The translations under genes were made by a program, and so were the position numbers. From positions 1 through 64,000 of the IMG/VR virus record IMGVR_UViG_3300047548_001136: DNA of 64,000 nt. One strand, given 5' to 3'. The notes beneath the pieces were generated by a model. The model was not told the DNA's origin, did no database searches, and saw only the letters and a program-made list of their open reading frames with translations. Shown in pieces: positions 1 through 64,000 of this stretch. Source of the stretch: a virus. The first letter of the stretch is position 1; the number at the start of each line of letters is the position of its first letter.

Positions 1-1
1 A

Positions 2-58
2 AAGTCCAAAAAGGGCTATACCCGCAAAGTTAAGCACAAAGGGAAGATTGATGGCTAA
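2..58 (+). CDS. C-terminal end of an upstream gene (partial)
   Basis: Frame 2 is open from the window edge and encodes 18 residues, very rich in Lys and Arg, before TAA. It overlaps the start of the next gene by 8 bases, a spacing common in this genome. The identity cannot be told from so short a piece, and the frame may be fortuitous. Confidence 0.3.
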   Translation, partial: KSKKGYTRKVKHKGKIDG

Positions 59-1250
59 AGCTGCTAAAGCTACCAAAACAGATAAAATTGCTGCCGTAGC
101 AGCAGTCCGCCCAAAAGCTAGGCGCCTTAAGGGCAAGTACAGTGAAATGGACGTTAAGGCTACTGGTCCAATGCCAGAGTGGCACGACCAAGATAAGCTT
201 ACCCCTGAGCAGCATTCCAAGCGTTGGCGCCAGGGCGTCTACTTTTATTACTATCACCACACTATGAAGGATCTTCGTCCCTTCATCCTCGAAGTGTTTA
301 AGTCTGTTTGGTCTAAAAAGCAGATCAAGGACTTTAACAAGATTCGTGATAATCTCATTAGTCCGCAAGTTGGCGCCTTCTGTAAGATGGTGTGTGACGG
401 CGCACGGTGGGATGAAAACAGCAAAGCATGGACTGAGAAGCATTTTGCTAAGCTGTTCGAGAGCGTTGCTGGCATTGCAGACGAAGAAGACAAGCCCAAG
501 GAAGAACCTAAGAAGGTAATCAATATTCAGGATCGTCTTAATGAAATCCGCGAAGAAACAATTGGTGACCTTGAGTGCATTGAGGACGAGTTTATTCGTA
601 CTCGTAAGATGCCCAACGTAAACATTATGACTTGGCTGCGTCAGAAGAATGTACCGCAGCAGATCGTTCCTGCTATGATTGATTTCTATGCAGAGCGACT
701 TGCGTTTATGATGGAAGTAAAAGAAGGCAAAGATACCCAGCTTAAGGAGGGTTACGCTCATCTTAAGAAAAAGGACATTGACGTTTGGATTAAGTGGTAT
801 AACGACATTATCACTGATCTCGACGGTTATAAGCGTGTTAAAGTTGCTGCACGTAAGCCACGTATGCGTAAGCCTCAGAGCCCTGAGAAGCTTGCACGTA
901 AGATGAAGTTCCAAAAAGAACTTCCTGAGTTTGGCATTACTAGTGTACAGCCTAAAGAAATTGTTAACGCAACGCAAGTTTGGGTGTATAACACTAAGAC
1001 ACGTAAGCTTGGACGTTACGTTGCAAGTGAGCAGGACAAGAGCTTGACCGTAAAGGGTAGTACTATCCTTGGGTGGGATCCTAAGCTGAGTATCGCTAAG
1101 ACACTCCGCAAGCCAAAGGAACAGCTTAAGGCTTTCCAAGAAAGCGGCAAAGTCCAGCTTAGAACGTTCCTTGATAAGATCAAGGCAACTGAAGTGAAGT
1201 TGAATGGTAGGACGAATGACCAAACTATCATTCTTAGAGTTGATCAGTAA
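51..1250 (+). CDS. Conserved phage protein of unknown function, 399 aa
   Basis: The protein starts with a Lys/Ala-rich tail, is highly charged throughout, and has an acidic linker near residues 145-155 followed by a predicted helical middle part. The last third contains the stretch ATQVWVYNTKTRKLGRYVA, which I associate with uncharacterised proteins of T4-like marine phages. The ATG at 51 was chosen because a purine-rich GGGAAG lies just upstream; a TTG sits directly before it, and the frame is open to the window edge, so a longer protein is possible. It is followed after 11 bases by a small membrane protein gene with its own ribosome site. Function unknown. Confidence 0.7.
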   Translation: MAKAAKATKTDKIAAVAAVRPKARRLKGKYSEMDVKATGPMPEWHDQDKLTPEQHSKRWRQGVYFYYYHHTMKDLRPFILEVFKSVWSKKQIKDFNKIRDNLISPQVGAFCKMVCDGARWDENSKAWTEKHFAKLFESVAGIADEEDKPKEEPKKVINIQDRLNEIREETIGDLECIEDEFIRTRKMPNVNIMTWLRQKNVPQQIVPAMIDFYAERLAFMMEVKEGKDTQLKEGYAHLKKKDIDVWIKWYNDIITDLDGYKRVKVAARKPRMRKPQSPEKLARKMKFQKELPEFGITSVQPKEIVNATQVWVYNTKTRKLGRYVASEQDKSLTVKGSTILGWDPKLSIAKTLRKPKEQLKAFQESGKVQLRTFLDKIKATEVKLNGRTNDQTIILRVDQ

Positions 1251-1261
1251 AGGAGATCAAA

Positions 1262-1441
1262 ATGGGTTGGATTATTGGAATTATTGTAGTACTTGCAGTG
1301 ATCGGTGCTTTTACTAAAGGTGGAGGAAACTCTGGAGGTGGACCCGGCGGCGGGGGTCGCAAAAAGAGTAATGTTATTCGCAATTCTGCTATCGCAGGAG
1401 TAGCTGGGTATGCAGCTGGCAAAAAGATCGCCCAGCTTTAA
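1262..1441 (+). CDS. Small Gly-rich membrane protein, 59 aa
   Basis: An AAGGAGAT ribosome site lies 5 bases before the ATG. Residues 2-17 are strongly hydrophobic and would make one membrane segment or an uncleaved signal anchor. A Gly/Pro run follows, then a basic patch and a C-terminal motif AIAGVAGYAAGKKIAQL. Almost the same motif ends the 228-aa protein at 53885-54571, so the tail is a reused module, probably a second membrane or glycine-zipper helix. Role unknown. Confidence 0.65.
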   Translation: MGWIIGIIVVLAVIGAFTKGGGNSGGGPGGGGRKKSNVIRNSAIAGVAGYAAGKKIAQL

Positions 1442-1468
1442 TAGTTGTTAATCAAAAGCATTGCTGTA

Positions 1469-1476
1469 ACTAAATA
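1469..1476 (+). promoter_or_regulatory. Late-promoter-like octamer ACTAAATA
   Basis: ACTAAATA ends 5 bases before the ATG at 1482, and no Shine-Dalgarno sequence lies between. With T4 late-promoter geometry (octamer about -13 to -6), transcription would begin at the start codon. Confidence 0.5.
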
Positions 1477-1481
1477 ATGTT

Positions 1482-2237
1482 ATGGCAACGTTACAAGAGT
1501 TAAAAACAGAAGTATTTGATTATGTCCGTTTCAGCTTAGCTGATGGAATGGTAGATGTTGAGCTAGATCCAGCTCATTATGAAACCGCTTTAAAGCAAGC
1601 GTTGCTAAAATACAGACAGAGAAGCGCCAACAGTGTGGAAGAAAGTTTCGCCTTTCTTCCACTTATTGTTGATACCGACAAATACATACTACCACCAGAA
1701 GTGATCAGTGTTAAGCAGGTTTATCGTCGTAGCATTGGTTCAACTACATCTACTGGTGCAACTCAATTTGAGCCATTTGAAGCAGGGTTTTTAAACTTGT
1801 ATCTATTACAAAGTGGTCGTGTTGGTGGTTATCTAAACTACGAATTGTTTAGTCAGTTCCAAGAACTAAGCATGAGAATGTTTGGTGGTTTCATTAACTT
1901 TAAGTTTAACAAAGTAAACAAAGAACTTATGATATTCCGTCGTCCTCGTAACAGCGATGAAACAGTTATGTTACATACGTATAACTATAAGCCAGACGTA
2001 ACATTACTGTCTGATTACATGGCATTCCCTTGGATAAAAGATTATACACTTGCATCATGTAAAATGATACTTGGACAAGCATACGAAAAATTTGGTACTA
2101 TTGCTGGACCACAAGGTGGCACTACATTAAATGGCGCATCCTTAAAAAGTGAAGCACAAACTATGCTTGATAAACTTGAAGAAGATCTCAAGAATTATGT
2201 TGATGGTGGTGAACCACTTGGTTTTATTATTGGCTAA
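1482..2237 (+). CDS. 13: Neck / head-tail connector protein, gp13-like
   Basis: 251 aa. The N-terminal helical part (about 1-60) and the C-terminal part with PWIKDYTLASCKMILGQAYEKF, then GPQGGTTLNG and an acidic helix, match the pattern of T4 gp13-type neck proteins that close the filled head and receive the tail. It lies upstream of sheath and tube genes, which fits. There is no ribosome site; an ACTAAATA octamer sits directly before the ATG. The family call rests on recalled patterns, so gp14 or another connector remains possible. Confidence 0.55.
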   Translation: MATLQELKTEVFDYVRFSLADGMVDVELDPAHYETALKQALLKYRQRSANSVEESFAFLPLIVDTDKYILPPEVISVKQVYRRSIGSTTSTGATQFEPFEAGFLNLYLLQSGRVGGYLNYELFSQFQELSMRMFGGFINFKFNKVNKELMIFRRPRNSDETVMLHTYNYKPDVTLLSDYMAFPWIKDYTLASCKMILGQAYEKFGTIAGPQGGTTLNGASLKSEAQTMLDKLEEDLKNYVDGGEPLGFIIG

Positions 2238-2264
2238 TAACTTTTAGTTTGCTATATATTATAC

Positions 2265-2900
2265 ATGATTATTGGAATTTGTGGATTAATAGGTTCTGGT
2301 AAGGACACTATTGCAAGTCATCTTGTTGACAAGCACGGTTATGAACGTTATAGCTGGGCAAGCCCTCTTAAAGACATCACTGCAACACTATTTGGGTGGG
2401 ACAGGGATATGTTAGAAGGCACTACTCCTGACCAACGTATTAAGCGTGAAGAAATAGACCCGTGGTGGGATAAAAAGTTAAACAAATATGACCTTGTAAG
2501 CCCCCGATGGGTATTACAGTTTATTGGAACTGAGGTAATGCGTAATACGCTGCACAAAGATATTTGGGTTCTTGCAGGTATGAAACGCATTGAAGGTAAG
2601 AAAAATGTTGTTATTCCCGACACACGTTTCCCTAATGAGATTGAAGCTATTAGAGAAATGGGAGGTGTAATTTGGAATGTGCAACGTGGGCCATTACCAG
2701 AATGGTATCCTAAGCTTGTTGAGCTTAGAAGAGATTCAAATTTTAAACCGTCATTAATTGAATGGTTTATGTATGAAAACTATCCAAATGTACATGCTAG
2801 CGAATACAGTTGGGCAGGCACAGAATTTGATGCTGTGTTTCACAATAACGAAACAGTTAACCGTTTACAACAAAGTGTGGACTCAATAATCGGGAATTAA
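2265..2900 (+). CDS. 1: Deoxynucleoside monophosphate kinase (T4 gp1 family)
   Basis: 211 aa. The N-terminus has a P-loop, GLIGSGKDT (residues 7-15), followed by the HG...YSWASPLKD pattern of the phage dNMP kinase family. These enzymes phosphorylate dNMPs to dNDPs to feed the phage dNTP pool. Further family-like parts are TEVMR near residue 90 and IPDTRFPNE near residue 117. An AT-rich stretch TATATTATAC precedes the ATG without a clear ribosome site. The 3' end overlaps the opposite-strand zinc-finger gene by 18 bases. Confidence 0.85.
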   Translation: MIIGICGLIGSGKDTIASHLVDKHGYERYSWASPLKDITATLFGWDRDMLEGTTPDQRIKREEIDPWWDKKLNKYDLVSPRWVLQFIGTEVMRNTLHKDIWVLAGMKRIEGKKNVVIPDTRFPNEIEAIREMGGVIWNVQRGPLPEWYPKLVELRRDSNFKPSLIEWFMYENYPNVHASEYSWAGTEFDAVFHNNETVNRLQQSVDSIIGN

Positions 2901-3227
2901 ATCAGATTTTTTATTTTGTGGTATTGCTGAGATTTCAGCAATGCAATTTAAGCAATATGTTCTTAGATTATCTCTGCCTACGTTAAGTTTATTGCCATCC
3001 AAATAAACTATTTTAAGCTGTGTATGATGCTTACTAACAAAGTTGCATCTATCACAGCTTTTCTTTTTTATATAATTGCTCTTAATCAACAATTGATTAG
3101 ATAATTCGTTTTGCTTTTTAATATCATTTAAACAGTTGCGACACATTTTTCTATAATGTGTTTTGTCGTTGCGCTTATAATTGATAGCAGCAGGTTTCTT
3201 CTTACATTTGGAACATTTTGGACGCAT
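2883..3227 (-). CDS. Small zinc-finger protein (two treble-clef-like Cys clusters)
   Basis: 114 aa, Lys/Asn/Cys-rich. Cysteine pairs occur at CSKC (5-8), CRNC (29-32), CDRC (58-61) and CLNC (92-95), enough for two four-Cys zinc sites, with a repeated layout reminiscent of recombination-VII/HNH-type treble clefs. No catalytic His-Asn-His set is evident. It is transcribed against its neighbours and has a late-type octamer CTTAAATA on its own strand 6 bases before the ATG. Nucleic-acid binding is an inference. Confidence 0.65.
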   Translation of the reverse strand: MRPKCSKCKKKPAAINYKRNDKTHYRKMCRNCLNDIKKQNELSNQLLIKSNYIKKKSCDRCNFVSKHHTQLKIVYLDGNKLNVGRDNLRTYCLNCIAEISAIPQNKKSDLIPDY

Positions 3228-3233
3228 TTTTAG

Positions 3234-3241
3234 TATTTAAG
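3234..3241 (-). promoter_or_regulatory. Late-promoter-like octamer (minus strand, CTTAAATA)
   Basis: On the minus strand CTTAAATA lies 6 bases upstream of the ATG at 3227, with no ribosome site between, the same layout as at 1469 and 21649. Confidence 0.45.
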
Positions 3242-3293
3242 AGTTAAAGGCTCTTAAAGGTCCTTAATTATCAGCTATTTTTTGGTTATACTA

Positions 3294-3301
3294 GCTAAAT
3301 A
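3294..3301 (+). promoter_or_regulatory. Late promoter, GCTAAATA
   Basis: GCTAAATA lies 27 bases before the sheath ATG at 3329, with a GAAGGAAC ribosome site in between. This is a normal late-promoter-to-gene spacing. Confidence 0.6.
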
Positions 3302-3328
3302 TCCTTAGTAAAGAAGGAACACCGACAA

Positions 3329-6300
3329 ATGGCTTTAGTTTCTCCAGGCGTAGAAATCCAAGTTATTGATGAAAGTCAATATGCACCAACAGCAGTAGGC
3401 ACAATTCCCCTATTGTTCGTAGCAACTGCTCAAAATAAGCAGAGCCCAAGTGGCAACATAGCAGAAGCAACTGCTCCAGCAAATGCAAACAATCTTTATG
3501 TGTTAACTAGTCAAAGAGATGTATTAACATTCTTTGGTAGTCCATTGTTCTACAATAACACTAATAACGTTCCAATTCACGGTTATGAATTAAACGAATA
3601 TGGTCTACTAACAGCATATAGCTTGCTTGGTGTAACAAGTCGTTGCTATGTAATTCGTGCAGACATTGATTTAGCAGAACTTGCAAGCCTCGGAGATCGC
3701 CCACTTGCTGCTCCATCAGATATGACATACTGGTTAGACTTAACTCCAACACGTTGGGGTATATTCCAGTGGGATGCTACCGAGCAGTTATTTGATACTG
3801 TTGTTCCAATTGTTATTACAAACACAGACGATCTAAGCGGCGGTGCACCAAAGAACACTATTGGTAATATTGGTGATTATGCAGTTGTTACTACAAACGA
3901 CGCTAACCCAGTATTCTACAAAGGCAAAGACGGCAACGGTTCACTAGTTTGGGCACTTGTTGGTTCAGATGACTGGAGAGATTTAATTCCAACAGTTGCT
4001 GGTACAATCCCAAGTCCAACTAACTTAGCATCAGGTGACACTATTATTATTAACGGTCAAATTGTTACGCTAACTGGTGACACTGTTGATGATTTAGTTG
4101 AAGACATTAACGGTACAGCAATTACAGGTGTCCGTGCTCAAAAGATTGCCGGCAAGCTTTATCTCTTTGCTACAAGCGAAGCAAGTAGCGATGGCAGCAC
4201 AATGGACGGCATTGTAGACATTGCAAATGATAGTGGTGAAATCCTCGAAGCACTTGGAATTTCCGCAGGACCTTATGCTATCCCTGCGACCCAATTAAGC
4301 AAGCATACACAAGTTCCACAGTGGAAAGCTAACGACTCAACTCCACGCCCATCAGGTTCTATTTGGGTTAAGACAACAGCTCCAAACTTTGGTGCAAGCA
4401 TTGCTGTTAAGCGTTACAATGCACTAACAGAAACTTGGCAACTTCTTCCAGTTCAGTTAGAAGCAACTGATTGGGCTGCAAACAAGTACTTTGATCCGCT
4501 ACGTGGTGGTTCAGGTATCCCGGTAGGTACAGTTTACGTACAGTATGACGTAACAAGTCAAGGTTATGTAACATACAAGATTTTTGTTCGTGCAAGACAG
4601 GGTGCAACTATTGTAACTGGTAACGAAACAAATCCATCCATTACAATTGGTGACTCATTTGCTATTTCATATAGCGTACCAAACAGTGAAAACTTAACTA
4701 CCCCAGTAACAGTTACTATGACTGGTGAAACAGCAGAAAACTTTGTGGAAGATGTTCTTGCTGCGGGTCTTGATTATGTAAGCGCACAAGTTAACCCAGA
4801 TGGAAGTGTTGCACTTATCCATACTGCTGGTGGTGTACTAGCATTAGCTAACGTAACAGGTAGTCCACTTGATGAAGTAGGTATTACTGAAACTTCAGAT
4901 TTCTGCCGTGCAGCAGACAACGTATCAAGTGAAGGTTCATTAGTATTCCAAGATCAAAATCAAGCAATCATTGCAAGTAACTGGGTTCCAGAAGAATATA
5001 CAGCTAGTGTAACTCCTCCAGGTCGTGATCCAGCTGACAAAACAAAGTGGTATTGGGGTGAAGTAGGTGAAGCCGACGTTATGATTCACGACGGTAACAC
5101 TTGGAAAGGTTATCGCAACGTAAGCATTGATGCACGTGGCTTTAACTTAACAAACACTGATCCAAATGGTCCAATTTTCTCAGTAACAGAGCCAACAGCA
5201 CAGAGTGATGGTTCAAAGCTAGAATATGGTGATCTATGGATTGATACTAGTGATTTAGAAGTTTATCCAAAGCTATATCGTTGGGAAATTGTTAACGGCG
5301 AACAGAAGTGGGTAGAAGTTAATAATACTGATCAGACAAGTGAAAATGGTATCCTCTTTGCTGATGCACGCTTTATGGGTGACTCAACTAGCGACGTAGT
5401 AAATGACGTAATTCCTGAAATTAAGGACATGCTCAATAACAACTACGTAGATTTGGATGCTCCAGATCCACTACTTTATCCACGTGGTATGTTGCTATTC
5501 AACACTCGTCGTTCAAGCTTTAACGTTAAAGAGTTCCGTCGTAATTATTACAACGCTGAGTCTTTCCCAGGTGAAGTTCTCCCAGTAGAAACTAACCAGT
5601 GGGTAAGCATTAGTGGTAGCAGAGAAAACGGCCACGCTTACTTTGGTCGTAAGGCTCAACGTAACGTAGTTGTACAAGCAATGCGTAGCGCAATTGACAC
5701 TAACACTGAAATCCGTGAAGAAATGCGTGAGTTTAACCTAGTTGCTGCTCCAGGATATCCAGAGCTAATTCCAAACATGGTACAGCTAAACAATGACCGT
5801 AAGCAGACAGCATTCGTTGTAGGTGACAGTCCATTCCGCATCCCAACTGAAGGTACTACACTTACACGTTGGTTACAGAATAGCAACCTTGAAGGTGTTG
5901 AAACTGAGAACTCACTTGTTACTAGAGATCCATACTTGGGCGTTTGGTATCCAAGCGTACTAGGTGCAGACTTAGCAGGTAATCAAGTTGCTATGCCGCC
6001 AAGCTTTGCAGTATTGCGTATGATTATCCGTAGTGACCAAGCTGCATTCCCTTGGTTCGCTCCAGCTGGTATTCGCCGTGGTGTACTTGATAACGTAACA
6101 CGCCTTGGTTACTTAAATGACGAAGGTGAATTCGTAAGTGTTGGTGTACGCCAAGGTATACGCGATATTCTTTACGAAAACAACGTAAACCCACTAACAT
6201 TTACCCCAGTCTCAGGTATCATTGCTGATGGTCAAAAGACACGTTCAAGCAGCTTCTCAGCACTTGATCGTATTAACGTAGCTCGTTTAATTGTTCATAT

Positions 6301-6607
6301 GAGAACAGTATTAGACAGAGCAGTTAAGCAGTTCTTGTTTGAACCAAACGACAAGATTACTAGAGACGAAGTAAAAGGCGTCGTTGAAAAGTTAATGAAT
6401 GATTATCTATCAAAGAGAGCATTGTATGACTACGCAGTAGTTTGCGATGAAACAAACAATACTCCAGATAGGATTGATCGTAACGAATTGTACATTGATA
6501 TCGCAATTGAACCAGTTAAGGCAATTGAATTTATCTACATACCAATTCGCATTAAGAACACAGGTGAAATTGCTAGCGGCAGCGCTTCTACAAGCAGACC
6601 AGTATAA
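3329..6607 (+). CDS. 18: Contractile tail sheath protein gp18, enlarged
   Basis: 1092 aa against 659 aa in T4 gp18. The N-terminus (SPGVEIQVIDESQYAP) and the C-terminal 400 residues (about 690-1092, including YNAESFPGEVLPVE and PWFAPAGIRRGVL) are classical sheath sequence; the C-terminal part forms the contractile core. The extra mass is in the middle: two similar blocks at about 236-311 and 441-519, each running GD..I....V...G.T...(L/F)VED(I/V) to a Gly-Ile end, look like a duplicated surface domain. A GCTAAATA late promoter and a GAAGGA ribosome site precede it. The tube gene follows after 42 bases with its own promoter. Confidence 0.95.
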   Translation: MALVSPGVEIQVIDESQYAPTAVGTIPLLFVATAQNKQSPSGNIAEATAPANANNLYVLTSQRDVLTFFGSPLFYNNTNNVPIHGYELNEYGLLTAYSLLGVTSRCYVIRADIDLAELASLGDRPLAAPSDMTYWLDLTPTRWGIFQWDATEQLFDTVVPIVITNTDDLSGGAPKNTIGNIGDYAVVTTNDANPVFYKGKDGNGSLVWALVGSDDWRDLIPTVAGTIPSPTNLASGDTIIINGQIVTLTGDTVDDLVEDINGTAITGVRAQKIAGKLYLFATSEASSDGSTMDGIVDIANDSGEILEALGISAGPYAIPATQLSKHTQVPQWKANDSTPRPSGSIWVKTTAPNFGASIAVKRYNALTETWQLLPVQLEATDWAANKYFDPLRGGSGIPVGTVYVQYDVTSQGYVTYKIFVRARQGATIVTGNETNPSITIGDSFAISYSVPNSENLTTPVTVTMTGETAENFVEDVLAAGLDYVSAQVNPDGSVALIHTAGGVLALANVTGSPLDEVGITETSDFCRAADNVSSEGSLVFQDQNQAIIASNWVPEEYTASVTPPGRDPADKTKWYWGEVGEADVMIHDGNTWKGYRNVSIDARGFNLTNTDPNGPIFSVTEPTAQSDGSKLEYGDLWIDTSDLEVYPKLYRWEIVNGEQKWVEVNNTDQTSENGILFADARFMGDSTSDVVNDVIPEIKDMLNNNYVDLDAPDPLLYPRGMLLFNTRRSSFNVKEFRRNYYNAESFPGEVLPVETNQWVSISGSRENGHAYFGRKAQRNVVVQAMRSAIDTNTEIREEMREFNLVAAPGYPELIPNMVQLNNDRKQTAFVVGDSPFRIPTEGTTLTRWLQNSNLEGVETENSLVTRDPYLGVWYPSVLGADLAGNQVAMPPSFAVLRMIIRSDQAAFPWFAPAGIRRGVLDNVTRLGYLNDEGEFVSVGVRQGIRDILYENNVNPLTFTPVSGIIADGQKTRSSSFSALDRINVARLIVHMRTVLDRAVKQFLFEPNDKITRDEVKGVVEKLMNDYLSKRALYDYAVVCDETNNTPDRIDRNELYIDIAIEPVKAIEFIYIPIRIKNTGEIASGSASTSRPV

Positions 6608-6620
6608 GGCAAATTAAATG

Positions 6621-6628
6621 TATAAATA
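6621..6628 (+). promoter_or_regulatory. Late promoter, TATAAATA
   Basis: Exact T4 late consensus octamer 21 bases before the tube gene ATG at 6650; a TAGGAGAT ribosome site lies between. Confidence 0.8.
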
Positions 6629-6649
6629 TTTAGGTAATAGGAGATAACA

Positions 6650-7267
6650 ATGGCCGTAGCAAGCTTAACAAGATTTACAGTTCCATTGGCTAGCGATCAA
6701 AGCGCACAGAGCCAAGGTCTGCTAATGCCAAAGCTCAAGTATCGCTTTAGAGTAATATTTGAAAACTTTGGTGTAACCGCTGAAAGAACAGAACTTACAA
6801 AGCAAGTTGTAAGTGCTGCTCGTCCAACAGTACAGTTTGAAGAAGTTGTACTAGATGTTTACAACAGCAAGATCAAACTTGCTGGTAAACCAAGCTGGAA
6901 CGACATTAGCATTGTTATACGTGATGATGCACTTGGTACTGTTTCTCGCATGATTGGTGAGCAACTACAGCGTCAATTCGATTTCTTCGAGCAGTCATCA
7001 GCACAAGCTGGTATCGTTTACAAGTTTACTACTAAAATTGAAATGCTTGATGGTGGTAACGGTGCAGATACTCCACTTGTACTTGAAACTTGGGAACTAT
7101 ATGGTTGCTACTTAAACAGCGTAAACTATAGCGAACTTAACTATAGTGATAGCGGTGCAGTAGAAATTACTATGGACATTAAGTATGATAACGCACTACA
7201 GACTCCACAAGGTTCTGGTGTTGGTGCAGCTATCGACCGTGTACAAGGCTTTACTGCTACAGGCTAA
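6650..7267 (+). CDS. 19: Tail tube protein gp19
   Basis: 205 aa. The gene follows the sheath gene directly, as in T4-like phages. The protein has the tube pattern: KYRFRVIFENFG (29-40), a central conserved VQFEEVVLDVYNSKIKLAG (75-93) and a C-terminal ETWELYGCYLNSVNYSELNY. It builds the inner tube through which DNA passes. Strong expression is expected from the consensus late promoter, the TAGGAG ribosome site and a Rho-independent terminator 20 bases after the stop codon. Confidence 0.93.
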   Translation: MAVASLTRFTVPLASDQSAQSQGLLMPKLKYRFRVIFENFGVTAERTELTKQVVSAARPTVQFEEVVLDVYNSKIKLAGKPSWNDISIVIRDDALGTVSRMIGEQLQRQFDFFEQSSAQAGIVYKFTTKIEMLDGGNGADTPLVLETWELYGCYLNSVNYSELNYSDSGAVEITMDIKYDNALQTPQGSGVGAAIDRVQGFTATG

Positions 7268-7286
7268 TAAAATTAGATCTCCAAAG

Positions 7287-7316
7287 AAAGCCCAGTTTCA
7301 AAAGCTGGGCTTTTTT
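7287..7316 (+). terminator. Rho-independent terminator after the tube gene
   Basis: Nine-base stem AAAGCCCAG (7287-7295) pairing with CTGGGCTTT (7305-7313), continuing into a run of T to 7316. It ends the tube transcript, and a new late promoter follows at once. Confidence 0.9.
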
Positions 7317-7322
7317 GTTGGC

Positions 7323-7330
7323 TATAAATA
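7323..7330 (+). promoter_or_regulatory. Late promoter, TATAAATA
   Basis: Exact late octamer 24 bases before the TTG start at 7355, directly after the terminator. Confidence 0.8.
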
Positions 7331-7354
7331 TATTAGTAACTTTAGGAATACGAA

Positions 7355-8605
7355 TTGGCTAAAAACCCAATCCCAGTACCAAAACTTCGTCCCAACAACC
7401 TCCGTAATCCAAACGGCGGCAACGCAGATATCTTTAATTTAAGAGATTATACACACGCTGCTAAAACATTTCTATCAGAGCCTGGCTATGCTATGGCTCC
7501 TAAGTTTGGATTTTTATTCCATGTAAGAATTGTTTTTAATCAACCAGGGCAAAGTCAAAACGGAGATAGAAGCAAAACAATTAGTGTATTATGTAAGAGT
7601 GCTGATCTTCCTAAATTTAACATTGATTATGACGAATTAAACAAGTATAACAAAAAAGAAGTTATTCCTAAAAAAATAAAATATGAAACAGTGTCATTAA
7701 CATTCCATGATGATGCAAAAAATATAATACGTGATATGTGGTTAGCATATAACACTTATTACTTTGCTGATGCTGGCATAACCCCAGAAGCATGGGGACT
7801 CGACGATACTTACTTAGAAAATAGACCATTTAATCGTTATGGGTTAGATAACAATCAAACTGTAAAGTTTATCAAAAGCGTAGACATTTACAGCATGGGA
7901 AATCACAAATATACAAAATATAGTTTGATTAATCCTCTTATTACAAGTTTTGATTTTGATCGTTATGATTATTCTGAAGGCACAAGAACAATGGAAACAC
8001 AGCTTCGTTTAGATTACGAAACTGTGTTGTATTATGAAGGCAGCACAGAGGAAATTCCAGGGTTTGGACCGGACAGCCCATATTATGATAATAAATTTAG
8101 TACCCTCGGAGAATTCCAAGCAAATGTTTCTGAAGGTGTTATAGATAAGATTGAAAAAGCAATATCAAAAACATCAACACAAAAAACTTTTCAACCTTAT
8201 CAAAATGAAATTAAAACATTGCCGGTTCGTATTAGTCCTGAACAAATTAATGCAGTCAAAGCAGTAGCAGCAAATAGTATTCAATCATCTCGACGCTTTA
8301 GCTTTCCAACTGCAACAGAATTAAAAAATGTTTCCAGTTTAGTTGATTTAAACGGGCGCAATAGATTTGATAGTCAAGGAAGAATTGCTAGTGTAGGTGC
8401 AGTTGTTAGTAATGGATTACAAATTAATTCTAATGCACCAAGTTCAAATGGTTTGCAAACAACAGCAACAGGCAATTTATCTTCTCTAATTGTAAATGCA
8501 ATTATCCCAGACGGACTAACTTCATCAGAACGTCAAAAGTTCTTACAATCTTACCCGCCACTACCAACAACCGATAGTAGAACAAGGTTACCGCCATATG
8601 TCTAA
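7355..8605 (+). CDS. Tube-like / tube-initiator protein (gp48/gp54-like)
   Basis: 416 aa. Residues about 38-235 have a tube-like layout: FGFLFHVRIVF, CKSADLPKFNIDYDELNKYN, then VSLTFHDDAKNIIRDMWLAYN, comparable to tail-tube proteins but longer, with a Gln/Ser/Asn-rich C-terminal extension. T4 uses paralogous tube-fold proteins (gp48, gp54) to start the tube on the baseplate, so that role is the best guess. TTG is the start: AGGA sits 8 bases upstream and no ATG is near. The stop overlaps the next gene by 8 bases. Confidence 0.6.
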   Translation: MAKNPIPVPKLRPNNLRNPNGGNADIFNLRDYTHAAKTFLSEPGYAMAPKFGFLFHVRIVFNQPGQSQNGDRSKTISVLCKSADLPKFNIDYDELNKYNKKEVIPKKIKYETVSLTFHDDAKNIIRDMWLAYNTYYFADAGITPEAWGLDDTYLENRPFNRYGLDNNQTVKFIKSVDIYSMGNHKYTKYSLINPLITSFDFDRYDYSEGTRTMETQLRLDYETVLYYEGSTEEIPGFGPDSPYYDNKFSTLGEFQANVSEGVIDKIEKAISKTSTQKTFQPYQNEIKTLPVRISPEQINAVKAVAANSIQSSRRFSFPTATELKNVSSLVDLNGRNRFDSQGRIASVGAVVSNGLQINSNAPSSNGLQTTATGNLSSLIVNAIIPDGLTSSERQKFLQSYPPLPTTDSRTRLPPYV

Positions 8606-8960
8606 TTTACCAAAAACTAATGATGATTATAATACTAATGCATATTTTTCTAGTTATTATCGTACAAATTTGCCCGTAACTGGCCAACAATATGATGCAG
8701 TGTTAACTTTCTTTCTAAAGAAAACAAGTGGTAATAGAACTGCCGCAGAAGCTTTAACTGCAAGTGTAATGACTATTGCCCAAAATCAAGGTGTTGACCC
8801 AATTGGGTTTATTGAAGAGTTTAAGCGTTTTAATGACAACGATAGCTTTAAAGCAGCATTGCTTTCTTTATTAAACAGTGACAGACGTCCAACAAGTAAA
8901 CTAGGATACAGTGTATTGCCACAAGCAAATCCAAATATTGCCAGAAACATTGGAAAATAA
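8598..8960 (+). CDS. Conserved small protein, probably virion-related
   Basis: 120 aa. The N-terminus is Tyr/Asn-rich (DDYNTNAYFSSYYRTN), followed by two predicted helices (LTFFLKKTSGNRTAAEALTA; IGFIEEFKRFNDN) and a Pro/Asn-rich tail. It is embedded without gaps between the tube-like gene and gp4, so a head or tail assembly role is likely but unproven. Confidence 0.55.
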   Translation: MSNLPKTNDDYNTNAYFSSYYRTNLPVTGQQYDAVLTFFLKKTSGNRTAAEALTASVMTIAQNQGVDPIGFIEEFKRFNDNDSFKAALLSLLNSDRRPTSKLGYSVLPQANPNIARNIGK

Positions 8961-9416
8961 ATGGCTAACAAGAAGTGGTTACAGGGTAAGTTTACTGTAA
9001 AAAATCCTGAAAAATATGTTGGAACAAAAACACCAACATATAGATCAAGTTGGGAATTTGCATTTATGCAATTTTGTGATAATCACCCCAACATTATTAA
9101 TTGGGCAAGTGAAGCAATAAAGATACCATATCGTAATCCGTTAACAGGAAAACAAAGCATTTATGTTCCTGATTTTTTAGTTGTTTATCAAGACAAAGAT
9201 GGTAACCAAAGAACTGAGTTAGTTGAAATTAAACCTAGCAGTCAAACTACACTAGAATCTGCAGGCAAAAATAAACAAAATGTTGCAGCAGTTGCAGTTA
9301 ATATGGCTAAGTGGCAAGCAGCAAATGCTTGGGCTAAACGTGCAGGTGTTACTTTTAAAGTAATTTCAGAATCAGATATATTTAAAAATACCAAAGGTTC
9401 TACTAAACGTCGCTAA
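8961..9416 (+). CDS. 4: Head completion protein gp4 (PD-(D/E)XK nuclease fold)
   Basis: 151 aa, like T4 gp4. The conserved pattern KYVGTKTPTYRSSWEFAFMQ opens the protein. A nuclease-type active site can be read as E32, D71 (VPDFLV) and E89-x-K91 (LVEIK). T4 gp4 works with gp2 and gp50 on the packaged DNA end and neck before tail joining. The start codon abuts the previous stop, and gp16 follows after 8 bases. Confidence 0.88.
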   Translation: MANKKWLQGKFTVKNPEKYVGTKTPTYRSSWEFAFMQFCDNHPNIINWASEAIKIPYRNPLTGKQSIYVPDFLVVYQDKDGNQRTELVEIKPSSQTTLESAGKNKQNVAAVAVNMAKWQAANAWAKRAGVTFKVISESDIFKNTKGSTKRR

Positions 9417-9424
9417 GTAATTGC

Positions 9425-9880
9425 ATGACTAAAAATTTAGAAAACTTTTTTAACTTACCTTCAGCAGATTCCGAAGAATTAACTCAATCTGAAATAATTG
9501 AGACATTGAAAGAAGTAGAAGATATTGACGATAAAATGAAAAGTATCGTTGATCTAACTTCTAGCGATAAGGAAATGGATGACCTTGCAGAACAAGCAAT
9601 GGGAACATTTAAAGATTTAATGGATTTAGGTATGAATGTTGATGCAAGAGCCGCTGCCCCTATTTTTGAAGCAGCAACAAAGCTTATGGGTCATGCATTA
9701 ACTGCTAAAGCAAGTAAGATTGATAAGAAACTAAAGCTTCTTGATCTTGAACTTAAAAAGAGACGACTAGATCATCAAATCGCACAAGATACTGGTAATA
9801 ATGAAGAAGCAGGTGAAGTTGAAGGCACAGGCAGAGTTCTAGATAGAAACGAGCTATTAAAAATTATCAAAGGTAATTGA
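9425..9880 (+). CDS. 16: Terminase small subunit gp16
   Basis: 151 aa, mostly helical and acidic. A long predicted coiled coil (about 95-120: KASKIDKKLKLLDLELKKRR) is the oligomerisation core typical of T4 gp16-type ring proteins, which regulate the gp17 motor and choose DNA for packaging. Unlike T4, the large subunit is not next to it; about 10 kb of other genes intervene. Its stop codon overlaps the next start. Confidence 0.75.
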   Translation: MTKNLENFFNLPSADSEELTQSEIIETLKEVEDIDDKMKSIVDLTSSDKEMDDLAEQAMGTFKDLMDLGMNVDARAAAPIFEAATKLMGHALTAKASKIDKKLKLLDLELKKRRLDHQIAQDTGNNEEAGEVEGTGRVLDRNELLKIIKGN

Positions 9881-10365
9881 TGTTAGTTACAAGTAGTAAA
9901 ACAAATCAATTAAGGTTTGTTAGCACTTTAACAAAAAAATACAAACTAGATAACGAGCAATCAACGTTACTAAACGATGTTGTCACAATATTGCCAGTTT
10001 GTAGAAACAATTACAATCATTATGGAATTGATATGATTGAAAACTTTTTTGTTTATCCAATACTACTAAAGCAATATATTGATATATACGAAAACAATGA
10101 GCTAAAAGCTTTTATAACGTATGCTATGTTAGATAAAAATGCAGAAAGAACATGGTTAACTAATAGTAAAAATATTCCTTTTCAAGATTGGAATTCAGGC
10201 GACAGTATTTGGATAATTGATGCACTTAGTCCTTGGGGGCATGGCAGAGCCGTAACAACAAAGCTAGAAGAACATCTATCTAAACTAGGCCATAAAGGTA
10301 AAATTATACGCTATAAACGTAATTACCCTAACGGAAAAACAAGATTTAATCAAAGCATCATATAG
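9880..10365 (+). CDS. RTX-toxin-activating lysine acyltransferase-like protein (HlyC family)
   Basis: 161 aa, about the size of HlyC. HlyC-type enzymes transfer a fatty acyl chain from acyl-ACP to Lys residues of RTX toxins. Recognisable blocks are LPVCRNNY (38-45), VYPILLKQYIDIYENNELKA (58-77) and DWNSGDSIWIIDALSPWGHG (103-122), which matches HlyC DWTSGDRKWFIDWIAPFGD, followed by a KIIRYKRNYPNGK segment. D114 falls at the catalytic Asp. The catalytic His of HlyC (in LHRNW) aligns with Cys41; His47 is close by. The ATG at 9880 overlaps the gp16 stop. No RTX repeats occur in the window, so the substrate is unknown. A neutral alternative is a GNAT-like acyltransferase of other specificity. Confidence 0.72.
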   Translation: MLVTSSKTNQLRFVSTLTKKYKLDNEQSTLLNDVVTILPVCRNNYNHYGIDMIENFFVYPILLKQYIDIYENNELKAFITYAMLDKNAERTWLTNSKNIPFQDWNSGDSIWIIDALSPWGHGRAVTTKLEEHLSKLGHKGKIIRYKRNYPNGKTRFNQSII

Positions 10366-10370
10366 TAAAA

Positions 10371-10407
10371 ATTGCTAAATACGTAATCGAGAGGTATTTT
10401 TAGCAAT
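10371..10407 (+). promoter_or_regulatory. RNA hairpin occluding a start codon, with an embedded late promoter
   Basis: ATTGCTAAA (10371-10379) pairs with TTTAGCAAT (10399-10407) and TAC (10380-10382) with GTA (10394-10396), with a two-base bulge. The ATG at 10406 has its first two bases in the stem, and the ribosome site GAGAGG (10389-10394) is in or next to the loop. GCTAAATA (10374-10381) in the 5' arm is a late-promoter octamer, so late transcripts would start near 10387 and lack that arm, freeing the start codon. T4 uses this logic for genes e, soc and 49. Confidence 0.55.
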
Positions 10408-10972
10408 GAAAAGCTTTACTGAGTTTTTAACAGAGTCAACCAAACAATACAATTTCCGCATTAAAGTAGCAGGTACTTTAAGCGATGAGCAAGTTGATAG
10501 ACTTGAATCAGCTATGGAAAAGTGGGGCTTACAGAGCATTAATAAGCCAAAAGTAACACCAATCCAAAAGCATCCAGTAGATTTTGCTAACTTAAAAGAA
10601 ATTGAAGTTAGTATCATGGATATGACATTAGATTATCCTGCAACACCCCAAGAAATTATTGCTAGAATGTCAGAATACTGCACTGTAAACCCAGAATACA
10701 TAAAAGTATTCAACAGTGATGATCCAAATGTAGCTGAAATGGAAGCAAAAGCTGAAGAAGCAGAAGAAGAATATGAAGTACAACTAACTGCTCCATATCC
10801 AAAAAGTGAAAAAAATCTTCCAGCAGGGGATAAGTTTACACAAAAGTTCTTAAAAGATCAGAAACGTAAACCTGCATTTAAGATTGCTGGTGGAAATGCA
10901 TCAAAATCTCAGTCAACCAACGATCTACCACAGGGAACAACTAGCCCAATTAGCGGTCGCAAAGGAAAATAA
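10406..10972 (+). CDS. Putative internal virion protein with capsid-targeting N-terminus
   Basis: 188 aa. The first residues, MKSFTEFLTES, resemble the capsid-targeting sequence of T4 internal proteins (MKTYQEFIAEA), with a gp21-type cleavage site (L-x-E) after residue 10. The middle (about 20-85) looks like a small alpha/beta domain. An acidic Glu run follows at about 112-130 and the tail is basic and Gly/Ser-rich. Expression appears gated by the hairpin and late promoter overlapping its start. It heads a long co-directional cluster. Function unknown. Confidence 0.6.
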   Translation: MKSFTEFLTESTKQYNFRIKVAGTLSDEQVDRLESAMEKWGLQSINKPKVTPIQKHPVDFANLKEIEVSIMDMTLDYPATPQEIIARMSEYCTVNPEYIKVFNSDDPNVAEMEAKAEEAEEEYEVQLTAPYPKSEKNLPAGDKFTQKFLKDQKRKPAFKIAGGNASKSQSTNDLPQGTTSPISGRKGK

Positions 10973-10975
10973 TCA

Positions 10976-12301
10976 ATGAAAATTAACTCGCAAATAATGG
11001 GGTTTGGTGTTGGTACTAAAGTGTTAATGGCCGACGGAAAAGAAAAGGCAATTGAAAATATTCAATCAGGTGACGTTGTTTTAAGTTTTGACCAGTTTGA
11101 TGCTTTTGGAAAGTTAGAACCAAAGAAAGTATTAAACACTTTTATGCACGTTGATAGAAACTTACTAAAAGTAAACGTTAAAGATTCAGATGTTGAATTA
11201 GTTGTAGCCCTTGGTCAGCTTTTCATTAACTCTAAATCAGAGTGGGAAGAAGCTGTAGACACTAACGAATTAATTGATGAAGAAGGCAACGTTTTAGCTT
11301 TTGAAGTCAAACAAATTACTAGAGGTAAGCATCAAGTATTCGACATTGTTGTAGAAGATAACCACAGCTTGGTTGCTAATGGTATTAGAGTACACAATAA
11401 AAAAGCAAAGAAAAAAGCTGGTGCTACTAAAAAAGTAACGACAGATGATTACGATGATAATCAAACATATAATTTAGGTGCGTCAAAGAAAAAGAAAGTT
11501 ATTAAAAACTACAAACCAGAACCAAAAGTTGATTATATTGTAACAGCAGTTAATACTGTTGAAAGTATTGATACAATGATGGATTTCTTAAAGGAAATCG
11601 TTGATGAATCTACTCCGTTACAATTGACACAAATTAAGTTAACAATACAAACAAGTATCGATAGCATCTACAATTATACACAGCAGGTAATTACTGCGAT
11701 TAATTATTCTTCTATTTCAAGTTACGATAAAGGTGACGTACTTGGTTCAATGGCAGATATTAATTCCTTTGCTATATCACTTAGAAAACCATTTGAAGAA
11801 ACAGTTGTTAGTGCAGCAGGAAAAACTGTTGCAGCCTCATTAATTGAATTAATTGGCGCAAGTGTTTTAAAAGTAAACAGAACATTGTCCTTGTACACAG
11901 TAGATTCAAAAGAAAAAGACGCAACTAAAACTAAGGCTAAAAAGAAGAAGTTTACAGCTTCTAGAGCACAAGACGGTAAATATAAAAACACAAATCCAAA
12001 TCAACCAAGCCGTGAAGGTGGCGCTAGAAATGATTTTGGCAGTGATAAAGGTCGCGGCGGCGGCGGCAAGAATAATAGCAGTGGGCCAGCTGGTCCATCA
12101 AAGTCATCTTCTAAGACAGGCAGCGCAGGATCAAGCACAAGAAGCACAGGTGGTAGCGGAAATAAATCTACTGGCGGCGGCCTAAAAGATGCATCAGGAA
12201 GTGCAGCAGGAAGAAACAGCGGTAGCATTGGCGGCGGCAGCTACTCTGGCGGAGTTTCTGGTAGCAATCCTAAAGGCGATAAGAATACTGGAAAGCTATA
12301 A
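10976..12301 (+). CDS. Hint-fold protein 1 (Cys1 replaced by Gly)
   Basis: 441 aa. Residues 9-141 form a Hint (hedgehog/intein) domain: GFGVGTKVLMADG with AIENIQSGDVVLSF (block A region), a block-B-like VVALGQLFIN, and the closing VFDIVVEDNHSLVANGIRVHN (F/G blocks, about 121-141). The nucleophilic Cys that should precede Phe10 is Gly9 and the block-B His is not evident, while the terminal His-Asn is kept. N-terminal cleavage or splicing is therefore unlikely. The rest is a helical region (about 180-300) and a Lys-, then Gly/Ser-rich tail (about 310-441). A paralog with a different C-terminus follows. Probably a virion or effector scaffold; function unknown. Confidence 0.8.
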   Translation: MKINSQIMGFGVGTKVLMADGKEKAIENIQSGDVVLSFDQFDAFGKLEPKKVLNTFMHVDRNLLKVNVKDSDVELVVALGQLFINSKSEWEEAVDTNELIDEEGNVLAFEVKQITRGKHQVFDIVVEDNHSLVANGIRVHNKKAKKKAGATKKVTTDDYDDNQTYNLGASKKKKVIKNYKPEPKVDYIVTAVNTVESIDTMMDFLKEIVDESTPLQLTQIKLTIQTSIDSIYNYTQQVITAINYSSISSYDKGDVLGSMADINSFAISLRKPFEETVVSAAGKTVAASLIELIGASVLKVNRTLSLYTVDSKEKDATKTKAKKKKFTASRAQDGKYKNTNPNQPSREGGARNDFGSDKGRGGGGKNNSSGPAGPSKSSSKTGSAGSSTRSTGGSGNKSTGGGLKDASGSAAGRNSGSIGGGSYSGGVSGSNPKGDKNTGKL

Positions 12302-12471
12302 TGGGCATAGAAATTATAAATATTAAACGTAAGCCTAGTTCAGGGGGCGGAAAAGCTAATGGCACAAGCGGTGCTAAAGTTAATCCGCATACTGTAAAGG
12401 CTCAAGATTTGAGAGTACACAAACCCATAGTAGGCCAAGGTGGTCTAAGTATGGTATTAAAAATGAAGTAA
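12301..12471 (+). CDS. 56-aa protein with Hint-tail-like motif
   Basis: The start overlaps the preceding stop (TAATG), and a second Hint gene begins 10 bases after its end. The N-terminal half is basic and Gly/Ser-rich. Residues about 30-41 read HTVKAQDLRVHK, close to HALVANDLRVHN that ends the next gene's Hint domain. This may be a relic of a third Hint gene or a short peptide reusing that strand. Function unknown. Confidence 0.55.
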   Translation: MGIEIINIKRKPSSGGGKANGTSGAKVNPHTVKAQDLRVHKPIVGQGGLSMVLKMK

Positions 12472-12481
12472 GGGGAAACAA

Positions 12482-13816
12482 ATGTTACACAACGCACAAG
12501 TGGTAGGCTTCGCAGAAGGCACACCAGTATTAATGGCAGACGGCAAGTGGAAGCCAATCGAGGAAGTTAAGCAAGGCGACTGGGTAATGAGCTTCAATCC
12601 AGCTATTGAGAATAGCGAACTTGAGCCACGTAAGGTTGTTAACACATTCTCTACATTGCACAGGGATTGCATTGAAATACATGCTAACGGCAAAGTAACT
12701 ATTGTTGCAAAAGATCAGTTGTTCTTTACCCCTGGAGCGAATTGGTCTGCTGGATATGATACAAAGCAAGTTATGAACTTTGCTGGTGATCGCCAAGAAA
12801 TTCAAGTTCGTCGTGTCCGCGGCGGAAAGTTTAAAGTATTTGATATTACTGTTGATGAAACACATGCTCTTGTTGCTAACGATTTGCGTGTACACAACGG
12901 CGGTAGCAGTAACAACAAGAAAAAGAAAGTAATTGTACAAGCTCCTCAACCAGTTGTAACTGCTGGCAAACCGGGCAAACCAGTTAGTGTTACTACAACA
13001 TATAATGGCAACACAACTACAGTAGTTGTAAATCCAAGCCCAGGTAGCTCAGGTCAGATTTCAGTTGGTGCTAGTGGTACAATTGGTGTTCGTCAAACAG
13101 GTGTTCCTGGACTTCCAGTAAGTGACGGCACTTATTATCAACCAATTGCAGTTCTCCCATATCCAGGCGGCAGCTATGTGCGTGATCGCGCTCTTAATGC
13201 AGAAATTATACGTAGCAGCGTTTGTGGAAATATGTTAAACAGAGGAACTAATCATAAAGCTACTTCGAGTGAAGTTTCTTCTTGGAAGAGCGAACTTAAT
13301 AGTTTGATTAGCGAATTAGAAAGCATGAAGAATGTAAACATTCATGGCGGACCAACAAGAATTGCAATGTCTGTTGACCCAACTCTTATCAACGATGCAA
13401 TTTCAAATGCAAGAAGCTTAAGTAATTCACTAAAGGCAGGACGCAAGTTAACAATTGGTTTAATCCGTCAAAATTGCGATAAACTTGCTAACATCATTGG
13501 CAGAATTCAATCAAGTGTTCCATCAGATTCAGTTGTGTTAGTTCCACAACCTATTCCAATGCCACTTCCTCCTCGTCCAATTGCTCCTCCGGTAGTAGTA
13601 TGTCCAAACCCATCATCTTACTACAGTGAAAGAATATATGAGGGACAAGCAAACTACGAATACATGACTGCTCTTGATAATTGTCAGTATGTATTTGATC
13701 CACCAAATGCTCCTGCTAACACAAGTGTTAGATACTTTAGACACTTTGATCCAAACTCAGGAAGATATTATTATGATCGCATTAACAGCAGAGCTGTTTG
13801 TGCAGGACAACTCTAA
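12482..13816 (+). CDS. Hint-fold protein 2 (Cys1 replaced by Gly)
   Basis: 444 aa. Residues 9-139 are a Hint domain clearly paralogous to the preceding one: GFAEGTPVLMADGKWKPIE, GDWVMSF, KDQLFFTPGANW in the block-B place, and VFDITVDETHALVANDLRVHN at the end. Gly9 again replaces the catalytic Cys, and the terminal His-Asn is kept. The C-terminal 300 residues do not match the first paralog: a Lys run, a Thr/Gly/Val-rich stretch (about 155-215), helices (about 240-340), then a Pro-rich linker and a Tyr-rich end. A strong AAGGGGAAA ribosome site precedes the ATG. Role unknown. Confidence 0.8.
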   Translation: MLHNAQVVGFAEGTPVLMADGKWKPIEEVKQGDWVMSFNPAIENSELEPRKVVNTFSTLHRDCIEIHANGKVTIVAKDQLFFTPGANWSAGYDTKQVMNFAGDRQEIQVRRVRGGKFKVFDITVDETHALVANDLRVHNGGSSNNKKKKVIVQAPQPVVTAGKPGKPVSVTTTYNGNTTTVVVNPSPGSSGQISVGASGTIGVRQTGVPGLPVSDGTYYQPIAVLPYPGGSYVRDRALNAEIIRSSVCGNMLNRGTNHKATSSEVSSWKSELNSLISELESMKNVNIHGGPTRIAMSVDPTLINDAISNARSLSNSLKAGRKLTIGLIRQNCDKLANIIGRIQSSVPSDSVVLVPQPIPMPLPPRPIAPPVVVCPNPSSYYSERIYEGQANYEYMTALDNCQYVFDPPNAPANTSVRYFRHFDPNSGRYYYDRINSRAVCAGQL

Positions 13817-13828
13817 GGAAATTTTTAA

Positions 13829-14311
13829 ATGGATATGAAATCATTACTAGAAAAAATGAGTCAACTTTCACAAGTTGATGAAGCAAAACCAGACTTTCTT
13901 GATTTAGATAAGGACGGCGATAAAAAAGAACCTATGTCAAAAGCCGCTAAAGAAAAAGACGATGACAAGGAAGAAGATAAAGAAAAGGTAGACGAAGCAA
14001 TTGCTATTCAAGCTGATGGTCAAGAAGCAATGGCACTACTTGATATGCTTAAGTTAGCTGGTCAACCTGCACCACAACAAGGTCCAGAAATAATGACTAG
14101 TGGATGCGGAATGACAGAAGCAGACAGAGATCCAGCATATGCTAATACTCCCGATGAAGAAGTGGCAGATATGGATGCTGCAACACCATCAGGTAATGAC
14201 ATGCATCGTGAAAAAGATGGATGGCGTGCTGCTGCCGGCGCAGATAACCCAATGGTTGCTGCAATGGAAGGCAAGCTTCGCAAAATGTTTGAATCGATGT
14301 CAAAGGAATAA
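13829..14311 (+). CDS. Acidic protein with EF-hand-like calcium loop
   Basis: 160 aa, rich in Asp, Glu, Lys, Ala and Met. Residues about 23-32 read FLDLDKDGDKKE, a DxDxDG loop as in EF-hands or dockerins, followed by a charged low-complexity stretch (about 38-60). A possible gp21-type processing site is VDE before Ala19. Its acidity resembles T4 prohead core proteins (gp67/gp68). It lies in the run of capsid-targeted-type genes. Calcium binding and core role are inferences. Confidence 0.6.
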   Translation: MDMKSLLEKMSQLSQVDEAKPDFLDLDKDGDKKEPMSKAAKEKDDDKEEDKEKVDEAIAIQADGQEAMALLDMLKLAGQPAPQQGPEIMTSGCGMTEADRDPAYANTPDEEVADMDAATPSGNDMHREKDGWRAAAGADNPMVAAMEGKLRKMFESMSKE

Positions 14312-14316
14312 TTTCA

Positions 14317-15891
14317 ATGAGTCTTAAAAAGTACTTAACTGAGGCTGAATTAGCTTCTATTCAGCCAGTAACAGGTGATGAGTTTGATATTAGCATAAGA
14401 GATTTAACTAATATTGAAACATTTGTTATTGAACACACTGAAGGTAGTATTACAATTGCACTAGATGAGAAAGCAATACAGATGCTTGAAGATTGCGGTT
14501 GTACTTTTGAAGATGATCAAATAGATGAACTTGCACCAGTTATTGGTGCAGTAGGTGGAGCGTTAGCAAGAGGCGCAGGTGCATTAGCACGTGGTGCATC
14601 TAAAGCAGTTGTTGGTACAGGACTCAAAGCAGCAGCAAATAAGTTAGATAAAAAATTGTTTGGGCCAAGTTCAACTGAAGGTGATTATGAAGAATCTATC
14701 GAAGAAGATAGTCTTCAAGTGGGCGACATTGTTCGTATTAACTATCCAACATCACACGAAAACGATTTAGGTGAAGTAGTTGAACTTGCTCCAAGCGGCA
14801 ATTTTGCTTATGTACAATTTAAAAATGATGATATTCAAAGTTACGATGTAAGCAACTTAATAAAAGCATCTGAACAAGAAAAGGATGCATACTATTATGG
14901 AGAAGAAGATTACGAAGAAAGCATTAATGATATTCGTCGTTTATCAGGAATGCCAACTAAAGAACCAGTAAAAGAACAAAATTACGATACTTCACCTGGT
15001 AGCCCATATGATCGCGGTGCTGCTGATGCTTATTACGGTAGAAAATCTCGCCCACATAAAATTGCTCCATACACTGGTCCAGATGCAGTAAAAGGACAAA
15101 TGCAATTACTGCCTTTAACTGATCCAGCGGAAATTGCTGCATACGAAGCAGGGTATCGTGAAGCAGAGTTTGGTGAAAAAGATTATGGTGAATCAGCGAT
15201 ACCAGAAGGTATTGAAAACTGGAAAATGGGTATTACATCAATTCCACGTACTGAGCCATTTAAGCTAAAGAAAATTGTTGTTACATCAAAGTATGGCAAG
15301 ACTTATACATTTGATACAGAAGAAGATGCAAAGCGTCACTTTGGTAGCAATTGGGATTCAAAGATCAACAACCCCAAATGGCGTGCGGCTAATGGCTGGA
15401 AGCTTGATATGAACAATACTAAATCAGAAAAAGGTTTAGATGAATCGAAAATTACAAAAGAAAGTGCAGAACTTGTTGCACAGTTAATTATTGAAAACAA
15501 GTTAGCTGATTTCCTTCCGCCATTTACTGCTAACGGATTATGGGTAAGCGACCGCAGAGGTAATAGTGTTCTTGAAGTAACACGACATGGTGCAGTTGCA
15601 CAGGAAGTTGCTAATGCACTTAACAAGTATGTTACGGAATCAATCAACGAAGCAGAGTATCGCGGTCGTAAAGTGCCGCTTGGTAAACCAATGCAAGGTG
15701 ATGTTAAGAAGTTTAAAGTTTACGTAAAAGATCCAAAGACTGGAAACGTAAAGAAAGTGAACTTTGGCGATCCTAACATGCGTATTAAGAAGAGCAATCC
15801 AGAACGCCGCAAGAGTTTCCGCGCCCGTCATAATTGCGATAACCCAGGTCCACGCACAAAAGCTCGTTACTGGTCTTGCAGAAAGTGGTAA
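14317..15891 (+). CDS. Multi-segment virion-type protein with Cys-containing C-terminal domain
   Basis: 524 aa. The N-terminus MSLKKYLTEAE resembles a capsid-targeting sequence ending in a cleavable LTE. A Gly/Ala-rich amphipathic stretch lies at about 78-115. Three acidic EES/GES joints, (Y)EESIEED, DYEESINDIRRLSG and KDYGESAIPEG, separate segments. The last ~75 residues (YRGRKVPLGKP to RARHNC...TKARYWSCRKW) form a basic domain with a C-terminal His/Cys set that could bind zinc; I have seen this tail on phage prohead-associated proteins. It may be a polyprotein cleaved by the prohead protease. Confidence 0.6.
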   Translation: MSLKKYLTEAELASIQPVTGDEFDISIRDLTNIETFVIEHTEGSITIALDEKAIQMLEDCGCTFEDDQIDELAPVIGAVGGALARGAGALARGASKAVVGTGLKAAANKLDKKLFGPSSTEGDYEESIEEDSLQVGDIVRINYPTSHENDLGEVVELAPSGNFAYVQFKNDDIQSYDVSNLIKASEQEKDAYYYGEEDYEESINDIRRLSGMPTKEPVKEQNYDTSPGSPYDRGAADAYYGRKSRPHKIAPYTGPDAVKGQMQLLPLTDPAEIAAYEAGYREAEFGEKDYGESAIPEGIENWKMGITSIPRTEPFKLKKIVVTSKYGKTYTFDTEEDAKRHFGSNWDSKINNPKWRAANGWKLDMNNTKSEKGLDESKITKESAELVAQLIIENKLADFLPPFTANGLWVSDRRGNSVLEVTRHGAVAQEVANALNKYVTESINEAEYRGRKVPLGKPMQGDVKKFKVYVKDPKTGNVKKVNFGDPNMRIKKSNPERRKSFRARHNCDNPGPRTKARYWSCRKW

Positions 15892-15892
15892 A

Positions 15893-16249
15893 GTGAGAGC
15901 AAAAGAATTTATAGGTGAACAAAAGTTATCAGGTGAAGAGAATTATACTTTGCCTGCAACACATGTATTGCCTAATTTACCAAATCAAGATCCATATTTA
16001 CAGTATCGTATGGGGCTAGTTTTGGCTAGCTCAGGACCAGATCAAACATTAGCAGAGCCTGAAAGTCCTTGGGGTGAAAATATGGTAGTTACTGCTTATA
16101 GTTCTGGAGAAGAAGAAATTTTAAAAACAGCTTTAAAAGTAACAAGTCAACCATCTTCGATGATTACTACTGCTAAAAGTGAAGAACCTAAAAATATTAA
16201 CAAACAAAGCCCGGTTCTTAAAAAGAAAAAGAATAGGTATGGGGTATGA
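15893..16249 (+). CDS. Small capsid-targeted-type protein, paralog A
   Basis: 118 aa from a GTG start one base after the previous stop. The GTG was chosen because it gives MRAKEFIGEQ, matching MRAKEFLNEA of the next gene. Shared features are this N-terminus, a central PYLQYRMG...DQT segment, and a C-terminal SPVLKKKKNRYGV matching SPVAKAKKNKYGV. The N-terminus fits the T4 internal-protein targeting pattern. Function unknown. Confidence 0.6.
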   Translation: MRAKEFIGEQKLSGEENYTLPATHVLPNLPNQDPYLQYRMGLVLASSGPDQTLAEPESPWGENMVVTAYSSGEEEILKTALKVTSQPSSMITTAKSEEPKNINKQSPVLKKKKNRYGV

Positions 16250-16596
16250 GAGCTAAGGAATTCTTAAATGAAGCTAACGGTGAGATGCATCCATACACTG
16301 AAAAGCAGGTAGCTAATATTATGGTTATGCCTGAACTAGATCAATTTTATGAGTTTTACAGATTTATGACTGCTGTTGCAATGGCACCAGATCATGATCC
16401 TACTACTGAAACTGATTTAGCAAATATGCCTGCTGCTTATGCTTATACAAAAGCAGATGAAGAAAAATTAAAGCACGGATTAAAAATTTTAGGCAAAAAA
16501 GGCAAATGGATGACAAGCGGAGAAGCGAGCGAACCTAAAGATACAAGTGTTTCAAGTCCGGTTGCTAAAGCAAAAAAGAACAAGTACGGAGTCTAA
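16246..16596 (+). CDS. Small capsid-targeted-type protein, paralog B
   Basis: 116 aa, with an ATGA overlap to paralog A. The N-terminus MRAKEFLNEANGEM carries a candidate L-x-E processing site after residue 9. A helical middle (YEFYRFMTAVAMAPDHDP) and a Lys-rich end SPVAKAKKNKYGV follow. The tandem copy points to a local duplication. Function unknown; packaging with the head is an inference. Confidence 0.6.
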   Translation: MRAKEFLNEANGEMHPYTEKQVANIMVMPELDQFYEFYRFMTAVAMAPDHDPTTETDLANMPAAYAYTKADEEKLKHGLKILGKKGKWMTSGEASEPKDTSVSSPVAKAKKNKYGV

Positions 16597-16600
16597 CACC

Positions 16601-17356
16601 GTGCTTATTGAAGAAATTACATTACAAGAAGATGTAGCTGAAACTAAAGATTTAATGGCTGTTGCCAACTACGTTAGTCGTTGGATGTTAAGTAGAAAAA
16701 ATATAGAGACATTTGACGGGTTTGATATGACACTAGAACGTATAGCATATCACATGGGTAAACCTATTCCTCCTATTCAAACAAAATCTGTTAAATTTTT
16801 ATTGTTTAAAGCCATACCAAATTATTCAGATGAACCATTGCGTTTTGTATCAAATGACAGAGAGATGACAGGCGAAAGAGAATTTGGGGCTTACTCCCCT
16901 GTTCCTTATCATATTATTAATATAAACACAAAGTTATTATTACAAAAAAAGAAAAATCCAGCAAGTACTATATTACATGAGCTACAACATGCTCTCGATG
17001 ATTTAAAAAGTGGCGGAAGAGCATTACTGGCAGTTCCTTACAAACAGCCAAAAGATGATTATCAAGCATATTTGAAACACCCAATGGAAGTTAATGCGAG
17101 ATTTAGTCAAGCACTTTGGGATTTAGCAAGCAACTATGATAGAGTTGCACGTAGCGATGTATACAGTGCAATTGCAAATAACTTACAGCAACATAGATTA
17201 CGTTCAGAAGATTTTGAAAATCCAAAAGAATATAAGCGATTGATAACTCGTGCTTACAAGTTTTTAGCTGATGTAAGTCAAATAATTGATAAAAAAGAAA
17301 AACCTGGTTTTGTACAAACTGTAAAGAACTTAATTAAAAAGTATTTGGTAAGGTAA
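16601..17356 (+). CDS. HExxH zinc metallopeptidase-like protein
   Basis: 251 aa from GTG at 16601, four bases after the previous stop; a longer upstream reading would overlap that gene. Residues 126-130 are HELQH in STILHELQHALDDLKSGG, and E163 in HPMEVNARF is a good third zinc ligand (HExxH...E, followed by AR). It resembles small phage and plasmid metallopeptidases. A possible capsid-targeting start, LIEEITLQED, suggests it may be carried in the head, but its substrate is unknown. The C-terminus is basic and helical. Confidence 0.65.
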   Translation: MLIEEITLQEDVAETKDLMAVANYVSRWMLSRKNIETFDGFDMTLERIAYHMGKPIPPIQTKSVKFLLFKAIPNYSDEPLRFVSNDREMTGEREFGAYSPVPYHIININTKLLLQKKKNPASTILHELQHALDDLKSGGRALLAVPYKQPKDDYQAYLKHPMEVNARFSQALWDLASNYDRVARSDVYSAIANNLQQHRLRSEDFENPKEYKRLITRAYKFLADVSQIIDKKEKPGFVQTVKNLIKKYLVR

Positions 17357-17361
17357 ACGCT

Positions 17362-17826
17362 ATGAAAGTTAATGAAGTTGTAAATGAATCACAGCAATTA
17401 AACGAATGGGCGTTTTTGCTTCCAGCAATAGCTACAGCAGTTAGAATAGGTGCACCTGCACTTGGTAGATTTTTGTTTGGTCAAGCTGCAAAGCAGACAG
17501 CAAAACAAGCTGTAAAGCAAGCACCAAAGATTATTGGTAAAGCAGTTGGTAAAACTGCTGTTGGAATAGGTAAAGTTCTATTAAAGCATCCGGGTGCAGC
17601 AATTGCAACAGGTGGCAGCTACTACGTATATAAATCAGTTGATGAAGCAATAACAGCAATTACAGAAATGGTAGGTAATACATTAGATCCAGTTACTATT
17701 AAAGCATTCGCTTTAGTTGTAATGAAGTATTCTATTCCAGTTGCTGGAGTAATTGCTATATTGTACGGTGGTAAAAAGCTTTACGATTACATGAATCAAA
17801 CAGAACAACCAGCAGCAAATGGATGA
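17362..17826 (+). CDS. Hydrophobic, possibly membrane-active virion protein
   Basis: 154 aa. After MKVNEVVNESQQLNE (candidate targeting sequence and cleavage sites), residues about 16-38 are hydrophobic (FLLPAIATAVRIGAPALG). A Lys/Ala amphipathic repeat AKQTAKQAVKQAPKIIGKAV (about 42-61) and a second hydrophobic stretch (about 116-139, ending AGVIAILYGG) follow. The mix of amphipathic basic helix and membrane helices suits a protein ejected with DNA that acts on the host membrane, but this is speculative. It overlaps the next gene by 8 bases. Confidence 0.55.
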   Translation: MKVNEVVNESQQLNEWAFLLPAIATAVRIGAPALGRFLFGQAAKQTAKQAVKQAPKIIGKAVGKTAVGIGKVLLKHPGAAIATGGSYYVYKSVDEAITAITEMVGNTLDPVTIKAFALVVMKYSIPVAGVIAILYGGKKLYDYMNQTEQPAANG

Positions 17827-18019
17827 ATTAGATAGAATGAAGTTGCTTGCTGGTATAGGTAATAAACCTAACTGGACAGCTTATGAAGGCATTAACGTTT
17901 CAATTACGGGAACAGAAAAAGCCCAGCTGCAACGTGAAAATAACATACAGACAGGCTCTCAAGAGTGGTTTAAATTGTGGTTTAGTAGGCCATACTTAAC
18001 CGGCGAGAAACCAATTTAA
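17819..18019 (+). CDS. Small hypothetical protein, 66 aa
   Basis: Starts MDELDRMKLLAGIGN, inside the end of the previous gene. It has no membrane segment and a mixed charged/aromatic C-terminus (EWFKLWFSRPYL). It ends the plus-strand cluster, converging with the minus-strand gene and overlapping it by 4 bases. Not recognised. Confidence 0.5.
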   Translation: MDELDRMKLLAGIGNKPNWTAYEGINVSITGTEKAQLQRENNIQTGSQEWFKLWFSRPYLTGEKPI

Positions 18020-18579
18020 CGACTACTACGCCAAGGGTTATTGTCTTTAGTAACTTCACTGCCGCCAAATCCGCCTGGATTATCAGCAGCAATTTGATCC
18101 CAGAAGTCTTCAAGCTGCCTATAGTAGCTCTTATATCCGTTCAAACGTGCAGCCTTGTCTAGCAATGTCATTACTTTGCTATCATCAAACCCCTGTCTAA
18201 GCATCCAAGGATAAAGTGTATCAATTGGGTCACCATCAGGGAATGTAGAACCAATTACGTCGTTTATCTTATCAGCAATACGTTGAAGCTTTTGATTTGC
18301 TTCTGCCTTCTTTACAGCAGGATCAGCTTTTGGTTTATTAAGCTTACCTTTGAGGCCTGCAAGAACATCAGCAACAAACTCTTTCTGAGTACGACCGCCC
18401 ATCATGTAGTCAGTTACACCGTAAGAAGCACCTTTAACAGCTTGCATAATTTCCTCTTTTCCTTTTAGAGGATAGTATGCGTGCTTGTCAAGCACCTTAT
18501 CAACTACGCCTTGTACACGAGTTTCATAGCTAGAAGTAGCCTCAGCTACAATATTAATATGCTTGCGGATATCAGTCAT
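18016..18579 (-). CDS. Putative capsid-targeted protein, minus strand
   Basis: 187 aa. The N-terminus MTDIRKHINIVAEATSS ends in a VAE/A site like gp21 cleavage sites. The remainder is helical: about 18-70, a Lys-rich linker around 75-95, and a C-terminal helical part ending in Gly/Asn-rich sequence. A GATAAATA octamer lies 22 bases upstream on this strand and the ribosome site is AAAGGAAA. Function unknown. Confidence 0.6.
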   Translation of the reverse strand: MTDIRKHINIVAEATSSYETRVQGVVDKVLDKHAYYPLKGKEEIMQAVKGASYGVTDYMMGGRTQKEFVADVLAGLKGKLNKPKADPAVKKAEANQKLQRIADKINDVIGSTFPDGDPIDTLYPWMLRQGFDDSKVMTLLDKAARLNGYKSYYRQLEDFWDQIAADNPGGFGGSEVTKDNNPWRSSR

Positions 18580-18600
18580 CGAGGTTTCCTTTAATGCTAA

Positions 18601-18608
18601 TATTTATC
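18601..18608 (-). promoter_or_regulatory. Late promoter on minus strand, GATAAATA
   Basis: Read on the minus strand, GATAAATA is followed 21 bases later by the ATG at 18579, with AAAGGAAA between. Confidence 0.55.
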
Positions 18609-19125
18609 CAATAGCTTCAATATACGGGCGCCAACTTTCATGCTTAATGTGAAAGTTAAGATGCTCGATATTGTTGTTAATTAGATGCCATACTTCTGGT
18701 TTGAATGGCAAGCGGCGAGGCTGCACAAGCTTATTGCCCTTCTTTAAGTTGCAAGGCATACATGCTGTAGTACAGTTAGTCCATTCAGTCTTACCACCCT
18801 TACTAACTGGAACCACGTGGTCAATAGTTAGTTCATGTGCATCAAACGTATCTCCACAGTATTGGCACTGATAAAGATCACGCAAGTATAGATTCTTACG
18901 AGAAAAGCGAACGCCCTTCTTATATTTCATATATTCTTTTGTGATTGCCAACGCAGGTACGTTAAGGGTAGTGCTTGGACTATGCACTTGCCAATTATCG
19001 TATTCCTCTAAAATTGTAATACGACCCATAAATCCTAGCTTAACAGCTTGTTGCCAAGGAATAGTGCTCAAAGGCAAATAACTTAAAGGTCTATAATCTG
19101 CGTTCAAAATTAAGCAGTCACTCAC
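18604..19125 (-). CDS. HNH endonuclease
   Basis: 173 aa. The C-terminal half is an HNH nuclease with two zinc-binding Cys pairs: CQYCGDTF, LTIDHVVPVSKGG, then NCTTACMPCNLKKGNK. The N-terminal LNADYRPLSYLPLSTIPWQQA is the usual opening of a stand-alone phage/cyanobacterial HNH family. The GTG at 19125 is preferred over an upstream TTG because GGAGAAC lies 4 bases before it. In packaging regions such proteins can assist the terminase; a homing role is the alternative. Confidence 0.85.
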   Translation of the reverse strand: MSDCLILNADYRPLSYLPLSTIPWQQAVKLGFMGRITILEEYDNWQVHSPSTTLNVPALAITKEYMKYKKGVRFSRKNLYLRDLYQCQYCGDTFDAHELTIDHVVPVSKGGKTEWTNCTTACMPCNLKKGNKLVQPRRLPFKPEVWHLINNNIEHLNFHIKHESWRPYIEAIG

Positions 19126-19135
19126 GACGTTCTCC

Positions 19136-19143
19136 AATAAATA
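19136..19143 (+). promoter_or_regulatory. Late-promoter-like octamer AATAAATA
   Basis: It ends 5 bases before the ATG at 19149, with no ribosome site on the plus strand. An overlapping TAAATA on the minus strand could serve the divergent HNH gene. Confidence 0.4.
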
Positions 19144-19148
19144 TTTAC

Positions 19149-19397
19149 ATGACCAAACAAGAGTTTGATGAAAGATTGACTACAATCCAGATATATTACT
19201 ATATTCCGGATTATCAAAGTTTACTCCAAGAGTTTATATGGCAAACCGTGGATCGTCAACCAGATTTTCCCCGTTCGCACCAATTTTTAGAACATTGGCG
19301 CAACCACATAGAGGCACGTATACATACTATATATTTGGCACATACAGACTTTTGGGGAAGAACAATTTTTAGAAACGTGACTAAGGAATTTAATTAA
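19149..19397 (+). CDS. Small hypothetical protein, 82 aa
   Basis: Tyr/His/Trp-rich soluble protein with the segments IQIYYYIPDYQSLLQEFIW and a helical C-terminal half. No family recognised. It lies between the divergent HNH gene and a homing endonuclease gene, with a late octamer directly at its ATG. A 12-codon reading frame from 19396 separates it from the next gene and is probably not a gene. Confidence 0.5.
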   Translation: MTKQEFDERLTTIQIYYYIPDYQSLLQEFIWQTVDRQPDFPRSHQFLEHWRNHIEARIHTIYLAHTDFWGRTIFRNVTKEFN

Positions 19398-19430
19398 TGG
19401 CAGGTCCAATGGAAGGAATATTGATTAAGA

Positions 19431-19438
19431 ACTAAATA
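19431..19438 (+). promoter_or_regulatory. Late-promoter-like octamer ACTAAATA
   Basis: It lies 4 bases before the ATG of the homing endonuclease gene at 19443; no ribosome site is present. Confidence 0.5.
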
Positions 19439-19442
19439 TAGT

Positions 19443-20093
19443 ATGATCGATAACAAGTACAAGCGTTGGTACGACAACATTATTAACAATGCCAAAGTAA
19501 GAACTTTGGACGGATATTTTGAAAAACATCACATTATTCCACGAAGTTTGGGTGGCGCAGATACTAAAGAAAATTTAGTTAATTTAACTGCAAAAGAGCA
19601 TTTTATTTGCCATTGGCTATTGATTAAGTTTACAGAAAACGACGAGAAAATGAAAATGTCCTATGCTTTTTGGATGATGATCCATGCGAGCAACATTCAT
19701 CAACAAAACAGATATAAACTTAATTCAAGAACATATCAAATTCTAAAAGAGTCTTTAAAGGACGTTTTTGTAAAACAACATTTGGGTAAGAAATTTTCTG
19801 AAGAGCATAGAAGAAAGATAAGCGAAACTCGAAAAAAGAGAATTGCAACTGGTGAAATTGTAGTTAATGCTGACAAAGCAAAATACAAAGTGATAGCAGA
19901 GAAACGACGAGGCACAAAGGCTTCTGAAGAAACAAAAAAGAAGATTGGTGAAAAACACAAAGGTAAGAAAATTAGCGACGAACAAAAAGAACGTTTAAGT
20001 AGTTTTAATAAGGGTAAGACACTTTCACCAGAGACGAGAGAAAAAATTCGTCAAACGTTGTTGGCAAAGAATGCAGAAAAGAAATTAACATGA
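19443..20093 (+). CDS. HNH homing endonuclease with NUMOD3-like repeats
   Basis: 216 aa. Residues 29-60 form the HNH core (HHIIPRSLGG, ENLVNLTAKEHFICHWLL). The C-terminal half holds four basic repeats with the pattern G-K-x-x-S-x-E-x-x-x-K-I at about 115-132, 157-174, 174-191 and 191-208, typical DNA-contact NUMOD3 motifs of phage homing enzymes. It sits just upstream of terminase gene 17, overlapping it by 4 bases (ATGA), and has a late octamer fused to its start. Free-standing intergenic homing endonuclease is the best call. Confidence 0.85.
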   Translation: MIDNKYKRWYDNIINNAKVRTLDGYFEKHHIIPRSLGGADTKENLVNLTAKEHFICHWLLIKFTENDEKMKMSYAFWMMIHASNIHQQNRYKLNSRTYQILKESLKDVFVKQHLGKKFSEEHRRKISETRKKRIATGEIVVNADKAKYKVIAEKRRGTKASEETKKKIGEKHKGKKISDEQKERLSSFNKGKTLSPETREKIRQTLLAKNAEKKLT

Positions 20094-21649
20094 GTAACGT
20101 TGAATCTGTCTTAGTAAAAAAAGCACACAAAAAGCATACCTATACCGATAAACAGATTGCAGAGTTTGCAGCATGTATGGATCCAGTTACAGGTCCAGAA
20201 TACTTTATGCGTAACTTCTTTTATATTCAACATCCTACAAAAGGTAAAATCAAATATGAACCGTTTGATTATCAGGTTGATTTAATTCATAACTACCACA
20301 CTTACCGTTTCAGCATTAATATGCTTGGGCGACAGATGGGTAAAACTACTACTGCTGCTGGGTATTTAGTTTGGTACGCTATGTTTGTTCCTGATAGCAC
20401 AATTCTTATTGCTGCACACAAGTACACAGGTGCTCAAGAAATCATGCAGCGTATACGTTATGCTTACGAAGCAGTACCAGATCATATTCGTTGTGGCGTT
20501 GTAAGCTACAATAAAGGCAGTATTGATTTCGATAACGGTTCACGTATTGTTTCTGCTACTACAACAGAAACAACTGGTCGTGGTATGTCTATTTCATTAC
20601 TATATTGCGACGAGTTTGCATTCGTTAGACCTACAATTGCTCGAGAATTTTGGGCTTCTATCTCTCCTACACTAGCAACTGGTGGTAAAGCAATCATTAC
20701 ATCAACTCCAAACAGCGACGACGATCAGTTCTCACTTATATGGCGTGAAGCAAACAAGAAGCTTGACGAGTATGGTAACGAAAAAGAAGTTGGTCGCAAT
20801 GGTTTTGCTAGTTATCTTGCTACATGGGATAAGCATCCTGAAAGAGGTAAAGAGTGGGCAAGTCAGGAACAGTCTGCATTAGGTGATGAGCGTTTCCGTC
20901 GTGAACACAACTGTGAGTTCATCATTTATGATGAAACACTTATTAGTCCAGTCTTACTTGCAGAAATGGAAGGTCACGATACTGTTATGAAACAAGGGCA
21001 AATACGCTGGTTTGAACTTCCAAAATCAGGTAACATGTATCTTGTTGCACTGGATCCAAGTTTAGGTACAGGTGGAGATAATGCTGCTATACAAGTGTTT
21101 TCATTACAAGGGTTAAAACAAGTTGCTGAATGGATGCATAATAAAACACCTATTATTCAACAAGTTGCTATATTAAGAGAAATTACAAAGTATCTTGTTG
21201 AAAAAACAGGTGACCCGAGCAGCGTTTACTACACTGTAGAAAATAACACACTGGGCGAAGCAGCATTGCAGCAGATTGCTGAAATTGGTGAAGAAAACAT
21301 TAACGGATATTTTATGACTGAACCATCTAAGGGAACAGGAAGATCTTTTAGAAAAGGGTTCAACACTACTAACAGCAAAAAACTAGCTGCATGTGCTAAG
21401 TTAAAGCATTGGATCGAAACACGTAAAATGAAGATTTGTAGTAAACCGCTTATTAGCGAACTTAAAACATTCGTTAGTGCAGGTGTAGGATATGCTGCAA
21501 AACTTGGTGAAAAAGATGATCTAGTTTCAGCCACGTTGCTTGTTGTACGCATGGCAATATTGCTCAAACAATACGATAGTGATGCCCATGCAGAGCTAAA
21601 AGACGAGATAGATGACATCATTGAGCCAATGCCATTTGTAATAATTTAA
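20090..21649 (+). CDS. 17: Terminase large subunit gp17
   Basis: 519 aa. The ATPase part has Walker A GRQMGKTT (80-87), Walker B ISLLYCDE (168-175) and the coupling motif ITSTPNS (about 203-209). The nuclease part has LVALDPSLGTGGDN with D322, then YTVENNTLGE, and a distal KDDLVSATLL. It drives DNA into the prohead and cuts it at headful. It is shorter than T4 gp17 (610 aa), mostly at the ends. The homing endonuclease gene overlaps its start, and the next gene has an ACTAAATA octamer at the stop. Confidence 0.95.
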   Translation: MSNVESVLVKKAHKKHTYTDKQIAEFAACMDPVTGPEYFMRNFFYIQHPTKGKIKYEPFDYQVDLIHNYHTYRFSINMLGRQMGKTTTAAGYLVWYAMFVPDSTILIAAHKYTGAQEIMQRIRYAYEAVPDHIRCGVVSYNKGSIDFDNGSRIVSATTTETTGRGMSISLLYCDEFAFVRPTIAREFWASISPTLATGGKAIITSTPNSDDDQFSLIWREANKKLDEYGNEKEVGRNGFASYLATWDKHPERGKEWASQEQSALGDERFRREHNCEFIIYDETLISPVLLAEMEGHDTVMKQGQIRWFELPKSGNMYLVALDPSLGTGGDNAAIQVFSLQGLKQVAEWMHNKTPIIQQVAILREITKYLVEKTGDPSSVYYTVENNTLGEAALQQIAEIGEENINGYFMTEPSKGTGRSFRKGFNTTNSKKLAACAKLKHWIETRKMKICSKPLISELKTFVSAGVGYAAKLGEKDDLVSATLLVVRMAILLKQYDSDAHAELKDEIDDIIEPMPFVII

Positions 21650-21656
21650 CTAAATA
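21649..21656 (+). promoter_or_regulatory. Late-promoter-like octamer ACTAAATA
   Basis: It overlaps the gp17 stop codon and ends 5 bases before the ATG at 21662; no ribosome site is present. Confidence 0.5.
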
Positions 21657-21661
21657 ACAGC

Positions 21662-23560
21662 ATGAGACCAATTGAAAAAACAAGTGAAGATTTGTTCCAA
21701 AAGCTTCGTAGTAGATTCAGTCCAGTTAGTATGGGCGATGAAAGTGCGGATGAAACATCTGCTCCAACAGAGGCTAGAATTTTCAACTTTATGTACAAAG
21801 ATGACGAACATGACATAGGGTATGTTTCTATCAGCATAATTGATAATCGTAGTTTCAAAGTTTATTACGGCACTGATTTAGTTGATAGAATTGAAAATAA
21901 AGCTAATTGGTACAGTTTCTTAAAAGATTTGCGTATGTTTGCAAAGCGCAATTTAATGAGTTTTGATGCAAGAGATCTCGCCAAAAATCAATTAGAACCA
22001 AGAGATTTTAAATTTATCAGTCAGCAAGACGGAACATATAAAGGACACGAAGTGACAGTATCAGAAAGTGCAATGTTCGGTAGCCGCCGTAAGAGTTACC
22101 AGACTATGGAAAACGTAAAGATGATTGTTAATCATCGTAAGTCAATTGATGAAACAATCCCAGGTGCACGTAGTCGCTACATTGAGAGCATTTATCTAGA
22201 GCGTGCTGATGGCGAACGTTATAAGTTCCCGTATAATTATCTAACTGGTGCAAGGGCAATGGCTCGTCACGTTAATGAAGGCGGTAATCCATATGATGAT
22301 ATGGGTAAACATATTGTTAACATGATTAAAGAAATGCGTGATCTTAGCAAGTTTGCTCGTCGCACAAAAAAGCACGCAATGGAAGATGAAAACGCTGGTA
22401 ATATTCGTAATAGCGTTGTTGAGCGTTTTCATAGCATGAAGAAGCAGTTAAGTGCAATGAGCGTAAAAGAAGGTTATGCTCGTTTTGTTGAAAACTTTAG
22501 TGCAGACGAAGCACTAGTTGAAGATGATGCAGTACAGCAAATCAAAGAAAGATTTACACAGCAAGTATTTGATACACAATTAGAAGATACATTGCCCGCT
22601 GTTATGAAGGCAATTAAGGAAGCAGAAATGAAGCATGTTGCAGAAGCAGATAAATCTATTGCTCATTTAATAAAGAGCAAACCACTTGTATTGCGTAAAG
22701 ATTCTGCTGCTGATCAAATGTTCCGTAGTACAAAGTTTACTGATGGTGCTGGCTTACTTGGTTTCATTCTAAGTGACATTGCAAGTCGTGCAATTGGTGA
22801 CGGTGCAGACGAAATTGCAAACTTTGCAAGCGATGCTGCTGAGCGTGTACAAGATAAAGATTATGATCCAAAAGACAAGCAAACTGCAATGATGCTTGCT
22901 AAGAAGTATATGGACGATGTTAAGAAGATGACATCTAACCCAAGTTATGCTGATACAGTCCGTGTTGATCCAAAGAACGTATATGGTAAGATGAAGAAGC
23001 GTGAAGGCGGTTTCCATGAAGCAGAACAGTATGAAGCATGGGCAAATGATTTAGTACCTGAAGATAATGTCAGCGAAATTTCTAACAAAGCCAAGATGGA
23101 TTATGTTAATAAAGGAATGGATTGGGCAACCAACAGAACACATAGCGGTGAAAACCCAGATCCAGATATAAAATTTGGTAAAAGAATAGACAATATACAA
23201 AAAACAGTCTCATCCTTGCCAAAAAAAAAGATAGGTGATAAAAAAGTTGGTGAAGCAACCACGCAAGGTACAATAGGAACATCAGGAACATCAGGTCCTG
23301 CTGCTCTTGCTCAAAACCTAAAAGATCCTAACCTAATTAAGCAATCAAAGCTCGCAGCCCAAGCATTGAAGACTGGCGGAGTTCAAAACGTTAATGCACA
23401 AACAGTTGCAAAGACATTAGGAAAACAAGCCAGTTCAATGCCTCTTAATAAGAAGGACATGGAACCCGTTGCAGCACTTGGTGCAAAAGCAATGCAGGCA
23501 GCAACGAATCCAAAGGTCGCTAATCAATTAGGAGCACTGCTTAAAAAAGCAGGCATCTAA
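21662..23560 (+). CDS. Large virion-type protein of unknown function, 632 aa
   Basis: Soluble and mostly helical. It has an alpha/beta N-terminal part (about 35-200: IGYVSISIIDNRSFKVYYG), a long charged helical middle (about 215-480), and an Ala/Lys/Gln-rich C-terminal third with short Gly/Thr/Ser spacers. Position between gp17 and gp32 and a late-type octamer at the start suggest a structural or internal protein. No catalytic motif was found. A 10-bp AT hairpin starts immediately after the stop. Confidence 0.6.
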   Translation: MRPIEKTSEDLFQKLRSRFSPVSMGDESADETSAPTEARIFNFMYKDDEHDIGYVSISIIDNRSFKVYYGTDLVDRIENKANWYSFLKDLRMFAKRNLMSFDARDLAKNQLEPRDFKFISQQDGTYKGHEVTVSESAMFGSRRKSYQTMENVKMIVNHRKSIDETIPGARSRYIESIYLERADGERYKFPYNYLTGARAMARHVNEGGNPYDDMGKHIVNMIKEMRDLSKFARRTKKHAMEDENAGNIRNSVVERFHSMKKQLSAMSVKEGYARFVENFSADEALVEDDAVQQIKERFTQQVFDTQLEDTLPAVMKAIKEAEMKHVAEADKSIAHLIKSKPLVLRKDSAADQMFRSTKFTDGAGLLGFILSDIASRAIGDGADEIANFASDAAERVQDKDYDPKDKQTAMMLAKKYMDDVKKMTSNPSYADTVRVDPKNVYGKMKKREGGFHEAEQYEAWANDLVPEDNVSEISNKAKMDYVNKGMDWATNRTHSGENPDPDIKFGKRIDNIQKTVSSLPKKKIGDKKVGEATTQGTIGTSGTSGPAALAQNLKDPNLIKQSKLAAQALKTGGVQNVNAQTVAKTLGKQASSMPLNKKDMEPVAALGAKAMQAATNPKVANQLGALLKKAGI

Positions 23561-23561
23561 T

Positions 23562-23585
23562 CAATTTAATTCAATAATTAAATTG
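23562..23585 (+). other. AT-rich perfect hairpin after the 632-aa gene
   Basis: CAATTTAATT (23562-23571) and AATTAAATTG (23576-23585) form a 10-bp stem with a CAAT loop, directly after the stop codon. There is no T tract, so it is more likely an RNA processing or 3'-end stabilising structure than a terminator. Confidence 0.5.
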
Positions 23586-23589
23586 CAGG

Positions 23590-23597
23590 TATAAATA
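23590..23597 (+). promoter_or_regulatory. Late promoter, TATAAATA, for gene 32
   Basis: Exact late octamer 83 bases before the gp32 ATG; it is followed by a structured leader. Confidence 0.75.
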
Positions 23598-23602
23598 CAA
23601 AT

Positions 23603-23680
23603 AGCATACACTGTTAATACAGTGTGTGCTTAGGCAAACACTTATAGGCTAACACAGGCATAACATTAAGGAGAAACATT
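23603..23680 (+). promoter_or_regulatory. Structured leader of gene 32 with hairpin and AGGC repeats
   Basis: ACACTGT (23608-23614) pairs with ACAGTGT (23619-23625) around a TAAT loop near the predicted RNA 5' end. Three related elements follow, AGGCAAACAC (23632), AGGCTAACAC (23646) and AGGCATAACA (23656), then the AAGGAGAAA ribosome site. In T4, gp32 represses its own mRNA through a 5' pseudoknot and unstructured leader. A similar leader precedes the gene at 56016. Confidence 0.55.
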
Positions 23681-24685
23681 ATGGCATCATTAGCAGAAAT
23701 TCGCGCAAAACTACAACAGAATGAAAACCGTGGACAACAGGGCGGTTTTAAGGGTGATAACGCAATTTACCCACACTGGGATATCCCAGAAGGTTCCACA
23801 GCAAAAGTAAGATTCCTTCCAGACGGCAACACAAAGAATGATTTCTTTTGGGTTGAACGTGCGATGATTAAGCTTCCATTCGCAGGCATTAAGGGGCAGG
23901 CTGATAGCAAGCCTACAACTGTACAAGTTCCATGCATGGAAATGTGGCAAGGCGAAACATGTCCGGTTCTCTCCGAGGTGCGCCCTTGGTTCAAGGACAA
24001 GTCTCTTGAAGAGCTTGGTCGTAAGTATTGGAAGAAGCGTAGCTATTTGTTCCAAGGCTTTGTACACGACAATCCACTAAACGAAGAAAATGCTCCAGAA
24101 AATCCAATTCGTCGTTTCATTATTGGTCCTCAAATCTTTAATGTAATTAAGGCTGCACTAATGGATACTGAAATTGAAGAGCTTCCAACTAGCTATGACC
24201 GTGGTCTAGACTTTAGCATCACAAAGACTAGCAAGGGTGGCTATGCTGATTACAGCACTTCAAAGTGGGCACGTAAGGAAACTGCACTTACAGCAAGTGA
24301 ACGTGCTGCAATCGACGCACACAGTCTACATAATCTAACAGACTTCCTTCCAAAGAAACCAACTGCGGTAGAACTTAACGTTATTAAGGAAATGTTTGAA
24401 GCATCTGTTGATGGGCAGGCATATGATCCAGATCGTTGGGCACAATACTTTAAGCCAGCAGGCTTTAAGGGTGGATCTACTGATGGTGATGAAGAACGAG
24501 CAACAAGTTCGACAAGAACATCTGGAGCTCCAGCCCCAAAGGTAACACCAAAGGTAGAAGATACTGATGAAGTTCCTTTTGACGTTGATGAAACTCCAGC
24601 AGTAGCAACCGCTGCTCCTAAACCAGCTGCAACTAATGCAAGGGCGGAAGATATCCTTGCAATGATCCGTAGCCGTCAGAAGTAA
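23681..24685 (+). CDS. 32: Single-stranded DNA-binding protein gp32
   Basis: 334 aa. The N-terminal basic/Leu-rich arm (ASLAEIRAKLQQNENRG) mediates cooperativity in the family. The OB-fold core includes VRFLPDGNTKNDFFWVE and the zinc-site region VPCMEMWQGETCPVL, where Cys85 and Cys94 are present but the last Cys of the T4 CPVC is Leu. RKYWKKRSYLFQGFV is highly typical of marine T4-like gp32. The tail is acidic/Pro-rich, then ends in a short basic peptide DILAMIRSRQK. It protects ssDNA and organises replication and recombination with UvsX, UvsY and gp41. Confidence 0.93.
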   Translation: MASLAEIRAKLQQNENRGQQGGFKGDNAIYPHWDIPEGSTAKVRFLPDGNTKNDFFWVERAMIKLPFAGIKGQADSKPTTVQVPCMEMWQGETCPVLSEVRPWFKDKSLEELGRKYWKKRSYLFQGFVHDNPLNEENAPENPIRRFIIGPQIFNVIKAALMDTEIEELPTSYDRGLDFSITKTSKGGYADYSTSKWARKETALTASERAAIDAHSLHNLTDFLPKKPTAVELNVIKEMFEASVDGQAYDPDRWAQYFKPAGFKGGSTDGDEERATSSTRTSGAPAPKVTPKVEDTDEVPFDVDETPAVATAAPKPAATNARAEDILAMIRSRQK

Positions 24686-24692
24686 ACAATGA

Positions 24693-25508
24693 ATGACACA
24701 CTGTTTTATTGAAGTCGATAAACAGTTTGTTATTGATATTGAACTGTTTGATACAAGTGTTGCTAAAAAGTTTTTAAATCAACTTAAGTGGCACGTATCA
24801 AACAGTTCGATTAATCAACGTGAATGCTTCTATGGTTATGCAGAAGAAAAGGTTGTACAACAAAACCTTCTTACAGCAATTGATAAAATCAATACGTTTT
24901 TGAAACGTAGCTACATTACTTTACCTCAATATATTGATTGGGACAATCATAATTTTTACAATGATTTACATCAATATTTTGAAAAATTAAACGGTGAATG
25001 GGGTAATCCAAACTTGTTAATGCAAGTAGCACCAAATGACGTAAAGGATGCAATACGGGATTTAAACTTTTCTATTCATAGATTAGAAACACGCCCTTAT
25101 GATGTTAACAGAATGTTTTATCTAAGCTGGGATAAAAATACTTATCGTAGAGAACCATTAGAAGAACACGAATACGAACTTTTTACCGACACATTTGTTG
25201 AAGGTGTTGTTTACCTATCTTATACAGAAGTGGGAAAACACTTAAAAGAGTTGTATCACGATGATCTAACACCCAATTATGAAGCTTATAAAAATTTGCA
25301 CTATGTTGGTGCAGAAGTTCATGTTCGTTGGGACAGCACACATGAAATTTTCACTGATAAGTTTAAGCAATGGGCAAAGCAACATGATATTGATATTAAC
25401 GATAAAAAACTTGGCATTGGTTTAATGCCAGTTGGGACGTTTAAGGGTTCAGATAAGAATTTTACTAAAGACAGCAAAGTCACTAATATTACTATAAAGG
25501 AAGATTAA
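24693..25508 (+). CDS. Conserved hypothetical protein between gp32 and uvsX, 271 aa
   Basis: Mixed alpha/beta soluble protein rich in aromatic residues and Asp/Asn (FYNDLHQYFEKLNGEWGNPNLL). No P-loop, nuclease or metal motif is obvious. It sits 7 bases after gp32 and 2 bases before uvsX, so a recombination-related function is possible by position only. A short overlapping ATG at 24688 in another frame was ignored. Confidence 0.55.
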   Translation: MTHCFIEVDKQFVIDIELFDTSVAKKFLNQLKWHVSNSSINQRECFYGYAEEKVVQQNLLTAIDKINTFLKRSYITLPQYIDWDNHNFYNDLHQYFEKLNGEWGNPNLLMQVAPNDVKDAIRDLNFSIHRLETRPYDVNRMFYLSWDKNTYRREPLEEHEYELFTDTFVEGVVYLSYTEVGKHLKELYHDDLTPNYEAYKNLHYVGAEVHVRWDSTHEIFTDKFKQWAKQHDIDINDKKLGIGLMPVGTFKGSDKNFTKDSKVTNITIKED

Positions 25509-25510
25509 TT

Positions 25511-26575
25511 ATGGCAAAACCGTTTGATTTAACAAAATTTCGCAAAGAACTAACAAAGAGCATTGATGGGCTTTCCATTGGCTTTAATGATCCAACTGAT
25601 TGGATCTCAACAGGCAATTATACACTAAACTATCTCATTAGCGGCGACTTCCATAAGGGTATTCCTATGGGTAAGGTTACTGTGTTTGCTGGTGAGTCGG
25701 GTGCAGGTAAATCTTACATTTGCTCAGGCAACATTGTAAAGAATGCACAAGAGCAGGGCATCTTCGTTGTGCTCATTGATACTGAAAACGCACTTGATGA
25801 AGAATGGCTACGTGCCTTAGGCGTTGATACAGATGAATCAAAGCTAATGAAGCTTAACATGGCTATGATTGATGACGTTGCCAAGATGATTAGCACCTTT
25901 ATGAAGGACTACAAGACAATGCCTACTGAGGAACGTCCTAAGGTATTGTTCGTACTTGACTCACTTGGTATGTTGCTAACTCCAACAGACGTTAATCAGT
26001 TTGAAGCTGGTGATATGAAGGGCGACATGGGTCGTAAGCCTAAGGCACTTACTGCACTTGTACGCAACTGCGTCAATATGTTTGGTAGTATGAACGTTGG
26101 GTTAGTAGCAACTAATCACACTTATGCATCACAAGACATGTTTGATCCAGATGATAAGATTTCAGGTGGGCAAGGTTTTATTTACGCAAGTTCAATTGTA
26201 GTAGCTATGCGTAAGCTTAAGCTTAAGGAAGATGAAGATGGTAACAAGATCAGCGAAGTACGTGGTATTCGTGCTGCATGTAAGGTGATGAAAACACGTT
26301 ACGCAAAGCCATTTGAAAGCGTACAAGTAAAGATCCCGTATGATACTGGTATGAGCCCAACATCTGGTCTAATGGATTTGTTTGAAGCAAAGGGTATCCT
26401 CAAGAAGGATGGCAATAAGCTTACCTACACATCTAAAAAGACTGGAGAAATTATCAAAGAGTTCCGTAAGGGATGGACAGACGATAAGCTACAAGTTATT
26501 ATGGATGAGTGGGATGAGTCAACTGTTCCAGAAGGTGTAGTTGAAGAAGTTACTCATGCTGACGTTGAGGAATAA
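25511..26575 (+). CDS. uvsX: UvsX, RecA-like recombinase
   Basis: 354 aa. Walker A GESGAGKS (61-68), Walker B VLFVLD (145-150), the L1/L2-side region MGRKPKALTALVRN and VGLVATNHTYASQD, and IPYDTGMSPTSGLMDL near the C-terminus match UvsX. It polymerises on ssDNA, aided by gp32 and UvsY, for strand exchange and recombination-dependent replication. It is followed by a small acidic protein gene and uvsY. Confidence 0.95.
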   Translation: MAKPFDLTKFRKELTKSIDGLSIGFNDPTDWISTGNYTLNYLISGDFHKGIPMGKVTVFAGESGAGKSYICSGNIVKNAQEQGIFVVLIDTENALDEEWLRALGVDTDESKLMKLNMAMIDDVAKMISTFMKDYKTMPTEERPKVLFVLDSLGMLLTPTDVNQFEAGDMKGDMGRKPKALTALVRNCVNMFGSMNVGLVATNHTYASQDMFDPDDKISGGQGFIYASSIVVAMRKLKLKEDEDGNKISEVRGIRAACKVMKTRYAKPFESVQVKIPYDTGMSPTSGLMDLFEAKGILKKDGNKLTYTSKKTGEIIKEFRKGWTDDKLQVIMDEWDESTVPEGVVEEVTHADVEE

Positions 26576-26601
26576 GTATCTCGTCTTATAAGGTTTTTAA
26601 A

Positions 26602-26823
26602 ATGGAAGAGATATCACATTTAATTTGGAAAGTACTAAGCGAGTATATCCCACAGCGAGATCATGAATCTGCTGCACATCATTTAGTAAATGAACTAATT
26701 GATGCAGGTATACATGAGGATGATCTTTACGCTATGGCTGCTGGTAATCCGGTATTAAGGCGTGCTGTAAAAGAGCAAGTTGAAATCGATGAAGCAGACG
26801 ATGATGATTATGAGGAGCTATGA
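26602..26823 (+). CDS. Small acidic helical protein, 73 aa
   Basis: It has two predicted helices (ISHLIWKVLSEYI; ESAAHHLVNELIDAG) and a strongly acidic end (EIDEADDDDYEEL). Placed between uvsX and uvsY with a 4-base overlap to uvsY, it is probably a conserved partner in the recombination block. Not otherwise recognised. Confidence 0.6.
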   Translation: MEEISHLIWKVLSEYIPQRDHESAAHHLVNELIDAGIHEDDLYAMAAGNPVLRRAVKEQVEIDEADDDDYEEL

Positions 26824-27275
26824 ACTGGTACACTAGGATTACTGCTGATCTTGCACAAATCCCAAACTTTATTCTTCATTATGAGAATGAACTTGAGAAA
26901 GCAAGAGCAGATGTACGTATCTACGGCAAGATTGAAAAAAATCTTGCCGATTTGCCAGGTATAACGGAATATAGATTTAGCCAGCTTCAAGAAATTGAGG
27001 CTGTGCTAAACTATCTTAATATTCAACTTAACAAAATTAGACGTAAGCATTTTCAAAAGTATCTTGAAAATTACAACAGAGCATTAAGTAGTCGTGAGGC
27101 TGAAAAATATGTTGACGGCGAAGATGAAGTAATTGATTACGAAACAATTATTAATGATGTAGCCTTAGTACGTAATAAATGGCTTGGTGTTATGAAAGGG
27201 CTTGAAAGTAAGAACTTTCAACTAGGGCATATTACAAAGCTACGAGTTGCAGGAATGGAAGATATTGTATTATGA
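26820..27275 (+). CDS. uvsY: UvsY, recombination mediator
   Basis: 151 aa. The block LPGITEYRFSQLQEIEAVLNYLN, followed by RRKHFQKYLENYNRALSSREAEKYVDGE and the C-terminal RNKWLGVMKGLESK, is characteristic of UvsY in marine T4-like phages. UvsY oligomers load UvsX on gp32-coated ssDNA. It overlaps both neighbours by 4 bases. Confidence 0.92.
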   Translation: MNWYTRITADLAQIPNFILHYENELEKARADVRIYGKIEKNLADLPGITEYRFSQLQEIEAVLNYLNIQLNKIRRKHFQKYLENYNRALSSREAEKYVDGEDEVIDYETIINDVALVRNKWLGVMKGLESKNFQLGHITKLRVAGMEDIVL

Positions 27276-28000
27276 GTTCAGCTGAAACACTAGCGTTGCT
27301 AGATATGCGAACTGACTTTATGGAAAGTTTAACTGTTATCGCAGATATGGGATGCGGTAAAGGTGCAGATGCCGCAGCATGGGCAGATAGAGTTGATCCA
27401 GACGGTAAATCTCGAAAACTTGTTGTGTTTGCAGTTGATAAGAAGATTCAAATAGACAATCATAACAGACGTCCAAACATTAAAATCGTTAAAGAAGATT
27501 ATTCAAACACTACTATAGCAAAAAGTAAAATTGATGTGCTGTGGTGTTACAACTCATTTCAATATGCAACAGATCCAGTTAAGACGTTGCGTCATTGGTG
27601 GGATATTATGAATGAAGATGGGCTGTTGTATATTGCAATACCACAAACTAATTATATTGATGATTTGTCTCGTTGGCAAATGATAAACCAAAGTGGATGT
27701 TTTTGGCCGCACAATATTGCTAGTTTAATTTATCTATTAGCTGCATGTGGGTTCGATTGTAAAGGCGGGCACTTTAAGCAAAGAAGACATGATCCAATGT
27801 TACATTTTTGTGCTTATAGGAGCGCAAATAAACCAATGAACTTAAGTGACGCAAATTTATACTTGCTTGATGAAATGGGTATGCTACCTGAGTCAATAAG
27901 TAACTGCGTAAAAAAGTATGGTGCAATTAGACACGAGTTTTTAATTTTGCCATGGCTTGATGGATCATTAAGTGATTTAGCTATTGAAAGTATACCATGA
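27272..28000 (+). CDS. Class I SAM-dependent methyltransferase
   Basis: 242 aa. Motif I is VIADMGCGKGADAAAWA (22-38), an acidic motif II region VFAVDKKIQ follows, and IDVLWCYNSFQYATDPVKTLRHWWDIMNEDGLLYIAIP resembles motifs IV-V of class I enzymes. The substrate is unknown. It begins an island of sugar/surface-related genes, so a glycan or small-molecule methyl transfer is plausible. It overlaps uvsY by 4 bases. Confidence 0.78.
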   Translation: MSSAETLALLDMRTDFMESLTVIADMGCGKGADAAAWADRVDPDGKSRKLVVFAVDKKIQIDNHNRRPNIKIVKEDYSNTTIAKSKIDVLWCYNSFQYATDPVKTLRHWWDIMNEDGLLYIAIPQTNYIDDLSRWQMINQSGCFWPHNIASLIYLLAACGFDCKGGHFKQRRHDPMLHFCAYRSANKPMNLSDANLYLLDEMGMLPESISNCVKKYGAIRHEFLILPWLDGSLSDLAIESIP

Positions 28001-28101
28001 TAAAGTTTTTTAAAAGATTGTATAACAAGATTAAAATTGAAATCATGTATCGTAAAAGATTAAAAGAGTTAAAAAAACGTGACCCGTTCATCTACGACTA
28101 A
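27997..28101 (+). CDS. Tiny basic amphipathic protein, 34 aa
   Basis: An ATGA overlap with the methyltransferase stop, then MIKFFKRLYNKIKIEIMYRK and a C-terminal LKELKKRDPFIYD. The RDPFIY ending on a Lys-rich helix is a pattern I recall from T4-like cyanophage small proteins, which supports it as a real gene. The carbamoyltransferase GTG lies inside its 3' end. Role unknown; membrane-surface or RNA binding is possible. Confidence 0.55.
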   Translation: MIKFFKRLYNKIKIEIMYRKRLKELKKRDPFIYD

Positions 28102-29575
28102 TTACCATCTTGGCATCAGTCAAGGATACCATGATGCGGGCTTAGCATACATAAGTCCCGATGGTAATATCTTACATGCATCACATAGCGAACGTTATAG
28201 TAAAAAGAAAAATGATCCAAATTTAAGCTATCAACAATTTGTTGATTGTGAGTTCACTGGGTTTGAAAATATTACAGTAAACTATTATGAACGACCTTGG
28301 CTTACAAATCTAAGGCGTTTACGTGCTGGCCAAAGTCCATCTAGCATAACCCCTGTAATTAACAAACTTAAATATTTTGATCTACCACGTAAGATGAATA
28401 AGTGGGGACATCATTTGTCACATGCAGCAGCCGCATTTCAAACAAGTCCGTTTGATCATAGCGCGGTTGTAATTGTAGATGCAATTGGAGAATGGGATAC
28501 CGTAAGTATTTGGTATGCACACTATGATGATAAAGGAGTTGCAAAATATCAACGATTATGGCGACGCAAATATCCTCATAGCTTAGGATTATTCTATACA
28601 GCAATGACCCGGCGTGTTGGATTGCGCCCAATGGAAGATGAGTACGTTCTTATGGGAATGGCTGCTTACGGACATTCACCAATGCTATATGATAGGATGC
28701 GTAAAGAGTTTGTAGACAGCATTGATGAATGTAGGTTCAAACAAAACTTTCATGCAGGTATTGATGGGCGTTGGGCAGATAACTATAAAGACGAACATAT
28801 TGCCGCTGCAACTCAACAGCTAACAGAAGAAATTCTTTATAGCATACATGAACGAGCACTTAACATAACAAGTGAAACAAATGTCTGTTACGGCGGCGGC
28901 GTTGCACTCAATTGTAAGTTTAATGCTAAGTTGCACGAACTTTGGAGTAACATTTGGATTTGTCCTAACCCAGGAGACTGTGGATCTGCACTTGGTGCAG
29001 CGGCATTAAGTTATGGGAAAAAGCTTAACTGGCAAAATGCTTATCTTGGACATATGATTCCTGGTGATTTATCAATTAAAGATGTTGTTGACACTTTATA
29101 TAAAGAAAAGATAGTTGGGATTGCTAACAGTTATGCAGAATGGGGACCAAGGGCACTTGGTAATCGTAGCTTACTTGCTAACCCAAGAGGTGAAAATATT
29201 AAAGATCGTGTTAACGACATTAAGAAACGCCAAAAGTATAGACCATTTGCGCCTGCTATATTAGAAGAACACGCTAAGGATTACTTTAACTTAAATTCAG
29301 CTTGCGATTATCGTTATATGCAATATGCAGTTAAAGCAAATGAGAATACGCAACTGTTTTATCCAGCTGTTTGTCACATTGATGGCACTGCTAGGGTTCA
29401 AGTTGTTCCAAAAGATAATAGCAACATGCGTAATATTCTTGAAGCATGGTATGCAAAGACAAAGTGTCCAATGCTACTAAACACTAGCTTAAACATACGC
29501 GGTGAACCAATGATAGATAGCAGGGTTGATGCACAGCGTTTTACAACAATGTATGGAGTTAAAGTTTTTAGTTAA
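28079..29575 (+). CDS. Carbamoyltransferase (NodU/CmcH family)
   Basis: 498 aa. The N-terminal Kae1-like part has LGISQGYHDAGLAYI, HHLSHAAAAF (metal-binding His residues), VVIVDAIGEWDTVSIW and GGVALNCKFN. The C-terminal domain has EWGPRALGNRSLLANPR and RPFAPAILEE, hallmarks of carbamoyltransferases that use carbamoyl phosphate and ATP. GTG at 28079 is the only start that includes the conserved N-terminal strand. The target could be a sugar made by this island or a hydroxymethylated base in phage DNA; the sequence does not decide. Confidence 0.9.
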   Translation: MTRSSTTNYHLGISQGYHDAGLAYISPDGNILHASHSERYSKKKNDPNLSYQQFVDCEFTGFENITVNYYERPWLTNLRRLRAGQSPSSITPVINKLKYFDLPRKMNKWGHHLSHAAAAFQTSPFDHSAVVIVDAIGEWDTVSIWYAHYDDKGVAKYQRLWRRKYPHSLGLFYTAMTRRVGLRPMEDEYVLMGMAAYGHSPMLYDRMRKEFVDSIDECRFKQNFHAGIDGRWADNYKDEHIAAATQQLTEEILYSIHERALNITSETNVCYGGGVALNCKFNAKLHELWSNIWICPNPGDCGSALGAAALSYGKKLNWQNAYLGHMIPGDLSIKDVVDTLYKEKIVGIANSYAEWGPRALGNRSLLANPRGENIKDRVNDIKKRQKYRPFAPAILEEHAKDYFNLNSACDYRYMQYAVKANENTQLFYPAVCHIDGTARVQVVPKDNSNMRNILEAWYAKTKCPMLLNTSLNIRGEPMIDSRVDAQRFTTMYGVKVFS

Positions 29576-30362
29576 AAATAGGATTTCTAAAAACGTACTT
29601 TTCACCTGTTATTTCTTCTACTTTGTTCCTAAATTGTTTAGTTGCATCAATGCATTCATCATATGCATTATAATAAACAGTACCTTGATTTAGTAAATCG
29701 TCGCTGTATTTTGTTGCTATTTTTGGTCTATGCTTCATAGTGTAAAATTTGAGAGGTAAGTTATCTCCAATTATATATGTTTTCTTTTTAAGCAAAGTTG
29801 CCCAATATGCTACATGATAGCTGCTCGTAAAAATACATTTGTGATCTGCAATAGATTCAATTACTGTTTCAATATTGTTTGGTTTATTAAACATACGAGT
29901 ATGATTGCGACTGAATTCAATTGGTCTTTTCCAATGATCAACTACTAAGAATTTCTTTGTTGGTTTTTTATCTAAATTTTGTAAAATCGCAGGGTGTAAT
30001 ACACTTGGGCAAGGAACCCATGTTTGATTAGTTTCAATAAAATCTCTTGCTCCAAACAAATCAAATGTTGATTTAATTTCAGATTGCAATGTGTTTGTTA
30101 ATCCTACGCCCCAAGAGATTGTGTGTTTTGATTTAATTTTTAACAATATGTTATCAACTAAATCGATAAATTTTTTAGTTGAAAAAATAGCACCACCACC
30201 AATAATAATTGTGTCAACTTCCATCTCCGGGACATTTTCATCATACACATCAATCATTATACCGTTTTTATCAGTAGTTAGATAATGCATTGCACAACTG
30301 TATAGATCTCCGGGGTTTTGAAAATCTCTTCTAAACAGATAAGCGTATTTTAACTTTGACAT
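29568..30362 (-). CDS. Polysaccharide pyruvyltransferase-like protein
   Basis: 264 aa. The layout GDLYSCAMHY, VDTIIIGGGAIFSTKKFID, HTISWGVGLT, FGARD, WVPCPSVLHP, then CIFTSSYHVAYWATLLKKKTYIIG, matches the CsaB/WcaK pyruvyltransferase family (GT-B-like), which adds ketal pyruvate to surface sugars. The ATG at 30362 follows AAGAGAAC. It converges with the carbamoyltransferase gene (8-base overlap) and overlaps the upstream minus-strand gene by 13 bases. Confidence 0.7.
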   Translation of the reverse strand: MSKLKYAYLFRRDFQNPGDLYSCAMHYLTTDKNGIMIDVYDENVPEMEVDTIIIGGGAIFSTKKFIDLVDNILLKIKSKHTISWGVGLTNTLQSEIKSTFDLFGARDFIETNQTWVPCPSVLHPAILQNLDKKPTKKFLVVDHWKRPIEFSRNHTRMFNKPNNIETVIESIADHKCIFTSSYHVAYWATLLKKKTYIIGDNLPLKFYTMKHRPKIATKYSDDLLNQGTVYYNAYDECIDATKQFRNKVEEITGEKYVFRNPIFN

Positions 30363-31219
30363 AGTTGTTCTCTTAACATAAGCCAAACTTGTGACAGTTC
30401 TTCTTCTAACCATTCTTTATGACATAATTCAATTAACCATTGATCTCTATCCGGCATTAATAAGTTTTCTATCAAAGAAATTTCTTTATTAGATACATCG
30501 TAAGCTAAACTTTCTTGGCTAACAATTGCTGGAGTTCCTTCAATAATAGAACTTAAACCGCTGTTGCTACTATGACTTATTGTACAGTGGCAGTGAGCGA
30601 GCAATGGTTCCAAATCAAAACTATCATATGTTTGTTGTATGTGTTTAGGTACGTTCCATTCTACTTGATAATTTTTATAAAAATCAGTGTCGATGTTAAA
30701 AAATATGTTCTCTCTGTAACGCGGATGGCTACGTATTACAATTGGTCTTTGCGTGTATTTTCTTATTTCTAACACAGTTCTTTTATAGTATTCATTCATT
30801 GGTGGCATATTGCGCCACTGTTCACTTTTTCCATGCTGCCCGCATATTAAAACATATTCGCCATTGTGCCAAGGTTTAAGGTTTATATTCAACTTTTTTG
30901 GGCGATCATTATCAAATTTTTTTATTGCAGGAAAGATTGCACTGCGAGTAATCCCATTTACAGATAATCGCCATGTTTGATTTCGTATTAGCCCGCCCAC
31001 TTCTATAACTATTACGGGTTTATTTTTTCCTCTATAATGATTCCAAACATTGTGATTGCGGCTCATCTTACCGTTCCACAAAACACTCCATATTAATGCG
31101 GCATCTGCATCATACGTGCCTTCAACAATTTGATCAGTTTTGCTCATATAAGATGTTAAATCTTGATACAAGTTAATACCATTGCCGGGAACTTGACTAG
31201 GCCAAACACTAATTTTCAT
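30350..31219 (-). CDS. GT-B glycosyltransferase-like protein, KpsS/glycerophosphotransferase type, copy 1
   Basis: 289 aa. YVLICGQHGKSEQW, LEIRKYTQRPIVIRSHPRYRE, CHCTISHSSNSGLSSIIEGTPAIV and a C-terminal LSLIENLLMPDRDQWL-like segment follow the pattern of capsule-sugar (KpsS/KpsC) and CDP-glycerol transferases: a late His/Ser-rich loop, then a G-x-P strand. Two paralogs lie next to it on the plus strand. ATG at 31219 was chosen because upstream codons are hydrophobic and would overlap the divergent gene. Confidence 0.6.
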   Translation of the reverse strand: MKISVWPSQVPGNGINLYQDLTSYMSKTDQIVEGTYDADAALIWSVLWNGKMSRNHNVWNHYRGKNKPVIVIEVGGLIRNQTWRLSVNGITRSAIFPAIKKFDNDRPKKLNINLKPWHNGEYVLICGQHGKSEQWRNMPPMNEYYKRTVLEIRKYTQRPIVIRSHPRYRENIFFNIDTDFYKNYQVEWNVPKHIQQTYDSFDLEPLLAHCHCTISHSSNSGLSSIIEGTPAIVSQESLAYDVSNKEISLIENLLMPDRDQWLIELCHKEWLEEELSQVWLMLREQLCQS

Positions 31220-31231
31220 ATATATAATTAT

Positions 31232-32005
31232 ATGAATTATTATTATCCAGAAATTGGCAGTCAAAGCAAGGCAACTTGGGTGCTCGATTCCTTAGTATCT
31301 GCAGATACTAACGCGACTATTATTCGAGATAATACAGTAAACAATGGACCTGGTGTATTTTGGGGGTTAGTTAAAAATAATTACAATTTAATTAAAGAAC
31401 ATCAAGCAAAAAACGTTCCCTATTACTTTACAGATATGCCTTATTGGGGAAGATGGATGGGCAATAATAGAAGCGAGTGCTATTGGAGAGTTATCCCAAA
31501 TAATCTGCACTGTAGTTGGGTTGAAGATTATCCTTCAGATAGATTTAACAAATTAAATGTTAATGTAAAAGAATGGCGTACAAAAGGTGATCATATTTTA
31601 GTTTGTCCAAGTAGTGTTACAATGTCTAGATTTTATAATAGATCAAACTGGTTAAATGAAACACTTGTTGAGCTAAGAAAGTATACAGATCGTCCAATTA
31701 AAATTAGAAATAAACCACGCGATAATAAAACAAGTGGACCAAGAGCAGCAACTATTCCTTTTGAGGATGATGTTAAAGATGCTTGGGCAGTAGTTACTTT
31801 AGCGAGTATTGCAGGTGTAGAAGCAGCATGTTTAGGTATCCCTGTTTTTGCGGATGTAAATAGCCCTTGCAGTCAATTAGGAAATTTGGATTTATCATTG
31901 ATTGAAAACCCAAAATTAGTTGATAGAAAAAAATGGTTAAATACGTTATCTTATTATCAATATACCGAAGAAGAACTTAAAAAAGGTATGGGTGTATTTA
32001 AATGA
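31232..32005 (+). CDS. GT-B glycosyltransferase-like protein, copy 2
   Basis: 257 aa. It shares with copy 1 the blocks ILVCPSS, LVELRKYTDRPIKIRNKPR, AGVEAACLGIPVFADVNSPC and LSLIENPKLVDRKKWLNTL. The loop that is SHSSNSG in copy 1 is VTLASIAG here. It diverges from copy 1 with only 12 bases between the start codons, in a TATATAATTATA palindrome that also offers TATAAT on both strands; no ribosome site is visible. A start further upstream would overlap copy 1. Confidence 0.55.
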   Translation: MNYYYPEIGSQSKATWVLDSLVSADTNATIIRDNTVNNGPGVFWGLVKNNYNLIKEHQAKNVPYYFTDMPYWGRWMGNNRSECYWRVIPNNLHCSWVEDYPSDRFNKLNVNVKEWRTKGDHILVCPSSVTMSRFYNRSNWLNETLVELRKYTDRPIKIRNKPRDNKTSGPRAATIPFEDDVKDAWAVVTLASIAGVEAACLGIPVFADVNSPCSQLGNLDLSLIENPKLVDRKKWLNTLSYYQYTEEELKKGMGVFK

Positions 32006-32859
32006 TTTTGTTTTATTTGAATAATCAAAGTAAACATTATTCTAGAATTGTACGAAACTTGTATAGAAGTTATACAGGTGAAAAGCAAATACAATCAACT
32101 CAAAGATTTGCAATAAACAGAGAGTTGAATGATCGTGCTGATATAATTGTATTCGCAGGCATGTTAAGGGGTGACGGGTTAATATATCAATATTGTAAGG
32201 AAAACAATAAGAACTTTATCTATATTGATCATGCTTATATAGATAGAGGTTATAATGCAGGAAATTCTAACGGAGAGTGGATGAGATTAACTTACAACGC
32301 ATTTACTTGGTCTAAGAATTTGCCTGAAAGCAATGATCGTTGGCAAACGTACTTTGGTAGAAAGTATCAATTAAAACCGTGGAATAGTCACGGCGGTAAT
32401 AAAATTTTAGTTTTACCACCTAGTGAAGCAACAAAGTTTTTATTTCCTGAAAGCGTAGAATGGACTGAAAAAGCTATCGAGGAAATTAAAAAGTATACAT
32501 CAGATAAAATACACATACGAGAAAAACCAGATCAACCGGTTTCAGATCCTATAACTAATCAAGTGATAGATAGAAAAAAATTTATTCATGAGAAAACAAT
32601 AGAGCAGGATATGATGGAAGCAAAGTTAATTGTAACTTTTAACAGTGCTGTCCCTGTGCTTGGAACAATACAAGGTATACCATGCTATTGTTCCTCACAT
32701 GCAGCCGCATATCCAATGAATATCGATCTAAGTAATATTCATAAACCTCCAGAACCAAAACGTCAAGAATGGTTAAATCAGTTAGTGTATCATCAATACA
32801 ATACTGCTGAAATGAAAAATGGAGAATTTTGGAAACTAATTCAAAAGTATTATGTATAA
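32002..32859 (+). CDS. GT-B glycosyltransferase-like protein, copy 3
   Basis: 285 aa. Paralog of the two preceding proteins: ILVLPPSEATKF, IEEIKKYTSDKIHIREKPD, VTFNSAVPVLGTIQGIPCYCSSHAA, and the end KRQEWLNQLVYHQYNTAEMKNG, which parallels copy 2 (RKKWLNTLSYYQYTEEELKKG). It overlaps copy 2 by 4 bases and converges with the FkbM gene. Tandem amplification of one family suggests different acceptor sugars. Confidence 0.55.
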   Translation: MILFYLNNQSKHYSRIVRNLYRSYTGEKQIQSTQRFAINRELNDRADIIVFAGMLRGDGLIYQYCKENNKNFIYIDHAYIDRGYNAGNSNGEWMRLTYNAFTWSKNLPESNDRWQTYFGRKYQLKPWNSHGGNKILVLPPSEATKFLFPESVEWTEKAIEEIKKYTSDKIHIREKPDQPVSDPITNQVIDRKKFIHEKTIEQDMMEAKLIVTFNSAVPVLGTIQGIPCYCSSHAAAYPMNIDLSNIHKPPEPKRQEWLNQLVYHQYNTAEMKNGEFWKLIQKYYV

Positions 32860-33497
32860 AACTTTAGCAGGTAATCATGTTTGGATTTACCTAATAGCCT
32901 ATACCCAAGCTTTTGTAAAAATTCTACAGCTTGTATGTTGCCGTTTTCGCATTCTACAATTAACCCAGGTTTACTCCTCATTAAAGTTTCAACTCCGCCT
33001 TTGAATGCAAGAAGCTCTGCACCTTGAATATCAATTTTAATAAAAGTTGGGCTTAAGTTAAATGAATCAAGCGTTGCACAATCAACTATATGAGGAACAG
33101 TTAAACTTCCAACAGAAAACATTGTAGCTGATCCAGTGTTAGAGTTTGACGGAGTTGTATATAAAGTAATGTTACCTGGAGTATCGCTTAGCGCAGTATT
33201 ATGAAGTTTAACATTAGTTAAATCTTGTGTGTTAGCAACTAAGCATTCGTAATTAGCAGGCATTGGTTCAAAACAATCAATTGTTTTAGCACCAATTTTA
33301 TTAAACCAACGTGTCCATAAACCAACATTAGCGCCAATATCTAATACATGACTAAAGTCAAATAAATGAGAGTGGTTCAGTATGAATTTTTTTATGTTAA
33401 TTTGATATTCAGGATTGATGCCAAGCATCATTATAAAATGTTCTTCGCAGTCTGGAAAATTCCAAATTTGTCCGTCTGAGCTTTGATATTGTTTCAT
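32850..33497 (-). CDS. FkbM-family methyltransferase
   Basis: 215 aa. VLDIGANVGLWTRWF (SAM motif I), CFEPMPANYECLVANT and TFIKIDIQGAELLAFKGG are diagnostic of FkbM-type O-methyltransferases, which often act on surface sugars. The ATG at 33497 overlaps the previous stop (ATGA); longer readings through TTG/GTG lack a better ribosome site. Confidence 0.85.
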   Translation of the reverse strand: MKQYQSSDGQIWNFPDCEEHFIMMLGINPEYQINIKKFILNHSHLFDFSHVLDIGANVGLWTRWFNKIGAKTIDCFEPMPANYECLVANTQDLTNVKLHNTALSDTPGNITLYTTPSNSNTGSATMFSVGSLTVPHIVDCATLDSFNLSPTFIKIDIQGAELLAFKGGVETLMRSKPGLIVECENGNIQAVEFLQKLGYRLLGKSKHDYLLKFYT

Positions 33498-34270
33498 TTC
33501 CACCAACCTATGCTATCACTTTTAATTAGTCGTTCAGTTTTTTTACTGCGACCAGTTTGTTTTCTTGGACCCTTCATGTGATCCATATATTCACCTAATA
33601 CACAATTAATAAAAGGATGCCCAGCTACAAAATTTGGTGTAATGTTTTGATTTACCATCCCCTTTGCTTCATATTCTTTTCGAGCTACGTCAAATACATA
33701 GCTATCATGCCATTCTGTTAAATTAAAGATAGTGTCTTTTCTATAGTAATCTACAAAAGTTTCCCAAAAATCTTTCATTAACGGATGATTTGTATGATAC
33801 ACTACCCAACCGCATTCACTATATTGTTTTATTCTTCCTAAGTAGGCAATGCCAAATTTGTTTGGGAAATTATCTAAAAGAAAACTTTCAGGAACTTTTC
33901 TATGTGTAATAGTATCAGCATCTACCCATACTATGCTTTTTCCTAGATTAGTTTGCACTGCATCATATAACGAAAATACTTTATGACTAAATCTTACTGC
34001 ATCAAACAGAAAATTTTTCTTATCATCTTTGTATCCGTTAGCAACAGGATTATTTGCATGTCTTGTTTTAAAGTTTACTAAATCTTGATTTAGTAGCAAA
34101 TCTTTTACAATGATGCGAGGATTAATAAGTGAATTATCTAACTTACAGTTTTCAGTATAAACTATGATTTGTTGATTACTAGGCCAATATTTTAAAAATG
34201 CTTCAAGCATTTTTTTACCATAAAGATTGTAGCCATCTAAATTAAATGTAGTTACTAACAAATAAGACAT
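33494..34270 (-). CDS. Glycosyltransferase, GT-A type (DxD)
   Basis: 258 aa. An N-terminal Rossmann-like strand (SYLLVTTFNLDGYNLY), the DxD metal/nucleotide motif IVWVDADTITHRK (about 115-127), and a later YSECGWVVYHTNHP with FNLTEWHDSYVFD are typical of small GT-A glycosyltransferases. It is translationally coupled to both neighbours (TAATG upstream, ATGA downstream). Donor and acceptor unknown. Confidence 0.7.
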   Translation of the reverse strand: MSYLLVTTFNLDGYNLYGKKMLEAFLKYWPSNQQIIVYTENCKLDNSLINPRIIVKDLLLNQDLVNFKTRHANNPVANGYKDDKKNFLFDAVRFSHKVFSLYDAVQTNLGKSIVWVDADTITHRKVPESFLLDNFPNKFGIAYLGRIKQYSECGWVVYHTNHPLMKDFWETFVDYYRKDTIFNLTEWHDSYVFDVARKEYEAKGMVNQNITPNFVAGHPFINCVLGEYMDHMKGPRKQTGRSKKTERLIKSDSIGWWK

Positions 34271-34959
34271 TACCAACTCTTTATAAAATCTGCTCTTTCG
34301 TCATACCATTCTTGACTATATTCACAATTTTCATAACCTGGCATAAATGGCATGCCAAGCGTATAATGTATTAAACTTGGTTTGCCATGTTGTTCTTCAT
34401 TATAGTGTCCTACTAGGTAATTCCACTCAATTGGTAAACTTCCAATTTCTTCGTCGTCGAGCCATTGGAAACGATGCAGGTAACTCATCTCCTGCTTGTT
34501 CATAAATTCAGGATATAGGAAATCTTTATTTTTACGATGACCACAATTGAATAGCATACAGCTACTCCAGTTTTTGCGTGGATAAGCATGTTGCACTTGC
34601 CCATCCATTTTTGCTACGCCATCTTGCACATTGTATTCGTGCTTAACAACTTGCACAGCATAACGTTCATCTGCTAGATCAAATAGCTTGTTTACGTCTT
34701 GACGTGCTAAGAAATCACAGTCAATGAATACTGCCCAACCTTCGTAACCATTTAAGTATGGAACTAAGAAACGAGTAAAAGTAAACTGAGTGCTAGCTTT
34801 TGGATCATCCAGTCGAGTTACTAATCCTTTAGATTTTAGTTCATCTAACTTAAGTGGTAATACTTCGATGTCGTTGCTTAAACGATGAATGCTATGCTTA
34901 CATACTTGATAAGCAATATCCTCTCTAGGATCCCATCCAATATAAACTCGTCTTTTCAT
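34270..34959 (-). CDS. Glycosyltransferase, GT8-like (DxD)
   Basis: 229 aa. It begins RRVYIGWDPREDIAYQVCKHSI, has GWAVFIDCDFLARQDVNKLF with DxD, a CMLFNCG segment and IEWNYLVGHY, and a C-terminal His. This matches phage GT8-like transferases. The ATG at 34959 is set by a GGGGAATT ribosome site. A TATAAATA late octamer lies on this strand at 34993-35000, so it leads a three-gene minus-strand operon (two GTs, FkbM). Confidence 0.72.
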   Translation of the reverse strand: MKRRVYIGWDPREDIAYQVCKHSIHRLSNDIEVLPLKLDELKSKGLVTRLDDPKASTQFTFTRFLVPYLNGYEGWAVFIDCDFLARQDVNKLFDLADERYAVQVVKHEYNVQDGVAKMDGQVQHAYPRKNWSSCMLFNCGHRKNKDFLYPEFMNKQEMSYLHRFQWLDDEEIGSLPIEWNYLVGHYNEEQHGKPSLIHYTLGMPFMPGYENCEYSQEWYDERADFIKSW

Positions 34960-34992
34960 TATTAAATTCCCCAAACAATTAAAATATAGTAT

Positions 34993-35000
34993 TATTTATA
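34993..35000 (-). promoter_or_regulatory. Late promoter on minus strand, TATAAATA
   Basis: On the minus strand TATAAATA lies 33 bases before the ATG at 34959, with a GGGGAA ribosome site in between. Confidence 0.65.
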
Positions 35001-35020
35001 GTACTTTTAAGGAACGAACT

Positions 35021-36187
35021 ATGAATTATTCGCTTGCATCCAATACGTGGGATGAACAAGAAGTAGAAGCAATTAAAAGTGTAATTGCGTCTGAACGATA
35101 CACTATGGGACCTCACGTAAAGAAATTTGAAGAGCAATTTGCTGAGGTAATGGGTGCAAAACATGCAGTAATGGTAAACTCTGGGTCAAGTGCAAATTTA
35201 CTAGGTATTGCAGCACTTGTACTAGATCCACAAAATAATATACAGCCAGGTGATGAAGTAATTGTTCCAGCAGTTAGTTGGAGCACAACATATTTCCCAG
35301 TTACACAGTACGGGTTAAAGCTGATGTTTGTGGACATTGATAAAGAAACACTTAATATCAATGTTGATGAAATTGAGCAAGCAATTACTCCACGCACTAA
35401 AGCTATATTTGCAGTGAATTTGCTGGGTAATAGTTGCGAGTATGACAAGCTAATAGACATTTGTAACAAGCATAATCTGTTATTGCTCGAAGATAATTGC
35501 GGTGCACTAGGTGCAAGCTATAATGGTAAGATGCTAGGCACTATTGGTAAAGTTGGGACATTTAGTTTCTTCTTTAGCCATCATATCCAAACAATGGAAG
35601 GCGGCATGATCTTAACTAACGATCAGCGCACAGAGCAATACTTGCGTAGCTTAAGAGCACACGGTTGGATTAGAGATTTACCAGACGATAATTGCATTTA
35701 CAACAAAACAGGAAACCTATTTGAAGATGCGTTTAAGTTTGTGTTGCCAGGATACAATGTTCGTCCACTTGAAATGAGCGGTGCAATTGGGTGTGTGCAG
35801 CTAACAAAGATGAACAAGATGATTGAGACACGTAGAAAAAATTATACATACTTGAGTAGACTTTTCCTATCAAACCCAAATGTAATGCTACAAAAAGAAG
35901 TTGGTAATGCAAGTTGGTTTGGTTTTAGTTTGTTACTACAAAACAAACTTGAAGGTCGTAGAAAAGAAGTAATTGCTAAGTTACAAGAAGCGGGCATTGA
36001 ATCAAGACCAATCTCAGGTGGAAACTTTATTAACAATCCTGTTGCAAAGTATTTGAACTACGAAGTGCGTAGCAAGTTAACAAATGCAAATTATGTAGAT
36101 GATAACGGATTTTTTGTTGGTAATGATTGCAGAGATTTAAAAGACAATTTAGTTCTGCTACAAACAGCTATTGAAGGCGTAAAATGA
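35021..36187 (+). CDS. PLP-dependent GDP-4-keto-6-deoxymannose 3-dehydratase-like (ColD type)
   Basis: 388 aa, the same length as E. coli ColD. It is of the DegT/DnrJ/EryC1 aspartate-aminotransferase fold: VNSGSSANLLG, PAVSWSTTYFPV, LLLEDNCGALGASYNGK. The PLP-lysine position reads FSFFFSHHIQTMEGGM with His187-His188 in place of Lys, the signature of ColD/RfbH dehydratases that remove the 3-hydroxyl instead of transaminating. The next gene encodes the enzyme that makes its likely substrate, overlapping by 4 bases. Together they would yield a GDP-4-keto-3,6-dideoxy sugar; no ColC-like enzyme is in the window. Confidence 0.82.
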   Translation: MNYSLASNTWDEQEVEAIKSVIASERYTMGPHVKKFEEQFAEVMGAKHAVMVNSGSSANLLGIAALVLDPQNNIQPGDEVIVPAVSWSTTYFPVTQYGLKLMFVDIDKETLNINVDEIEQAITPRTKAIFAVNLLGNSCEYDKLIDICNKHNLLLLEDNCGALGASYNGKMLGTIGKVGTFSFFFSHHIQTMEGGMILTNDQRTEQYLRSLRAHGWIRDLPDDNCIYNKTGNLFEDAFKFVLPGYNVRPLEMSGAIGCVQLTKMNKMIETRRKNYTYLSRLFLSNPNVMLQKEVGNASWFGFSLLLQNKLEGRRKEVIAKLQEAGIESRPISGGNFINNPVAKYLNYEVRSKLTNANYVDDNGFFVGNDCRDLKDNLVLLQTAIEGVK

Positions 36188-37161
36188 AAGCAGCATTAAT
36201 AACAGGATTTGCAGGTCAAGACGCATGTTATCTTGCTGACATGTTGTTAGCTAAAGGTTACAAAGTATATGGCACTGTAAATGCTGCTGTTGATATGGAC
36301 AATGTGCATTACCTTGATCTGTTTAATAAAGGACTTGCAATTATCCAATGTGATATAACTGATTTATCGAGTGTTATTAACGCTGTTACAGAAACTAACC
36401 CAAACGAGTTTTACAACCTTGCAGCACAAAGTTCACCTGCACAATCTTGGAAATCAAAACATATTACCGCACTTACGAATGGTATTGGAACGTTAAACTG
36501 CCTAGAAGCCATTAAGCTGGTTGATCCAACTATACGATTTTTTCAAGCAGCAACGGCTGAGATATTTGGTGATTCACACGTTAACGGATATCAAACAGAA
36601 ACAACCCCGTGTATTCCGCGTAATCCTTACGGAACATCAAAGTTGTTTGCTTACAATACAGTAAGCAACTATAGAGATTATCATAAGATGTTTGCCTGCA
36701 ATGGCATTTTGTATAATCACGAATCTCCGTTACGTGGTGAAAACTTTGTAACACGCAAAATTACACTTGGTGTAGCAAAGATTGTTTTAGGTAAACAAAA
36801 GAAGATTACACTTGGTGATCTAAATGCAGAGCGTGATTGGGGGTTTGCAGGTGATTATGTTGAAGCAATGTGGCTAATGCTCCAAGCAAAGACACCAAAT
36901 GATTACATTATTGCAACAGGTATAAAGCATACAATTGCTGATCTATGCAGGGAAGCGTTTAAAGTTGTAGGTATACTTGATTGGGAAAAGTATGTTGAAA
37001 CTGATCCGCAGTTCCAACGTGGAGTAGAGGCAAGAACTAAAGCCGACCCTTCTAAGATATTAAATGACTTAAATTGGAAAGCTAATACTAGCTTTGAACG
37101 ATTAATTGAAATTATGGTGATGGCTGATATAAAAAGGTTTTCGCTCAACGAGCGTAAATAA
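36184..37161 (+). CDS. gmd: GDP-mannose 4,6-dehydratase
   Basis: 325 aa, short-chain dehydrogenase fold. The N-terminal NADP site is ALITGFAGQDACYLAD (third Gly of GxxGxxG is Ala). EFYNLAAQSSPAQSW, ATAEIFGDSH, the catalytic RNPYGTSK (Tyr and Lys), YNHESPLRGENFVTRKIT and LGDLNAERDWGFAGDYVEAMW are all characteristic of GMD. The product, GDP-4-keto-6-deoxymannose, is the substrate expected for the preceding ColD-type enzyme. Confidence 0.92.
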   Translation: MKAALITGFAGQDACYLADMLLAKGYKVYGTVNAAVDMDNVHYLDLFNKGLAIIQCDITDLSSVINAVTETNPNEFYNLAAQSSPAQSWKSKHITALTNGIGTLNCLEAIKLVDPTIRFFQAATAEIFGDSHVNGYQTETTPCIPRNPYGTSKLFAYNTVSNYRDYHKMFACNGILYNHESPLRGENFVTRKITLGVAKIVLGKQKKITLGDLNAERDWGFAGDYVEAMWLMLQAKTPNDYIIATGIKHTIADLCREAFKVVGILDWEKYVETDPQFQRGVEARTKADPSKILNDLNWKANTSFERLIEIMVMADIKRFSLNERK

Positions 37162-37169
37162 TTTATTAA

Positions 37170-37943
37170 ATGAAAGACCGTGCCATGATAATAGGTATTT
37201 GCACTGGGGGTTTTGATCCCATACACAGCGGACATATAAATTATCTAAAGGAAGCTTCAACACACTGCGATATGTTGATCGTTGGCGTAAACAGCGATCA
37301 ATGGCTTGAGCGTAAAAAAGGTAAAGCGTTTATGCCACTAGAAGAAAGAATTGCAGTTTTATCTGCATTGCGTGTAGTTGATAAAGTAATCGCATTTGAT
37401 GATAGCGATGGCACAGCAAGAGAAGCAATACGTCAAGTTAAGTCTATGTATCCATCTGCTGTTATTAAATTTATGAATGGCGGGGATAGAAACTCTGGTA
37501 ATGTTCCAGAGCAAAGTGAGGATGTTGAGTTTGTATTTGGTGTAGGCGGAGACAACAAAGCTAATTCAAGCAGTTGGATATTACAAGAGTGGAAGCATCC
37601 AAAAACAATTCGTCCATGGGGTTATTACCGTGTGCTGCATACTGAAGGCAAGCATATTAAAGTGAAAGAGCTTGTTGTCGATCCAGGCAAAACTTTAAGC
37701 AGTCAACGACATTTTTATAGAGCTGAATATTGGATCGTAAGTAAGGGCAAAGCTGCTGTTGGTATTGGTGAAGTTGAAAGCGTATTTCACCTAGAGGAGC
37801 AAGAAGATACTCACATACAAACTGGTCAATGGCATAGACTGTTCAATGACTCTGATCAACCGCTGCACCTTGTAGAAATACAACATGGTCCATTGTGTGA
37901 AGAAGAAGATATTCAAAGGCGTGATTTAGGTGGACCGCTATAA
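37170..37943 (+). CDS. Fusion: HxGH nucleotidyltransferase + mannose-6-phosphate isomerase-type cupin
   Basis: 257 aa with two domains. Residues 7-135 are a cytidylyltransferase-like domain (GGFDPIHSGHINYLKEA, HxGH at 19-22; LPLEER-like MPLEER; a late NSSSW) as in HldE/GlmU-unlike RfaE2 proteins. Residues about 143-252 match the type II phosphomannose isomerase cupin: RPWGYYRVL, IKVKELVVDPGKTLSSQRHFYRAEYWIV, HRLFNDSDQPLHLVEIQHG. Normal ManC proteins join this cupin to a GT-A guanylyltransferase, so this pairing is unusual. It probably supplies an activated sugar for the pathway. ATG at 37185 is an alternative start. Confidence 0.78.
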   Translation: MKDRAMIIGICTGGFDPIHSGHINYLKEASTHCDMLIVGVNSDQWLERKKGKAFMPLEERIAVLSALRVVDKVIAFDDSDGTAREAIRQVKSMYPSAVIKFMNGGDRNSGNVPEQSEDVEFVFGVGGDNKANSSSWILQEWKHPKTIRPWGYYRVLHTEGKHIKVKELVVDPGKTLSSQRHFYRAEYWIVSKGKAAVGIGEVESVFHLEEQEDTHIQTGQWHRLFNDSDQPLHLVEIQHGPLCEEEDIQRRDLGGPL

Positions 37944-38655
37944 TTTAATCGTTGTTCGCTGGGGAACACTTTACAGCGCAGAGCATGTTAATAATTTGTT
38001 TGAAGGCGCAAAGCGTTACACAAGCGTTCCTTTTAAATTCTACGTCTTTACGGATAATACTAAAGATTTACCACAAGATAAAGGGTGGCAATTTATTAAG
38101 CTTCCTGAGTACAATGCACCTGTAGATCGCGGGTGGTGGTACAAGATGGAAATCTTTAACGAGCAGCACAAATTAACTGGTAAAAATTTATACATTGATT
38201 TAGACGCAATAATCATTAAAGATCTTAAGATTTTTTGGGACCTTATTTTAACTGATGGACTATATATTTGCAGAGATTTCAACAGGCAGTTTTTGCCTAG
38301 TTATCAAGCTTGCAACAGTAGCGTGATGGGATGGAAAAACGGGGAATTTGATTACTTGTTTAGAAAGTTCATGCTCAACTCAAAAGCAAATATGGGAAAA
38401 TATCGAGGAGATCAGGACTATATCCAAGCACATGCTTTATCTAGGATATTCTGGCCAGATGATATAGCTATGAGTTGGAAATGGGAATGTTGGAGAAGAG
38501 GTAAAGTTGGGTCTGATAATTACAAGTCAGATAAGAAGCAAACCTTTATTAAGCAGGATACACGTATACTAGTTTTCCACGGGAAACCTAAACCTGAGGA
38601 CTGCGAAGATCCCCGTATGGTACAACTGTGGAAAGGCACAATAAAGCACAAGTAG
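37930..38655 (+). CDS. Glycosyltransferase, GT-A type (DxD)
   Basis: 241 aa from GTG at 37930, overlapping the previous gene by 14 bases. YNLIVVRWGTLYSAEHVNNL opens the Rossmann-like fold, NLYIDLDAIIIKDL carries the DxD, and CNSSVMGWKNG then RGDQDYIQAHAL follow as in phage GT-A transferases. The C-terminal RILVFHGKPKPEDC has a conserved His-Gly. It closes the glycan island. Confidence 0.72.
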   Translation: MDRYNLIVVRWGTLYSAEHVNNLFEGAKRYTSVPFKFYVFTDNTKDLPQDKGWQFIKLPEYNAPVDRGWWYKMEIFNEQHKLTGKNLYIDLDAIIIKDLKIFWDLILTDGLYICRDFNRQFLPSYQACNSSVMGWKNGEFDYLFRKFMLNSKANMGKYRGDQDYIQAHALSRIFWPDDIAMSWKWECWRRGKVGSDNYKSDKKQTFIKQDTRILVFHGKPKPEDCEDPRMVQLWKGTIKHK

Positions 38656-38696
38656 ATTCTCTAGCTGTTTTCCTTTAAATAATTTGGGGAGCAGAA

Positions 38697-39125
38697 ATGG
38701 ATGCTAGGGCTAAACTTCGCAAATTAGTTAACAGCGCAGATAATCCAACGTTGGTTTTTTGTCCAACTCCGCTACAAATATCCCGTGCTTACAATATACT
38801 GAACGAATGCTTGTTTGATGGCAAGCTCAGGAAACCCTACATTATAACCAAACCAATGCGTGATGCATGGGGCTTGTGTGAAGGGGATATTTTCACAGGT
38901 GTTGATCGTTGGTACAATGATCCAGTGTGTCATCGTATTGTGATCAATGACCAATTTCCAAACCGTAAATTCTTTTTAGAAGTACTCGCTCACGAAATGA
39001 TACACCAGTACCAGTGCGAGCTGCAAAACAGGATGGACCACGGTCAAACATTTTGGGTATGGAAAAGCAAGCTAGAAAAGTACAATTTGAGGTTGTTTAA
39101 AAGCAAGGCAGAAAACCTCACATAA
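38697..39125 (+). CDS. SprT-like zinc metalloprotease
   Basis: 142 aa. LAHEMIHQYQ gives HExxH (99-103), and DHGQTFW supplies the third His (H115), as in SprT/Spartan. The N-terminal helix and RIVINDQF strand also fit. Spartan-type proteases cut DNA-crosslinked proteins; the phage role is unknown. A strong GGGGAGCA ribosome site precedes the ATG. It opens an early-type module with higher GC and own promoters. Confidence 0.8.
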   Translation: MDARAKLRKLVNSADNPTLVFCPTPLQISRAYNILNECLFDGKLRKPYIITKPMRDAWGLCEGDIFTGVDRWYNDPVCHRIVINDQFPNRKFFLEVLAHEMIHQYQCELQNRMDHGQTFWVWKSKLEKYNLRLFKSKAENLT

Positions 39126-39139
39126 AGGCATCTTTTTGG

Positions 39140-39165
39140 TTGACATTTTGGCTACAGGCTTTAAG
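39140..39165 (+). promoter_or_regulatory. Possible early promoter (TTGACA, weak -10)
   Basis: The string CTTTTTGGTTGACA recurs before three other genes here. At this site no good TATAAT-like hexamer follows at 16-18 bases, so activity is doubtful. Confidence 0.3.
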
Positions 39166-39195
39166 TTCTGCATATTGGACAACAGGAGCAAGCGC

Positions 39196-39420
39196 ATGTA
39201 CAAGCTAGACACATTTGTTAACACTAACGCTCCTACGCACTTTTTCCCCATTCCTAAGGCCTCTAACGTTGATCTTGACGCACTTGAGCCTCGCTTTTCT
39301 AAGCGAGTAAAGTACGATAAAGTTGTAGACGACGCCTATCCCGTTATTGTGTACGAGCTTAATAGCAAGCCCGTTGCATGGTACGATATTGAGCTCTTAC
39401 GGGGCTTTATTGCCCCGTAA
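39196..39420 (+). CDS. Small early protein, 74 aa
   Basis: The ATG at 39196 follows AGGAGCAAGCGC. A longer reading from a TTG at 39136 exists but would include the promoter-like element. The protein is Asp/Lys/Phe-rich and compact with no membrane segment (LDALEPRFSKRVKYDKVVDD). The stop codon lies inside a terminator hairpin. Not recognised. Confidence 0.6.
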   Translation: MYKLDTFVNTNAPTHFFPIPKASNVDLDALEPRFSKRVKYDKVVDDAYPVIVYELNSKPVAWYDIELLRGFIAP

Positions 39421-39432
39421 GTGCTTGTTTTT
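39397..39432 (+). terminator. Terminator overlapping a stop codon
   Basis: TTACGGGGC (39397-39405) and GCCCCGTAA (39412-39420) form a perfect 9-bp stem with a TTTATT loop, followed by a T-rich stretch. The stem includes the TAA stop of the 74-aa gene. Confidence 0.75.
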
Positions 39433-39471
39433 GTTATAGAATCTTTTTTGCGTTTTTTCGTGTTTTTTTGG

Positions 39472-39499
39472 TTGACGTGTCCAAAATAGGCTATATATT
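39472..39499 (+). promoter_or_regulatory. Early sigma-70-type promoter
   Basis: TTGACG (39472-39477), 16 bases, TATATT (39494-39499); the gene starts at 39531 after GGAG. Confidence 0.7.
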
Positions 39500-39530
39500 A
39501 AGGACATAACAGCAAAGCAAGGAGTTGCAA

Positions 39531-39818
39531 ATGGCTTACGTAGTTTATGAAGTTGAGTCCACTCGTATTGCTACCCCCAAGCCGTACGGTAAGGAATACT
39601 ATGCCACGGAAGGCGCTGCTAAGGCTGCTAAGACCCGGATGGAAAAGGGTAAGCGTTGGGCGGGTAAGGAACTCGCTGTTGCTGAGGCTGATATGTACCG
39701 TACGCTTATTGCTAAAATGGTTAAGAAAGTTAACCTGATGTCGGGCCAGGAATATTGGGAAAGCGTTAACACGCCCAACTATTGCAGCCCCGCTAGCGAA
39801 GCTTACTGGAGCATGTAA
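39531..39818 (+). CDS. Small early protein, 95 aa
   Basis: It has its own sigma-70-type promoter and an AAGGAG ribosome site, and is followed by a terminator. The protein begins with strands (MAYVVYEVESTRIATPKPYG), has an Ala/Lys helix (ATEGAAKAAKTRMEKGKRW), then a helical part, and ends in a Tyr/Ser-rich tail. The single-gene transcription unit suggests an early host-takeover protein; function unknown. Confidence 0.65.
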   Translation: MAYVVYEVESTRIATPKPYGKEYYATEGAAKAAKTRMEKGKRWAGKELAVAEADMYRTLIAKMVKKVNLMSGQEYWESVNTPNYCSPASEAYWSM

Positions 39819-39825
39819 AAATTAG

Positions 39826-39862
39826 CCCTGCTAAGTGCTTGATTTAGCAGGGTAATCTTTTT
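39826..39862 (+). terminator. Rho-independent terminator
   Basis: CCCTGCTAA (39826-39834) and TTAGCAGGG (39844-39852), 9-bp stem, then TAATCTTTTT. It separates the 95-aa gene from the next promoter. Confidence 0.8.
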
Positions 39863-39864
39863 GG

Positions 39865-39892
39865 TTGACATGCCCGCTTTTGGGTATATTAT
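39865..39892 (+). promoter_or_regulatory. Early sigma-70-type promoter
   Basis: TTGACA (39865-39870), 16 bases, TATTAT (39887-39892). It immediately follows the terminator, 26 bases before the ATG at 39918. Confidence 0.75.
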
Positions 39893-39917
39893 GTAGGTAT
39901 AACAAAGGAGCAAGCAA

Positions 39918-40073
39918 ATGGCTAAGTTTAACCGCAAGGATAACGACGGACATAAGTTTAATGTTCCTGCCAACTTGCTCGAGCAGTATTGCAACTCCAA
40001 GCGTTTCACCGAGGAATACTACAACTTGGAAGCGCAGTTTTGCAACGAGTTTGAAAAGTACATGGTAGGCTAA
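39918..40073 (+). CDS. Small early protein, 51 aa
   Basis: An AAAGGAG ribosome site and a consensus-type promoter precede this gene. The peptide MAKFNRKDNDGHKFNVPANL then reads a charged, aromatic C-terminal helix (EEYYNLEAQFCNEFEKYMVG). It has no homology I recognise. The transcription unit layout makes it a real gene despite its size. Confidence 0.6.
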   Translation: MAKFNRKDNDGHKFNVPANLLEQYCNSKRFTEEYYNLEAQFCNEFEKYMVG

Positions 40074-40081
40074 AATACCGG

Positions 40082-40109
40082 TTGACACACTGTCTAGGTG
40101 TGTTATTAT
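40082..40109 (+). promoter_or_regulatory. Early sigma-70-type promoter
   Basis: TTGACA (40082-40087), 16 bases, TATTAT (40104-40109), 36 bases before the AAA+ gene ATG at 40146. Confidence 0.78.
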
Positions 40110-40145
40110 GTGTACATAAAGAAAACAGCAACTAGGAGATACTAC

Positions 40146-41180
40146 ATGAAGTTTGTAACCATTAAGAACGGTAGCTATCGTAACGCCCCTGTTACTAACA
40201 CTGTGTTCCCGCTTGTGAAGGGTTACACTGTTGGCGCTAAGGGTGGCTTTATTACTGTTGACGCCCGTAACGTTATTGGGTTTGAAGGACAGCCGGAGTT
40301 TATCCGTGTGAAGGTTGCTCCTAATGATTATGAAATTGTTGGTGAAGAGGATAATTTGAACAAGTTTGAGCCTATTGAGATTGCTGCTGAACCTAAGGTC
40401 GAAGAGTCCGAGGAAGCGGTAATTGAACGTATTGCCGAACGCTTTGCAATTTTGGACGAAATGACCCGCGGCACCATTAACGGTGATGTCCGCGCTATGA
40501 TTGTTGTTGGTCCTCCGGGCGTTGGTAAGTCGTTTGGTGTTGAAGCTGAGCTCCAGAAGAACGGTCTTATTGACCAGCTTGCGGGACGCCGTGCTCGTTA
40601 CCAGGTTGTTAAGGGTGCGATGACCCCGATTGGTCTTTACGCTAAGCTGTTCGAGTATAGCGAGGAAGGTAACGTGCTCGTGTTTGACGACTGCGATAGC
40701 ATCCTGCTTGATGACGTTGCTCTTAACTTGCTGAAGGCTGCACTTGACAGCTCGAAGAAGCGTACTATCCACTGGAACGCTGACAGCCGTCTCCTGCGTA
40801 GCGAAGGCATTCCTAACAGCTTTGACTTTAAGGGCTCGGTGATCTTTATCACCAACATTAAGTTTGACAATGTTCGTAGTGCTAAGCTTAAGGACCACCT
40901 TGAGGCGCTTATGTCGCGCTGCCACTACTTGGACCTGACGATTGATACGATGCGCGACAAGCTGCTCCGCATTAAGCAGATTGCAATGACCGGTACGCTG
41001 TTCCCTGCTTACGGTATGACGCATGACCAGGAGCAGGAAATCCTCGACTTTATGTTCGACAACAAGGACAAGCTGCGTGAGATTTCGCTGCGTATGGCGA
41101 TTAAGCTTGCTGACCTGCGCCGCATGTCCAACGACCGTTGGAAGGCGATTGCAACGAACACTTGCATGAAGAACCGCTAA
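40146..41180 (+). CDS. AAA+ ATPase
   Basis: 344 aa. Walker A GPPGVGKS (122-129), Walker B VLVFDDCD (177-184), sensor 1 VIFITN (about 232-237) and a C-terminal helical lid region identify an AAA+ ATPase. The first ~75 residues form a beta-rich N-terminal domain. The gene has a strong promoter, TAGGAGA ribosome site and higher GC than its neighbours. Phage ATPases of this kind are found in T4-like and jumbo phages; the substrate is unknown. A 492-codon open frame on the opposite strand is judged a shadow. Confidence 0.85.
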   Translation: MKFVTIKNGSYRNAPVTNTVFPLVKGYTVGAKGGFITVDARNVIGFEGQPEFIRVKVAPNDYEIVGEEDNLNKFEPIEIAAEPKVEESEEAVIERIAERFAILDEMTRGTINGDVRAMIVVGPPGVGKSFGVEAELQKNGLIDQLAGRRARYQVVKGAMTPIGLYAKLFEYSEEGNVLVFDDCDSILLDDVALNLLKAALDSSKKRTIHWNADSRLLRSEGIPNSFDFKGSVIFITNIKFDNVRSAKLKDHLEALMSRCHYLDLTIDTMRDKLLRIKQIAMTGTLFPAYGMTHDQEQEILDFMFDNKDKLREISLRMAIKLADLRRMSNDRWKAIATNTCMKNR

Positions 41181-41240
41181 CAAGCAACGGGAGCGACAGT
41201 GACCGCTCCCACCCATTTCCCAAATTTTGATAAGGATTAT

Positions 41241-41489
41241 ATGATGAAGGTAATTGAAATTAGCCCTGGACGGTTCGAGCTTGGATGCGAAATTAGTGGT
41301 CGTCCACATAGCCGCACTAACCAGTTTGGTATGTTCTGTGATGATCCAAACTGCGAGTGTGAAAAGAAGTCGATGGCTGTGATGGGAAATCTTGGTAATT
41401 TTGTAAACGCTGCTGCTAAGATGTTTGAGCAGGGTGGAGAGCTCGATGAGGACGCACTACGTAAGGCATTCTTTAAAGGTCGGAAGTGA
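41241..41489 (+). CDS. Small protein with Cys cluster, 82 aa
   Basis: AAGGAT lies 6 bases before an ATGATG pair. GTG at 41199, with GGGAG upstream, is an alternative that would add 14 residues, but it lies inside a GGGAGCG/CGCTCCC hairpin. FCDDPNCECEKK suggests a metal site, and the C-terminal part is helical. It is followed by two hairpins, the second a terminator. Not recognised. Confidence 0.55.
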   Translation: MMKVIEISPGRFELGCEISGRPHSRTNQFGMFCDDPNCECEKKSMAVMGNLGNFVNAAAKMFEQGGELDEDALRKAFFKGRK

Positions 41490-41500
41490 TTAGTTTCCCC

Positions 41501-41524
41501 CTACCGTTTCTCCTAGGACGGTAG
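41501..41524 (+). other. Hairpin upstream of terminator
   Basis: CTACCGT (41501-41507) pairs with ACGGTAG (41518-41524) just after the 82-aa gene. No T tract; likely an auxiliary 3'-end structure before the terminator at 41531. Confidence 0.5.
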
Positions 41525-41530
41525 CAACTT

Positions 41531-41557
41531 GGGCAGTGGCAACACTGCCCTTTTTTT
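41531..41557 (+). terminator. Strong Rho-independent terminator
   Basis: GGGCAGTG (41531-41538), GCAA tetraloop, CACTGCCC (41543-41550), then seven T. It ends the early module. Confidence 0.93.
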
Positions 41558-41560
41558 GTA

Positions 41561-41590
41561 TTGCAAAGCAGAGGCAAGAAAGCATATATT
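41561..41590 (+). promoter_or_regulatory. Sigma-70-type promoter with near-zero leader
   Basis: TTGCAA (41561-41566), 18 bases, TATATT (41585-41590). The ATG at 41597 is 6 bases after the -10 box, so the transcript would begin at or next to the start codon. Confidence 0.45.
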
Positions 41591-41596
41591 ATTACT

Positions 41597-42739
41597 ATGA
41601 CACTCAGATATGTAGAAGACTATCTTGAATTTTTGTATGGCACAATGGATAAGGAAGGGAACGGAACTTCCGTATTCAATTACAGCCTTGCCAGTACCAA
41701 CAAAATTAAACTAGCCACATATGACAAGAGTCCAATATCAAGTATGGGAGCATTTTGTGCTAGGGCTAGAGCTGAGCAATACGAATCCTGTTTGACAGAT
41801 AAGCAAGTTGAACTTGCTCGAAAAATCATAACCAAATATCGTAGGCAATTCTTAGCACATGGAATTGTTTTACCTGATAACGACAGTGACCTTGAACTGC
41901 GTCATCCTATTCGCAGCATTGATCGCTCAAAATATTTGAAGCATGATGTAGAAAACAAACAAGTACACTTAAAGTTTCCGTACGATCCTAAAAAGATCAG
42001 TGCGCTGCATGACTATGTTAACTCAAGTGCTGGTAAGGCAGAATGGAGCAACGGTGATCGTCAGTGGACATTTGACTTAACAGAAGGCAACGTTGCAAAA
42101 ATTTTGAATCTCTTCCAGCAAGAAGATTTAAAGATTGATGAAACGCTAACTGATATTGTCACTGATGTGTTAACTTCAAGCGAAAAAGATTTACCTCGCA
42201 TTGCATTGCAAGACAACAAGCTAACACTTGTTAATTGTCATCCGAGAGTACAAGAATATTTGGATTCAAAACAGTGGGATCCAAACAATTTGGATAAGAT
42301 ACCTAATTGGGTTAGCCATGCACTTGCGCTTGGACTGCAAGTTGATGAGTCAATACTTGAAGCGTTAACAAACAAGTATAGCAATGATGTATTAAATATC
42401 ATTGTTAACCGTAAAGTCACACTACCAAGTAATAATCAACCAGATGGCCCTTGGTATAATACACTGTTAGCTGCAAACGATGTGCTACAAGATCATCCTT
42501 GGGTGCTATACTTAAATTGGTGGACTACTAAAACAGACTGGAAGCCATTTAAGAACATGATCGAGTATCGTGAAAAGGATAAAAACTCCTTTAGGGTTCA
42601 AAAGCAGTTTGTAGAGCTTCTACATGGTTTAGAAGATCCAATCGTAGTAGTTGACTCTGTTATTGGCAGGGATGCTATACGCAACTTTATTGAGGACAAC
42701 AGTCTTAAGGTAGTATATATTAGTGACATTGGAAATTAA
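41597..42739 (+). CDS. UvsW-linked protein with HARP-like segment
   Basis: 380 aa. Residues about 125-180 (VHLKFPYDPKKISALHDYVN, then AEWSNGDRQWTFDLTEGN) resemble the HARP domain found next to the helicase core of SMARCAL1-type annealing helicases: strands, a short helix, and a W...W tail. The rest is unrecognised. It lies 2 bases before uvsW, an SF2 helicase that regresses forks, so it may be the separate HARP-like partner. The similarity is a visual judgement. Confidence 0.5.
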   Translation: MTLRYVEDYLEFLYGTMDKEGNGTSVFNYSLASTNKIKLATYDKSPISSMGAFCARARAEQYESCLTDKQVELARKIITKYRRQFLAHGIVLPDNDSDLELRHPIRSIDRSKYLKHDVENKQVHLKFPYDPKKISALHDYVNSSAGKAEWSNGDRQWTFDLTEGNVAKILNLFQQEDLKIDETLTDIVTDVLTSSEKDLPRIALQDNKLTLVNCHPRVQEYLDSKQWDPNNLDKIPNWVSHALALGLQVDESILEALTNKYSNDVLNIIVNRKVTLPSNNQPDGPWYNTLLAANDVLQDHPWVLYLNWWTTKTDWKPFKNMIEYREKDKNSFRVQKQFVELLHGLEDPIVVVDSVIGRDAIRNFIEDNSLKVVYISDIGN

Positions 42740-42741
42740 GA

Positions 42742-44196
42742 ATGAAAAGATGTAAGCTCGTTCTCAAGGACGAAGTAAATGTAAAGTTTGAAGAGCTTGA
42801 CCTTGAGATGCGTAAGCTTCTCAGTAAAAAGTTTAAGTACCAAATTCCCTATGCAAGGCACTTGCCAGCAGTGCGCCTAGGGCGTTGGGATGGGTGTGTT
42901 GCTTTCTTTCAATTAGGGGGCAGCACCTATCTTAACTTATTGCCGGAGATACTTCCTATTTTAGATAGTAAGGGTTGGGATATTGAACTAGTAGACCAAC
43001 GTCAAGCAAAACCAAATTTTGAATTTGAGGAAGTAGCTGAAGGTACATTTAGTCATATCACATGGCCTAAGGGGCATCCGCAAGCAGGACAACCAATTAT
43101 GCTTCGTGATTATCAGATTGAAGTAATCAATGGTTTTCTAAAAAATCCAGGGTGTTTACAGGAAGTTGCTACAGGTGCAGGTAAGACTATTATGACTGCT
43201 GCACTGAGTAGCCGTGTTGAACCATATGGGCGTAGCATTGTTATCGTTCCAAACAAGAGTCTAGTTACACAAACTGAAACAGATTATGTTAACATGGGAT
43301 TAGATGTTGGTGTGTTCTTTGGTGATCGCAAGGAATGGAATAAAACACATACCATTTGCACATGGCAAAGCCTCAATAGTTTGTTTAAGAAGTCGCGTGA
43401 TGAAGAAGTAGAACTTACCATTGGTGATTTCATTGAAGGTGTTGTAGCAATTATTGTTGACGAAGTGCATATGGCTAAAGCAGATGCACTAAAGACGCTG
43501 CTAACAGGAGTGATGGCAAATATTCCGTTGCGATGGGGACTTACTGGTACTGTGCCAAAAGAAGACTTTGAATTTATGTCCATCAAGTGCAGTCTAGGTG
43601 ATGTTGTTAATAGACTTGCAGCAAGTGAGTTACAGGATAAAGGTGTTCTTGCACAATGTCACGTACAAATCCTGCAAACACAAGAGACGCAAGATTATAA
43701 AAACTATCAAGCTGAAATGGCATTCCTTGTAAGTGATCCAAATAGATTGGATTGGATTGCAGACAAGGTAAATGAAATGCGTAAGACTGGGAACACACTT
43801 ATTCTTGTTGATCGTATTACTTGCGGACAAGAACTAATATCTAGGATTAATGATGCAGTATTCGTTTCTGGTAGCACCAAAGCAAGTCAAAGAAAAGAAG
43901 AATATGATGAAGTTGCAGAGTCTAGCGATAAAGTTATTGTGGCTACTTATGGGGTTGCTGCTGTCGGTATTAATATTCCCCGTATTTTTAATCTTGTTCT
44001 TGTTGAGCCTGGCAAGTCCTTTGTCCGTGTTATTCAATCTATTGGTCGCGGCATTCGTAAAGCTGAGGACAAAGATTTCGTACAAATTTGGGATGTCACA
44101 AGCAACTGCAAATTCTCAAAACGTCACCTTAACAAGCGTAAACAGTTCTATAACGAAGCCAACTATCCCTTTACAGTCCAAAAGGTAAACATATGA
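42742..44196 (+). CDS. uvsW: UvsW, SF2 DNA/RNA helicase
   Basis: 484 aa. An N-terminal substrate domain precedes the motor: Q-like RDYQIEVING (122-131), Walker A ATGAGKT (143-149), DEVH box (240-243), motif III TGT (268-270), and the C-terminal VASYGV-like VIVATYGVAAVGIN with IQSIGRGIRKAE (motif VI). UvsW unwinds branched DNA and R-loops in the switch from origin to recombination-driven replication. Its stop overlaps the next start. Confidence 0.93.
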   Translation: MKRCKLVLKDEVNVKFEELDLEMRKLLSKKFKYQIPYARHLPAVRLGRWDGCVAFFQLGGSTYLNLLPEILPILDSKGWDIELVDQRQAKPNFEFEEVAEGTFSHITWPKGHPQAGQPIMLRDYQIEVINGFLKNPGCLQEVATGAGKTIMTAALSSRVEPYGRSIVIVPNKSLVTQTETDYVNMGLDVGVFFGDRKEWNKTHTICTWQSLNSLFKKSRDEEVELTIGDFIEGVVAIIVDEVHMAKADALKTLLTGVMANIPLRWGLTGTVPKEDFEFMSIKCSLGDVVNRLAASELQDKGVLAQCHVQILQTQETQDYKNYQAEMAFLVSDPNRLDWIADKVNEMRKTGNTLILVDRITCGQELISRINDAVFVSGSTKASQRKEEYDEVAESSDKVIVATYGVAAVGINIPRIFNLVLVEPGKSFVRVIQSIGRGIRKAEDKDFVQIWDVTSNCKFSKRHLNKRKQFYNEANYPFTVQKVNI

Positions 44197-44633
44197 TGCG
44201 GTATGCTCGAATCAATTTACAGCAAACACATTATAAAACAATTAGCGCAACACGATTAGTTTTACCAGCTGACAATATCGATAAACTTAACGCAATATAC
44301 AAGACGTATTGTCAGCATAAGAAGTTTAAGAGCGTAATGCCTATCTTTGATAGTGAGTACATGGATCCAAATAACAGGATACATGGGTATTATGATCCAA
44401 GTGATCTCGATAAATTAATTGCATTTAGCCTTATTCGTATACATGATGACGAAAATGTTGAAGCAATCCAATTTGCTTGGGATTATGAGGAGCCAGACCT
44501 TGAACTTGGTCTTAGAAGCCTGTCGCACGAATGCGCTTACTATAAAGCACTTGGGTTCAAATATTATTACCTTGGGGGCGCGGATGAATACAAGAAGCAA
44601 TTTGATGGATTTGAAATTTTAGGACCAGCATGA
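44193..44633 (+). CDS. Acyl/aminoacyl-transferase-like protein (Ate/Bpt or GNAT fold)
   Basis: 146 aa. LIAFSLIRIHDDENVEAIQFAWDYEEPDLELGLRSLSHECAYYKALGFKYYYLGG follows the C-terminal pattern of arginyl/leucyl-tRNA-protein transferases (strand, Y-D-P, L-G, helix, YYLGY), which have a doubled GNAT fold; here only one half is present. That could mark a peptide- or small-molecule-acylating enzyme. It overlaps uvsW and the next gene by 4 bases. Moderate confidence. Confidence 0.5.
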   Translation: MMRYARINLQQTHYKTISATRLVLPADNIDKLNAIYKTYCQHKKFKSVMPIFDSEYMDPNNRIHGYYDPSDLDKLIAFSLIRIHDDENVEAIQFAWDYEEPDLELGLRSLSHECAYYKALGFKYYYLGGADEYKKQFDGFEILGPA

Positions 44634-45130
44634 TTGAAGAATTAAAAAACGATATTAAAGATTGGGTGCTTAACTGGGTATCTGTATATAATGAACAACT
44701 AGGGCAAATTCCTTGTCCTTTTGCTAAACAAGCATTACTTACAAATAAGATTGATTATGCTACTGCAAATGACCTTGATGGCGTAAAAGGGTTATGTCAA
44801 CTATTTGCAGCAGGCGGAATCAAAAACGAACTATTCATTATTGGTATGCGTAAGGAATTGGTTTCACCTGAAAACTTGTCCACGTTTATTAAAAATGTTA
44901 ATACTACTATACTAATGCCTGCAAATTTTGTAGCTTTAGAAGATCATCCTGATGATGAAGAAATTATCAACGGGGTAAAGATGAATCAAGGAAAGTGGGT
45001 GCTAATATTAATACAGTCACTTGAAAAGATCAATCAAGCTTCTTTAATCTTACAAAAGCAGGGTTACTACGACAACTGGTCACAAGAATCGTTCGATGAT
45101 GTGGTTAGTTGGAGATTTTTGAAAGAATAA
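44630..45130 (+). CDS. Conserved hypothetical protein, 166 aa
   Basis: The N-terminal half looks alpha/beta with CPFAKQALL and a later ELFIIGMRKELVSPENLSTFIK segment, then DHPDDEEIINGVKMNQGKWVLILIQSL. Cys29 sits in a P-C-P context. The protein is soluble. It is coupled to its neighbours by overlap and a 2-base gap, hence in the uvsW operon. Function unknown. Confidence 0.55.
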   Translation: MIEELKNDIKDWVLNWVSVYNEQLGQIPCPFAKQALLTNKIDYATANDLDGVKGLCQLFAAGGIKNELFIIGMRKELVSPENLSTFIKNVNTTILMPANFVALEDHPDDEEIINGVKMNQGKWVLILIQSLEKINQASLILQKQGYYDNWSQESFDDVVSWRFLKE

Positions 45131-45132
45131 AT

Positions 45133-45633
45133 ATGAAAATTTTAACCGCTGAAAATACTAGTTACGAAATGAATGAGCTTCCAGAATACGTGGAAGATCT
45201 AAGATTTTGTGTACTAGACAATAGTGATCCCCGTGATCCAGACTACTTTTTTATTCCACTTGTGTTTCTTGAAACATTTAATGATCCAGCACTTGTATTA
45301 AAGATTGGTAAGCATACAATTAAGATGCCATATAATTGGCAACTACTAATTGGTGAACCTGATTATGGTGATCTCGAAGTTATTCCGCTTACACGTTTAA
45401 ATGATCGAAGTTTTAAGGCGTTTACATTTAATCCAATTACAAATCAAATACCGCGTTATGAAACAATTCAAATACTAGACGTATATCAAGATGTAAAGTG
45501 GTATTTTCCTAAGTTAAAGTCGGGGCAGCTATTAGCTATCCCGCTTGATGAAAGCCCTAACCCACCTTGTGTTTACTTCGTAAAAGAAATTTCAAAGCAA
45601 AGTGAAATTGTTGACATTACTAAGGCATGGTAA
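45133..45633 (+). CDS. Conserved hypothetical beta-rich protein, 166 aa
   Basis: ATG at 45133 was chosen over an upstream TTG inside the previous gene. The protein is rich in Pro, Asp, Tyr and Phe with many strands (RFCVLDNSDPRDPDYFFIPLVFLE; IKMPYNWQLLIGEPDYGDLEVIPLTRL). It resembles uncharacterised proteins of marine T4-like phages. No active site is evident. Confidence 0.55.
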   Translation: MKILTAENTSYEMNELPEYVEDLRFCVLDNSDPRDPDYFFIPLVFLETFNDPALVLKIGKHTIKMPYNWQLLIGEPDYGDLEVIPLTRLNDRSFKAFTFNPITNQIPRYETIQILDVYQDVKWYFPKLKSGQLLAIPLDESPNPPCVYFVKEISKQSEIVDITKAW

Positions 45634-45645
45634 TAAACAAATAAC

Positions 45646-46155
45646 ATGGCAAAAAAAGCAGCAAAGTCAGAAGATGGTATTAGTTTAGATAACGTGTTAC
45701 CAGCAGTAGATAGAAAAGATACTGATTGGTGGGAAACGTTAACTCCTAGTCAGCAAAAGAAATTTCCTGCTTGGCTGTATATGCGTTATGTTTCTAATGT
45801 ACCCGGTGATCCTGATTTAGCACGTTATTATTTGTTAGCAGTAAATGAACGGGTGAACAAAAAGTTCAGCGATGTTAAAGGGCATAACAAGCTACATTAT
45901 TTGGCTATGACTAGCGCAAGCCCAGGTATGGGGAAGCAATTTCATCAGTTCTTGCCACCCCCTAAGCTAGGTAAATCAAATAAGAAAACGCTTAACTTAC
46001 TTGAAAAATTGTTTCCAATGGCTAACGATCAAGAATTGGAACTGTTAAGTGAAATCAATAGCGGTAAAGAACTTGAACAGTATCTAATCTCAATGGGGTG
46101 GACTGACAAAGAAATTAAAGCTGCCCTAGCCAACAAAGATACAGACGAAGATTAA
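45646..46155 (+). CDS. 62: Probable clamp-loader small subunit, gp62-like
   Basis: 169 aa. After a Lys/Ala start, KKFPAWLYMRYVSNVPGDPDLARYYLLAVNERVNKKF and KLHYLAMTSASPG correspond in order to the gp62 pattern (P-x-x-x-N/R-x-x-S, mother-of-N, D-K-x-x-x-Y-x-x-L). The C-terminal helices end in an acidic tail. gp62 and gp44 load the sliding clamp gp45; neither partner is in this window. Identification is from pattern and location only. Confidence 0.5.
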   Translation: MAKKAAKSEDGISLDNVLPAVDRKDTDWWETLTPSQQKKFPAWLYMRYVSNVPGDPDLARYYLLAVNERVNKKFSDVKGHNKLHYLAMTSASPGMGKQFHQFLPPPKLGKSNKKTLNLLEKLFPMANDQELELLSEINSGKELEQYLISMGWTDKEIKAALANKDTDED

Positions 46156-46202
46156 GAGTATCTGTTATAACATATATAAGTGTATCAGCGATTGGTACAG
46201 TT

Positions 46203-46949
46203 ATGAGCAAAAAAGGTGTTATGAGCGAGTTTCTAGAAATTATTAAGGAAGCAAAAGCACAAGGACCTGTTGATCAGAATTGTGTATGTCAGTATTGTGG
46301 CAAAGCTTTTGTGCGTGAATCAACGTTGTCTGCACATTTATGCGAAAGCAAAAGACGCCATCAACAAAAAGATGAAGTTGGTGTACGACTTGCATACCAA
46401 GCATGGCTACGTTTTTATGAACTAACACAAGGGTCTGCCAAAAAGAAAAACTATGATGACTTTGTGAGAAGCTCGTATTATGTCGCTTTCACAAAATTTG
46501 GCAGACACTTACATAGCATAAGGGCAGTTAACCCAACTGCTTTTATTGACTATGTTATTAAGAATAATAAAAAGTTAGATCATTGGTGTAAGGATAAACT
46601 TTATGAGGAATACCTACTACAGTACTTGCAAAAGGAAAATCCACAAGACGCACTAGAGCGTGGTATTCTCGAAATGCAAGAGTGGGCCGATGAAGAGCAA
46701 AGTGTAGTTAAAGACTTTTTCCGTTATGCTAACACTAACCGTATTGTAGCAATGATTGTGAATGGGCGTATTAGCCCGTGGGTAATCTATTGCAGTGATA
46801 CTGGACAAGCGTGTTTGGAACGCTTTAATGAAGAACAAATTATGATGGTGTTCCCGTGGATTGAACCAGATATGTGGCAACGCAAGTTAAAGACTTATGC
46901 TGCTGATGCAGAGTGGTGCAGGCATGTATTGACTCAGGCAGGATTTTAA
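46203..46949 (+). CDS. Protein with C2H2/C2HC zinc finger, 248 aa
   Basis: CQYCGKAFVRESTLSAHLCESKRR (about 29-52) is a near-classical finger: C-x2-C-x12-H-x-C or -x5-R. The remaining 190 residues are helical and aromatic-rich (YDDFVRSSYYVAFTKFGRHL; DMWQRKLKTYAADAEWC). Such proteins occur in the replication region of marine T4-like phages without a known role. DNA or RNA binding is likely for the finger part. Confidence 0.65.
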   Translation: MSKKGVMSEFLEIIKEAKAQGPVDQNCVCQYCGKAFVRESTLSAHLCESKRRHQQKDEVGVRLAYQAWLRFYELTQGSAKKKNYDDFVRSSYYVAFTKFGRHLHSIRAVNPTAFIDYVIKNNKKLDHWCKDKLYEEYLLQYLQKENPQDALERGILEMQEWADEEQSVVKDFFRYANTNRIVAMIVNGRISPWVIYCSDTGQACLERFNEEQIMMVFPWIEPDMWQRKLKTYAADAEWCRHVLTQAGF

Positions 46950-47182
46950 TGCGTTGGAAAACTGAAACATTTCAAGAACGATGCAGGCGTTTAGAAAAGT
47001 GGCGCCCATAGTTTGCATGGCGACCTGTTGTCATTGATGGACAACGTGTTTGGTTAGAATGGATTTATCGTAGAACTAAGGTTTATTCTGGAATTGATGT
47101 GATATACGAAACAGAATATGCGGATACTATGACTATACTAAAAAAACAAAAATTTGATGGGGAATATGATGGGCTTGAGTGA
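46949..47182 (+). pseudogene. Small gene interrupted by an in-frame amber codon
   Basis: The ATG overlaps the previous stop (TAATG). Twenty codons are followed by TAG at 47009-47011, then 56 more sense codons to TGA. The part after the TAG, FAWRPVVIDGQRVWLEWIYRR, matches the intact neighbour's YAWYPVRI and VWLKEVARR, so the frame is real and recently broken. TAG is used as a normal stop elsewhere here (e.g. at 38653 and 49361), so recoding is unlikely. A sequencing error is also possible. Confidence 0.6.
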
Positions 47183-47477
47183 TAATCGTGATAGCAAACT
47201 AAAATATGCAATGCGAGTGTATAATCATCCAAGCTTTGGGGAATGGCATAAGTGGTATGCATGGTATCCAGTTCGTATAGTAAAGTTTCATAGGGTAGAA
47301 CTTACAACATTTGGTGTTGGTGAATTTTTTATCAAAACATATCAATGGGTATGGCTTAAAGAAGTCGCGCGACGTAAAGTTATTGATGAACTCGATGGAC
47401 CAGGTCGTGAAGGTGCTGGATCAAAAATATATTACGAATACACTACAACAATGGAACTACTAGCAAGTGGATATTGA
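47169..47477 (+). CDS. Small aromatic-rich protein, 102 aa
   Basis: The GGGGA ribosome site lies inside the end of the broken paralog. FGEWHKWYAWYPVRIVKFHRVEL and FFIKTYQWVWLKEVARRKVIDE form a Trp-rich pattern shared with the interrupted gene upstream. It is a type of short, soluble protein often found in T4-like marine phages. ATG at 47166 is an equally possible start. Function unknown. Confidence 0.6.
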   Translation: MGLSDNRDSKLKYAMRVYNHPSFGEWHKWYAWYPVRIVKFHRVELTTFGVGEFFIKTYQWVWLKEVARRKVIDELDGPGREGAGSKIYYEYTTTMELLASGY

Positions 47478-47497
47478 CTGGAGTTTATGTTACTGAT

Positions 47498-47505
47498 ACT
47501 AAATA
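47498..47505 (+). promoter_or_regulatory. Late-promoter-like octamer ACTAAATA
   Basis: It ends 4 bases before the ATG of the GIY-YIG gene at 47510; no ribosome site is present. Confidence 0.5.
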
Positions 47506-47509
47506 AAGT

Positions 47510-48109
47510 ATGAGTAAATTTAAACCAACGTATCTTTACGTTAAGCAACATAATCAAACTGGTCTAAAATATTTTGGAAAAACAACAAAAGATCCACTCA
47601 TTTATAAGGGATCAGGACTTTATTGGAAAAATCACTTAAAAGTTCACGGAGATGATATTACAACTGTATGGTTTATGCTTTTTGAAAACGAACAAACATT
47701 AACTGAATACGCTAATAAATTCTCATTGGACCACAATATTGCTGAGTCAACAGAATGGGCTAATCTTAAACCAGAAAACGGACTTGATGGCTTCACACAA
47801 GGTCACAAATACAACGTTGGTTCAAAAAGACCTAATTTATCAGAATACAACTTAAGACCCGAAGTCATTGCAAAACGTAAAGAAAATAATAAAGGCAATG
47901 ATTATGCTAAAGCGTTAAAAGGATATAAACAATCTAGCGATCATGTTGAGAAAAGGATGAAAGCACATCGAGGTATCAAAAAAGGTCCTCAAACAGAAGC
48001 ACATATTAAAAGTAGATTTCAGAAAAAGCATTGTGTACACTGTGAAGGTGAGTTTACTCCTGTAAATTTTTCAAGATGGCACGGTGACAAATGCAAACAG
48101 AAAATGTAA
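47510..48109 (+). CDS. GIY-YIG homing endonuclease (Seg-like)
   Basis: 199 aa. The nuclease part reads YLYVKQHNQTGLKYFGKT (Y-x-Y ... Y-x-G-K) with a downstream YKGSGLYWKNHLKVHG and the catalytic Glu in FENEQTLTEY. A basic linker with GHKYNVGSKRP-type motifs follows, and the end CVHCEGEFTPVNFSRWHGDKC is the zinc-finger motif typical of T4 Seg/Tev enzymes. It lies directly before the DnaE-like gene and overlaps its start by 19 bases. A late octamer precedes it. Confidence 0.88.
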   Translation: MSKFKPTYLYVKQHNQTGLKYFGKTTKDPLIYKGSGLYWKNHLKVHGDDITTVWFMLFENEQTLTEYANKFSLDHNIAESTEWANLKPENGLDGFTQGHKYNVGSKRPNLSEYNLRPEVIAKRKENNKGNDYAKALKGYKQSSDHVEKRMKAHRGIKKGPQTEAHIKSRFQKKHCVHCEGEFTPVNFSRWHGDKCKQKM

Positions 48110-48684
48110 AAAAGTTTACTAGTGACATAGATATTGATGTTGCTAATCGTGATGATGTGCTGAAATTAATTAAGCACACCCCGGCTAGTATGTTTAAAAA
48201 AGGACAATTTGTTAAACACTTAACAGGAATATATGTTACTGATGTCCCTGTTGATCCAATTACTGGCATGGCAACTGTGGAGTACGAAAAAGCAGAGGAA
48301 CTTGGCTACGTTAAGTTGGACATACTTAATCAATCTGTTTACGATCAAGTAAAAGATCCAGCGCATTTAGAGAAGCTGTTATCAACAGAACCTATGTGGG
48401 AAATGCTGCAATACAAAGAGTTTATAGAGCAAGTAGTTCATATTGGCAATCACTATGATACTATACAGCGTATGCCGGAACCTATTAACAACATTCCTCG
48501 CATGGCTATGTTGCTTGCTATTATACGACCGGCAAAACGACATTTAGTTGGCAAAACATGGAAGGAAGTTGGGTTGGATGTATGGACTAAACCAGCTGAT
48601 GATGCATATTACTTTAAGAAATCACATGCTGTCAGTTATGCACATTTAGTTAAAGTTCATATGAATTTATTGTGCGGAGTGTAA
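48091..48684 (+). CDS. Miniature C-family (DnaE/PolC) polymerase-like protein
   Basis: 197 aa, far shorter than DnaE (~1160 aa), yet it keeps the family landmarks in order. SDIDIDVANRDDVL (11-24) matches the active-site PDxDIDFxxxRRDEV; LGYVKLDILN (71-80) matches LGLVKFDFLG with the third catalytic Asp (D77); AIIRPAKRHL (143-152) resembles the RPGP segment; and YFKKSHAVSYAHLVKVHMNLL (174-194) matches FNKSHSAAYALVSY. Loops between are strongly cut. It may be a reduced palm/finger module, active or not. T4-like phages normally rely on B-family gp43 for replication. Confidence 0.72.
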   Translation: MQTENVKKFTSDIDIDVANRDDVLKLIKHTPASMFKKGQFVKHLTGIYVTDVPVDPITGMATVEYEKAEELGYVKLDILNQSVYDQVKDPAHLEKLLSTEPMWEMLQYKEFIEQVVHIGNHYDTIQRMPEPINNIPRMAMLLAIIRPAKRHLVGKTWKEVGLDVWTKPADDAYYFKKSHAVSYAHLVKVHMNLLCGV

Positions 48685-48685
48685 T

Positions 48686-49363
48686 ATGATTACACTAATT
48701 GGGGCTGGTTGCAGTTTTACGTTAGGGTCAGAGTTAGCTGACGATAACGACTCTAAAAGTCCAAGTAATTACACTTGGGCTGCTTTACTCGCAAAAAAGT
48801 TTAATATGAATTATCATTGCGTTGCTAAGCCAGGTATTAGTAACCAAACTATCGCCAGGACTCTTTTTGATACTATAGTTGAAAAACAACATCAAGAGTT
48901 AGCTGTTGCTGTAATGTGGTCTTTTACAAATAGATACGAAATATTTTCTAATAATGATTGGTTAACAGTAAGTAGTCAAACACGTAATATCGAACCAAAA
49001 GTTAATACATGGTATGAGATTTGTGGCGATAGCGAAGTATATGAAATATATACTAGTTTAACTAGTTACTTGATGATCCAAGAATTGCTTGAGCGTAAAA
49101 ATATCCCATACATGTTTACAAGTGCAGATGTTTGTATTTTCAATCGTTATTTTTATAAGCATCCTACTACAAGTATTCGTAGTTTACAAACTGAAATTAA
49201 TTGGGATAAATGGGTTTGGATTGGAAAAAATAAAGAAGGTTTCTTTACATGGGGTAGTCGTTATCCTGCAGGTCCTTATCTACATCCATTAGAAGAAGCC
49301 CATGAAGAATTAGCTAATATGTTATTGCCATCTGCAAAAAAATTGTTAAGGCTTGCGGACTAG
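48686..49363 (+). CDS. SGNH/GDSL-like hydrolase
   Basis: 225 aa. GAGCSFTLGSE provides the nucleophile Ser (G-x-S-x-T block), PGISNQTIARTL gives the block with Asn, and HPLEEAHEELANML at the end supplies the catalytic His region. Such proteins are esterases or acetyl/acyl-removing enzymes; the substrate is unknown. It starts one base after the preceding stop and converges with the next gene. Confidence 0.65.
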   Translation: MITLIGAGCSFTLGSELADDNDSKSPSNYTWAALLAKKFNMNYHCVAKPGISNQTIARTLFDTIVEKQHQELAVAVMWSFTNRYEIFSNNDWLTVSSQTRNIEPKVNTWYEICGDSEVYEIYTSLTSYLMIQELLERKNIPYMFTSADVCIFNRYFYKHPTTSIRSLQTEINWDKWVWIGKNKEGFFTWGSRYPAGPYLHPLEEAHEELANMLLPSAKKLLRLAD

Positions 49364-49747
49364 TTGTATCATTTTACGTTTAGTTCGTTTACCAGCTATT
49401 TCGTGTAAACGGACGGCATGTCCCGCAACTATTTCACATTCTTTTGTTATTAACGTTTTAGCACAATATCTAAATTGTACCCAATCTTCTTTTAAGAAAA
49501 CATTAATAGGAATCATACGATTTGATTCCCACCACCATTGATTTGCTAACTCAAGAAAAAGCTTTTTATGGTCATCTGTTTTTAATGTATTGTAATCATA
49601 TATTGTAGTTACGTCAACGTCTTGGTTCTGAACGATGCAAACATATTCAATATCAGAATAACGGATAATAGCGAAAAAAGGATATTTTTCTAATAATTGT
49701 TGTAAAGCTTCTTCCATTCCAATTTTACTTAGCATCAATAATACCAT
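49346..49747 (-). CDS. Conserved hypothetical protein, minus strand, 133 aa
   Basis: YPFFAIIRYSDIEYVCIVQNQDVDVTTIYDY forms alternating strands, then a helix with ANQWWWESNRMIPINVFLKEDWVQFRYCAKTL, and a basic C-terminus (KRTKRKMIQLVRKP). It lies in antiparallel position between the hydrolase and primase genes. ATG at 49735 is an alternative start. No family recognised. Confidence 0.55.
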   Translation of the reverse strand: MVLLMLSKIGMEEALQQLLEKYPFFAIIRYSDIEYVCIVQNQDVDVTTIYDYNTLKTDDHKKLFLELANQWWWESNRMIPINVFLKEDWVQFRYCAKTLITKECEIVAGHAVRLHEIAGKRTKRKMIQLVRKP

Positions 49748-49755
49748 ACTGTTAA

Positions 49756-49784
49756 TTGACTAGACGTTAACTAACTACTATATT
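49756..49784 (+). promoter_or_regulatory. Early sigma-70-type promoter for primase
   Basis: TTGACT (49756-49761), 17 bases, TATATT (49779-49784). The primase ATG at 49793 is 8 bases after the -10 box with no ribosome site, so the leader would be about 1-2 bases. Confidence 0.6.
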
Positions 49785-49792
49785 AAGTTGTT

Positions 49793-50773
49793 ATGAATTC
49801 TATTCAAGATGCAATACGTTCTGTAATTCCACCTAAGCATAAAAATGCTACCAAGGGTTGGATAAGCTTTAATGCTCCTTGTTGCACCCATAATGGCGAA
49901 ACTAAGGACATAAAAGGTCGCGGCGGTATGGTTTTTGAAGATGGTGGAGTAATCTATCATTGCTTTAATTGTGGGTTTAAGACTGGTTGGAGACCAGGGT
50001 TGCACTTCGGATTAAAGATCCGTAAACTTATGGAATGGATGGGTATGGACGAAGGCCTCATTATGAGGCTACAGTTCGACGCATTGCGTGACCTTGATGA
50101 GGAAGTTGTTTATCAAGAGCGTATTAAAGAAGCAATACACTTTGAACCACGCGATCTTCCAGAAAACACAGTTAGTTTAGCATCCGCACAAGAGCAGGAT
50201 GCATTAGATGTTGCAAAGTATCTTGATAGCAGGGGCTTTGAATTGCACGACTTTGACTGGATGTGGAGTCCCGCAGAAGGATACAACAGGCGCCTTATAA
50301 TCCCATACACTTGGGAAAATAAAGTTGTAGGTTATACTGCTCGTAGTATTGATTACAACGGCAGCAAAGGCAAATATATTCAACACGTTGGTAGTGATTA
50401 CGTGTTTGGTATGGATCAACAAAAGCGTGATAGTAAGTTTGCACTGTTAAGCGAAGGTCCACTTGATGCAATTTCACTTGGCGGACTTGCAGTACTAACT
50501 AATGAAGTCAATGACCGCAAAGCCGAGATAATCGATACACTGGGACGAGAAATTATCGTTGTACCGGACAGAGACAAAGCAGGCAAGCAATTAGTTAATG
50601 CTGCACTTAAGTATGGATGGAGCGTTGCTTTTCCAGACTGGCAAGATGACATTAAGGATATTGCGGATGCTTGTTTACGCTATGGTAGACTTTACACGTT
50701 AAGATCAATATTATGTAGTAAGCAGTCTAATAAATTAAAGATAGAGTTATTAAGGAAGCGATATGGAATCTAA
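49793..50773 (+). CDS. 61: DNA primase gp61
   Basis: 326 aa. A zinc-ribbon region CCTHNG (30-35) with HCFNCGFK (56-63), then a TOPRIM-type core with LLSEGPLDAISLGG (acidic Glu-Asp) and IIVVPDRDKAGKQL (DxD). This is the T4 gp61 primase layout that makes RNA primers with gp41. The last 11 bases, ATGGAATCTAA, contain both its stop and the start of the radical-SAM gene. Confidence 0.93.
   Translation: MNSIQDAIRSVIPPKHKNATKGWISFNAPCCTHNGETKDIKGRGGMVFEDGGVIYHCFNCGFKTGWRPGLHFGLKIRKLMEWMGMDEGLIMRLQFDALRDLDEEVVYQERIKEAIHFEPRDLPENTVSLASAQEQDALDVAKYLDSRGFELHDFDWMWSPAEGYNRRLIIPYTWENKVVGYTARSIDYNGSKGKYIQHVGSDYVFGMDQQKRDSKFALLSEGPLDAISLGGLAVLTNEVNDRKAEIIDTLGREIIVVPDRDKAGKQLVNAALKYGWSVAFPDWQDDIKDIADACLRYGRLYTLRSILCSKQSNKLKIELLRKRYGI
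50763..50773 (+). repeat. Direct repeat, left copy: ATGGAATCTAA
   Basis: Exact 11-base repeat of 51643-51653; flanking bases differ. Each copy is at once the end of one gene (GGA ATC TAA) and the start of the next (ATG GAA TCT AA). Confidence 0.9.
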
Positions 50774-51653
50774 ATTTCCTTTAGATTTTAGTAATTTTGA
50801 ATTAGAGATTACTAACAGATGTAATCTAGCTTGTCCAAGGTGTGCAAGAACAGACTTTATTGAAAAGTTTCCTAAAGCATGGCTTAACCACGATTTAAGC
50901 TTAGATCATTTTAAAATTTTTATTGCTCCAGTACTAGATCAAATAGAAATATTTGAATTTAAAGGAACGATGGGCGACCCAATATTTCATCCTGAATTCA
51001 TTGAATGGATTAAATGGGCAAAAGGTCAAAATAAAAAAGTATACATTCATACCAACGGACAAAGCGGCACAACTCTTTGGAAAAAGCTTGCATGGTTATT
51101 AGATAAAAATGATAAGGTAGTTGTTGGTATTGACGGCACGCCTGAAAATTTTATGACATATAGAGTGAATGCAAGATGGAAAAACATTGTTGAATGTGCA
51201 ACTGCTTTAAAAGATTCGACTACGTTAATATGGCAATTTATAGTTTTTAATTACAATCAAAATGATATTCAGGAAGCACGTAAGTTAAGTAAAGAATTAA
51301 GCTTCGATGAGTTTTTTATTTTACATAGCGATCGTTGGGTTGATGAAAATGATTGGTTAAAGCCAACAGAAAATTCTAAAGAACGTCCCAATGATAAGCA
51401 AGATATTGATCCTTTGTGTATTAAAAAACCAATGCATATTGTAACTGCTGATGGTTATTATATGCCGTGTTGTATGTTAATTGATCATCGATTTAGATAC
51501 AAAACCCCGTGGTCGAAGACATTTGATATACATCAAGTAACCATAAACGATGTAATAAAATCTAGCATAGCAAAGGATTTCTTTGCTAAACTAACTAGTG
51601 AGTCTGCACCTAACTATTGCAGATTTAATTGCGGAAAGTGTAATGGAATCTAA
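50763..51653 (+). CDS. Radical SAM protein, SPASM-like C-terminus
   Basis: 296 aa. CNLACPRC (C20, C24, C27) is the canonical CxxxCxxC [4Fe-4S] site, preceded by a FELEITNR strand. FEFKGTMGDPIFHPEFIEW is the GGE-like/GDP segment, and IHTNGQSGTTLW follows. The end CIKKPMHIVTADGYYMPCCM ... CRFNCGKCNGI has a Cys cluster like SPASM auxiliary cluster proteins. Between primase and helicase it is out of place, and an exact 11-bp direct repeat bounds the gene. Substrate unknown: peptide or sugar modification are both possible. Confidence 0.88.
   Translation: MESKFPLDFSNFELEITNRCNLACPRCARTDFIEKFPKAWLNHDLSLDHFKIFIAPVLDQIEIFEFKGTMGDPIFHPEFIEWIKWAKGQNKKVYIHTNGQSGTTLWKKLAWLLDKNDKVVVGIDGTPENFMTYRVNARWKNIVECATALKDSTTLIWQFIVFNYNQNDIQEARKLSKELSFDEFFILHSDRWVDENDWLKPTENSKERPNDKQDIDPLCIKKPMHIVTADGYYMPCCMLIDHRFRYKTPWSKTFDIHQVTINDVIKSSIAKDFFAKLTSESAPNYCRFNCGKCNGI
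51643..51653 (+). repeat. Direct repeat, right copy: ATGGAATCTAA
   Basis: Right copy of the 11-base repeat, overlapping the radical-SAM stop and the gp41 start. Confidence 0.9.
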
Positions 51654-53028
51654 GTATTCGGTAGATCTACAAAAACTATTTTTAGAAATAATGCTCGCAG
51701 ATGCACAGTCGTTTGTGCGTGTACAAAACATTTATGATCCCGTTAACTTTGATAAGAGTTTGCGATCAGCAGCAACTTTCTTACAGGACTATAGTAAGAA
51801 ATATAATTCATTACCGACAAACGAACAAGTTAAGGCTGGAGCAGGTGTTAGCCTACAAAAGCTCGATGCTGTTGATGACAGCATGATTGATTGGTTTATG
51901 GATGAGTTTGAATCATTCACACGTCATGAAACACTGCTACGTGTAATTCTCAAAAGTGCTGATCTCATTGAAAAAGGTGAGTATGACCCAATTGAAAAAC
52001 TAGTTAAGGATGCAGTACAAATCTCACTAACAAGAGATTTAGGTACTGATTATTTTGATGATCCGCGATCACGTTTGATGAAGTTAAAGTCCAACAACGG
52101 ACAAATGTCTACTGGGTGGCCAACGCTTGATAACAAACTATATGGTGGTTTTAATAGAGGCGAACTTGAAATCTTTGCAGGCGGTTCAGGTGCAGGTAAG
52201 TCGCTGTTTATGCAGAACTTGGCACTTAACTGGCTTATGAATGGACTTGATGGTGTATACATTACACTAGAACTTAGCGAGGAACTTTGTTCTATGCGTA
52301 TTGACAGTATGCTTACAGGTGTAACAAGCAAAGAGATCTTCAAAGAAATTGATACAGTTGAAATGAAGATTAAAATGGTTGGTAAGAAGGCAGGCAACTT
52401 GCGTATCAAATACATGCCAGCACAAAGCAACGTAAATGATATACGTGCTTACTTAAAAGAACTGCAAGTTCAAACTGGTCGTAAGATTAGTTACTTGTGT
52501 GTAGACTATCTCGATCTTCTAATGCCAGTTAGCGCAAAAGTAAGTCCAAGCGATCTATTCGTAAAAGACAAATACGTATCAGAAGAGTTGCGTAACTTAG
52601 CTCGCGAACTTGATATGGTACTTGTAACAGCATCGCAGTTAAACAGAGGTGCAGTTGAAGAAGTTGAGTTTGATCACAGTCACATCTCAGGGGGTATTTC
52701 TAAGATCAATACAGCAGACAACGTATTTGGTATTTTTACAAGCCGCAGCATGAAGGAACAAGGGCGTTATCAACTACAGTTAATGAAAACACGTAGTTCC
52801 AGCGGTGTTGGACAAAAAGTTGAACTTGAGTTTGATGTAAACACATTGCGTATTATTGATACCGGTGAAGATATTCAAAGTAACTTCAAAAAGCCAAGTT
52901 CTAACATTATGGATAGCATTAAAAATAAGACAAATGTTACTCCAAGTGAAGTAACAGATACACCAAAAGTAACTGCGGAAGTGCAAAGTGCTAAGTTAAA
53001 GCAGATGCTTGCTAACTTGAAAAAGTAA
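51643..53028 (+). CDS. 41: Replicative DNA helicase gp41
   Basis: 461 aa, DnaB-like. A helical N-terminal domain (1-110), linker, then RecA-like motor with TGWPTLDNKLYGGFNRGELEIFAGGSGAGKS (Walker A 180-187), VYITLELSEE, Walker B SYLCVDYLDLL, and LVTASQLNRG (H3-type Gln). The C-terminal tail is Lys/Thr-rich. It unwinds DNA ahead of the leading strand with gp61. ATG at 51643 lies within the right copy of the direct repeat. Confidence 0.94.
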   Translation: MESKYSVDLQKLFLEIMLADAQSFVRVQNIYDPVNFDKSLRSAATFLQDYSKKYNSLPTNEQVKAGAGVSLQKLDAVDDSMIDWFMDEFESFTRHETLLRVILKSADLIEKGEYDPIEKLVKDAVQISLTRDLGTDYFDDPRSRLMKLKSNNGQMSTGWPTLDNKLYGGFNRGELEIFAGGSGAGKSLFMQNLALNWLMNGLDGVYITLELSEELCSMRIDSMLTGVTSKEIFKEIDTVEMKIKMVGKKAGNLRIKYMPAQSNVNDIRAYLKELQVQTGRKISYLCVDYLDLLMPVSAKVSPSDLFVKDKYVSEELRNLARELDMVLVTASQLNRGAVEEVEFDHSHISGGISKINTADNVFGIFTSRSMKEQGRYQLQLMKTRSSSGVGQKVELEFDVNTLRIIDTGEDIQSNFKKPSSNIMDSIKNKTNVTPSEVTDTPKVTAEVQSAKLKQMLANLKK

Positions 53029-53035
53029 AAAATCA

Positions 53036-53043
53036 AATAAATA
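53036..53043 (+). promoter_or_regulatory. Late-promoter-like octamer AATAAATA
   Basis: It ends 7 bases before the ATG at 53051; no ribosome site lies between. Confidence 0.45.
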
Positions 53044-53050
53044 ATTTATT

Positions 53051-53302
53051 ATGAAACGTAGAACTCGTAGCATACTTGATGAAATTACTAATATTGTCCC
53101 AGATCATGATCGTAGCAGTATTATTGAAAGCCGTGCCTTACACATTATTACAAGTGCTGTAAATTTAATTAATTTAATTCGTGAAACGTATGATCCTGAA
53201 ACAGCAGGCGAATTAGAGCGTAGGCTTTTAAACAGCATTAGGGGACAAGATTCAAGTAAATTTATGCGCGGTATACGAAGGACTGACCGCAATGAAGATT
53301 AA
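53051..53302 (+). CDS. Small charged protein, 83 aa
   Basis: The N-terminus is basic (KRRTRSILDEI) and the middle forms an amphipathic helix pair (ALHIITSAVNLINLIRETY; TAGELERRLLNSIRG). It overlaps the next gene by 11 bases. The late octamer before its ATG places it at the head of a virion operon. Function unknown. Confidence 0.6.
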   Translation: MKRRTRSILDEITNIVPDHDRSSIIESRALHIITSAVNLINLIRETYDPETAGELERRLLNSIRGQDSSKFMRGIRRTDRNED

Positions 53303-53888
53303 TGAATTACTTGAAAATCAACCAATCGAAGAAATATTTGGTATTAGTCAACTCGAACAAATTGTTTTAAAAGCATCAAAACAATGGGATGAAGTGGCTA
53401 AAAAATTAATACAAGTGCAACCAGATACTGCACAAGATCCAGATAAGTATGCCCTTGCTTTCATACAGTATCTAGCAAAGTTAGTCAAGGCACGTAATCT
53501 TTCAGATCCAATATTAAGCGGAGCAATGCGTCAATTTTTCAAAACTGCTGGTGGATCAAGTGTAAAGAGTAGATATAATTTACCATACAGTATGCCACCT
53601 GGTAAAATGCCATCTAGTCAGGCAATTACTGCTGCAATCAAAGTTGCTTACACTGCATACCAAGCTGAAAGAAATGCACAGTTGCAACAGCAACAACAAA
53701 CTGCTCAGCAACCTCCTCAATCTGCCCCAATTGCACCAGGTACACAAGCAACATTAAATGGTAATAAATTTACTTGGCTTGGGGCACAATGGAAAAATAA
53801 CAAAACAGGTCGTATGGCAACTAAAGCTCAAGGCGCCGCGCTAACTGCGTCTATAAGACCTACTACTAATGCAGGTACAACACCATGA
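53292..53888 (+). CDS. Putative capsid-targeted protein with Gln-rich linker, 198 aa
   Basis: The N-terminus MKINELLENQPIEEI resembles a capsid-targeting sequence with an L-x-E type site. A helical part (about 20-125) is followed by a Gln-rich stretch (QLQQQQQTAQQPPQ, about 130-146) and a C-terminal domain GNKFTWLGAQWKNNKTGRMA that looks like a small beta hairpin repeat seen in other phage internal proteins. Function unknown. Confidence 0.6.
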   Translation: MKINELLENQPIEEIFGISQLEQIVLKASKQWDEVAKKLIQVQPDTAQDPDKYALAFIQYLAKLVKARNLSDPILSGAMRQFFKTAGGSSVKSRYNLPYSMPPGKMPSSQAITAAIKVAYTAYQAERNAQLQQQQQTAQQPPQSAPIAPGTQATLNGNKFTWLGAQWKNNKTGRMATKAQGAALTASIRPTTNAGTTP

Positions 53889-54571
53889 GCTTTGAATTTG
53901 TAAAAGAATTAAGTGAAGCAAAACTTTTTCGTAATCCCACTAGGCTTGCAAATACAAGTGTAAGCGAAATTGCTGATAATTTCTTTAACGCAATTTTAAG
54001 TCTGCACGTTATGAAAAAGACAGATCCAGAAGCAGCAAGGAAGTACGCACAGCAAACACTTGCTTACGGCAATTTAAATGGATGGAGAAGTTCCGGCAGT
54101 GATCTCCATAATATGGCTCATACGCTAATAAACAATAGACGTTACTCAGATAAAATTGAAATTGATCGTTTAGTTTCTATCCCAGAATTGCAGTATAAAA
54201 CTTATTTAAAAAACGTAGCAAACGGAAAAAATGATCGAGATTTTGATCGTAATTTTCTTTTAACATTGCAGCAACGCCTAGGAATTAGCAGTCCTGGATT
54301 AAAGTCTGCACGTCGTTTGATTGCAGATTGGGATCGTGCTTTGCCAGAAGAACAACAGCTGGCAGCGACTAGAGTTTATATGGGTATACAAAAAGACCTT
54401 CAACAAAGCGATCTTTATAACCCGTATTCACGTACAGTAAAACGTAATAAATTACTTGCTAGAAATGCAGAAATGCCAAAGAGCGTTAAAACTGGTACAC
54501 CGCTTTGGGCTAAGATGGCTATTGCAGGCGTTGCAGGATACGCAATTGGTAAAAAAATAGCTGAATTATAA
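53885..54571 (+). CDS. Putative capsid-targeted protein, 228 aa, with reused C-terminal motif
   Basis: The start MSFEFVKELSEAKLFRN carries a candidate gp21-type LSE/A site. The protein is helical (residues about 25-190). It ends with a hydrophobic segment MAIAGVAGYAIGKKIAEL that is nearly identical to the tail of the 59-aa protein at 1262-1441. It is joined to the preceding gene by a 4-base overlap. Possibly a membrane-contacting virion protein; unproven. Confidence 0.6.
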   Translation: MSFEFVKELSEAKLFRNPTRLANTSVSEIADNFFNAILSLHVMKKTDPEAARKYAQQTLAYGNLNGWRSSGSDLHNMAHTLINNRRYSDKIEIDRLVSIPELQYKTYLKNVANGKNDRDFDRNFLLTLQQRLGISSPGLKSARRLIADWDRALPEEQQLAATRVYMGIQKDLQQSDLYNPYSRTVKRNKLLARNAEMPKSVKTGTPLWAKMAIAGVAGYAIGKKIAEL

Positions 54572-54590
54572 TTAATTTTTTAATTCAAAT

Positions 54591-54598
54591 GCTAAATA
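54591..54598 (+). promoter_or_regulatory. Late promoter, GCTAAATA
   Basis: Lies 44 bases before the ATG at 54643; a TAAGGAAAA ribosome site lies between. Confidence 0.6.
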
Positions 54599-54642
54599 AT
54601 TACAGCGCACAAAGCGCAGAAACTTAGATAAGGAAAAATAAA

Positions 54643-55026
54643 ATGGCCGGTGTAGTAAAAGTAAATGGCGATATGGGTGTAGCTGGTGCTGCACAGTTCT
54701 TTGGTGGTTCAAAGATTGCTTTCTTTGGAATGATCGTAAAGAACGGTTCTGGTACAGCAGTTGACATGAGCGGTGAAGGCGGTGTAAACGAAGCATGGGA
54801 AGCAGTATACAAGGCTCTCTCACTAAAGGGTACTCCAGTACTATTCCAGTACGAGAGTGGTGCTTCAGGCGTTGCAAGCTGGGGAATTGAGCAGAACGGT
54901 GCTGGTTGGACTGCTGCTGACATGCAGACAGCTATCCGCGCTCTAGGTACAGCAGTAGGTGCTAACAGCGTAGACGTTTCTGGTACAACTGTAACAGACG
55001 TAGGCTTCAAGCTAGCTGCTGCCTAA
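54643..55026 (+). CDS. Small Gly/Ala-rich virion protein, probably abundant
   Basis: 127 aa with biased codons and higher GC than its neighbours, a single-gene unit with a late promoter (GCTAAATA), a good ribosome site and a 12-bp terminator. The protein is Gly/Ala/Val-rich (MAGVVKVNGDMGVAGAAQFFGG; SASGVASWGIEQNGAGW-like middle), without charged clusters, and looks beta-rich. This suits an abundant structural or decoration protein. No homolog recognised. Confidence 0.65.
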   Translation: MAGVVKVNGDMGVAGAAQFFGGSKIAFFGMIVKNGSGTAVDMSGEGGVNEAWEAVYKALSLKGTPVLFQYESGASGVASWGIEQNGAGWTAADMQTAIRALGTAVGANSVDVSGTTVTDVGFKLAAA

Positions 55027-55031
55027 TAGCA

Positions 55032-55039
55032 GATAAATA
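55032..55039 (+). promoter_or_regulatory. Late-promoter-like octamer GATAAATA before a terminator
   Basis: It ends 7 bases before the terminator hairpin. Transcripts from it would begin near 55045, carrying that hairpin at the 5' end and reaching the ATG at 55078. Confidence 0.4.
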
Positions 55040-55046
55040 AACTAAG

Positions 55047-55077
55047 AAAGCTGCATAACTATTATGCAGCTTTTTTT
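55047..55077 (+). terminator. Strong Rho-independent terminator
   Basis: AAAGCTGCATAA (55047-55058) pairs perfectly with TTATGCAGCTTT (55062-55073), a 3-base loop and a T run to 55077. The next ATG starts at the end of the T run. Confidence 0.92.
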
Positions 55078-55515
55078 ATGACTAATATGCATTTACAATC
55101 TCAATGGCGTGATCCACGCATTCAACCATACACATTAAGCAAGTTAACTCCTATGGACTTGCATACAGATCAACGTTGGAAAACACGTGATCTTCCACGA
55201 ATAGAACAAGATGGTTTATGGTATCCTATCATGTTGTATAAAATTTCTCCTTACTGGTGGCATAATATGTACTGTCGATGGAAACCCAAAGAATACGAAC
55301 ATACTCGTCCAATCATAAACGAAGATGGCATGATATGGGCAGTGAAAATGGGCAGTAATCGATACCAATGTGCAGTTTATTTAGGATACAATACAATAGA
55401 TGCTATTATGTTTAATAATAGCGATGATTGTGTTAAGTTAGCTGTATGGCACAGGGAATGTGATCCGTTAAATAATAAAAACGCTTCACCATATACTGGT
55501 GCATATGGATACTGA
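55078..55515 (+). CDS. ParB-like hypothetical protein, 145 aa
   Basis: LPRIEQDGLWYPIMLYKI, then RPIINEDGMIWAVKMGSNRYQCAVYLGYNTIDAIMF, resembles the ParB/Srx nuclease-like fold (G-x-x-R-x-x-A-x-x-x-x-G). It lacks a helix-turn-helix partition domain. The start codon touches the T run of the terminator and lacks a ribosome site; ATG at 55087 is another start. Function uncertain. Confidence 0.5.
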   Translation: MTNMHLQSQWRDPRIQPYTLSKLTPMDLHTDQRWKTRDLPRIEQDGLWYPIMLYKISPYWWHNMYCRWKPKEYEHTRPIINEDGMIWAVKMGSNRYQCAVYLGYNTIDAIMFNNSDDCVKLAVWHRECDPLNNKNASPYTGAYGY

Positions 55516-55517
55516 AA

Positions 55518-55928
55518 ATGTTACACAGGTATATTCTTTTTACCACAGTTGATATCACACAAACTAATGTAAAAATTAAATCAAATATTGATGATTGGGG
55601 TTTGCAGCGCAATCAACAAAGGAATTTAGATACAGTAGTACAAACACTTGGATTGCGTAGTCAACCTATTAACATCCATGTAACTCAATTTTTTCGTAAT
55701 CCACGTTTATTTGATTTAGGTTCAAATTTACCAGAAGAGTGTAACATATGGCAAATGGAATTTGATATTGAGCACGAAGATGCATTTGGTGAAAACTGCG
55801 AAGTTGCACTAAAAGATTTAAATTATGTACCCTTAATTAACGGATTGACAGAAACACAACCTGCTTTCCCCCCTGTTTTTCAAACAACTGGGACCTTCAA
55901 AAACATAAACATTATTTCTTTGCCCTAA
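55518..55928 (+). CDS. Conserved hypothetical phage protein, 136 aa
   Basis: RYILFTTVDITQTNV opens with strands, and DDWGLQRNQQRNLDTVVQTLGLRSQPINIHV is a pattern I recall from uncharacterised proteins of marine T4-like phages. The C-terminus is Pro/Phe-rich. It lies 2 bases after the ParB-like gene and before a late promoter. Probably virion-related; function unknown. Confidence 0.55.
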   Translation: MLHRYILFTTVDITQTNVKIKSNIDDWGLQRNQQRNLDTVVQTLGLRSQPINIHVTQFFRNPRLFDLGSNLPEECNIWQMEFDIEHEDAFGENCEVALKDLNYVPLINGLTETQPAFPPVFQTTGTFKNINIISLP

Positions 55929-55930
55929 TT

Positions 55931-55938
55931 TATAAATA
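55931..55938 (+). promoter_or_regulatory. Late promoter, TATAAATA
   Basis: Exact late octamer with a structured leader, 77 bases before the ATG at 56016. Confidence 0.72.
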
Positions 55939-55942
55939 TTCT

Positions 55943-56015
55943 TGTGTAGAGATACACATTAGGCACAAATTAGGCATAACTTAGGCACCCATCGACTATT
56001 AATTAAAGGGTAAAG
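55943..56015 (+). promoter_or_regulatory. Structured leader with GAGA hairpin and three TTAGGCA repeats
   Basis: TGTGTA (55943-55948) pairs with TACACA (55953-55958) around a GAGA tetraloop. Three TTAGGCA copies begin at 55959, 55970 and 55981, an exact 11-base period, followed by AAAGGG. This resembles the gene 32 leader, including the nonamer AGGCATAAC common to both. Confidence 0.6.
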
Positions 56016-56309
56016 ATGTCCTTATCGATTGAAAAACAAAGCCTAGAAGCACACGTTGATTTGTGTGCAGAGAGGTATAAAGGATTGCAGGAAGATTTAG
56101 CAGCTATGTCTACCCGCATAGAAAAGCTAGAAGATGGTATGACTAAACGTATGGATAAAATTGAGTCCAGCGTAACTGAAATTAAGGATATCTTGACTAA
56201 AAAAGAAACAAGTGCCCTTCGCAGTTTAATAACTATTGGTCTTGCTATTATTGCTAGTTTGATAGGAACCGTTGGTGGTCTTGTTTGGTACGTTGTTACT
56301 CGTTCATGA
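56016..56309 (+). CDS. Coiled-coil membrane protein, holin-like (XhlA-type layout)
   Basis: 97 aa. Residues about 8-65 form a heptad-type coiled coil (EDLAAMSTRIEKLEDGMTKRMDKIESSVTEIKDILTKK), and residues 70-93 are one membrane helix (LITIGLAIIASLIGTVGGLVW). The order helix-then-membrane anchor matches haemolysin XhlA-like lysis accessory proteins. It has a late promoter and a structured leader shared with gp32. Holin, spanin or membrane tether are alternatives. Confidence 0.55.
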   Translation: MSLSIEKQSLEAHVDLCAERYKGLQEDLAAMSTRIEKLEDGMTKRMDKIESSVTEIKDILTKKETSALRSLITIGLAIIASLIGTVGGLVWYVVTRS

Positions 56310-56533
56310 GTAAGCGTATATTAATAATGCCTGGAATAGGCATTTATGCATCCCAAGAGATGATAGATATTTTAGAATTAATTGAACTTAATGGCGGAGA
56401 AATCAAAGATGAACAAGTTTCTCCACCGCAAAAAAAGTTGCTAAAGCAACTTCTTGAGCGTAACTTAGTAGCTAGACGGAGAAAAAACAATGAAGTTAGC
56501 TACAGTGTTAGATCAAAAATCAATTGGAAATAA
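56306..56533 (+). CDS. Small winged-helix-like protein, 75 aa
   Basis: It starts at ATG 56306 with ATGA overlap to the previous gene. The N-terminal MSKRILIMPGIGIYASQEMI reads as a short strand/helix, followed by LKQLLERNLVARRRKNNEVSYSV, which resembles the helix and wing of a winged helix fold. It overlaps the next gene by 44 bases. Function unknown. Confidence 0.5.
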   Translation: MSKRILIMPGIGIYASQEMIDILELIELNGGEIKDEQVSPPQKKLLKQLLERNLVARRRKNNEVSYSVRSKINWK

Positions 56534-56954
56534 ACTCAACTACGTTATTGAATCTACTATTCCGACCATTACTAATTTTCCAATCATTTCAAAAGGAAGT
56601 GATTGGGTTCGAGTAAATGATATTCTAATTACACAAAAAAATGATCGTTATAAAGTAACTAGAAAAGGTATCTTTTTAGAAGAATTTTATAAGCGTTCAT
56701 GGGCTGTAGCATATTCTGTGTCGCTATGTCAAAGCGACTATTCTGCCTGTGCTGTTCTTAAAGCAAATAATCATAGACTTGGAAAATATCTAGAAGAAAT
56801 TGAACGTTATAGCTATCACTTAGAACACGCCCAAAACCGAGGAGATTATAGCAAAGAAAAAATTATTTCTGATCGTTTGAGCAGGACACTAGGGGAGTAT
56901 GAGCTAATACTAGAAGAGGTATCTCCACTAATTAAAAGTCAAGTAGTTGTATAA
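56490..56954 (+). CDS. Hypothetical protein, 154 aa
   Basis: The ATG at 56490 follows a CGGAGAAA ribosome site. Strands in the first half (KGSDWVRVNDILITQKNDRYKVT) are followed by long charged helices (YLEEIERYSYHLEHAQNRGDYSKEKI), likely coiled coil, in a layout seen for internal or neck-associated phage proteins. No family recognised. Confidence 0.55.
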   Translation: MKLATVLDQKSIGNKLNYVIESTIPTITNFPIISKGSDWVRVNDILITQKNDRYKVTRKGIFLEEFYKRSWAVAYSVSLCQSDYSACAVLKANNHRLGKYLEEIERYSYHLEHAQNRGDYSKEKIISDRLSRTLGEYELILEEVSPLIKSQVVV

Positions 56955-56957
56955 ATA
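56950..56957 (+). promoter_or_regulatory. Late promoter, TATAAATA
   Basis: Exact octamer overlapping the previous stop, 23 bases before the ATG at 56981; TAGGGA lies between. Confidence 0.7.
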
Positions 56958-56980
56958 AGCAATATAGTAGGGATACCCAA

Positions 56981-58006
56981 ATGAAGCTTTCAGATATTGA
57001 AAAAACCAGCAGTATTGCAATGAATAATAAGATGCGCGAAAAGCTAGGCTGGAGCCTAGATTTAAACGCTATGACTGTTAACTCAGCTATGGATATGATG
57101 GAAAGTATTGATCAAAAACTTTCCAAAGTTCGTGGTAGTCATAAGCTACACGAAAGTCAAAACAATCCAAATTACGTTGGTTTAATTATGGCTAAGCAAA
57201 TACTAGAAAGTTATGTTGCTGAAGCCGAATTAAATGTAAAAGATGATAAGAAGTCACCAAAGAAAGTTGAAGCTAAGGTAAAAGAAGGCAACAAGTTTAG
57301 CGGTGAATTAGCTAAAGCTAAGGCTTCTGGTAAAGAAGAGTTTGATGTTGACGGCAAGAAGTATAAAGTCAACGAAGCTAAGAAGAAAGTTGATGAAAAG
57401 GCTGTATCAAAAGCTCAGCAACAAGCTGCTGGTGCTGCTCTAGCAGCAAAGCGTGGCGAAGGCAAAGCTAAAGGCGCATCAAAAGAAATGATGGGCATGA
57501 GCGAAAAAGAACTTAAGAAGATTGCTGGCACAAAGCACGCTGGTCTTCCAAAGAAGAAGGTTTCAGAATCTCGTCTATTTGAAGATGAACTAGGCCAGGC
57601 ACAGGCAATGCTTGCTGCAAAGGACATGGTTGATTCAATGCAGGATATGATTGAAGAACTAAGCAAGATGCTTAACGAGCAACTTCCTCCACTAACTGAT
57701 AGTATTCGCACTGCAATTGGTAGCGCAGAAGCTGATAGCTTTAAGGCAAGTGCTAGTTCAACACTTAGTTCATTGCTAACAACTGTACAGTCAAGCAGAG
57801 AAGCAATGGATCAAGCTGTTCGTTCTCTTAGCGGAGAAGGGGGAACTGTATCTGTTCCTGGCGCAGATGTAGGTGCTGATCTTGGTGCTCCAGATCTTGG
57901 TGGCGAAGAAGATCTTCCAGATCTTGGTGCTGATGAAGAAGATGATTTTGCTGCAAGCGATGCTGCTGTAGGTGGCAACTTATCTCTTGGTCGTGAGAAG
58001 CGTTAA
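56981..58006 (+). CDS. Acidic/Lys-rich virion core-type protein, 341 aa
   Basis: It is helical and low complexity. A Lys/Ala-rich middle (about 80-200) carries a small hairpin-type segment GKEEFDVDGKKYKVNEA. A conserved-looking helical block follows (ESRLFEDELGQAQAMLAAKDMVDSMQDMIEELSK, about 205-238). The C-terminus is very acidic with repeated DLGAPDLGG/DLPDLGADEE. It resembles uncharacterised prohead-associated proteins of large myophages; a scaffold or core role is inferred. Confidence 0.6.
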   Translation: MKLSDIEKTSSIAMNNKMREKLGWSLDLNAMTVNSAMDMMESIDQKLSKVRGSHKLHESQNNPNYVGLIMAKQILESYVAEAELNVKDDKKSPKKVEAKVKEGNKFSGELAKAKASGKEEFDVDGKKYKVNEAKKKVDEKAVSKAQQQAAGAALAAKRGEGKAKGASKEMMGMSEKELKKIAGTKHAGLPKKKVSESRLFEDELGQAQAMLAAKDMVDSMQDMIEELSKMLNEQLPPLTDSIRTAIGSAEADSFKASASSTLSSLLTTVQSSREAMDQAVRSLSGEGGTVSVPGADVGADLGAPDLGGEEDLPDLGADEEDDFAASDAAVGGNLSLGREKR

Positions 58007-58011
58007 TTAAA

Positions 58012-58365
58012 ATGCGTTTGTTTGAGATCGCCAATCAAAGAACTGATGGACCTGAACCAGTATTAATGGCTATCCTTAGTTACCTAAAAGGAAAAGGTGA
58101 TCAAAGAGCGACCGGTGTACGTGTACCAATGTCCAGCATTGAAGCTTTAATGCAAAATGCTGGACAATCTATCACATATGCTGAATTAGAAAATTTAAGA
58201 CAAAAAAATCAAACAATAGCTAACTTGATTAAAAGTATAAATCAGGATGAAGTTATTATTAACACACAAAATAATGATGAAGTTAGCGACAATCTAGAAT
58301 ATCAACCTGGTGATGAGCAAGACGTTGCTATGATGGCTAAAAGAGCAGCAACACGTAACGATTAA
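58012..58365 (+). CDS. Small virion-type protein, 117 aa
   Basis: The start MRLFEIANQRTDGPEPV resembles the short capsid-targeting N-termini of the region. Helical segments (VLMAILSYLKGKG; MSSIEALMQNAGQSITYAELENLRQKN) follow, with an acidic tail. It sits 5 bases after the core-type gene. Function unknown. Confidence 0.55.
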   Translation: MRLFEIANQRTDGPEPVLMAILSYLKGKGDQRATGVRVPMSSIEALMQNAGQSITYAELENLRQKNQTIANLIKSINQDEVIINTQNNDEVSDNLEYQPGDEQDVAMMAKRAATRND

Positions 58366-58400
58366 TTGCGTTATTAAAGTAAATTCATTAAAATTATTAA

Positions 58401-59087
58401 ATGTTACTCAATCCCCTTTATGAGTACTCGAGTATTAAGCGAGTACAGTCAGAGCTTGGTCGTCAATATCTTACCCCCGATGGCATCAAAGTACCTAGTG
58501 TAACAACAGTACTTGATAAAACAAAACCAATTGAAAAAGTACAAGCATTAAACGAATGGCGTAAGCGTGTAGGACACGATAAGGCAGCAGAAATAACAAA
58601 AAATGCTGCAAGTCGCGGAACTATAATGCACAAGCGTTTAGAAGAATTCATTGCTGGGGAAATGAAGGAACCTGGCTCAAACGTTGTTCATGCCCAAGCA
58701 GCTAAAATGGCTGATGCAATTATTGAACAATATATGAAACCATTTGTTAATGAAGTTTGGGGAAGCGAAGTAAATCTATATTATACTGGTCTTTATGCTG
58801 GCACAACAGATTGTGTTGGTGTTTGGAAAGGTAAACCAGCTATTATGGATTTTAAGCAAACTAACAAACCAAAAAAGCGTGAATGGATCGACGACTACTT
58901 CCTACAGTTATCGGCATATGCTCATGCACACAATCACATTCATGGTACTGATATTAAACAGGGTGTTATTTTAATGTGTTCAGGAGATCTTGAAACACAA
59001 CTATTTGAACTTAATTTAGAAGAGTTTGAAAAGTACAGTGAATTGTGGTGGAAAAGAGTTGAGCAGTATCATTTAAATTTATCATAA
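58401..59087 (+). CDS. PD-(D/E)XK exonuclease (MGME1/RecB-like)
   Basis: 228 aa. SRGTIMHKRLEEFI (71-84) has the motif I His. E123 is followed by GTTDCVGVWKGKPAIMDFKQTNK with D137, D150 and K152, and the motif QLSAYA (169-174) completes the RecB-family signature. Such nucleases trim DNA ends in repair or packaging. It has no close functional neighbour; the tail spike gene follows with its own promoter. Confidence 0.85.
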   Translation: MLLNPLYEYSSIKRVQSELGRQYLTPDGIKVPSVTTVLDKTKPIEKVQALNEWRKRVGHDKAAEITKNAASRGTIMHKRLEEFIAGEMKEPGSNVVHAQAAKMADAIIEQYMKPFVNEVWGSEVNLYYTGLYAGTTDCVGVWKGKPAIMDFKQTNKPKKREWIDDYFLQLSAYAHAHNHIHGTDIKQGVILMCSGDLETQLFELNLEEFEKYSELWWKRVEQYHLNLS

Positions 59088-59090
59088 ATA
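59083..59090 (+). promoter_or_regulatory. Late promoter, CATAAATA
   Basis: Octamer 23 bases before the tail spike ATG at 59114; a TAGGATAA ribosome site lies between. Confidence 0.55.
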
Positions 59091-59113
59091 CTAGCATATA
59101 GTAGGATAAAGAT

Positions 59114-60691
59114 ATGCCAATAATCAGTATTAGTAGAATACAACATAGATATGGTTTAAGCGAAAATTTACCACAGCTTGCCGCAGCAGAGTTTGGTTGG
59201 GCTATAGATCAGCGCAGATTGTTTATTGGCAATGGTCCTACCGCAGAGGGCGCGCCGCAAATTGGTAATACAGAAATCTTAACACAATACAGTAATTTGT
59301 TAGAGGTTGCTCAAAATTCCTACACATATAAAGATGTAGCAGCAGGTTATCAAGCTATAACAGGTGAAAGTCTATCATCACCAGTTACTAGAAGTTTACA
59401 AGAAAAGCTTGACGATGTTGCAAGCGTTAGAGATTACGGCGCAAAAGGAAATGGAATTGATGATGATACTGTATACATTAATAGAGCGTTAGCTGATTTG
59501 TATACTAGAGATTCTAACCCATCAACACGAAGAGTTTTATATTTTCCAGCAGGAAACTATATAGTTAACGATACAATTAAAATCCCATCCTTTGCTACAA
59601 TACAAGGTGAAGGTAAAAACTGCACTATTATTACTGCTAGAGATAGCTTTGCAAATTGTGTAGCCCGTTTAGCTGACAGTAAAATGCAAGTTGGAGAAAA
59701 TGTTGGTGCAAATGGTGCAGTATTGCCTAGTTACATTTCAATAAACGATATAACATTTAACGCTAACTTTTTATCAATGGATGTTTTCATCATTAATTCT
59801 GCGTCATCTGTAATATTTAGAAACGTAGCATTTTCAGGCGGATTAGGCGAAGCACCAACTACATCTGGTTCTTTGCTTTCTACATTAAGAATTTATAGCA
59901 GTGCGATTAACCACACAAAGAACATTATTTTTGATAATTGCGAATTTAAAGAAAGCAATTATGCTGCAATATTAGATGACGATATGGAAAACATCGTATT
60001 TGATAAGTGTTATTTTAATAAGCTCTATCTTGGATTTAAGATAGGTGAAGATACTACTGGTAGCGGAAAAAGCATTGTTGGTCCATTGGGGTTAAGAATA
60101 ACAAATAGCTTGTTTGATGAAATTTTTAATTCTGCTATTGTAAATTATAAAACAGCAAAAGTTACAAGTGCATTCAATGCATACTTAAGTGCTGGCGATC
60201 AAAATATTTCTTCACCTGCATACCCAGTTATTATTTTCCAAGATTTTGGTGGATCGAGTATTTGTGATACTTTTACAAGAAGCGAAACATCTGCAATACC
60301 ACGCATTGATTACAGCAATACCAAATCTGTTTTCATTGAAGCATCACAAGGCGTTTTCATTGGAAAAAGACAAATTTCAACAGGTGATATTAAAACACTA
60401 ACTAACAACACTAGTAATACTAGTTCTGGTATTGTTTTCAACGTTTCACAGAAAGCACAAAAGTTAAATTACATTGCATCTAGAGGAACTGGTGTTAGAA
60501 ACGGTGTACTAGAGATCGTTGCTACTGCTACTGGTATTACATACAGTGATTCATTTACTGAAAACGGAACTGATATTGGATTAACGTTGACTGCTACAGT
60601 TTCTGGATCAGATGTAACTGTTAATTATACAACAACAAACACTGGTGCAGATGTTTCATTCTCTTATAGCGTGGATCGCAATCTAACTTGA
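59114..60691 (+). CDS. Tail spike / fibre with pectate-lyase beta-helix
   Basis: 525 aa. Residues about 1-50 (LAAAEFGWAIDQRRLFIGNG) match the N-terminal hub domain of phage fibre proteins. Residues 103-300 begin SVRDYGAKGNGIDDDTVYINRAL and PAGNYIVNDTI, the entry of the pectate-lyase-superfamily beta-helix, with the repeats ISINDITF, VIFRNVAFSG, IIFDNCEF and IVFDKCYF forming helix rungs. The C-terminus is a beta-rich Ser/Thr domain. It likely binds and may cut host surface sugars. Confidence 0.87.
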   Translation: MPIISISRIQHRYGLSENLPQLAAAEFGWAIDQRRLFIGNGPTAEGAPQIGNTEILTQYSNLLEVAQNSYTYKDVAAGYQAITGESLSSPVTRSLQEKLDDVASVRDYGAKGNGIDDDTVYINRALADLYTRDSNPSTRRVLYFPAGNYIVNDTIKIPSFATIQGEGKNCTIITARDSFANCVARLADSKMQVGENVGANGAVLPSYISINDITFNANFLSMDVFIINSASSVIFRNVAFSGGLGEAPTTSGSLLSTLRIYSSAINHTKNIIFDNCEFKESNYAAILDDDMENIVFDKCYFNKLYLGFKIGEDTTGSGKSIVGPLGLRITNSLFDEIFNSAIVNYKTAKVTSAFNAYLSAGDQNISSPAYPVIIFQDFGGSSICDTFTRSETSAIPRIDYSNTKSVFIEASQGVFIGKRQISTGDIKTLTNNTSNTSSGIVFNVSQKAQKLNYIASRGTGVRNGVLEIVATATGITYSDSFTENGTDIGLTLTATVSGSDVTVNYTTTNTGADVSFSYSVDRNLT

Positions 60692-61140
60692 TTTGGCACG
60701 ACATTAATTGTCGAGATCGTATTTTAAAGTGGCGTGAGTGGCGTAATGCCCTCACGCCCATGTCTCTTGAAGATTGCTTAAAAGAAGTAGCAAATGCGTG
60801 GGCAAAAGCACCGCTCGTAAATCATTATCTAACACCTGATGATTTAAATGAACTACCAGATCCTTGGAATCTAATAAATGATAATATCTATTGTGATTTA
60901 GGGATATCCCTTGGTATGGTATATACACTCTCTTTATGCGATAATCCCCATATAACTGATGAAATAACCTTAGAGGTTTATCAATCCAACGAAGGTTGGA
61001 TTAATTTATGCTCGGTCAACTCGGGATTATACATGCTTAATTGGGCACCTAGAACTGTCGTAAATAAATCCACGATCCCCAATTTAGGGAATCCAATTTT
61101 TGCATACACAAAAATTGACCTAGCAAACAAGTTAAACTAA
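60688..61140 (+). CDS. Conserved phage protein (WHD...RILKWREWR type), 150 aa
   Basis: It starts with TTG at 60688, overlapping the spike stop by 4 bases (TTGA); no ATG is near. The N-terminus IWHDINCRDRILKWREWRN and the middle LPDPWNLINDNIYCDLGISLGMVYTLSL are conserved in many uncharacterised phage proteins. It is soluble, with a Trp/Asn-rich end. Possibly tail-related by position. Confidence 0.65.
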   Translation: MIWHDINCRDRILKWREWRNALTPMSLEDCLKEVANAWAKAPLVNHYLTPDDLNELPDPWNLINDNIYCDLGISLGMVYTLSLCDNPHITDEITLEVYQSNEGWINLCSVNSGLYMLNWAPRTVVNKSTIPNLGNPIFAYTKIDLANKLN

Positions 61141-61166
61141 ACTATTAATCTATTAAAGGAAGTTCT

Positions 61167-63470
61167 ATGAATAAGATTCAAGTAACAAAGCGCAATGGCG
61201 CCAAAGAGGATTTAAACCTCGATAAACTACACAAGGTAGTTTTTTGGGCAACAGAAGGTATCGCTGGCGTGAGCGCAAGCGAAGTTGAATTACGTAGCCA
61301 AATTCAATTCTATAATAATATTAAGAGCACAGAAATCCAAGAGATGCTCATTAAATCTGCTGCAGATTTAATTACAGAGGATACACCAAACTATCAGTAT
61401 GTTGCCGGTCGTTTAATCAATTTTCATTTGCGTAAACAAGTTTATAATCGCTTTCAACCATGGTCGTTACTTGACGTTGTTAAAAAGAATATAGAACGTG
61501 GACTTTATGATTCAGAGCTAATCAAATACTACACAGAAGAAGAATGGAATAAGCTTGATGGATATATCAAGCATGATCGTGATATGGAACTTACCTATGT
61601 AGCAATGGAACAGCTACGTGGTAAGTACCTAGTACAGAATCGTGTAACAGGTGAAATCTATGAAACACCCCAAGTAGCATACATGCTTATTGCTGCTACA
61701 TTATTTGCAAATTATTCAAAGGAGACAAGACTTGCTTGGGTTAGGGATTATTACGAAGCTATTAGTAAACACGACATCAGCCTCCCAACACCAGTCATGG
61801 CAGGCGTTAGAACACCACAACGACAATTTAGCTCCTGCGTCCTCATTGAAACCGCAGACAGCCTCGACAGCATTAACGCAACAGCAAGTTCAATCGTCAA
61901 GTACGTTTCTCAAAAGGCTGGTATCGGCATTGGGGCAGGTAGTATTCGCGCTATTAATTCTCCTATACGTAATGGCGATACCGCTCATACTGGCGTTATC
62001 CCATTCTTCAAATATTTTCAATCAGCCGTTAAGTCTTGTTCACAAGGTGGTGTACGAGGCGGAGCAGCCACTCTCTACTATCCAATTTGGCATTTTGAAG
62101 TAGAAGATCTACTAGTATTAAAGAACAACAAAGGTACAGATGATACTCGTGTCCGTCACATGGATTATGGAATACAGTTTAACAAGCTAATGTATGAGCG
62201 ACTGCTAACTGGCGGCGATATTACATTGTTCTCACCTAATGATGTACCTGGTCTTTATGAAGCATTTTTCAATGACCAAGATAGATTCCGTGAACTATAT
62301 GAAACAGCAGAACGTAATACACGCATTCGTAAAAAGAAGGTAAAAGCATCGGACTTGTTTAGTTCATTTATGGGGGAGCGTAAAGATACAGGTCGCATCT
62401 ACTTACAAAATGTTGACCACAGCAATACGCACAGTTCATTTGATGAAAAGAAGTGGCCTGTTAAGCAGTCAAATCTTTGTGCAGAAATTACACTACCAAC
62501 TCGCCCACTAAACGACATTAATGACGAAGATGGTCGTATTGCACTTTGCACATTGTCTGCCATTAACTGGGGTAATATCAAAGATCCAAAAGATTTTGAA
62601 AAACCATGCACACTAGCTATTCGCGGACTTGATGCACTACTAAGCTATCAAAATTATCCAGTTAAGGCTGCACAACTATCAACAAGGGATTTCCGTCCAC
62701 TTGGTGTTGGTATTATTAACCTTGCATACTTCCTTGCAAAGAACGATGTAACTTATAGTGATCCAAGAGCACTTACACTTGTGGATGAATATGCAGAAGC
62801 TTGGTCATATTATCTCATTAAGGCTAGTGCTGATCTTGCAGCAGAGCAAGGCGCATGTGAACTAAGCAGCGATACAAAGTATGCACAAGGTATTGTACCA
62901 GCCGACACACGTAAGACAGATATTGATGAACTAGTTGCACACAACGAACGTATGCCATGGAATGTTCTACGCGAACAGCTAAAGACAACCGGTATTCGTA
63001 ATGCAACTGTTATGGCGCTTATGCCAGCAGAAACAAGCGCACAGATTGCAAATGCAACGAACGGCATTGAACCACCAAGAGCCTATGTTTCAGTTAAGCA
63101 GTCTAAGCATGGTGTGCTTAAGCAAGTTGTTCCAGGTTATCCAAGACTCAAGAACAAGTATGAATTACTATGGGATCAAAAGTCACCAGAAGGTTACTTA
63201 AAGATTTGTGCAGTACTACAGAAGTGGATTGATCAATCCATTTCAACTAATACCTCTTACAACCCAACTTTCTACGAAGATGATAAGATTCCAATGAGTG
63301 AAATGCTTAAGCATCTTGTACTTTGTTACAAATATGGTATTAAGACACTTTATTACTTCAATACATATGATGGTGCAGGTGAGGTAGATGTTGACAAGAT
63401 GGTCGCTAAAACTGTAGAATTAGCACCAGTAGTAACAGATGATGAATCTTGCGATAGTTGTGTAATTTAA
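61167..63470 (+). CDS. nrdA: Ribonucleotide reductase large subunit NrdA (class Ia)
   Basis: 767 aa. An N-terminal ATP-cone region (about 1-90; VTKRNGAKEDLNLDKLHKVV), active-site cysteines in RQFSSCVL and NLCAEITLPT, the radical-path Tyr region near 700 (TSYNPTFYEDDKIPM), and the C-terminal redox pair ESCDSCVI. It makes deoxynucleotides for phage DNA. It is followed 9 bases later by nrdB. No intein or intron was seen. Confidence 0.97.
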   Translation: MNKIQVTKRNGAKEDLNLDKLHKVVFWATEGIAGVSASEVELRSQIQFYNNIKSTEIQEMLIKSAADLITEDTPNYQYVAGRLINFHLRKQVYNRFQPWSLLDVVKKNIERGLYDSELIKYYTEEEWNKLDGYIKHDRDMELTYVAMEQLRGKYLVQNRVTGEIYETPQVAYMLIAATLFANYSKETRLAWVRDYYEAISKHDISLPTPVMAGVRTPQRQFSSCVLIETADSLDSINATASSIVKYVSQKAGIGIGAGSIRAINSPIRNGDTAHTGVIPFFKYFQSAVKSCSQGGVRGGAATLYYPIWHFEVEDLLVLKNNKGTDDTRVRHMDYGIQFNKLMYERLLTGGDITLFSPNDVPGLYEAFFNDQDRFRELYETAERNTRIRKKKVKASDLFSSFMGERKDTGRIYLQNVDHSNTHSSFDEKKWPVKQSNLCAEITLPTRPLNDINDEDGRIALCTLSAINWGNIKDPKDFEKPCTLAIRGLDALLSYQNYPVKAAQLSTRDFRPLGVGIINLAYFLAKNDVTYSDPRALTLVDEYAEAWSYYLIKASADLAAEQGACELSSDTKYAQGIVPADTRKTDIDELVAHNERMPWNVLREQLKTTGIRNATVMALMPAETSAQIANATNGIEPPRAYVSVKQSKHGVLKQVVPGYPRLKNKYELLWDQKSPEGYLKICAVLQKWIDQSISTNTSYNPTFYEDDKIPMSEMLKHLVLCYKYGIKTLYYFNTYDGAGEVDVDKMVAKTVELAPVVTDDESCDSCVI

Positions 63471-63479
63471 GAGGAAATT

Positions 63480-64000
63480 ATGAGCGTATTTGATATTGAA
63501 AATAAAAGCGACCACACTAAAAGTTTGGCGTTCCTTGATTCAAACGGTGGAGTAACTATTCAACGTTATGATACTATGAAGTATCCCGCAATCGATAAGC
63601 TAACTGACAAGCAGCTTAGTTTCTTTTGGCGACCAGAAGAAGTAGATACATTGCGTGATGCTAAGGACTTTAAGTCGCTTACTGCTCATGAACAGCATAT
63701 TTTCACAAGTAATCTCAAGAGACAAATTCTATTGGACTCAGTACAGGGCCGCGCACCAAGCGTGGCCTTTGGTCCTATCTGTTCTCTTCCAGAACTTGAG
63801 AATTGGATTACAACATGGACTTTTAGTGAAACAATTCACTCACGTTCATATACACACATTATTCGCAATGTGTATGCTAATCCAAGCGTAATTTTTGATG
63901 AGCTAATGGATATTGAGGAGATTGTTGATTGTGCTAAGGACATTAGTAAGAACTACGATGAACTAATTCACTATAATAATGTTCTTGCTACACTACCAAA
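63480..64000 (+). CDS. nrdB: Ribonucleotide reductase small subunit NrdB (truncated by window end)
   Basis: A GAGGAA ribosome site precedes ATG at 63480, and the frame runs off the window after 173 codons. FFWRPEEVDTLRDAKDF, LTAHEQHIFTSNLKRQ and WTFSETIHSRSYTHIIRNVY carry the Glu and His iron ligands and the Phe-rich core of class I small subunits. Only the N-terminal part is visible. Confidence 0.95.
   Translation, partial: MSVFDIENKSDHTKSLAFLDSNGGVTIQRYDTMKYPAIDKLTDKQLSFFWRPEEVDTLRDAKDFKSLTAHEQHIFTSNLKRQILLDSVQGRAPSVAFGPICSLPELENWITTWTFSETIHSRSYTHIIRNVYANPSVIFDELMDIEEIVDCAKDISKNYDELIHYNNVLATLP

What the first reader, a model, noticed from the sequence alone, without database searches (positions are those of the whole stretch)
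50763..51653. Radical-SAM gene bounded by an exact 11-bp direct repeat between primase and helicase
ATGGAATCTAA occurs at the gp61/radical-SAM junction and again at the radical-SAM/gp41 junction, each time serving as the stop of one gene and the start of the next. Removing the gene and one repeat would restore a direct gp61-gp41 overlap. This looks like a clean cassette insertion by short-repeat recombination into the primosome operon. The inserted enzyme has a CxxxCxxC site and a C-terminal Cys cluster.
Basis: partly seen in the sequence, partly recalled or inferred. Interest (0 to 1): 0.72.

Follow-up and report, generated by a model that had tools for sequence, protein, structure and literature searches.

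The report
Swappable enzyme gene in phage replication operon
A large environmental phage carries an enzyme gene slotted between its DNA primase and helicase genes; the repeat at its edges is the duplicated overlap of those two genes, and related phages have the slot empty or filled with other genes, so this is a clear but mostly ordinary case of phage gene swapping.

Summary
ATGGAATCTAA occurs twice in the window, at 50763 and 51643, and each copy is a stop/start overlap. More distant relatives have one near-copy (ATGGCATCTAA or ATGGCGTCTAA).

The interpretation needs correcting. The repeat is the primase/helicase overlap, duplicated so that both proteins stay intact; nothing shows that short-repeat recombination did it. 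The gene is not a recent arrival. Homologues down to about 30% identity occupy the same slot in dozens of viral contigs, and an 11-member clade sits instead behind the clamp-loader gene. The slot also holds SGNH-like proteins, other radical-SAM families, a methyltransferase and other genes. Trees show cargo exchange between phages, and one relative (L005) is a recombinant joined in the last ~100 nt of primase. Neighbouring junctions vary just as much, so the slot is not privileged.

The enzyme is under purifying selection and is a SPASM-type radical SAM outside every curated subfamily tested. Its substrate is unknown. Glycan or small-molecule tailoring is my best guess; a nucleotide role is not excluded.

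The parts
49793..50773 (+). gp61-like DNA primase (326 aa), ends in the 5' repeat copy
   Evidence: phrog_47 DNA primase E=3.6e-36
50752..50758 (+). AAGGAAG, probable ribosome-binding site for the radical-SAM ORF, inside the primase 3' end
   Evidence: sequence read; inference
50763..50773 (+). 5' copy of ATGGAATCTAA: primase stop and radical-SAM start
50763..51653 (+). SPASM-type radical-SAM enzyme (296 aa)
   Evidence: Pfam Radical_SAM E=2.3e-9 and SPASM E=3e-5, both above gathering scores; phrog_21308 E=7.5e-29
50820..50843 (+). CxxxCxxC (C20, C24, C27), SAM [4Fe-4S] site
   Evidence: invariant in 45 of 45 homologues
51417..51641 (+). auxiliary-cluster cysteines C219, C236, C237, C286, C290, C293
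   Evidence: C219, C236, C237 in 45/45; C286 and C290 in 43/45; C293 in only 4/45
51633..51638 (+). GGAAAG, probable ribosome-binding site for the helicase, lying within the codons of the CGKC motif
   Evidence: sequence read; inference
51643..51653 (+). 3' copy of ATGGAATCTAA: radical-SAM stop and helicase start
51643..53028 (+). gp41-like replicative helicase (461 aa)
   Evidence: DnaB_C E=2.2e-21; phrog_19 E=2.5e-68
25511..26575 (+). UvsX-like recombinase, a plausible agent of homologous cassette exchange
   Evidence: phrog_97 E=3.7e-69; role in exchange is inference

Best explanation
A phage cargo gene for a SPASM-type radical-SAM enzyme occupies a plastic slot between core replication genes. 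In this phage clade the empty slot is an 11-nt overlap of the primase and helicase genes. The gene entered (or re-entered) that overlap and the 11 nt were duplicated, so primase keeps its stop, helicase keeps its start, and the new ORF starts in the first copy and stops in the second. All three ORFs remain translationally coupled. Slot contents are then gained, lost and swapped between related phages, most likely by homologous recombination in the flanking core genes. The enzyme probably does SAM-radical chemistry on a host- or phage-made small molecule or sugar. Shown: the architecture, empty sites, allele exchange, purifying selection. Inferred: translational coupling, the route of the original duplication, the substrate.
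For: Exact repeat equal to the ORF overlap. Single-copy empty sites in L003/L011 and near-copies in nine others. Carriers in the window's clade are not one clade: AU p=1.6e-8 on helicase, 5.7e-47 on primase. The radical-SAM label needs 14-15 changes on the helicase tree, at least 10 forced by well-supported branches. A radical-SAM clade (L158, L160, L162, L166) is rejected as a helicase clade, p=1.5e-6. Distance ratio d(win,L001)/d(win,L010) is 0.71 (0.58-0.86) for the enzyme against 0.40 (0.30-0.53) and 0.30 (0.20-0.45) for primase and helicase. L005 switches from window-like to L004-like sequence in the last ~100 nt of primase and stays L004-like through its SGNH-like insert. dN/dS 0.04-0.14.
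Against: The tree cannot say whether L003/L011 are never-filled sites or precise losses: monophyly of win/L001/L002 is not rejected (AU p=0.10 and 0.16). Unequal rates could explain part of the distance-ratio result. Synonymous distance is lower in the enzyme than in primase (0.46 against 1.07) but its interval slightly overlaps that of helicase. No expression or activity data exist.
Confidence: 0.8

Rival explanations
1. One reading: recombination between short repeats inserted the gene as a clean cassette, and the same repeats allow precise excision.
For: The excision product predicted from the window matches the real empty sites without a gap. A second, unrelated insert (L022, SGNH-like) also repeats 9 nt of the helicase start.
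Against: Among 41 filled junctions only the window, L022 and L001 show a run of identity of at least 4 nt after the start codon; most filled sites have no repeat. 11 bp is the minimum duplication needed to keep both neighbours intact, so the repeat has a selective explanation. The located exchange (L005) used longer homology in primase.
Confidence: 0.2
2. The enzyme is an old, vertically inherited primosome gene that has been lost many times; the empty sites are scars of loss.
For: Homologues in the same slot over a wide clade (helicase 60-69% identity); 33 of 49 rows of one helicase clade carry it.
Against: Enzyme and helicase trees conflict. A single sequence overlapping in two frames in eleven empty relatives points to an empty ancestor for the window's clade, since a filled ancestor would have to carry the same 11 nt in two different genes beforehand.
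Confidence: 0.2
3. The enzyme acts on nucleotides or DNA and belongs functionally to the replisome.
For: The same family is found in two replication loci: primase|helicase, and just behind the clamp-loader gene in an 11-row clade. In the two clamp-loader genomes where it could be checked the primosome slot is empty. Weak resemblance to viperin-like and BlsE nucleoside enzymes.
Against: Empty slots are common, so the enzyme is dispensable. Unrelated cargo (methyltransferase, SGNH-like, B12 radical-SAM) uses the same slot. Neighbouring core-gene junctions are equally plastic.
Confidence: 0.12

Closest known systems
Free-standing homing endonuclease genes of T4 (seg, mob), PMC2988022
   Same: Extra ORFs placed between core genes; several overlap the upstream ORF (segF by 11 bp, mobE through UAAUGA), and translational coupling was proposed there.
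   Different: This ORF is a metabolic enzyme with no endonuclease domain, and it overlaps both neighbours through duplicate copies of one sequence.
Interchangeable radical-SAM module of Campylobacter phages CP220/CPt10, PMC2853527
   Same: Related radical-SAM proteins (27-31% identity) in an interchangeable phage module.
   Different: There several radical-SAM genes lie in a multi-gene metabolic block beside amidinotransferase and sugar-nucleotide genes; here one gene lies inside a replication operon.
phrog_21308, radical SAM domain-containing protein
   Same: Best family match, E=7.5e-29 over residues 12-283.
   Different: The match covers only positions 415-699 of a 735-position model.
NF033640 twitch-domain radical-SAM proteins
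   Same: Radical-SAM core; true members fill the same slot in L015 and L033.
   Different: The window enzyme scores 31 bits against a cut-off of 170.

Membership tests
Radical SAM superfamily with SPASM domain | CxxxCxxC near the N-terminus and radical-SAM domain | tested here: met
   Pfam PF04055 38.1 bits, cut-off 29.5; three Cys invariant in 45/45
Radical SAM superfamily with SPASM domain | C-terminal SPASM auxiliary-cluster domain | tested here: met
   PF13186 24.7 bits, cut-off 21.5; C219/C236/C237/C286/C290 conserved. Number of clusters not testable; the C-terminal 20 residues are modelled poorly.
NF033640 twitch radical-SAM | score above curated cut-off | tested here: not met
   31.1 bits against 170
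TIGR04317 tungsten-cofactor oxidoreductase maturase | score above curated cut-off | tested here: not met
   60.7 bits against 380
Viperin / pVip | score above curated cut-off of the prokaryotic viperin model | tested here: not met
   Homologues L107 and L151 score 23-30 bits against 180; the window protein does not match this model at E<=0.001; pVip in PADLOC only over residues 14-104, E=1.4e-5
Mobile element with target-site duplication | short direct repeat flanking the insert and single copy at the empty site | tested here: met
Mobile element with target-site duplication | own mobility gene or terminal structures | tested here: not met
   The insert is one enzyme ORF from repeat to repeat
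SPASM peptide maturases (RiPP) | precursor peptide gene next to the enzyme | tested here: inconclusive
   No ORF fits between primase, enzyme and helicase; a precursor elsewhere was not searched for

The most novel reading that the evidence does not exclude
The enzyme is a replisome-linked radical-SAM protein that modifies nucleotides or DNA: one family found in two different replication loci (primase|helicase and behind the clamp loader), apparently one site per genome.
Probability: 0.1. Interest if true: 0.75.

Novelty: new variant of a known kind. Interest (0 to 1): 0.4.

Why it matters
It gives a clean natural series (empty, filled, refilled with something else) at one junction of a phage replication operon, with the minimal sequence change that lets a gene enter an overlapping gene pair without harming either neighbour. 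A review of T4-related genomes notes that junctions between core genes and imported DNA usually show no recognisable signature (PMC2993671); here a signature, its empty counterpart and a recombinant are all visible. It also marks out a phage radical-SAM family of unknown substrate with deep conservation.

Tried and rejected
Recent one-off insertion: rejected by dozens of homologues in the same slot. Privileged hotspot: rejected by a control; in the helicase-query set the helicase-to-next-gene junction has at least 601 nt of extra DNA in 42 of 62 loci, against 21 of 68 for primase-helicase, of which 38 are empty. A general rule that every insert copies the helicase start: only 3 of 41 junctions fit. 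Sharp identity step at the cassette edges between the window and L082/L002/L001: none seen. L093 as a recombinant with its breakpoint at the junction: its primase and helicase trees disagree, but no clear DNA step was found. Cellular source: seven weak bacterial or archaeal matches, all MAG contigs; plasmids gave only distant Nocardia radical-SAM proteins. Substrate by fold: best PDB matches (BlsE, viperin-like, EpeE, SuiB, MoaA, DesII) span sugars, nucleotides and peptides at TM about 0.5-0.6, so no call is possible. AU test for L029/L115/L127/L134 did not finish.

Full report
What is there. The 11-mer ATGGAATCTAA is present at 50763 and 51643 and nowhere else in the window. Each copy holds the stop of one gene and the start of the next: primase (49793-50773), radical-SAM enzyme (50763-51653), helicase (51643-53028). 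The bases on either side of the two copies differ, so the repeat is neither longer nor shorter than the ORF overlap. A separate contig with identical sequence shows both copies; L082 shows the 5' copy and L002 the 3' copy. This makes an assembly artefact unlikely.

Empty sites. A helicase search of viral contigs returned 80 loci. Among the closest relatives, L003 (helicase 92%) and L011 (91%) have no insert and one exact copy of the 11-mer, used at once as primase stop and helicase start. L006-L009, L012 and L092-L095 are the same with ATGGCATCTAA or ATGGCGTCTAA. Joining the window's flanks over one repeat copy gives a sequence that aligns to both exact empty sites with no gap. Because the empty state is an overlap, an insertion that spares both neighbours must leave two copies of the overlap. 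The repeat is therefore the expected footprint of a tolerated insertion and does not by itself show how the DNA got in.

Other filled sites. L001 (enzyme 70%) and L010 (61%) have decayed copies: ATGGAATATAG with ATGGAATCTAA, and ATGGTATCTAG with ATGGCAAATAA. Homologues at 30-52% identity sit between the same two genes in dozens of further contigs. Most of those have an 8-nt 5' overlap (ATGCTTRA type) and a 4-nt 3' overlap (ATGA), with no repeat. The family is thus an old user of this slot, and the repeat belongs to the window's clade. Other loci hold different genes there: SGNH-like proteins, twitch radical-SAM proteins above the NF033640 cut-off, a B12-type radical-SAM protein and a methyltransferase. 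The SGNH-like label rests on motif reading for most of these; Pfam gave only one weak match (L022, Lipase_GDSL E=0.0047, below cut-off).

Exchange. On a 109-row helicase tree the enzyme's presence changes 14-15 times, at least 10 of them forced by supported branches. The enzyme tree and the helicase tree conflict: a fully supported enzyme clade is rejected as a helicase clade (p=1.5e-6), and the carriers in the window's clade are rejected as one clade on both helicase and primase. The window-L001 enzyme distance is too large for the flanks. L005 is a recombinant whose switch lies in the last ~100 nt of primase. The window encodes a UvsX-like recombinase. Homologous exchange through the core genes is the best-supported route for moving slot contents between relatives; the first duplication event itself is not resolved.

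A second address. In an 11-row clade of the enzyme tree (100% support) the gene lies just behind a clamp-loader gene (phrog_168, E=4.1e-74), often near another radical-SAM gene and an SGNH-like gene. In the two such genomes where the primase-helicase junction could be read, it was empty. This could mean a link to replication, or only that replication operons of these phages have several tolerant junctions. The control favours the second view: the junction downstream of helicase is filled even more often.

The enzyme. CxxxCxxC, the GxxGD motif and C219/C236/C237/C286/C290 are nearly invariant over 45 homologues, and dN/dS is 0.04-0.14, so it is a working enzyme under selection. C293 of the CGKC motif is kept in only 4 of 45. 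The predicted model (pLDDT 77) matches many radical-SAM folds without singling out a substrate class. Context gives a weak lead: the window carries a glycan-synthesis island (carbamoyltransferase, GDP-mannose dehydratase, DegT aminotransferase, FkbM methyltransferase), and related phage radical-SAM genes in CP220 and Mosig lie beside sugar-nucleotide, amidino- or carbamoyltransferase genes. I therefore think small-molecule or glycan tailoring the most likely function, at about 0.3 confidence.

Expression. AAGGAAG before the first start lies in the primase tail, and GGAAAG before the helicase start lies within the codons of the enzyme's own CGKC motif. The gene thus seems to supply its downstream neighbour with a ribosome-binding site. 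This is read from sequence and untested.

Verdict. The proposed mechanism is not shown, and the picture of a single recent cassette is wrong. This is a well-documented variant of known phage cargo exchange, around a little-described enzyme family.

Noticed in passing
window 28079-38655: Glycan-synthesis island: carbamoyltransferase, polysaccharide pyruvyl transferase, FkbM methyltransferase, glycosyltransferase, DegT aminotransferase, GDP-mannose dehydratase, cytidylyltransferase/cupin.
   Followed up: partly
window 48686-49363: SGNH-like protein (weak DUF6071 match) upstream of primase; homologues near the clamp-loader radical-SAM loci L149, L151-L153, L165 and L169.
   Followed up: partly
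window 47510-48109: ORF that looks like a GIY-YIG endonuclease by eye (no family match); among the fetched loci found only in the window's own sequence and in L082.
   Followed up: no
window 19443-20093: ORF that looks like an HNH-type endonuclease, next to the terminase-like ORF; read by eye only.
   Followed up: no
window 10976-12301 and 12482-13816: Two adjacent proteins with similar Hint/intein-like N-termini (GFxxGTxVLMADGK ... VANxxRVHN) and low-complexity tails.
   Followed up: no
L084:5995-6896, L173:4971-5961: The cysteine-rich C-terminal part is a separate ORF beside the radical-SAM core ORF (before it in L084, after it in L173).
   Followed up: no
L165 (G009, 320-kb phage): Six matches to the radical-SAM query in one phage genome, one of them directly downstream of helicase.
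   Followed up: no
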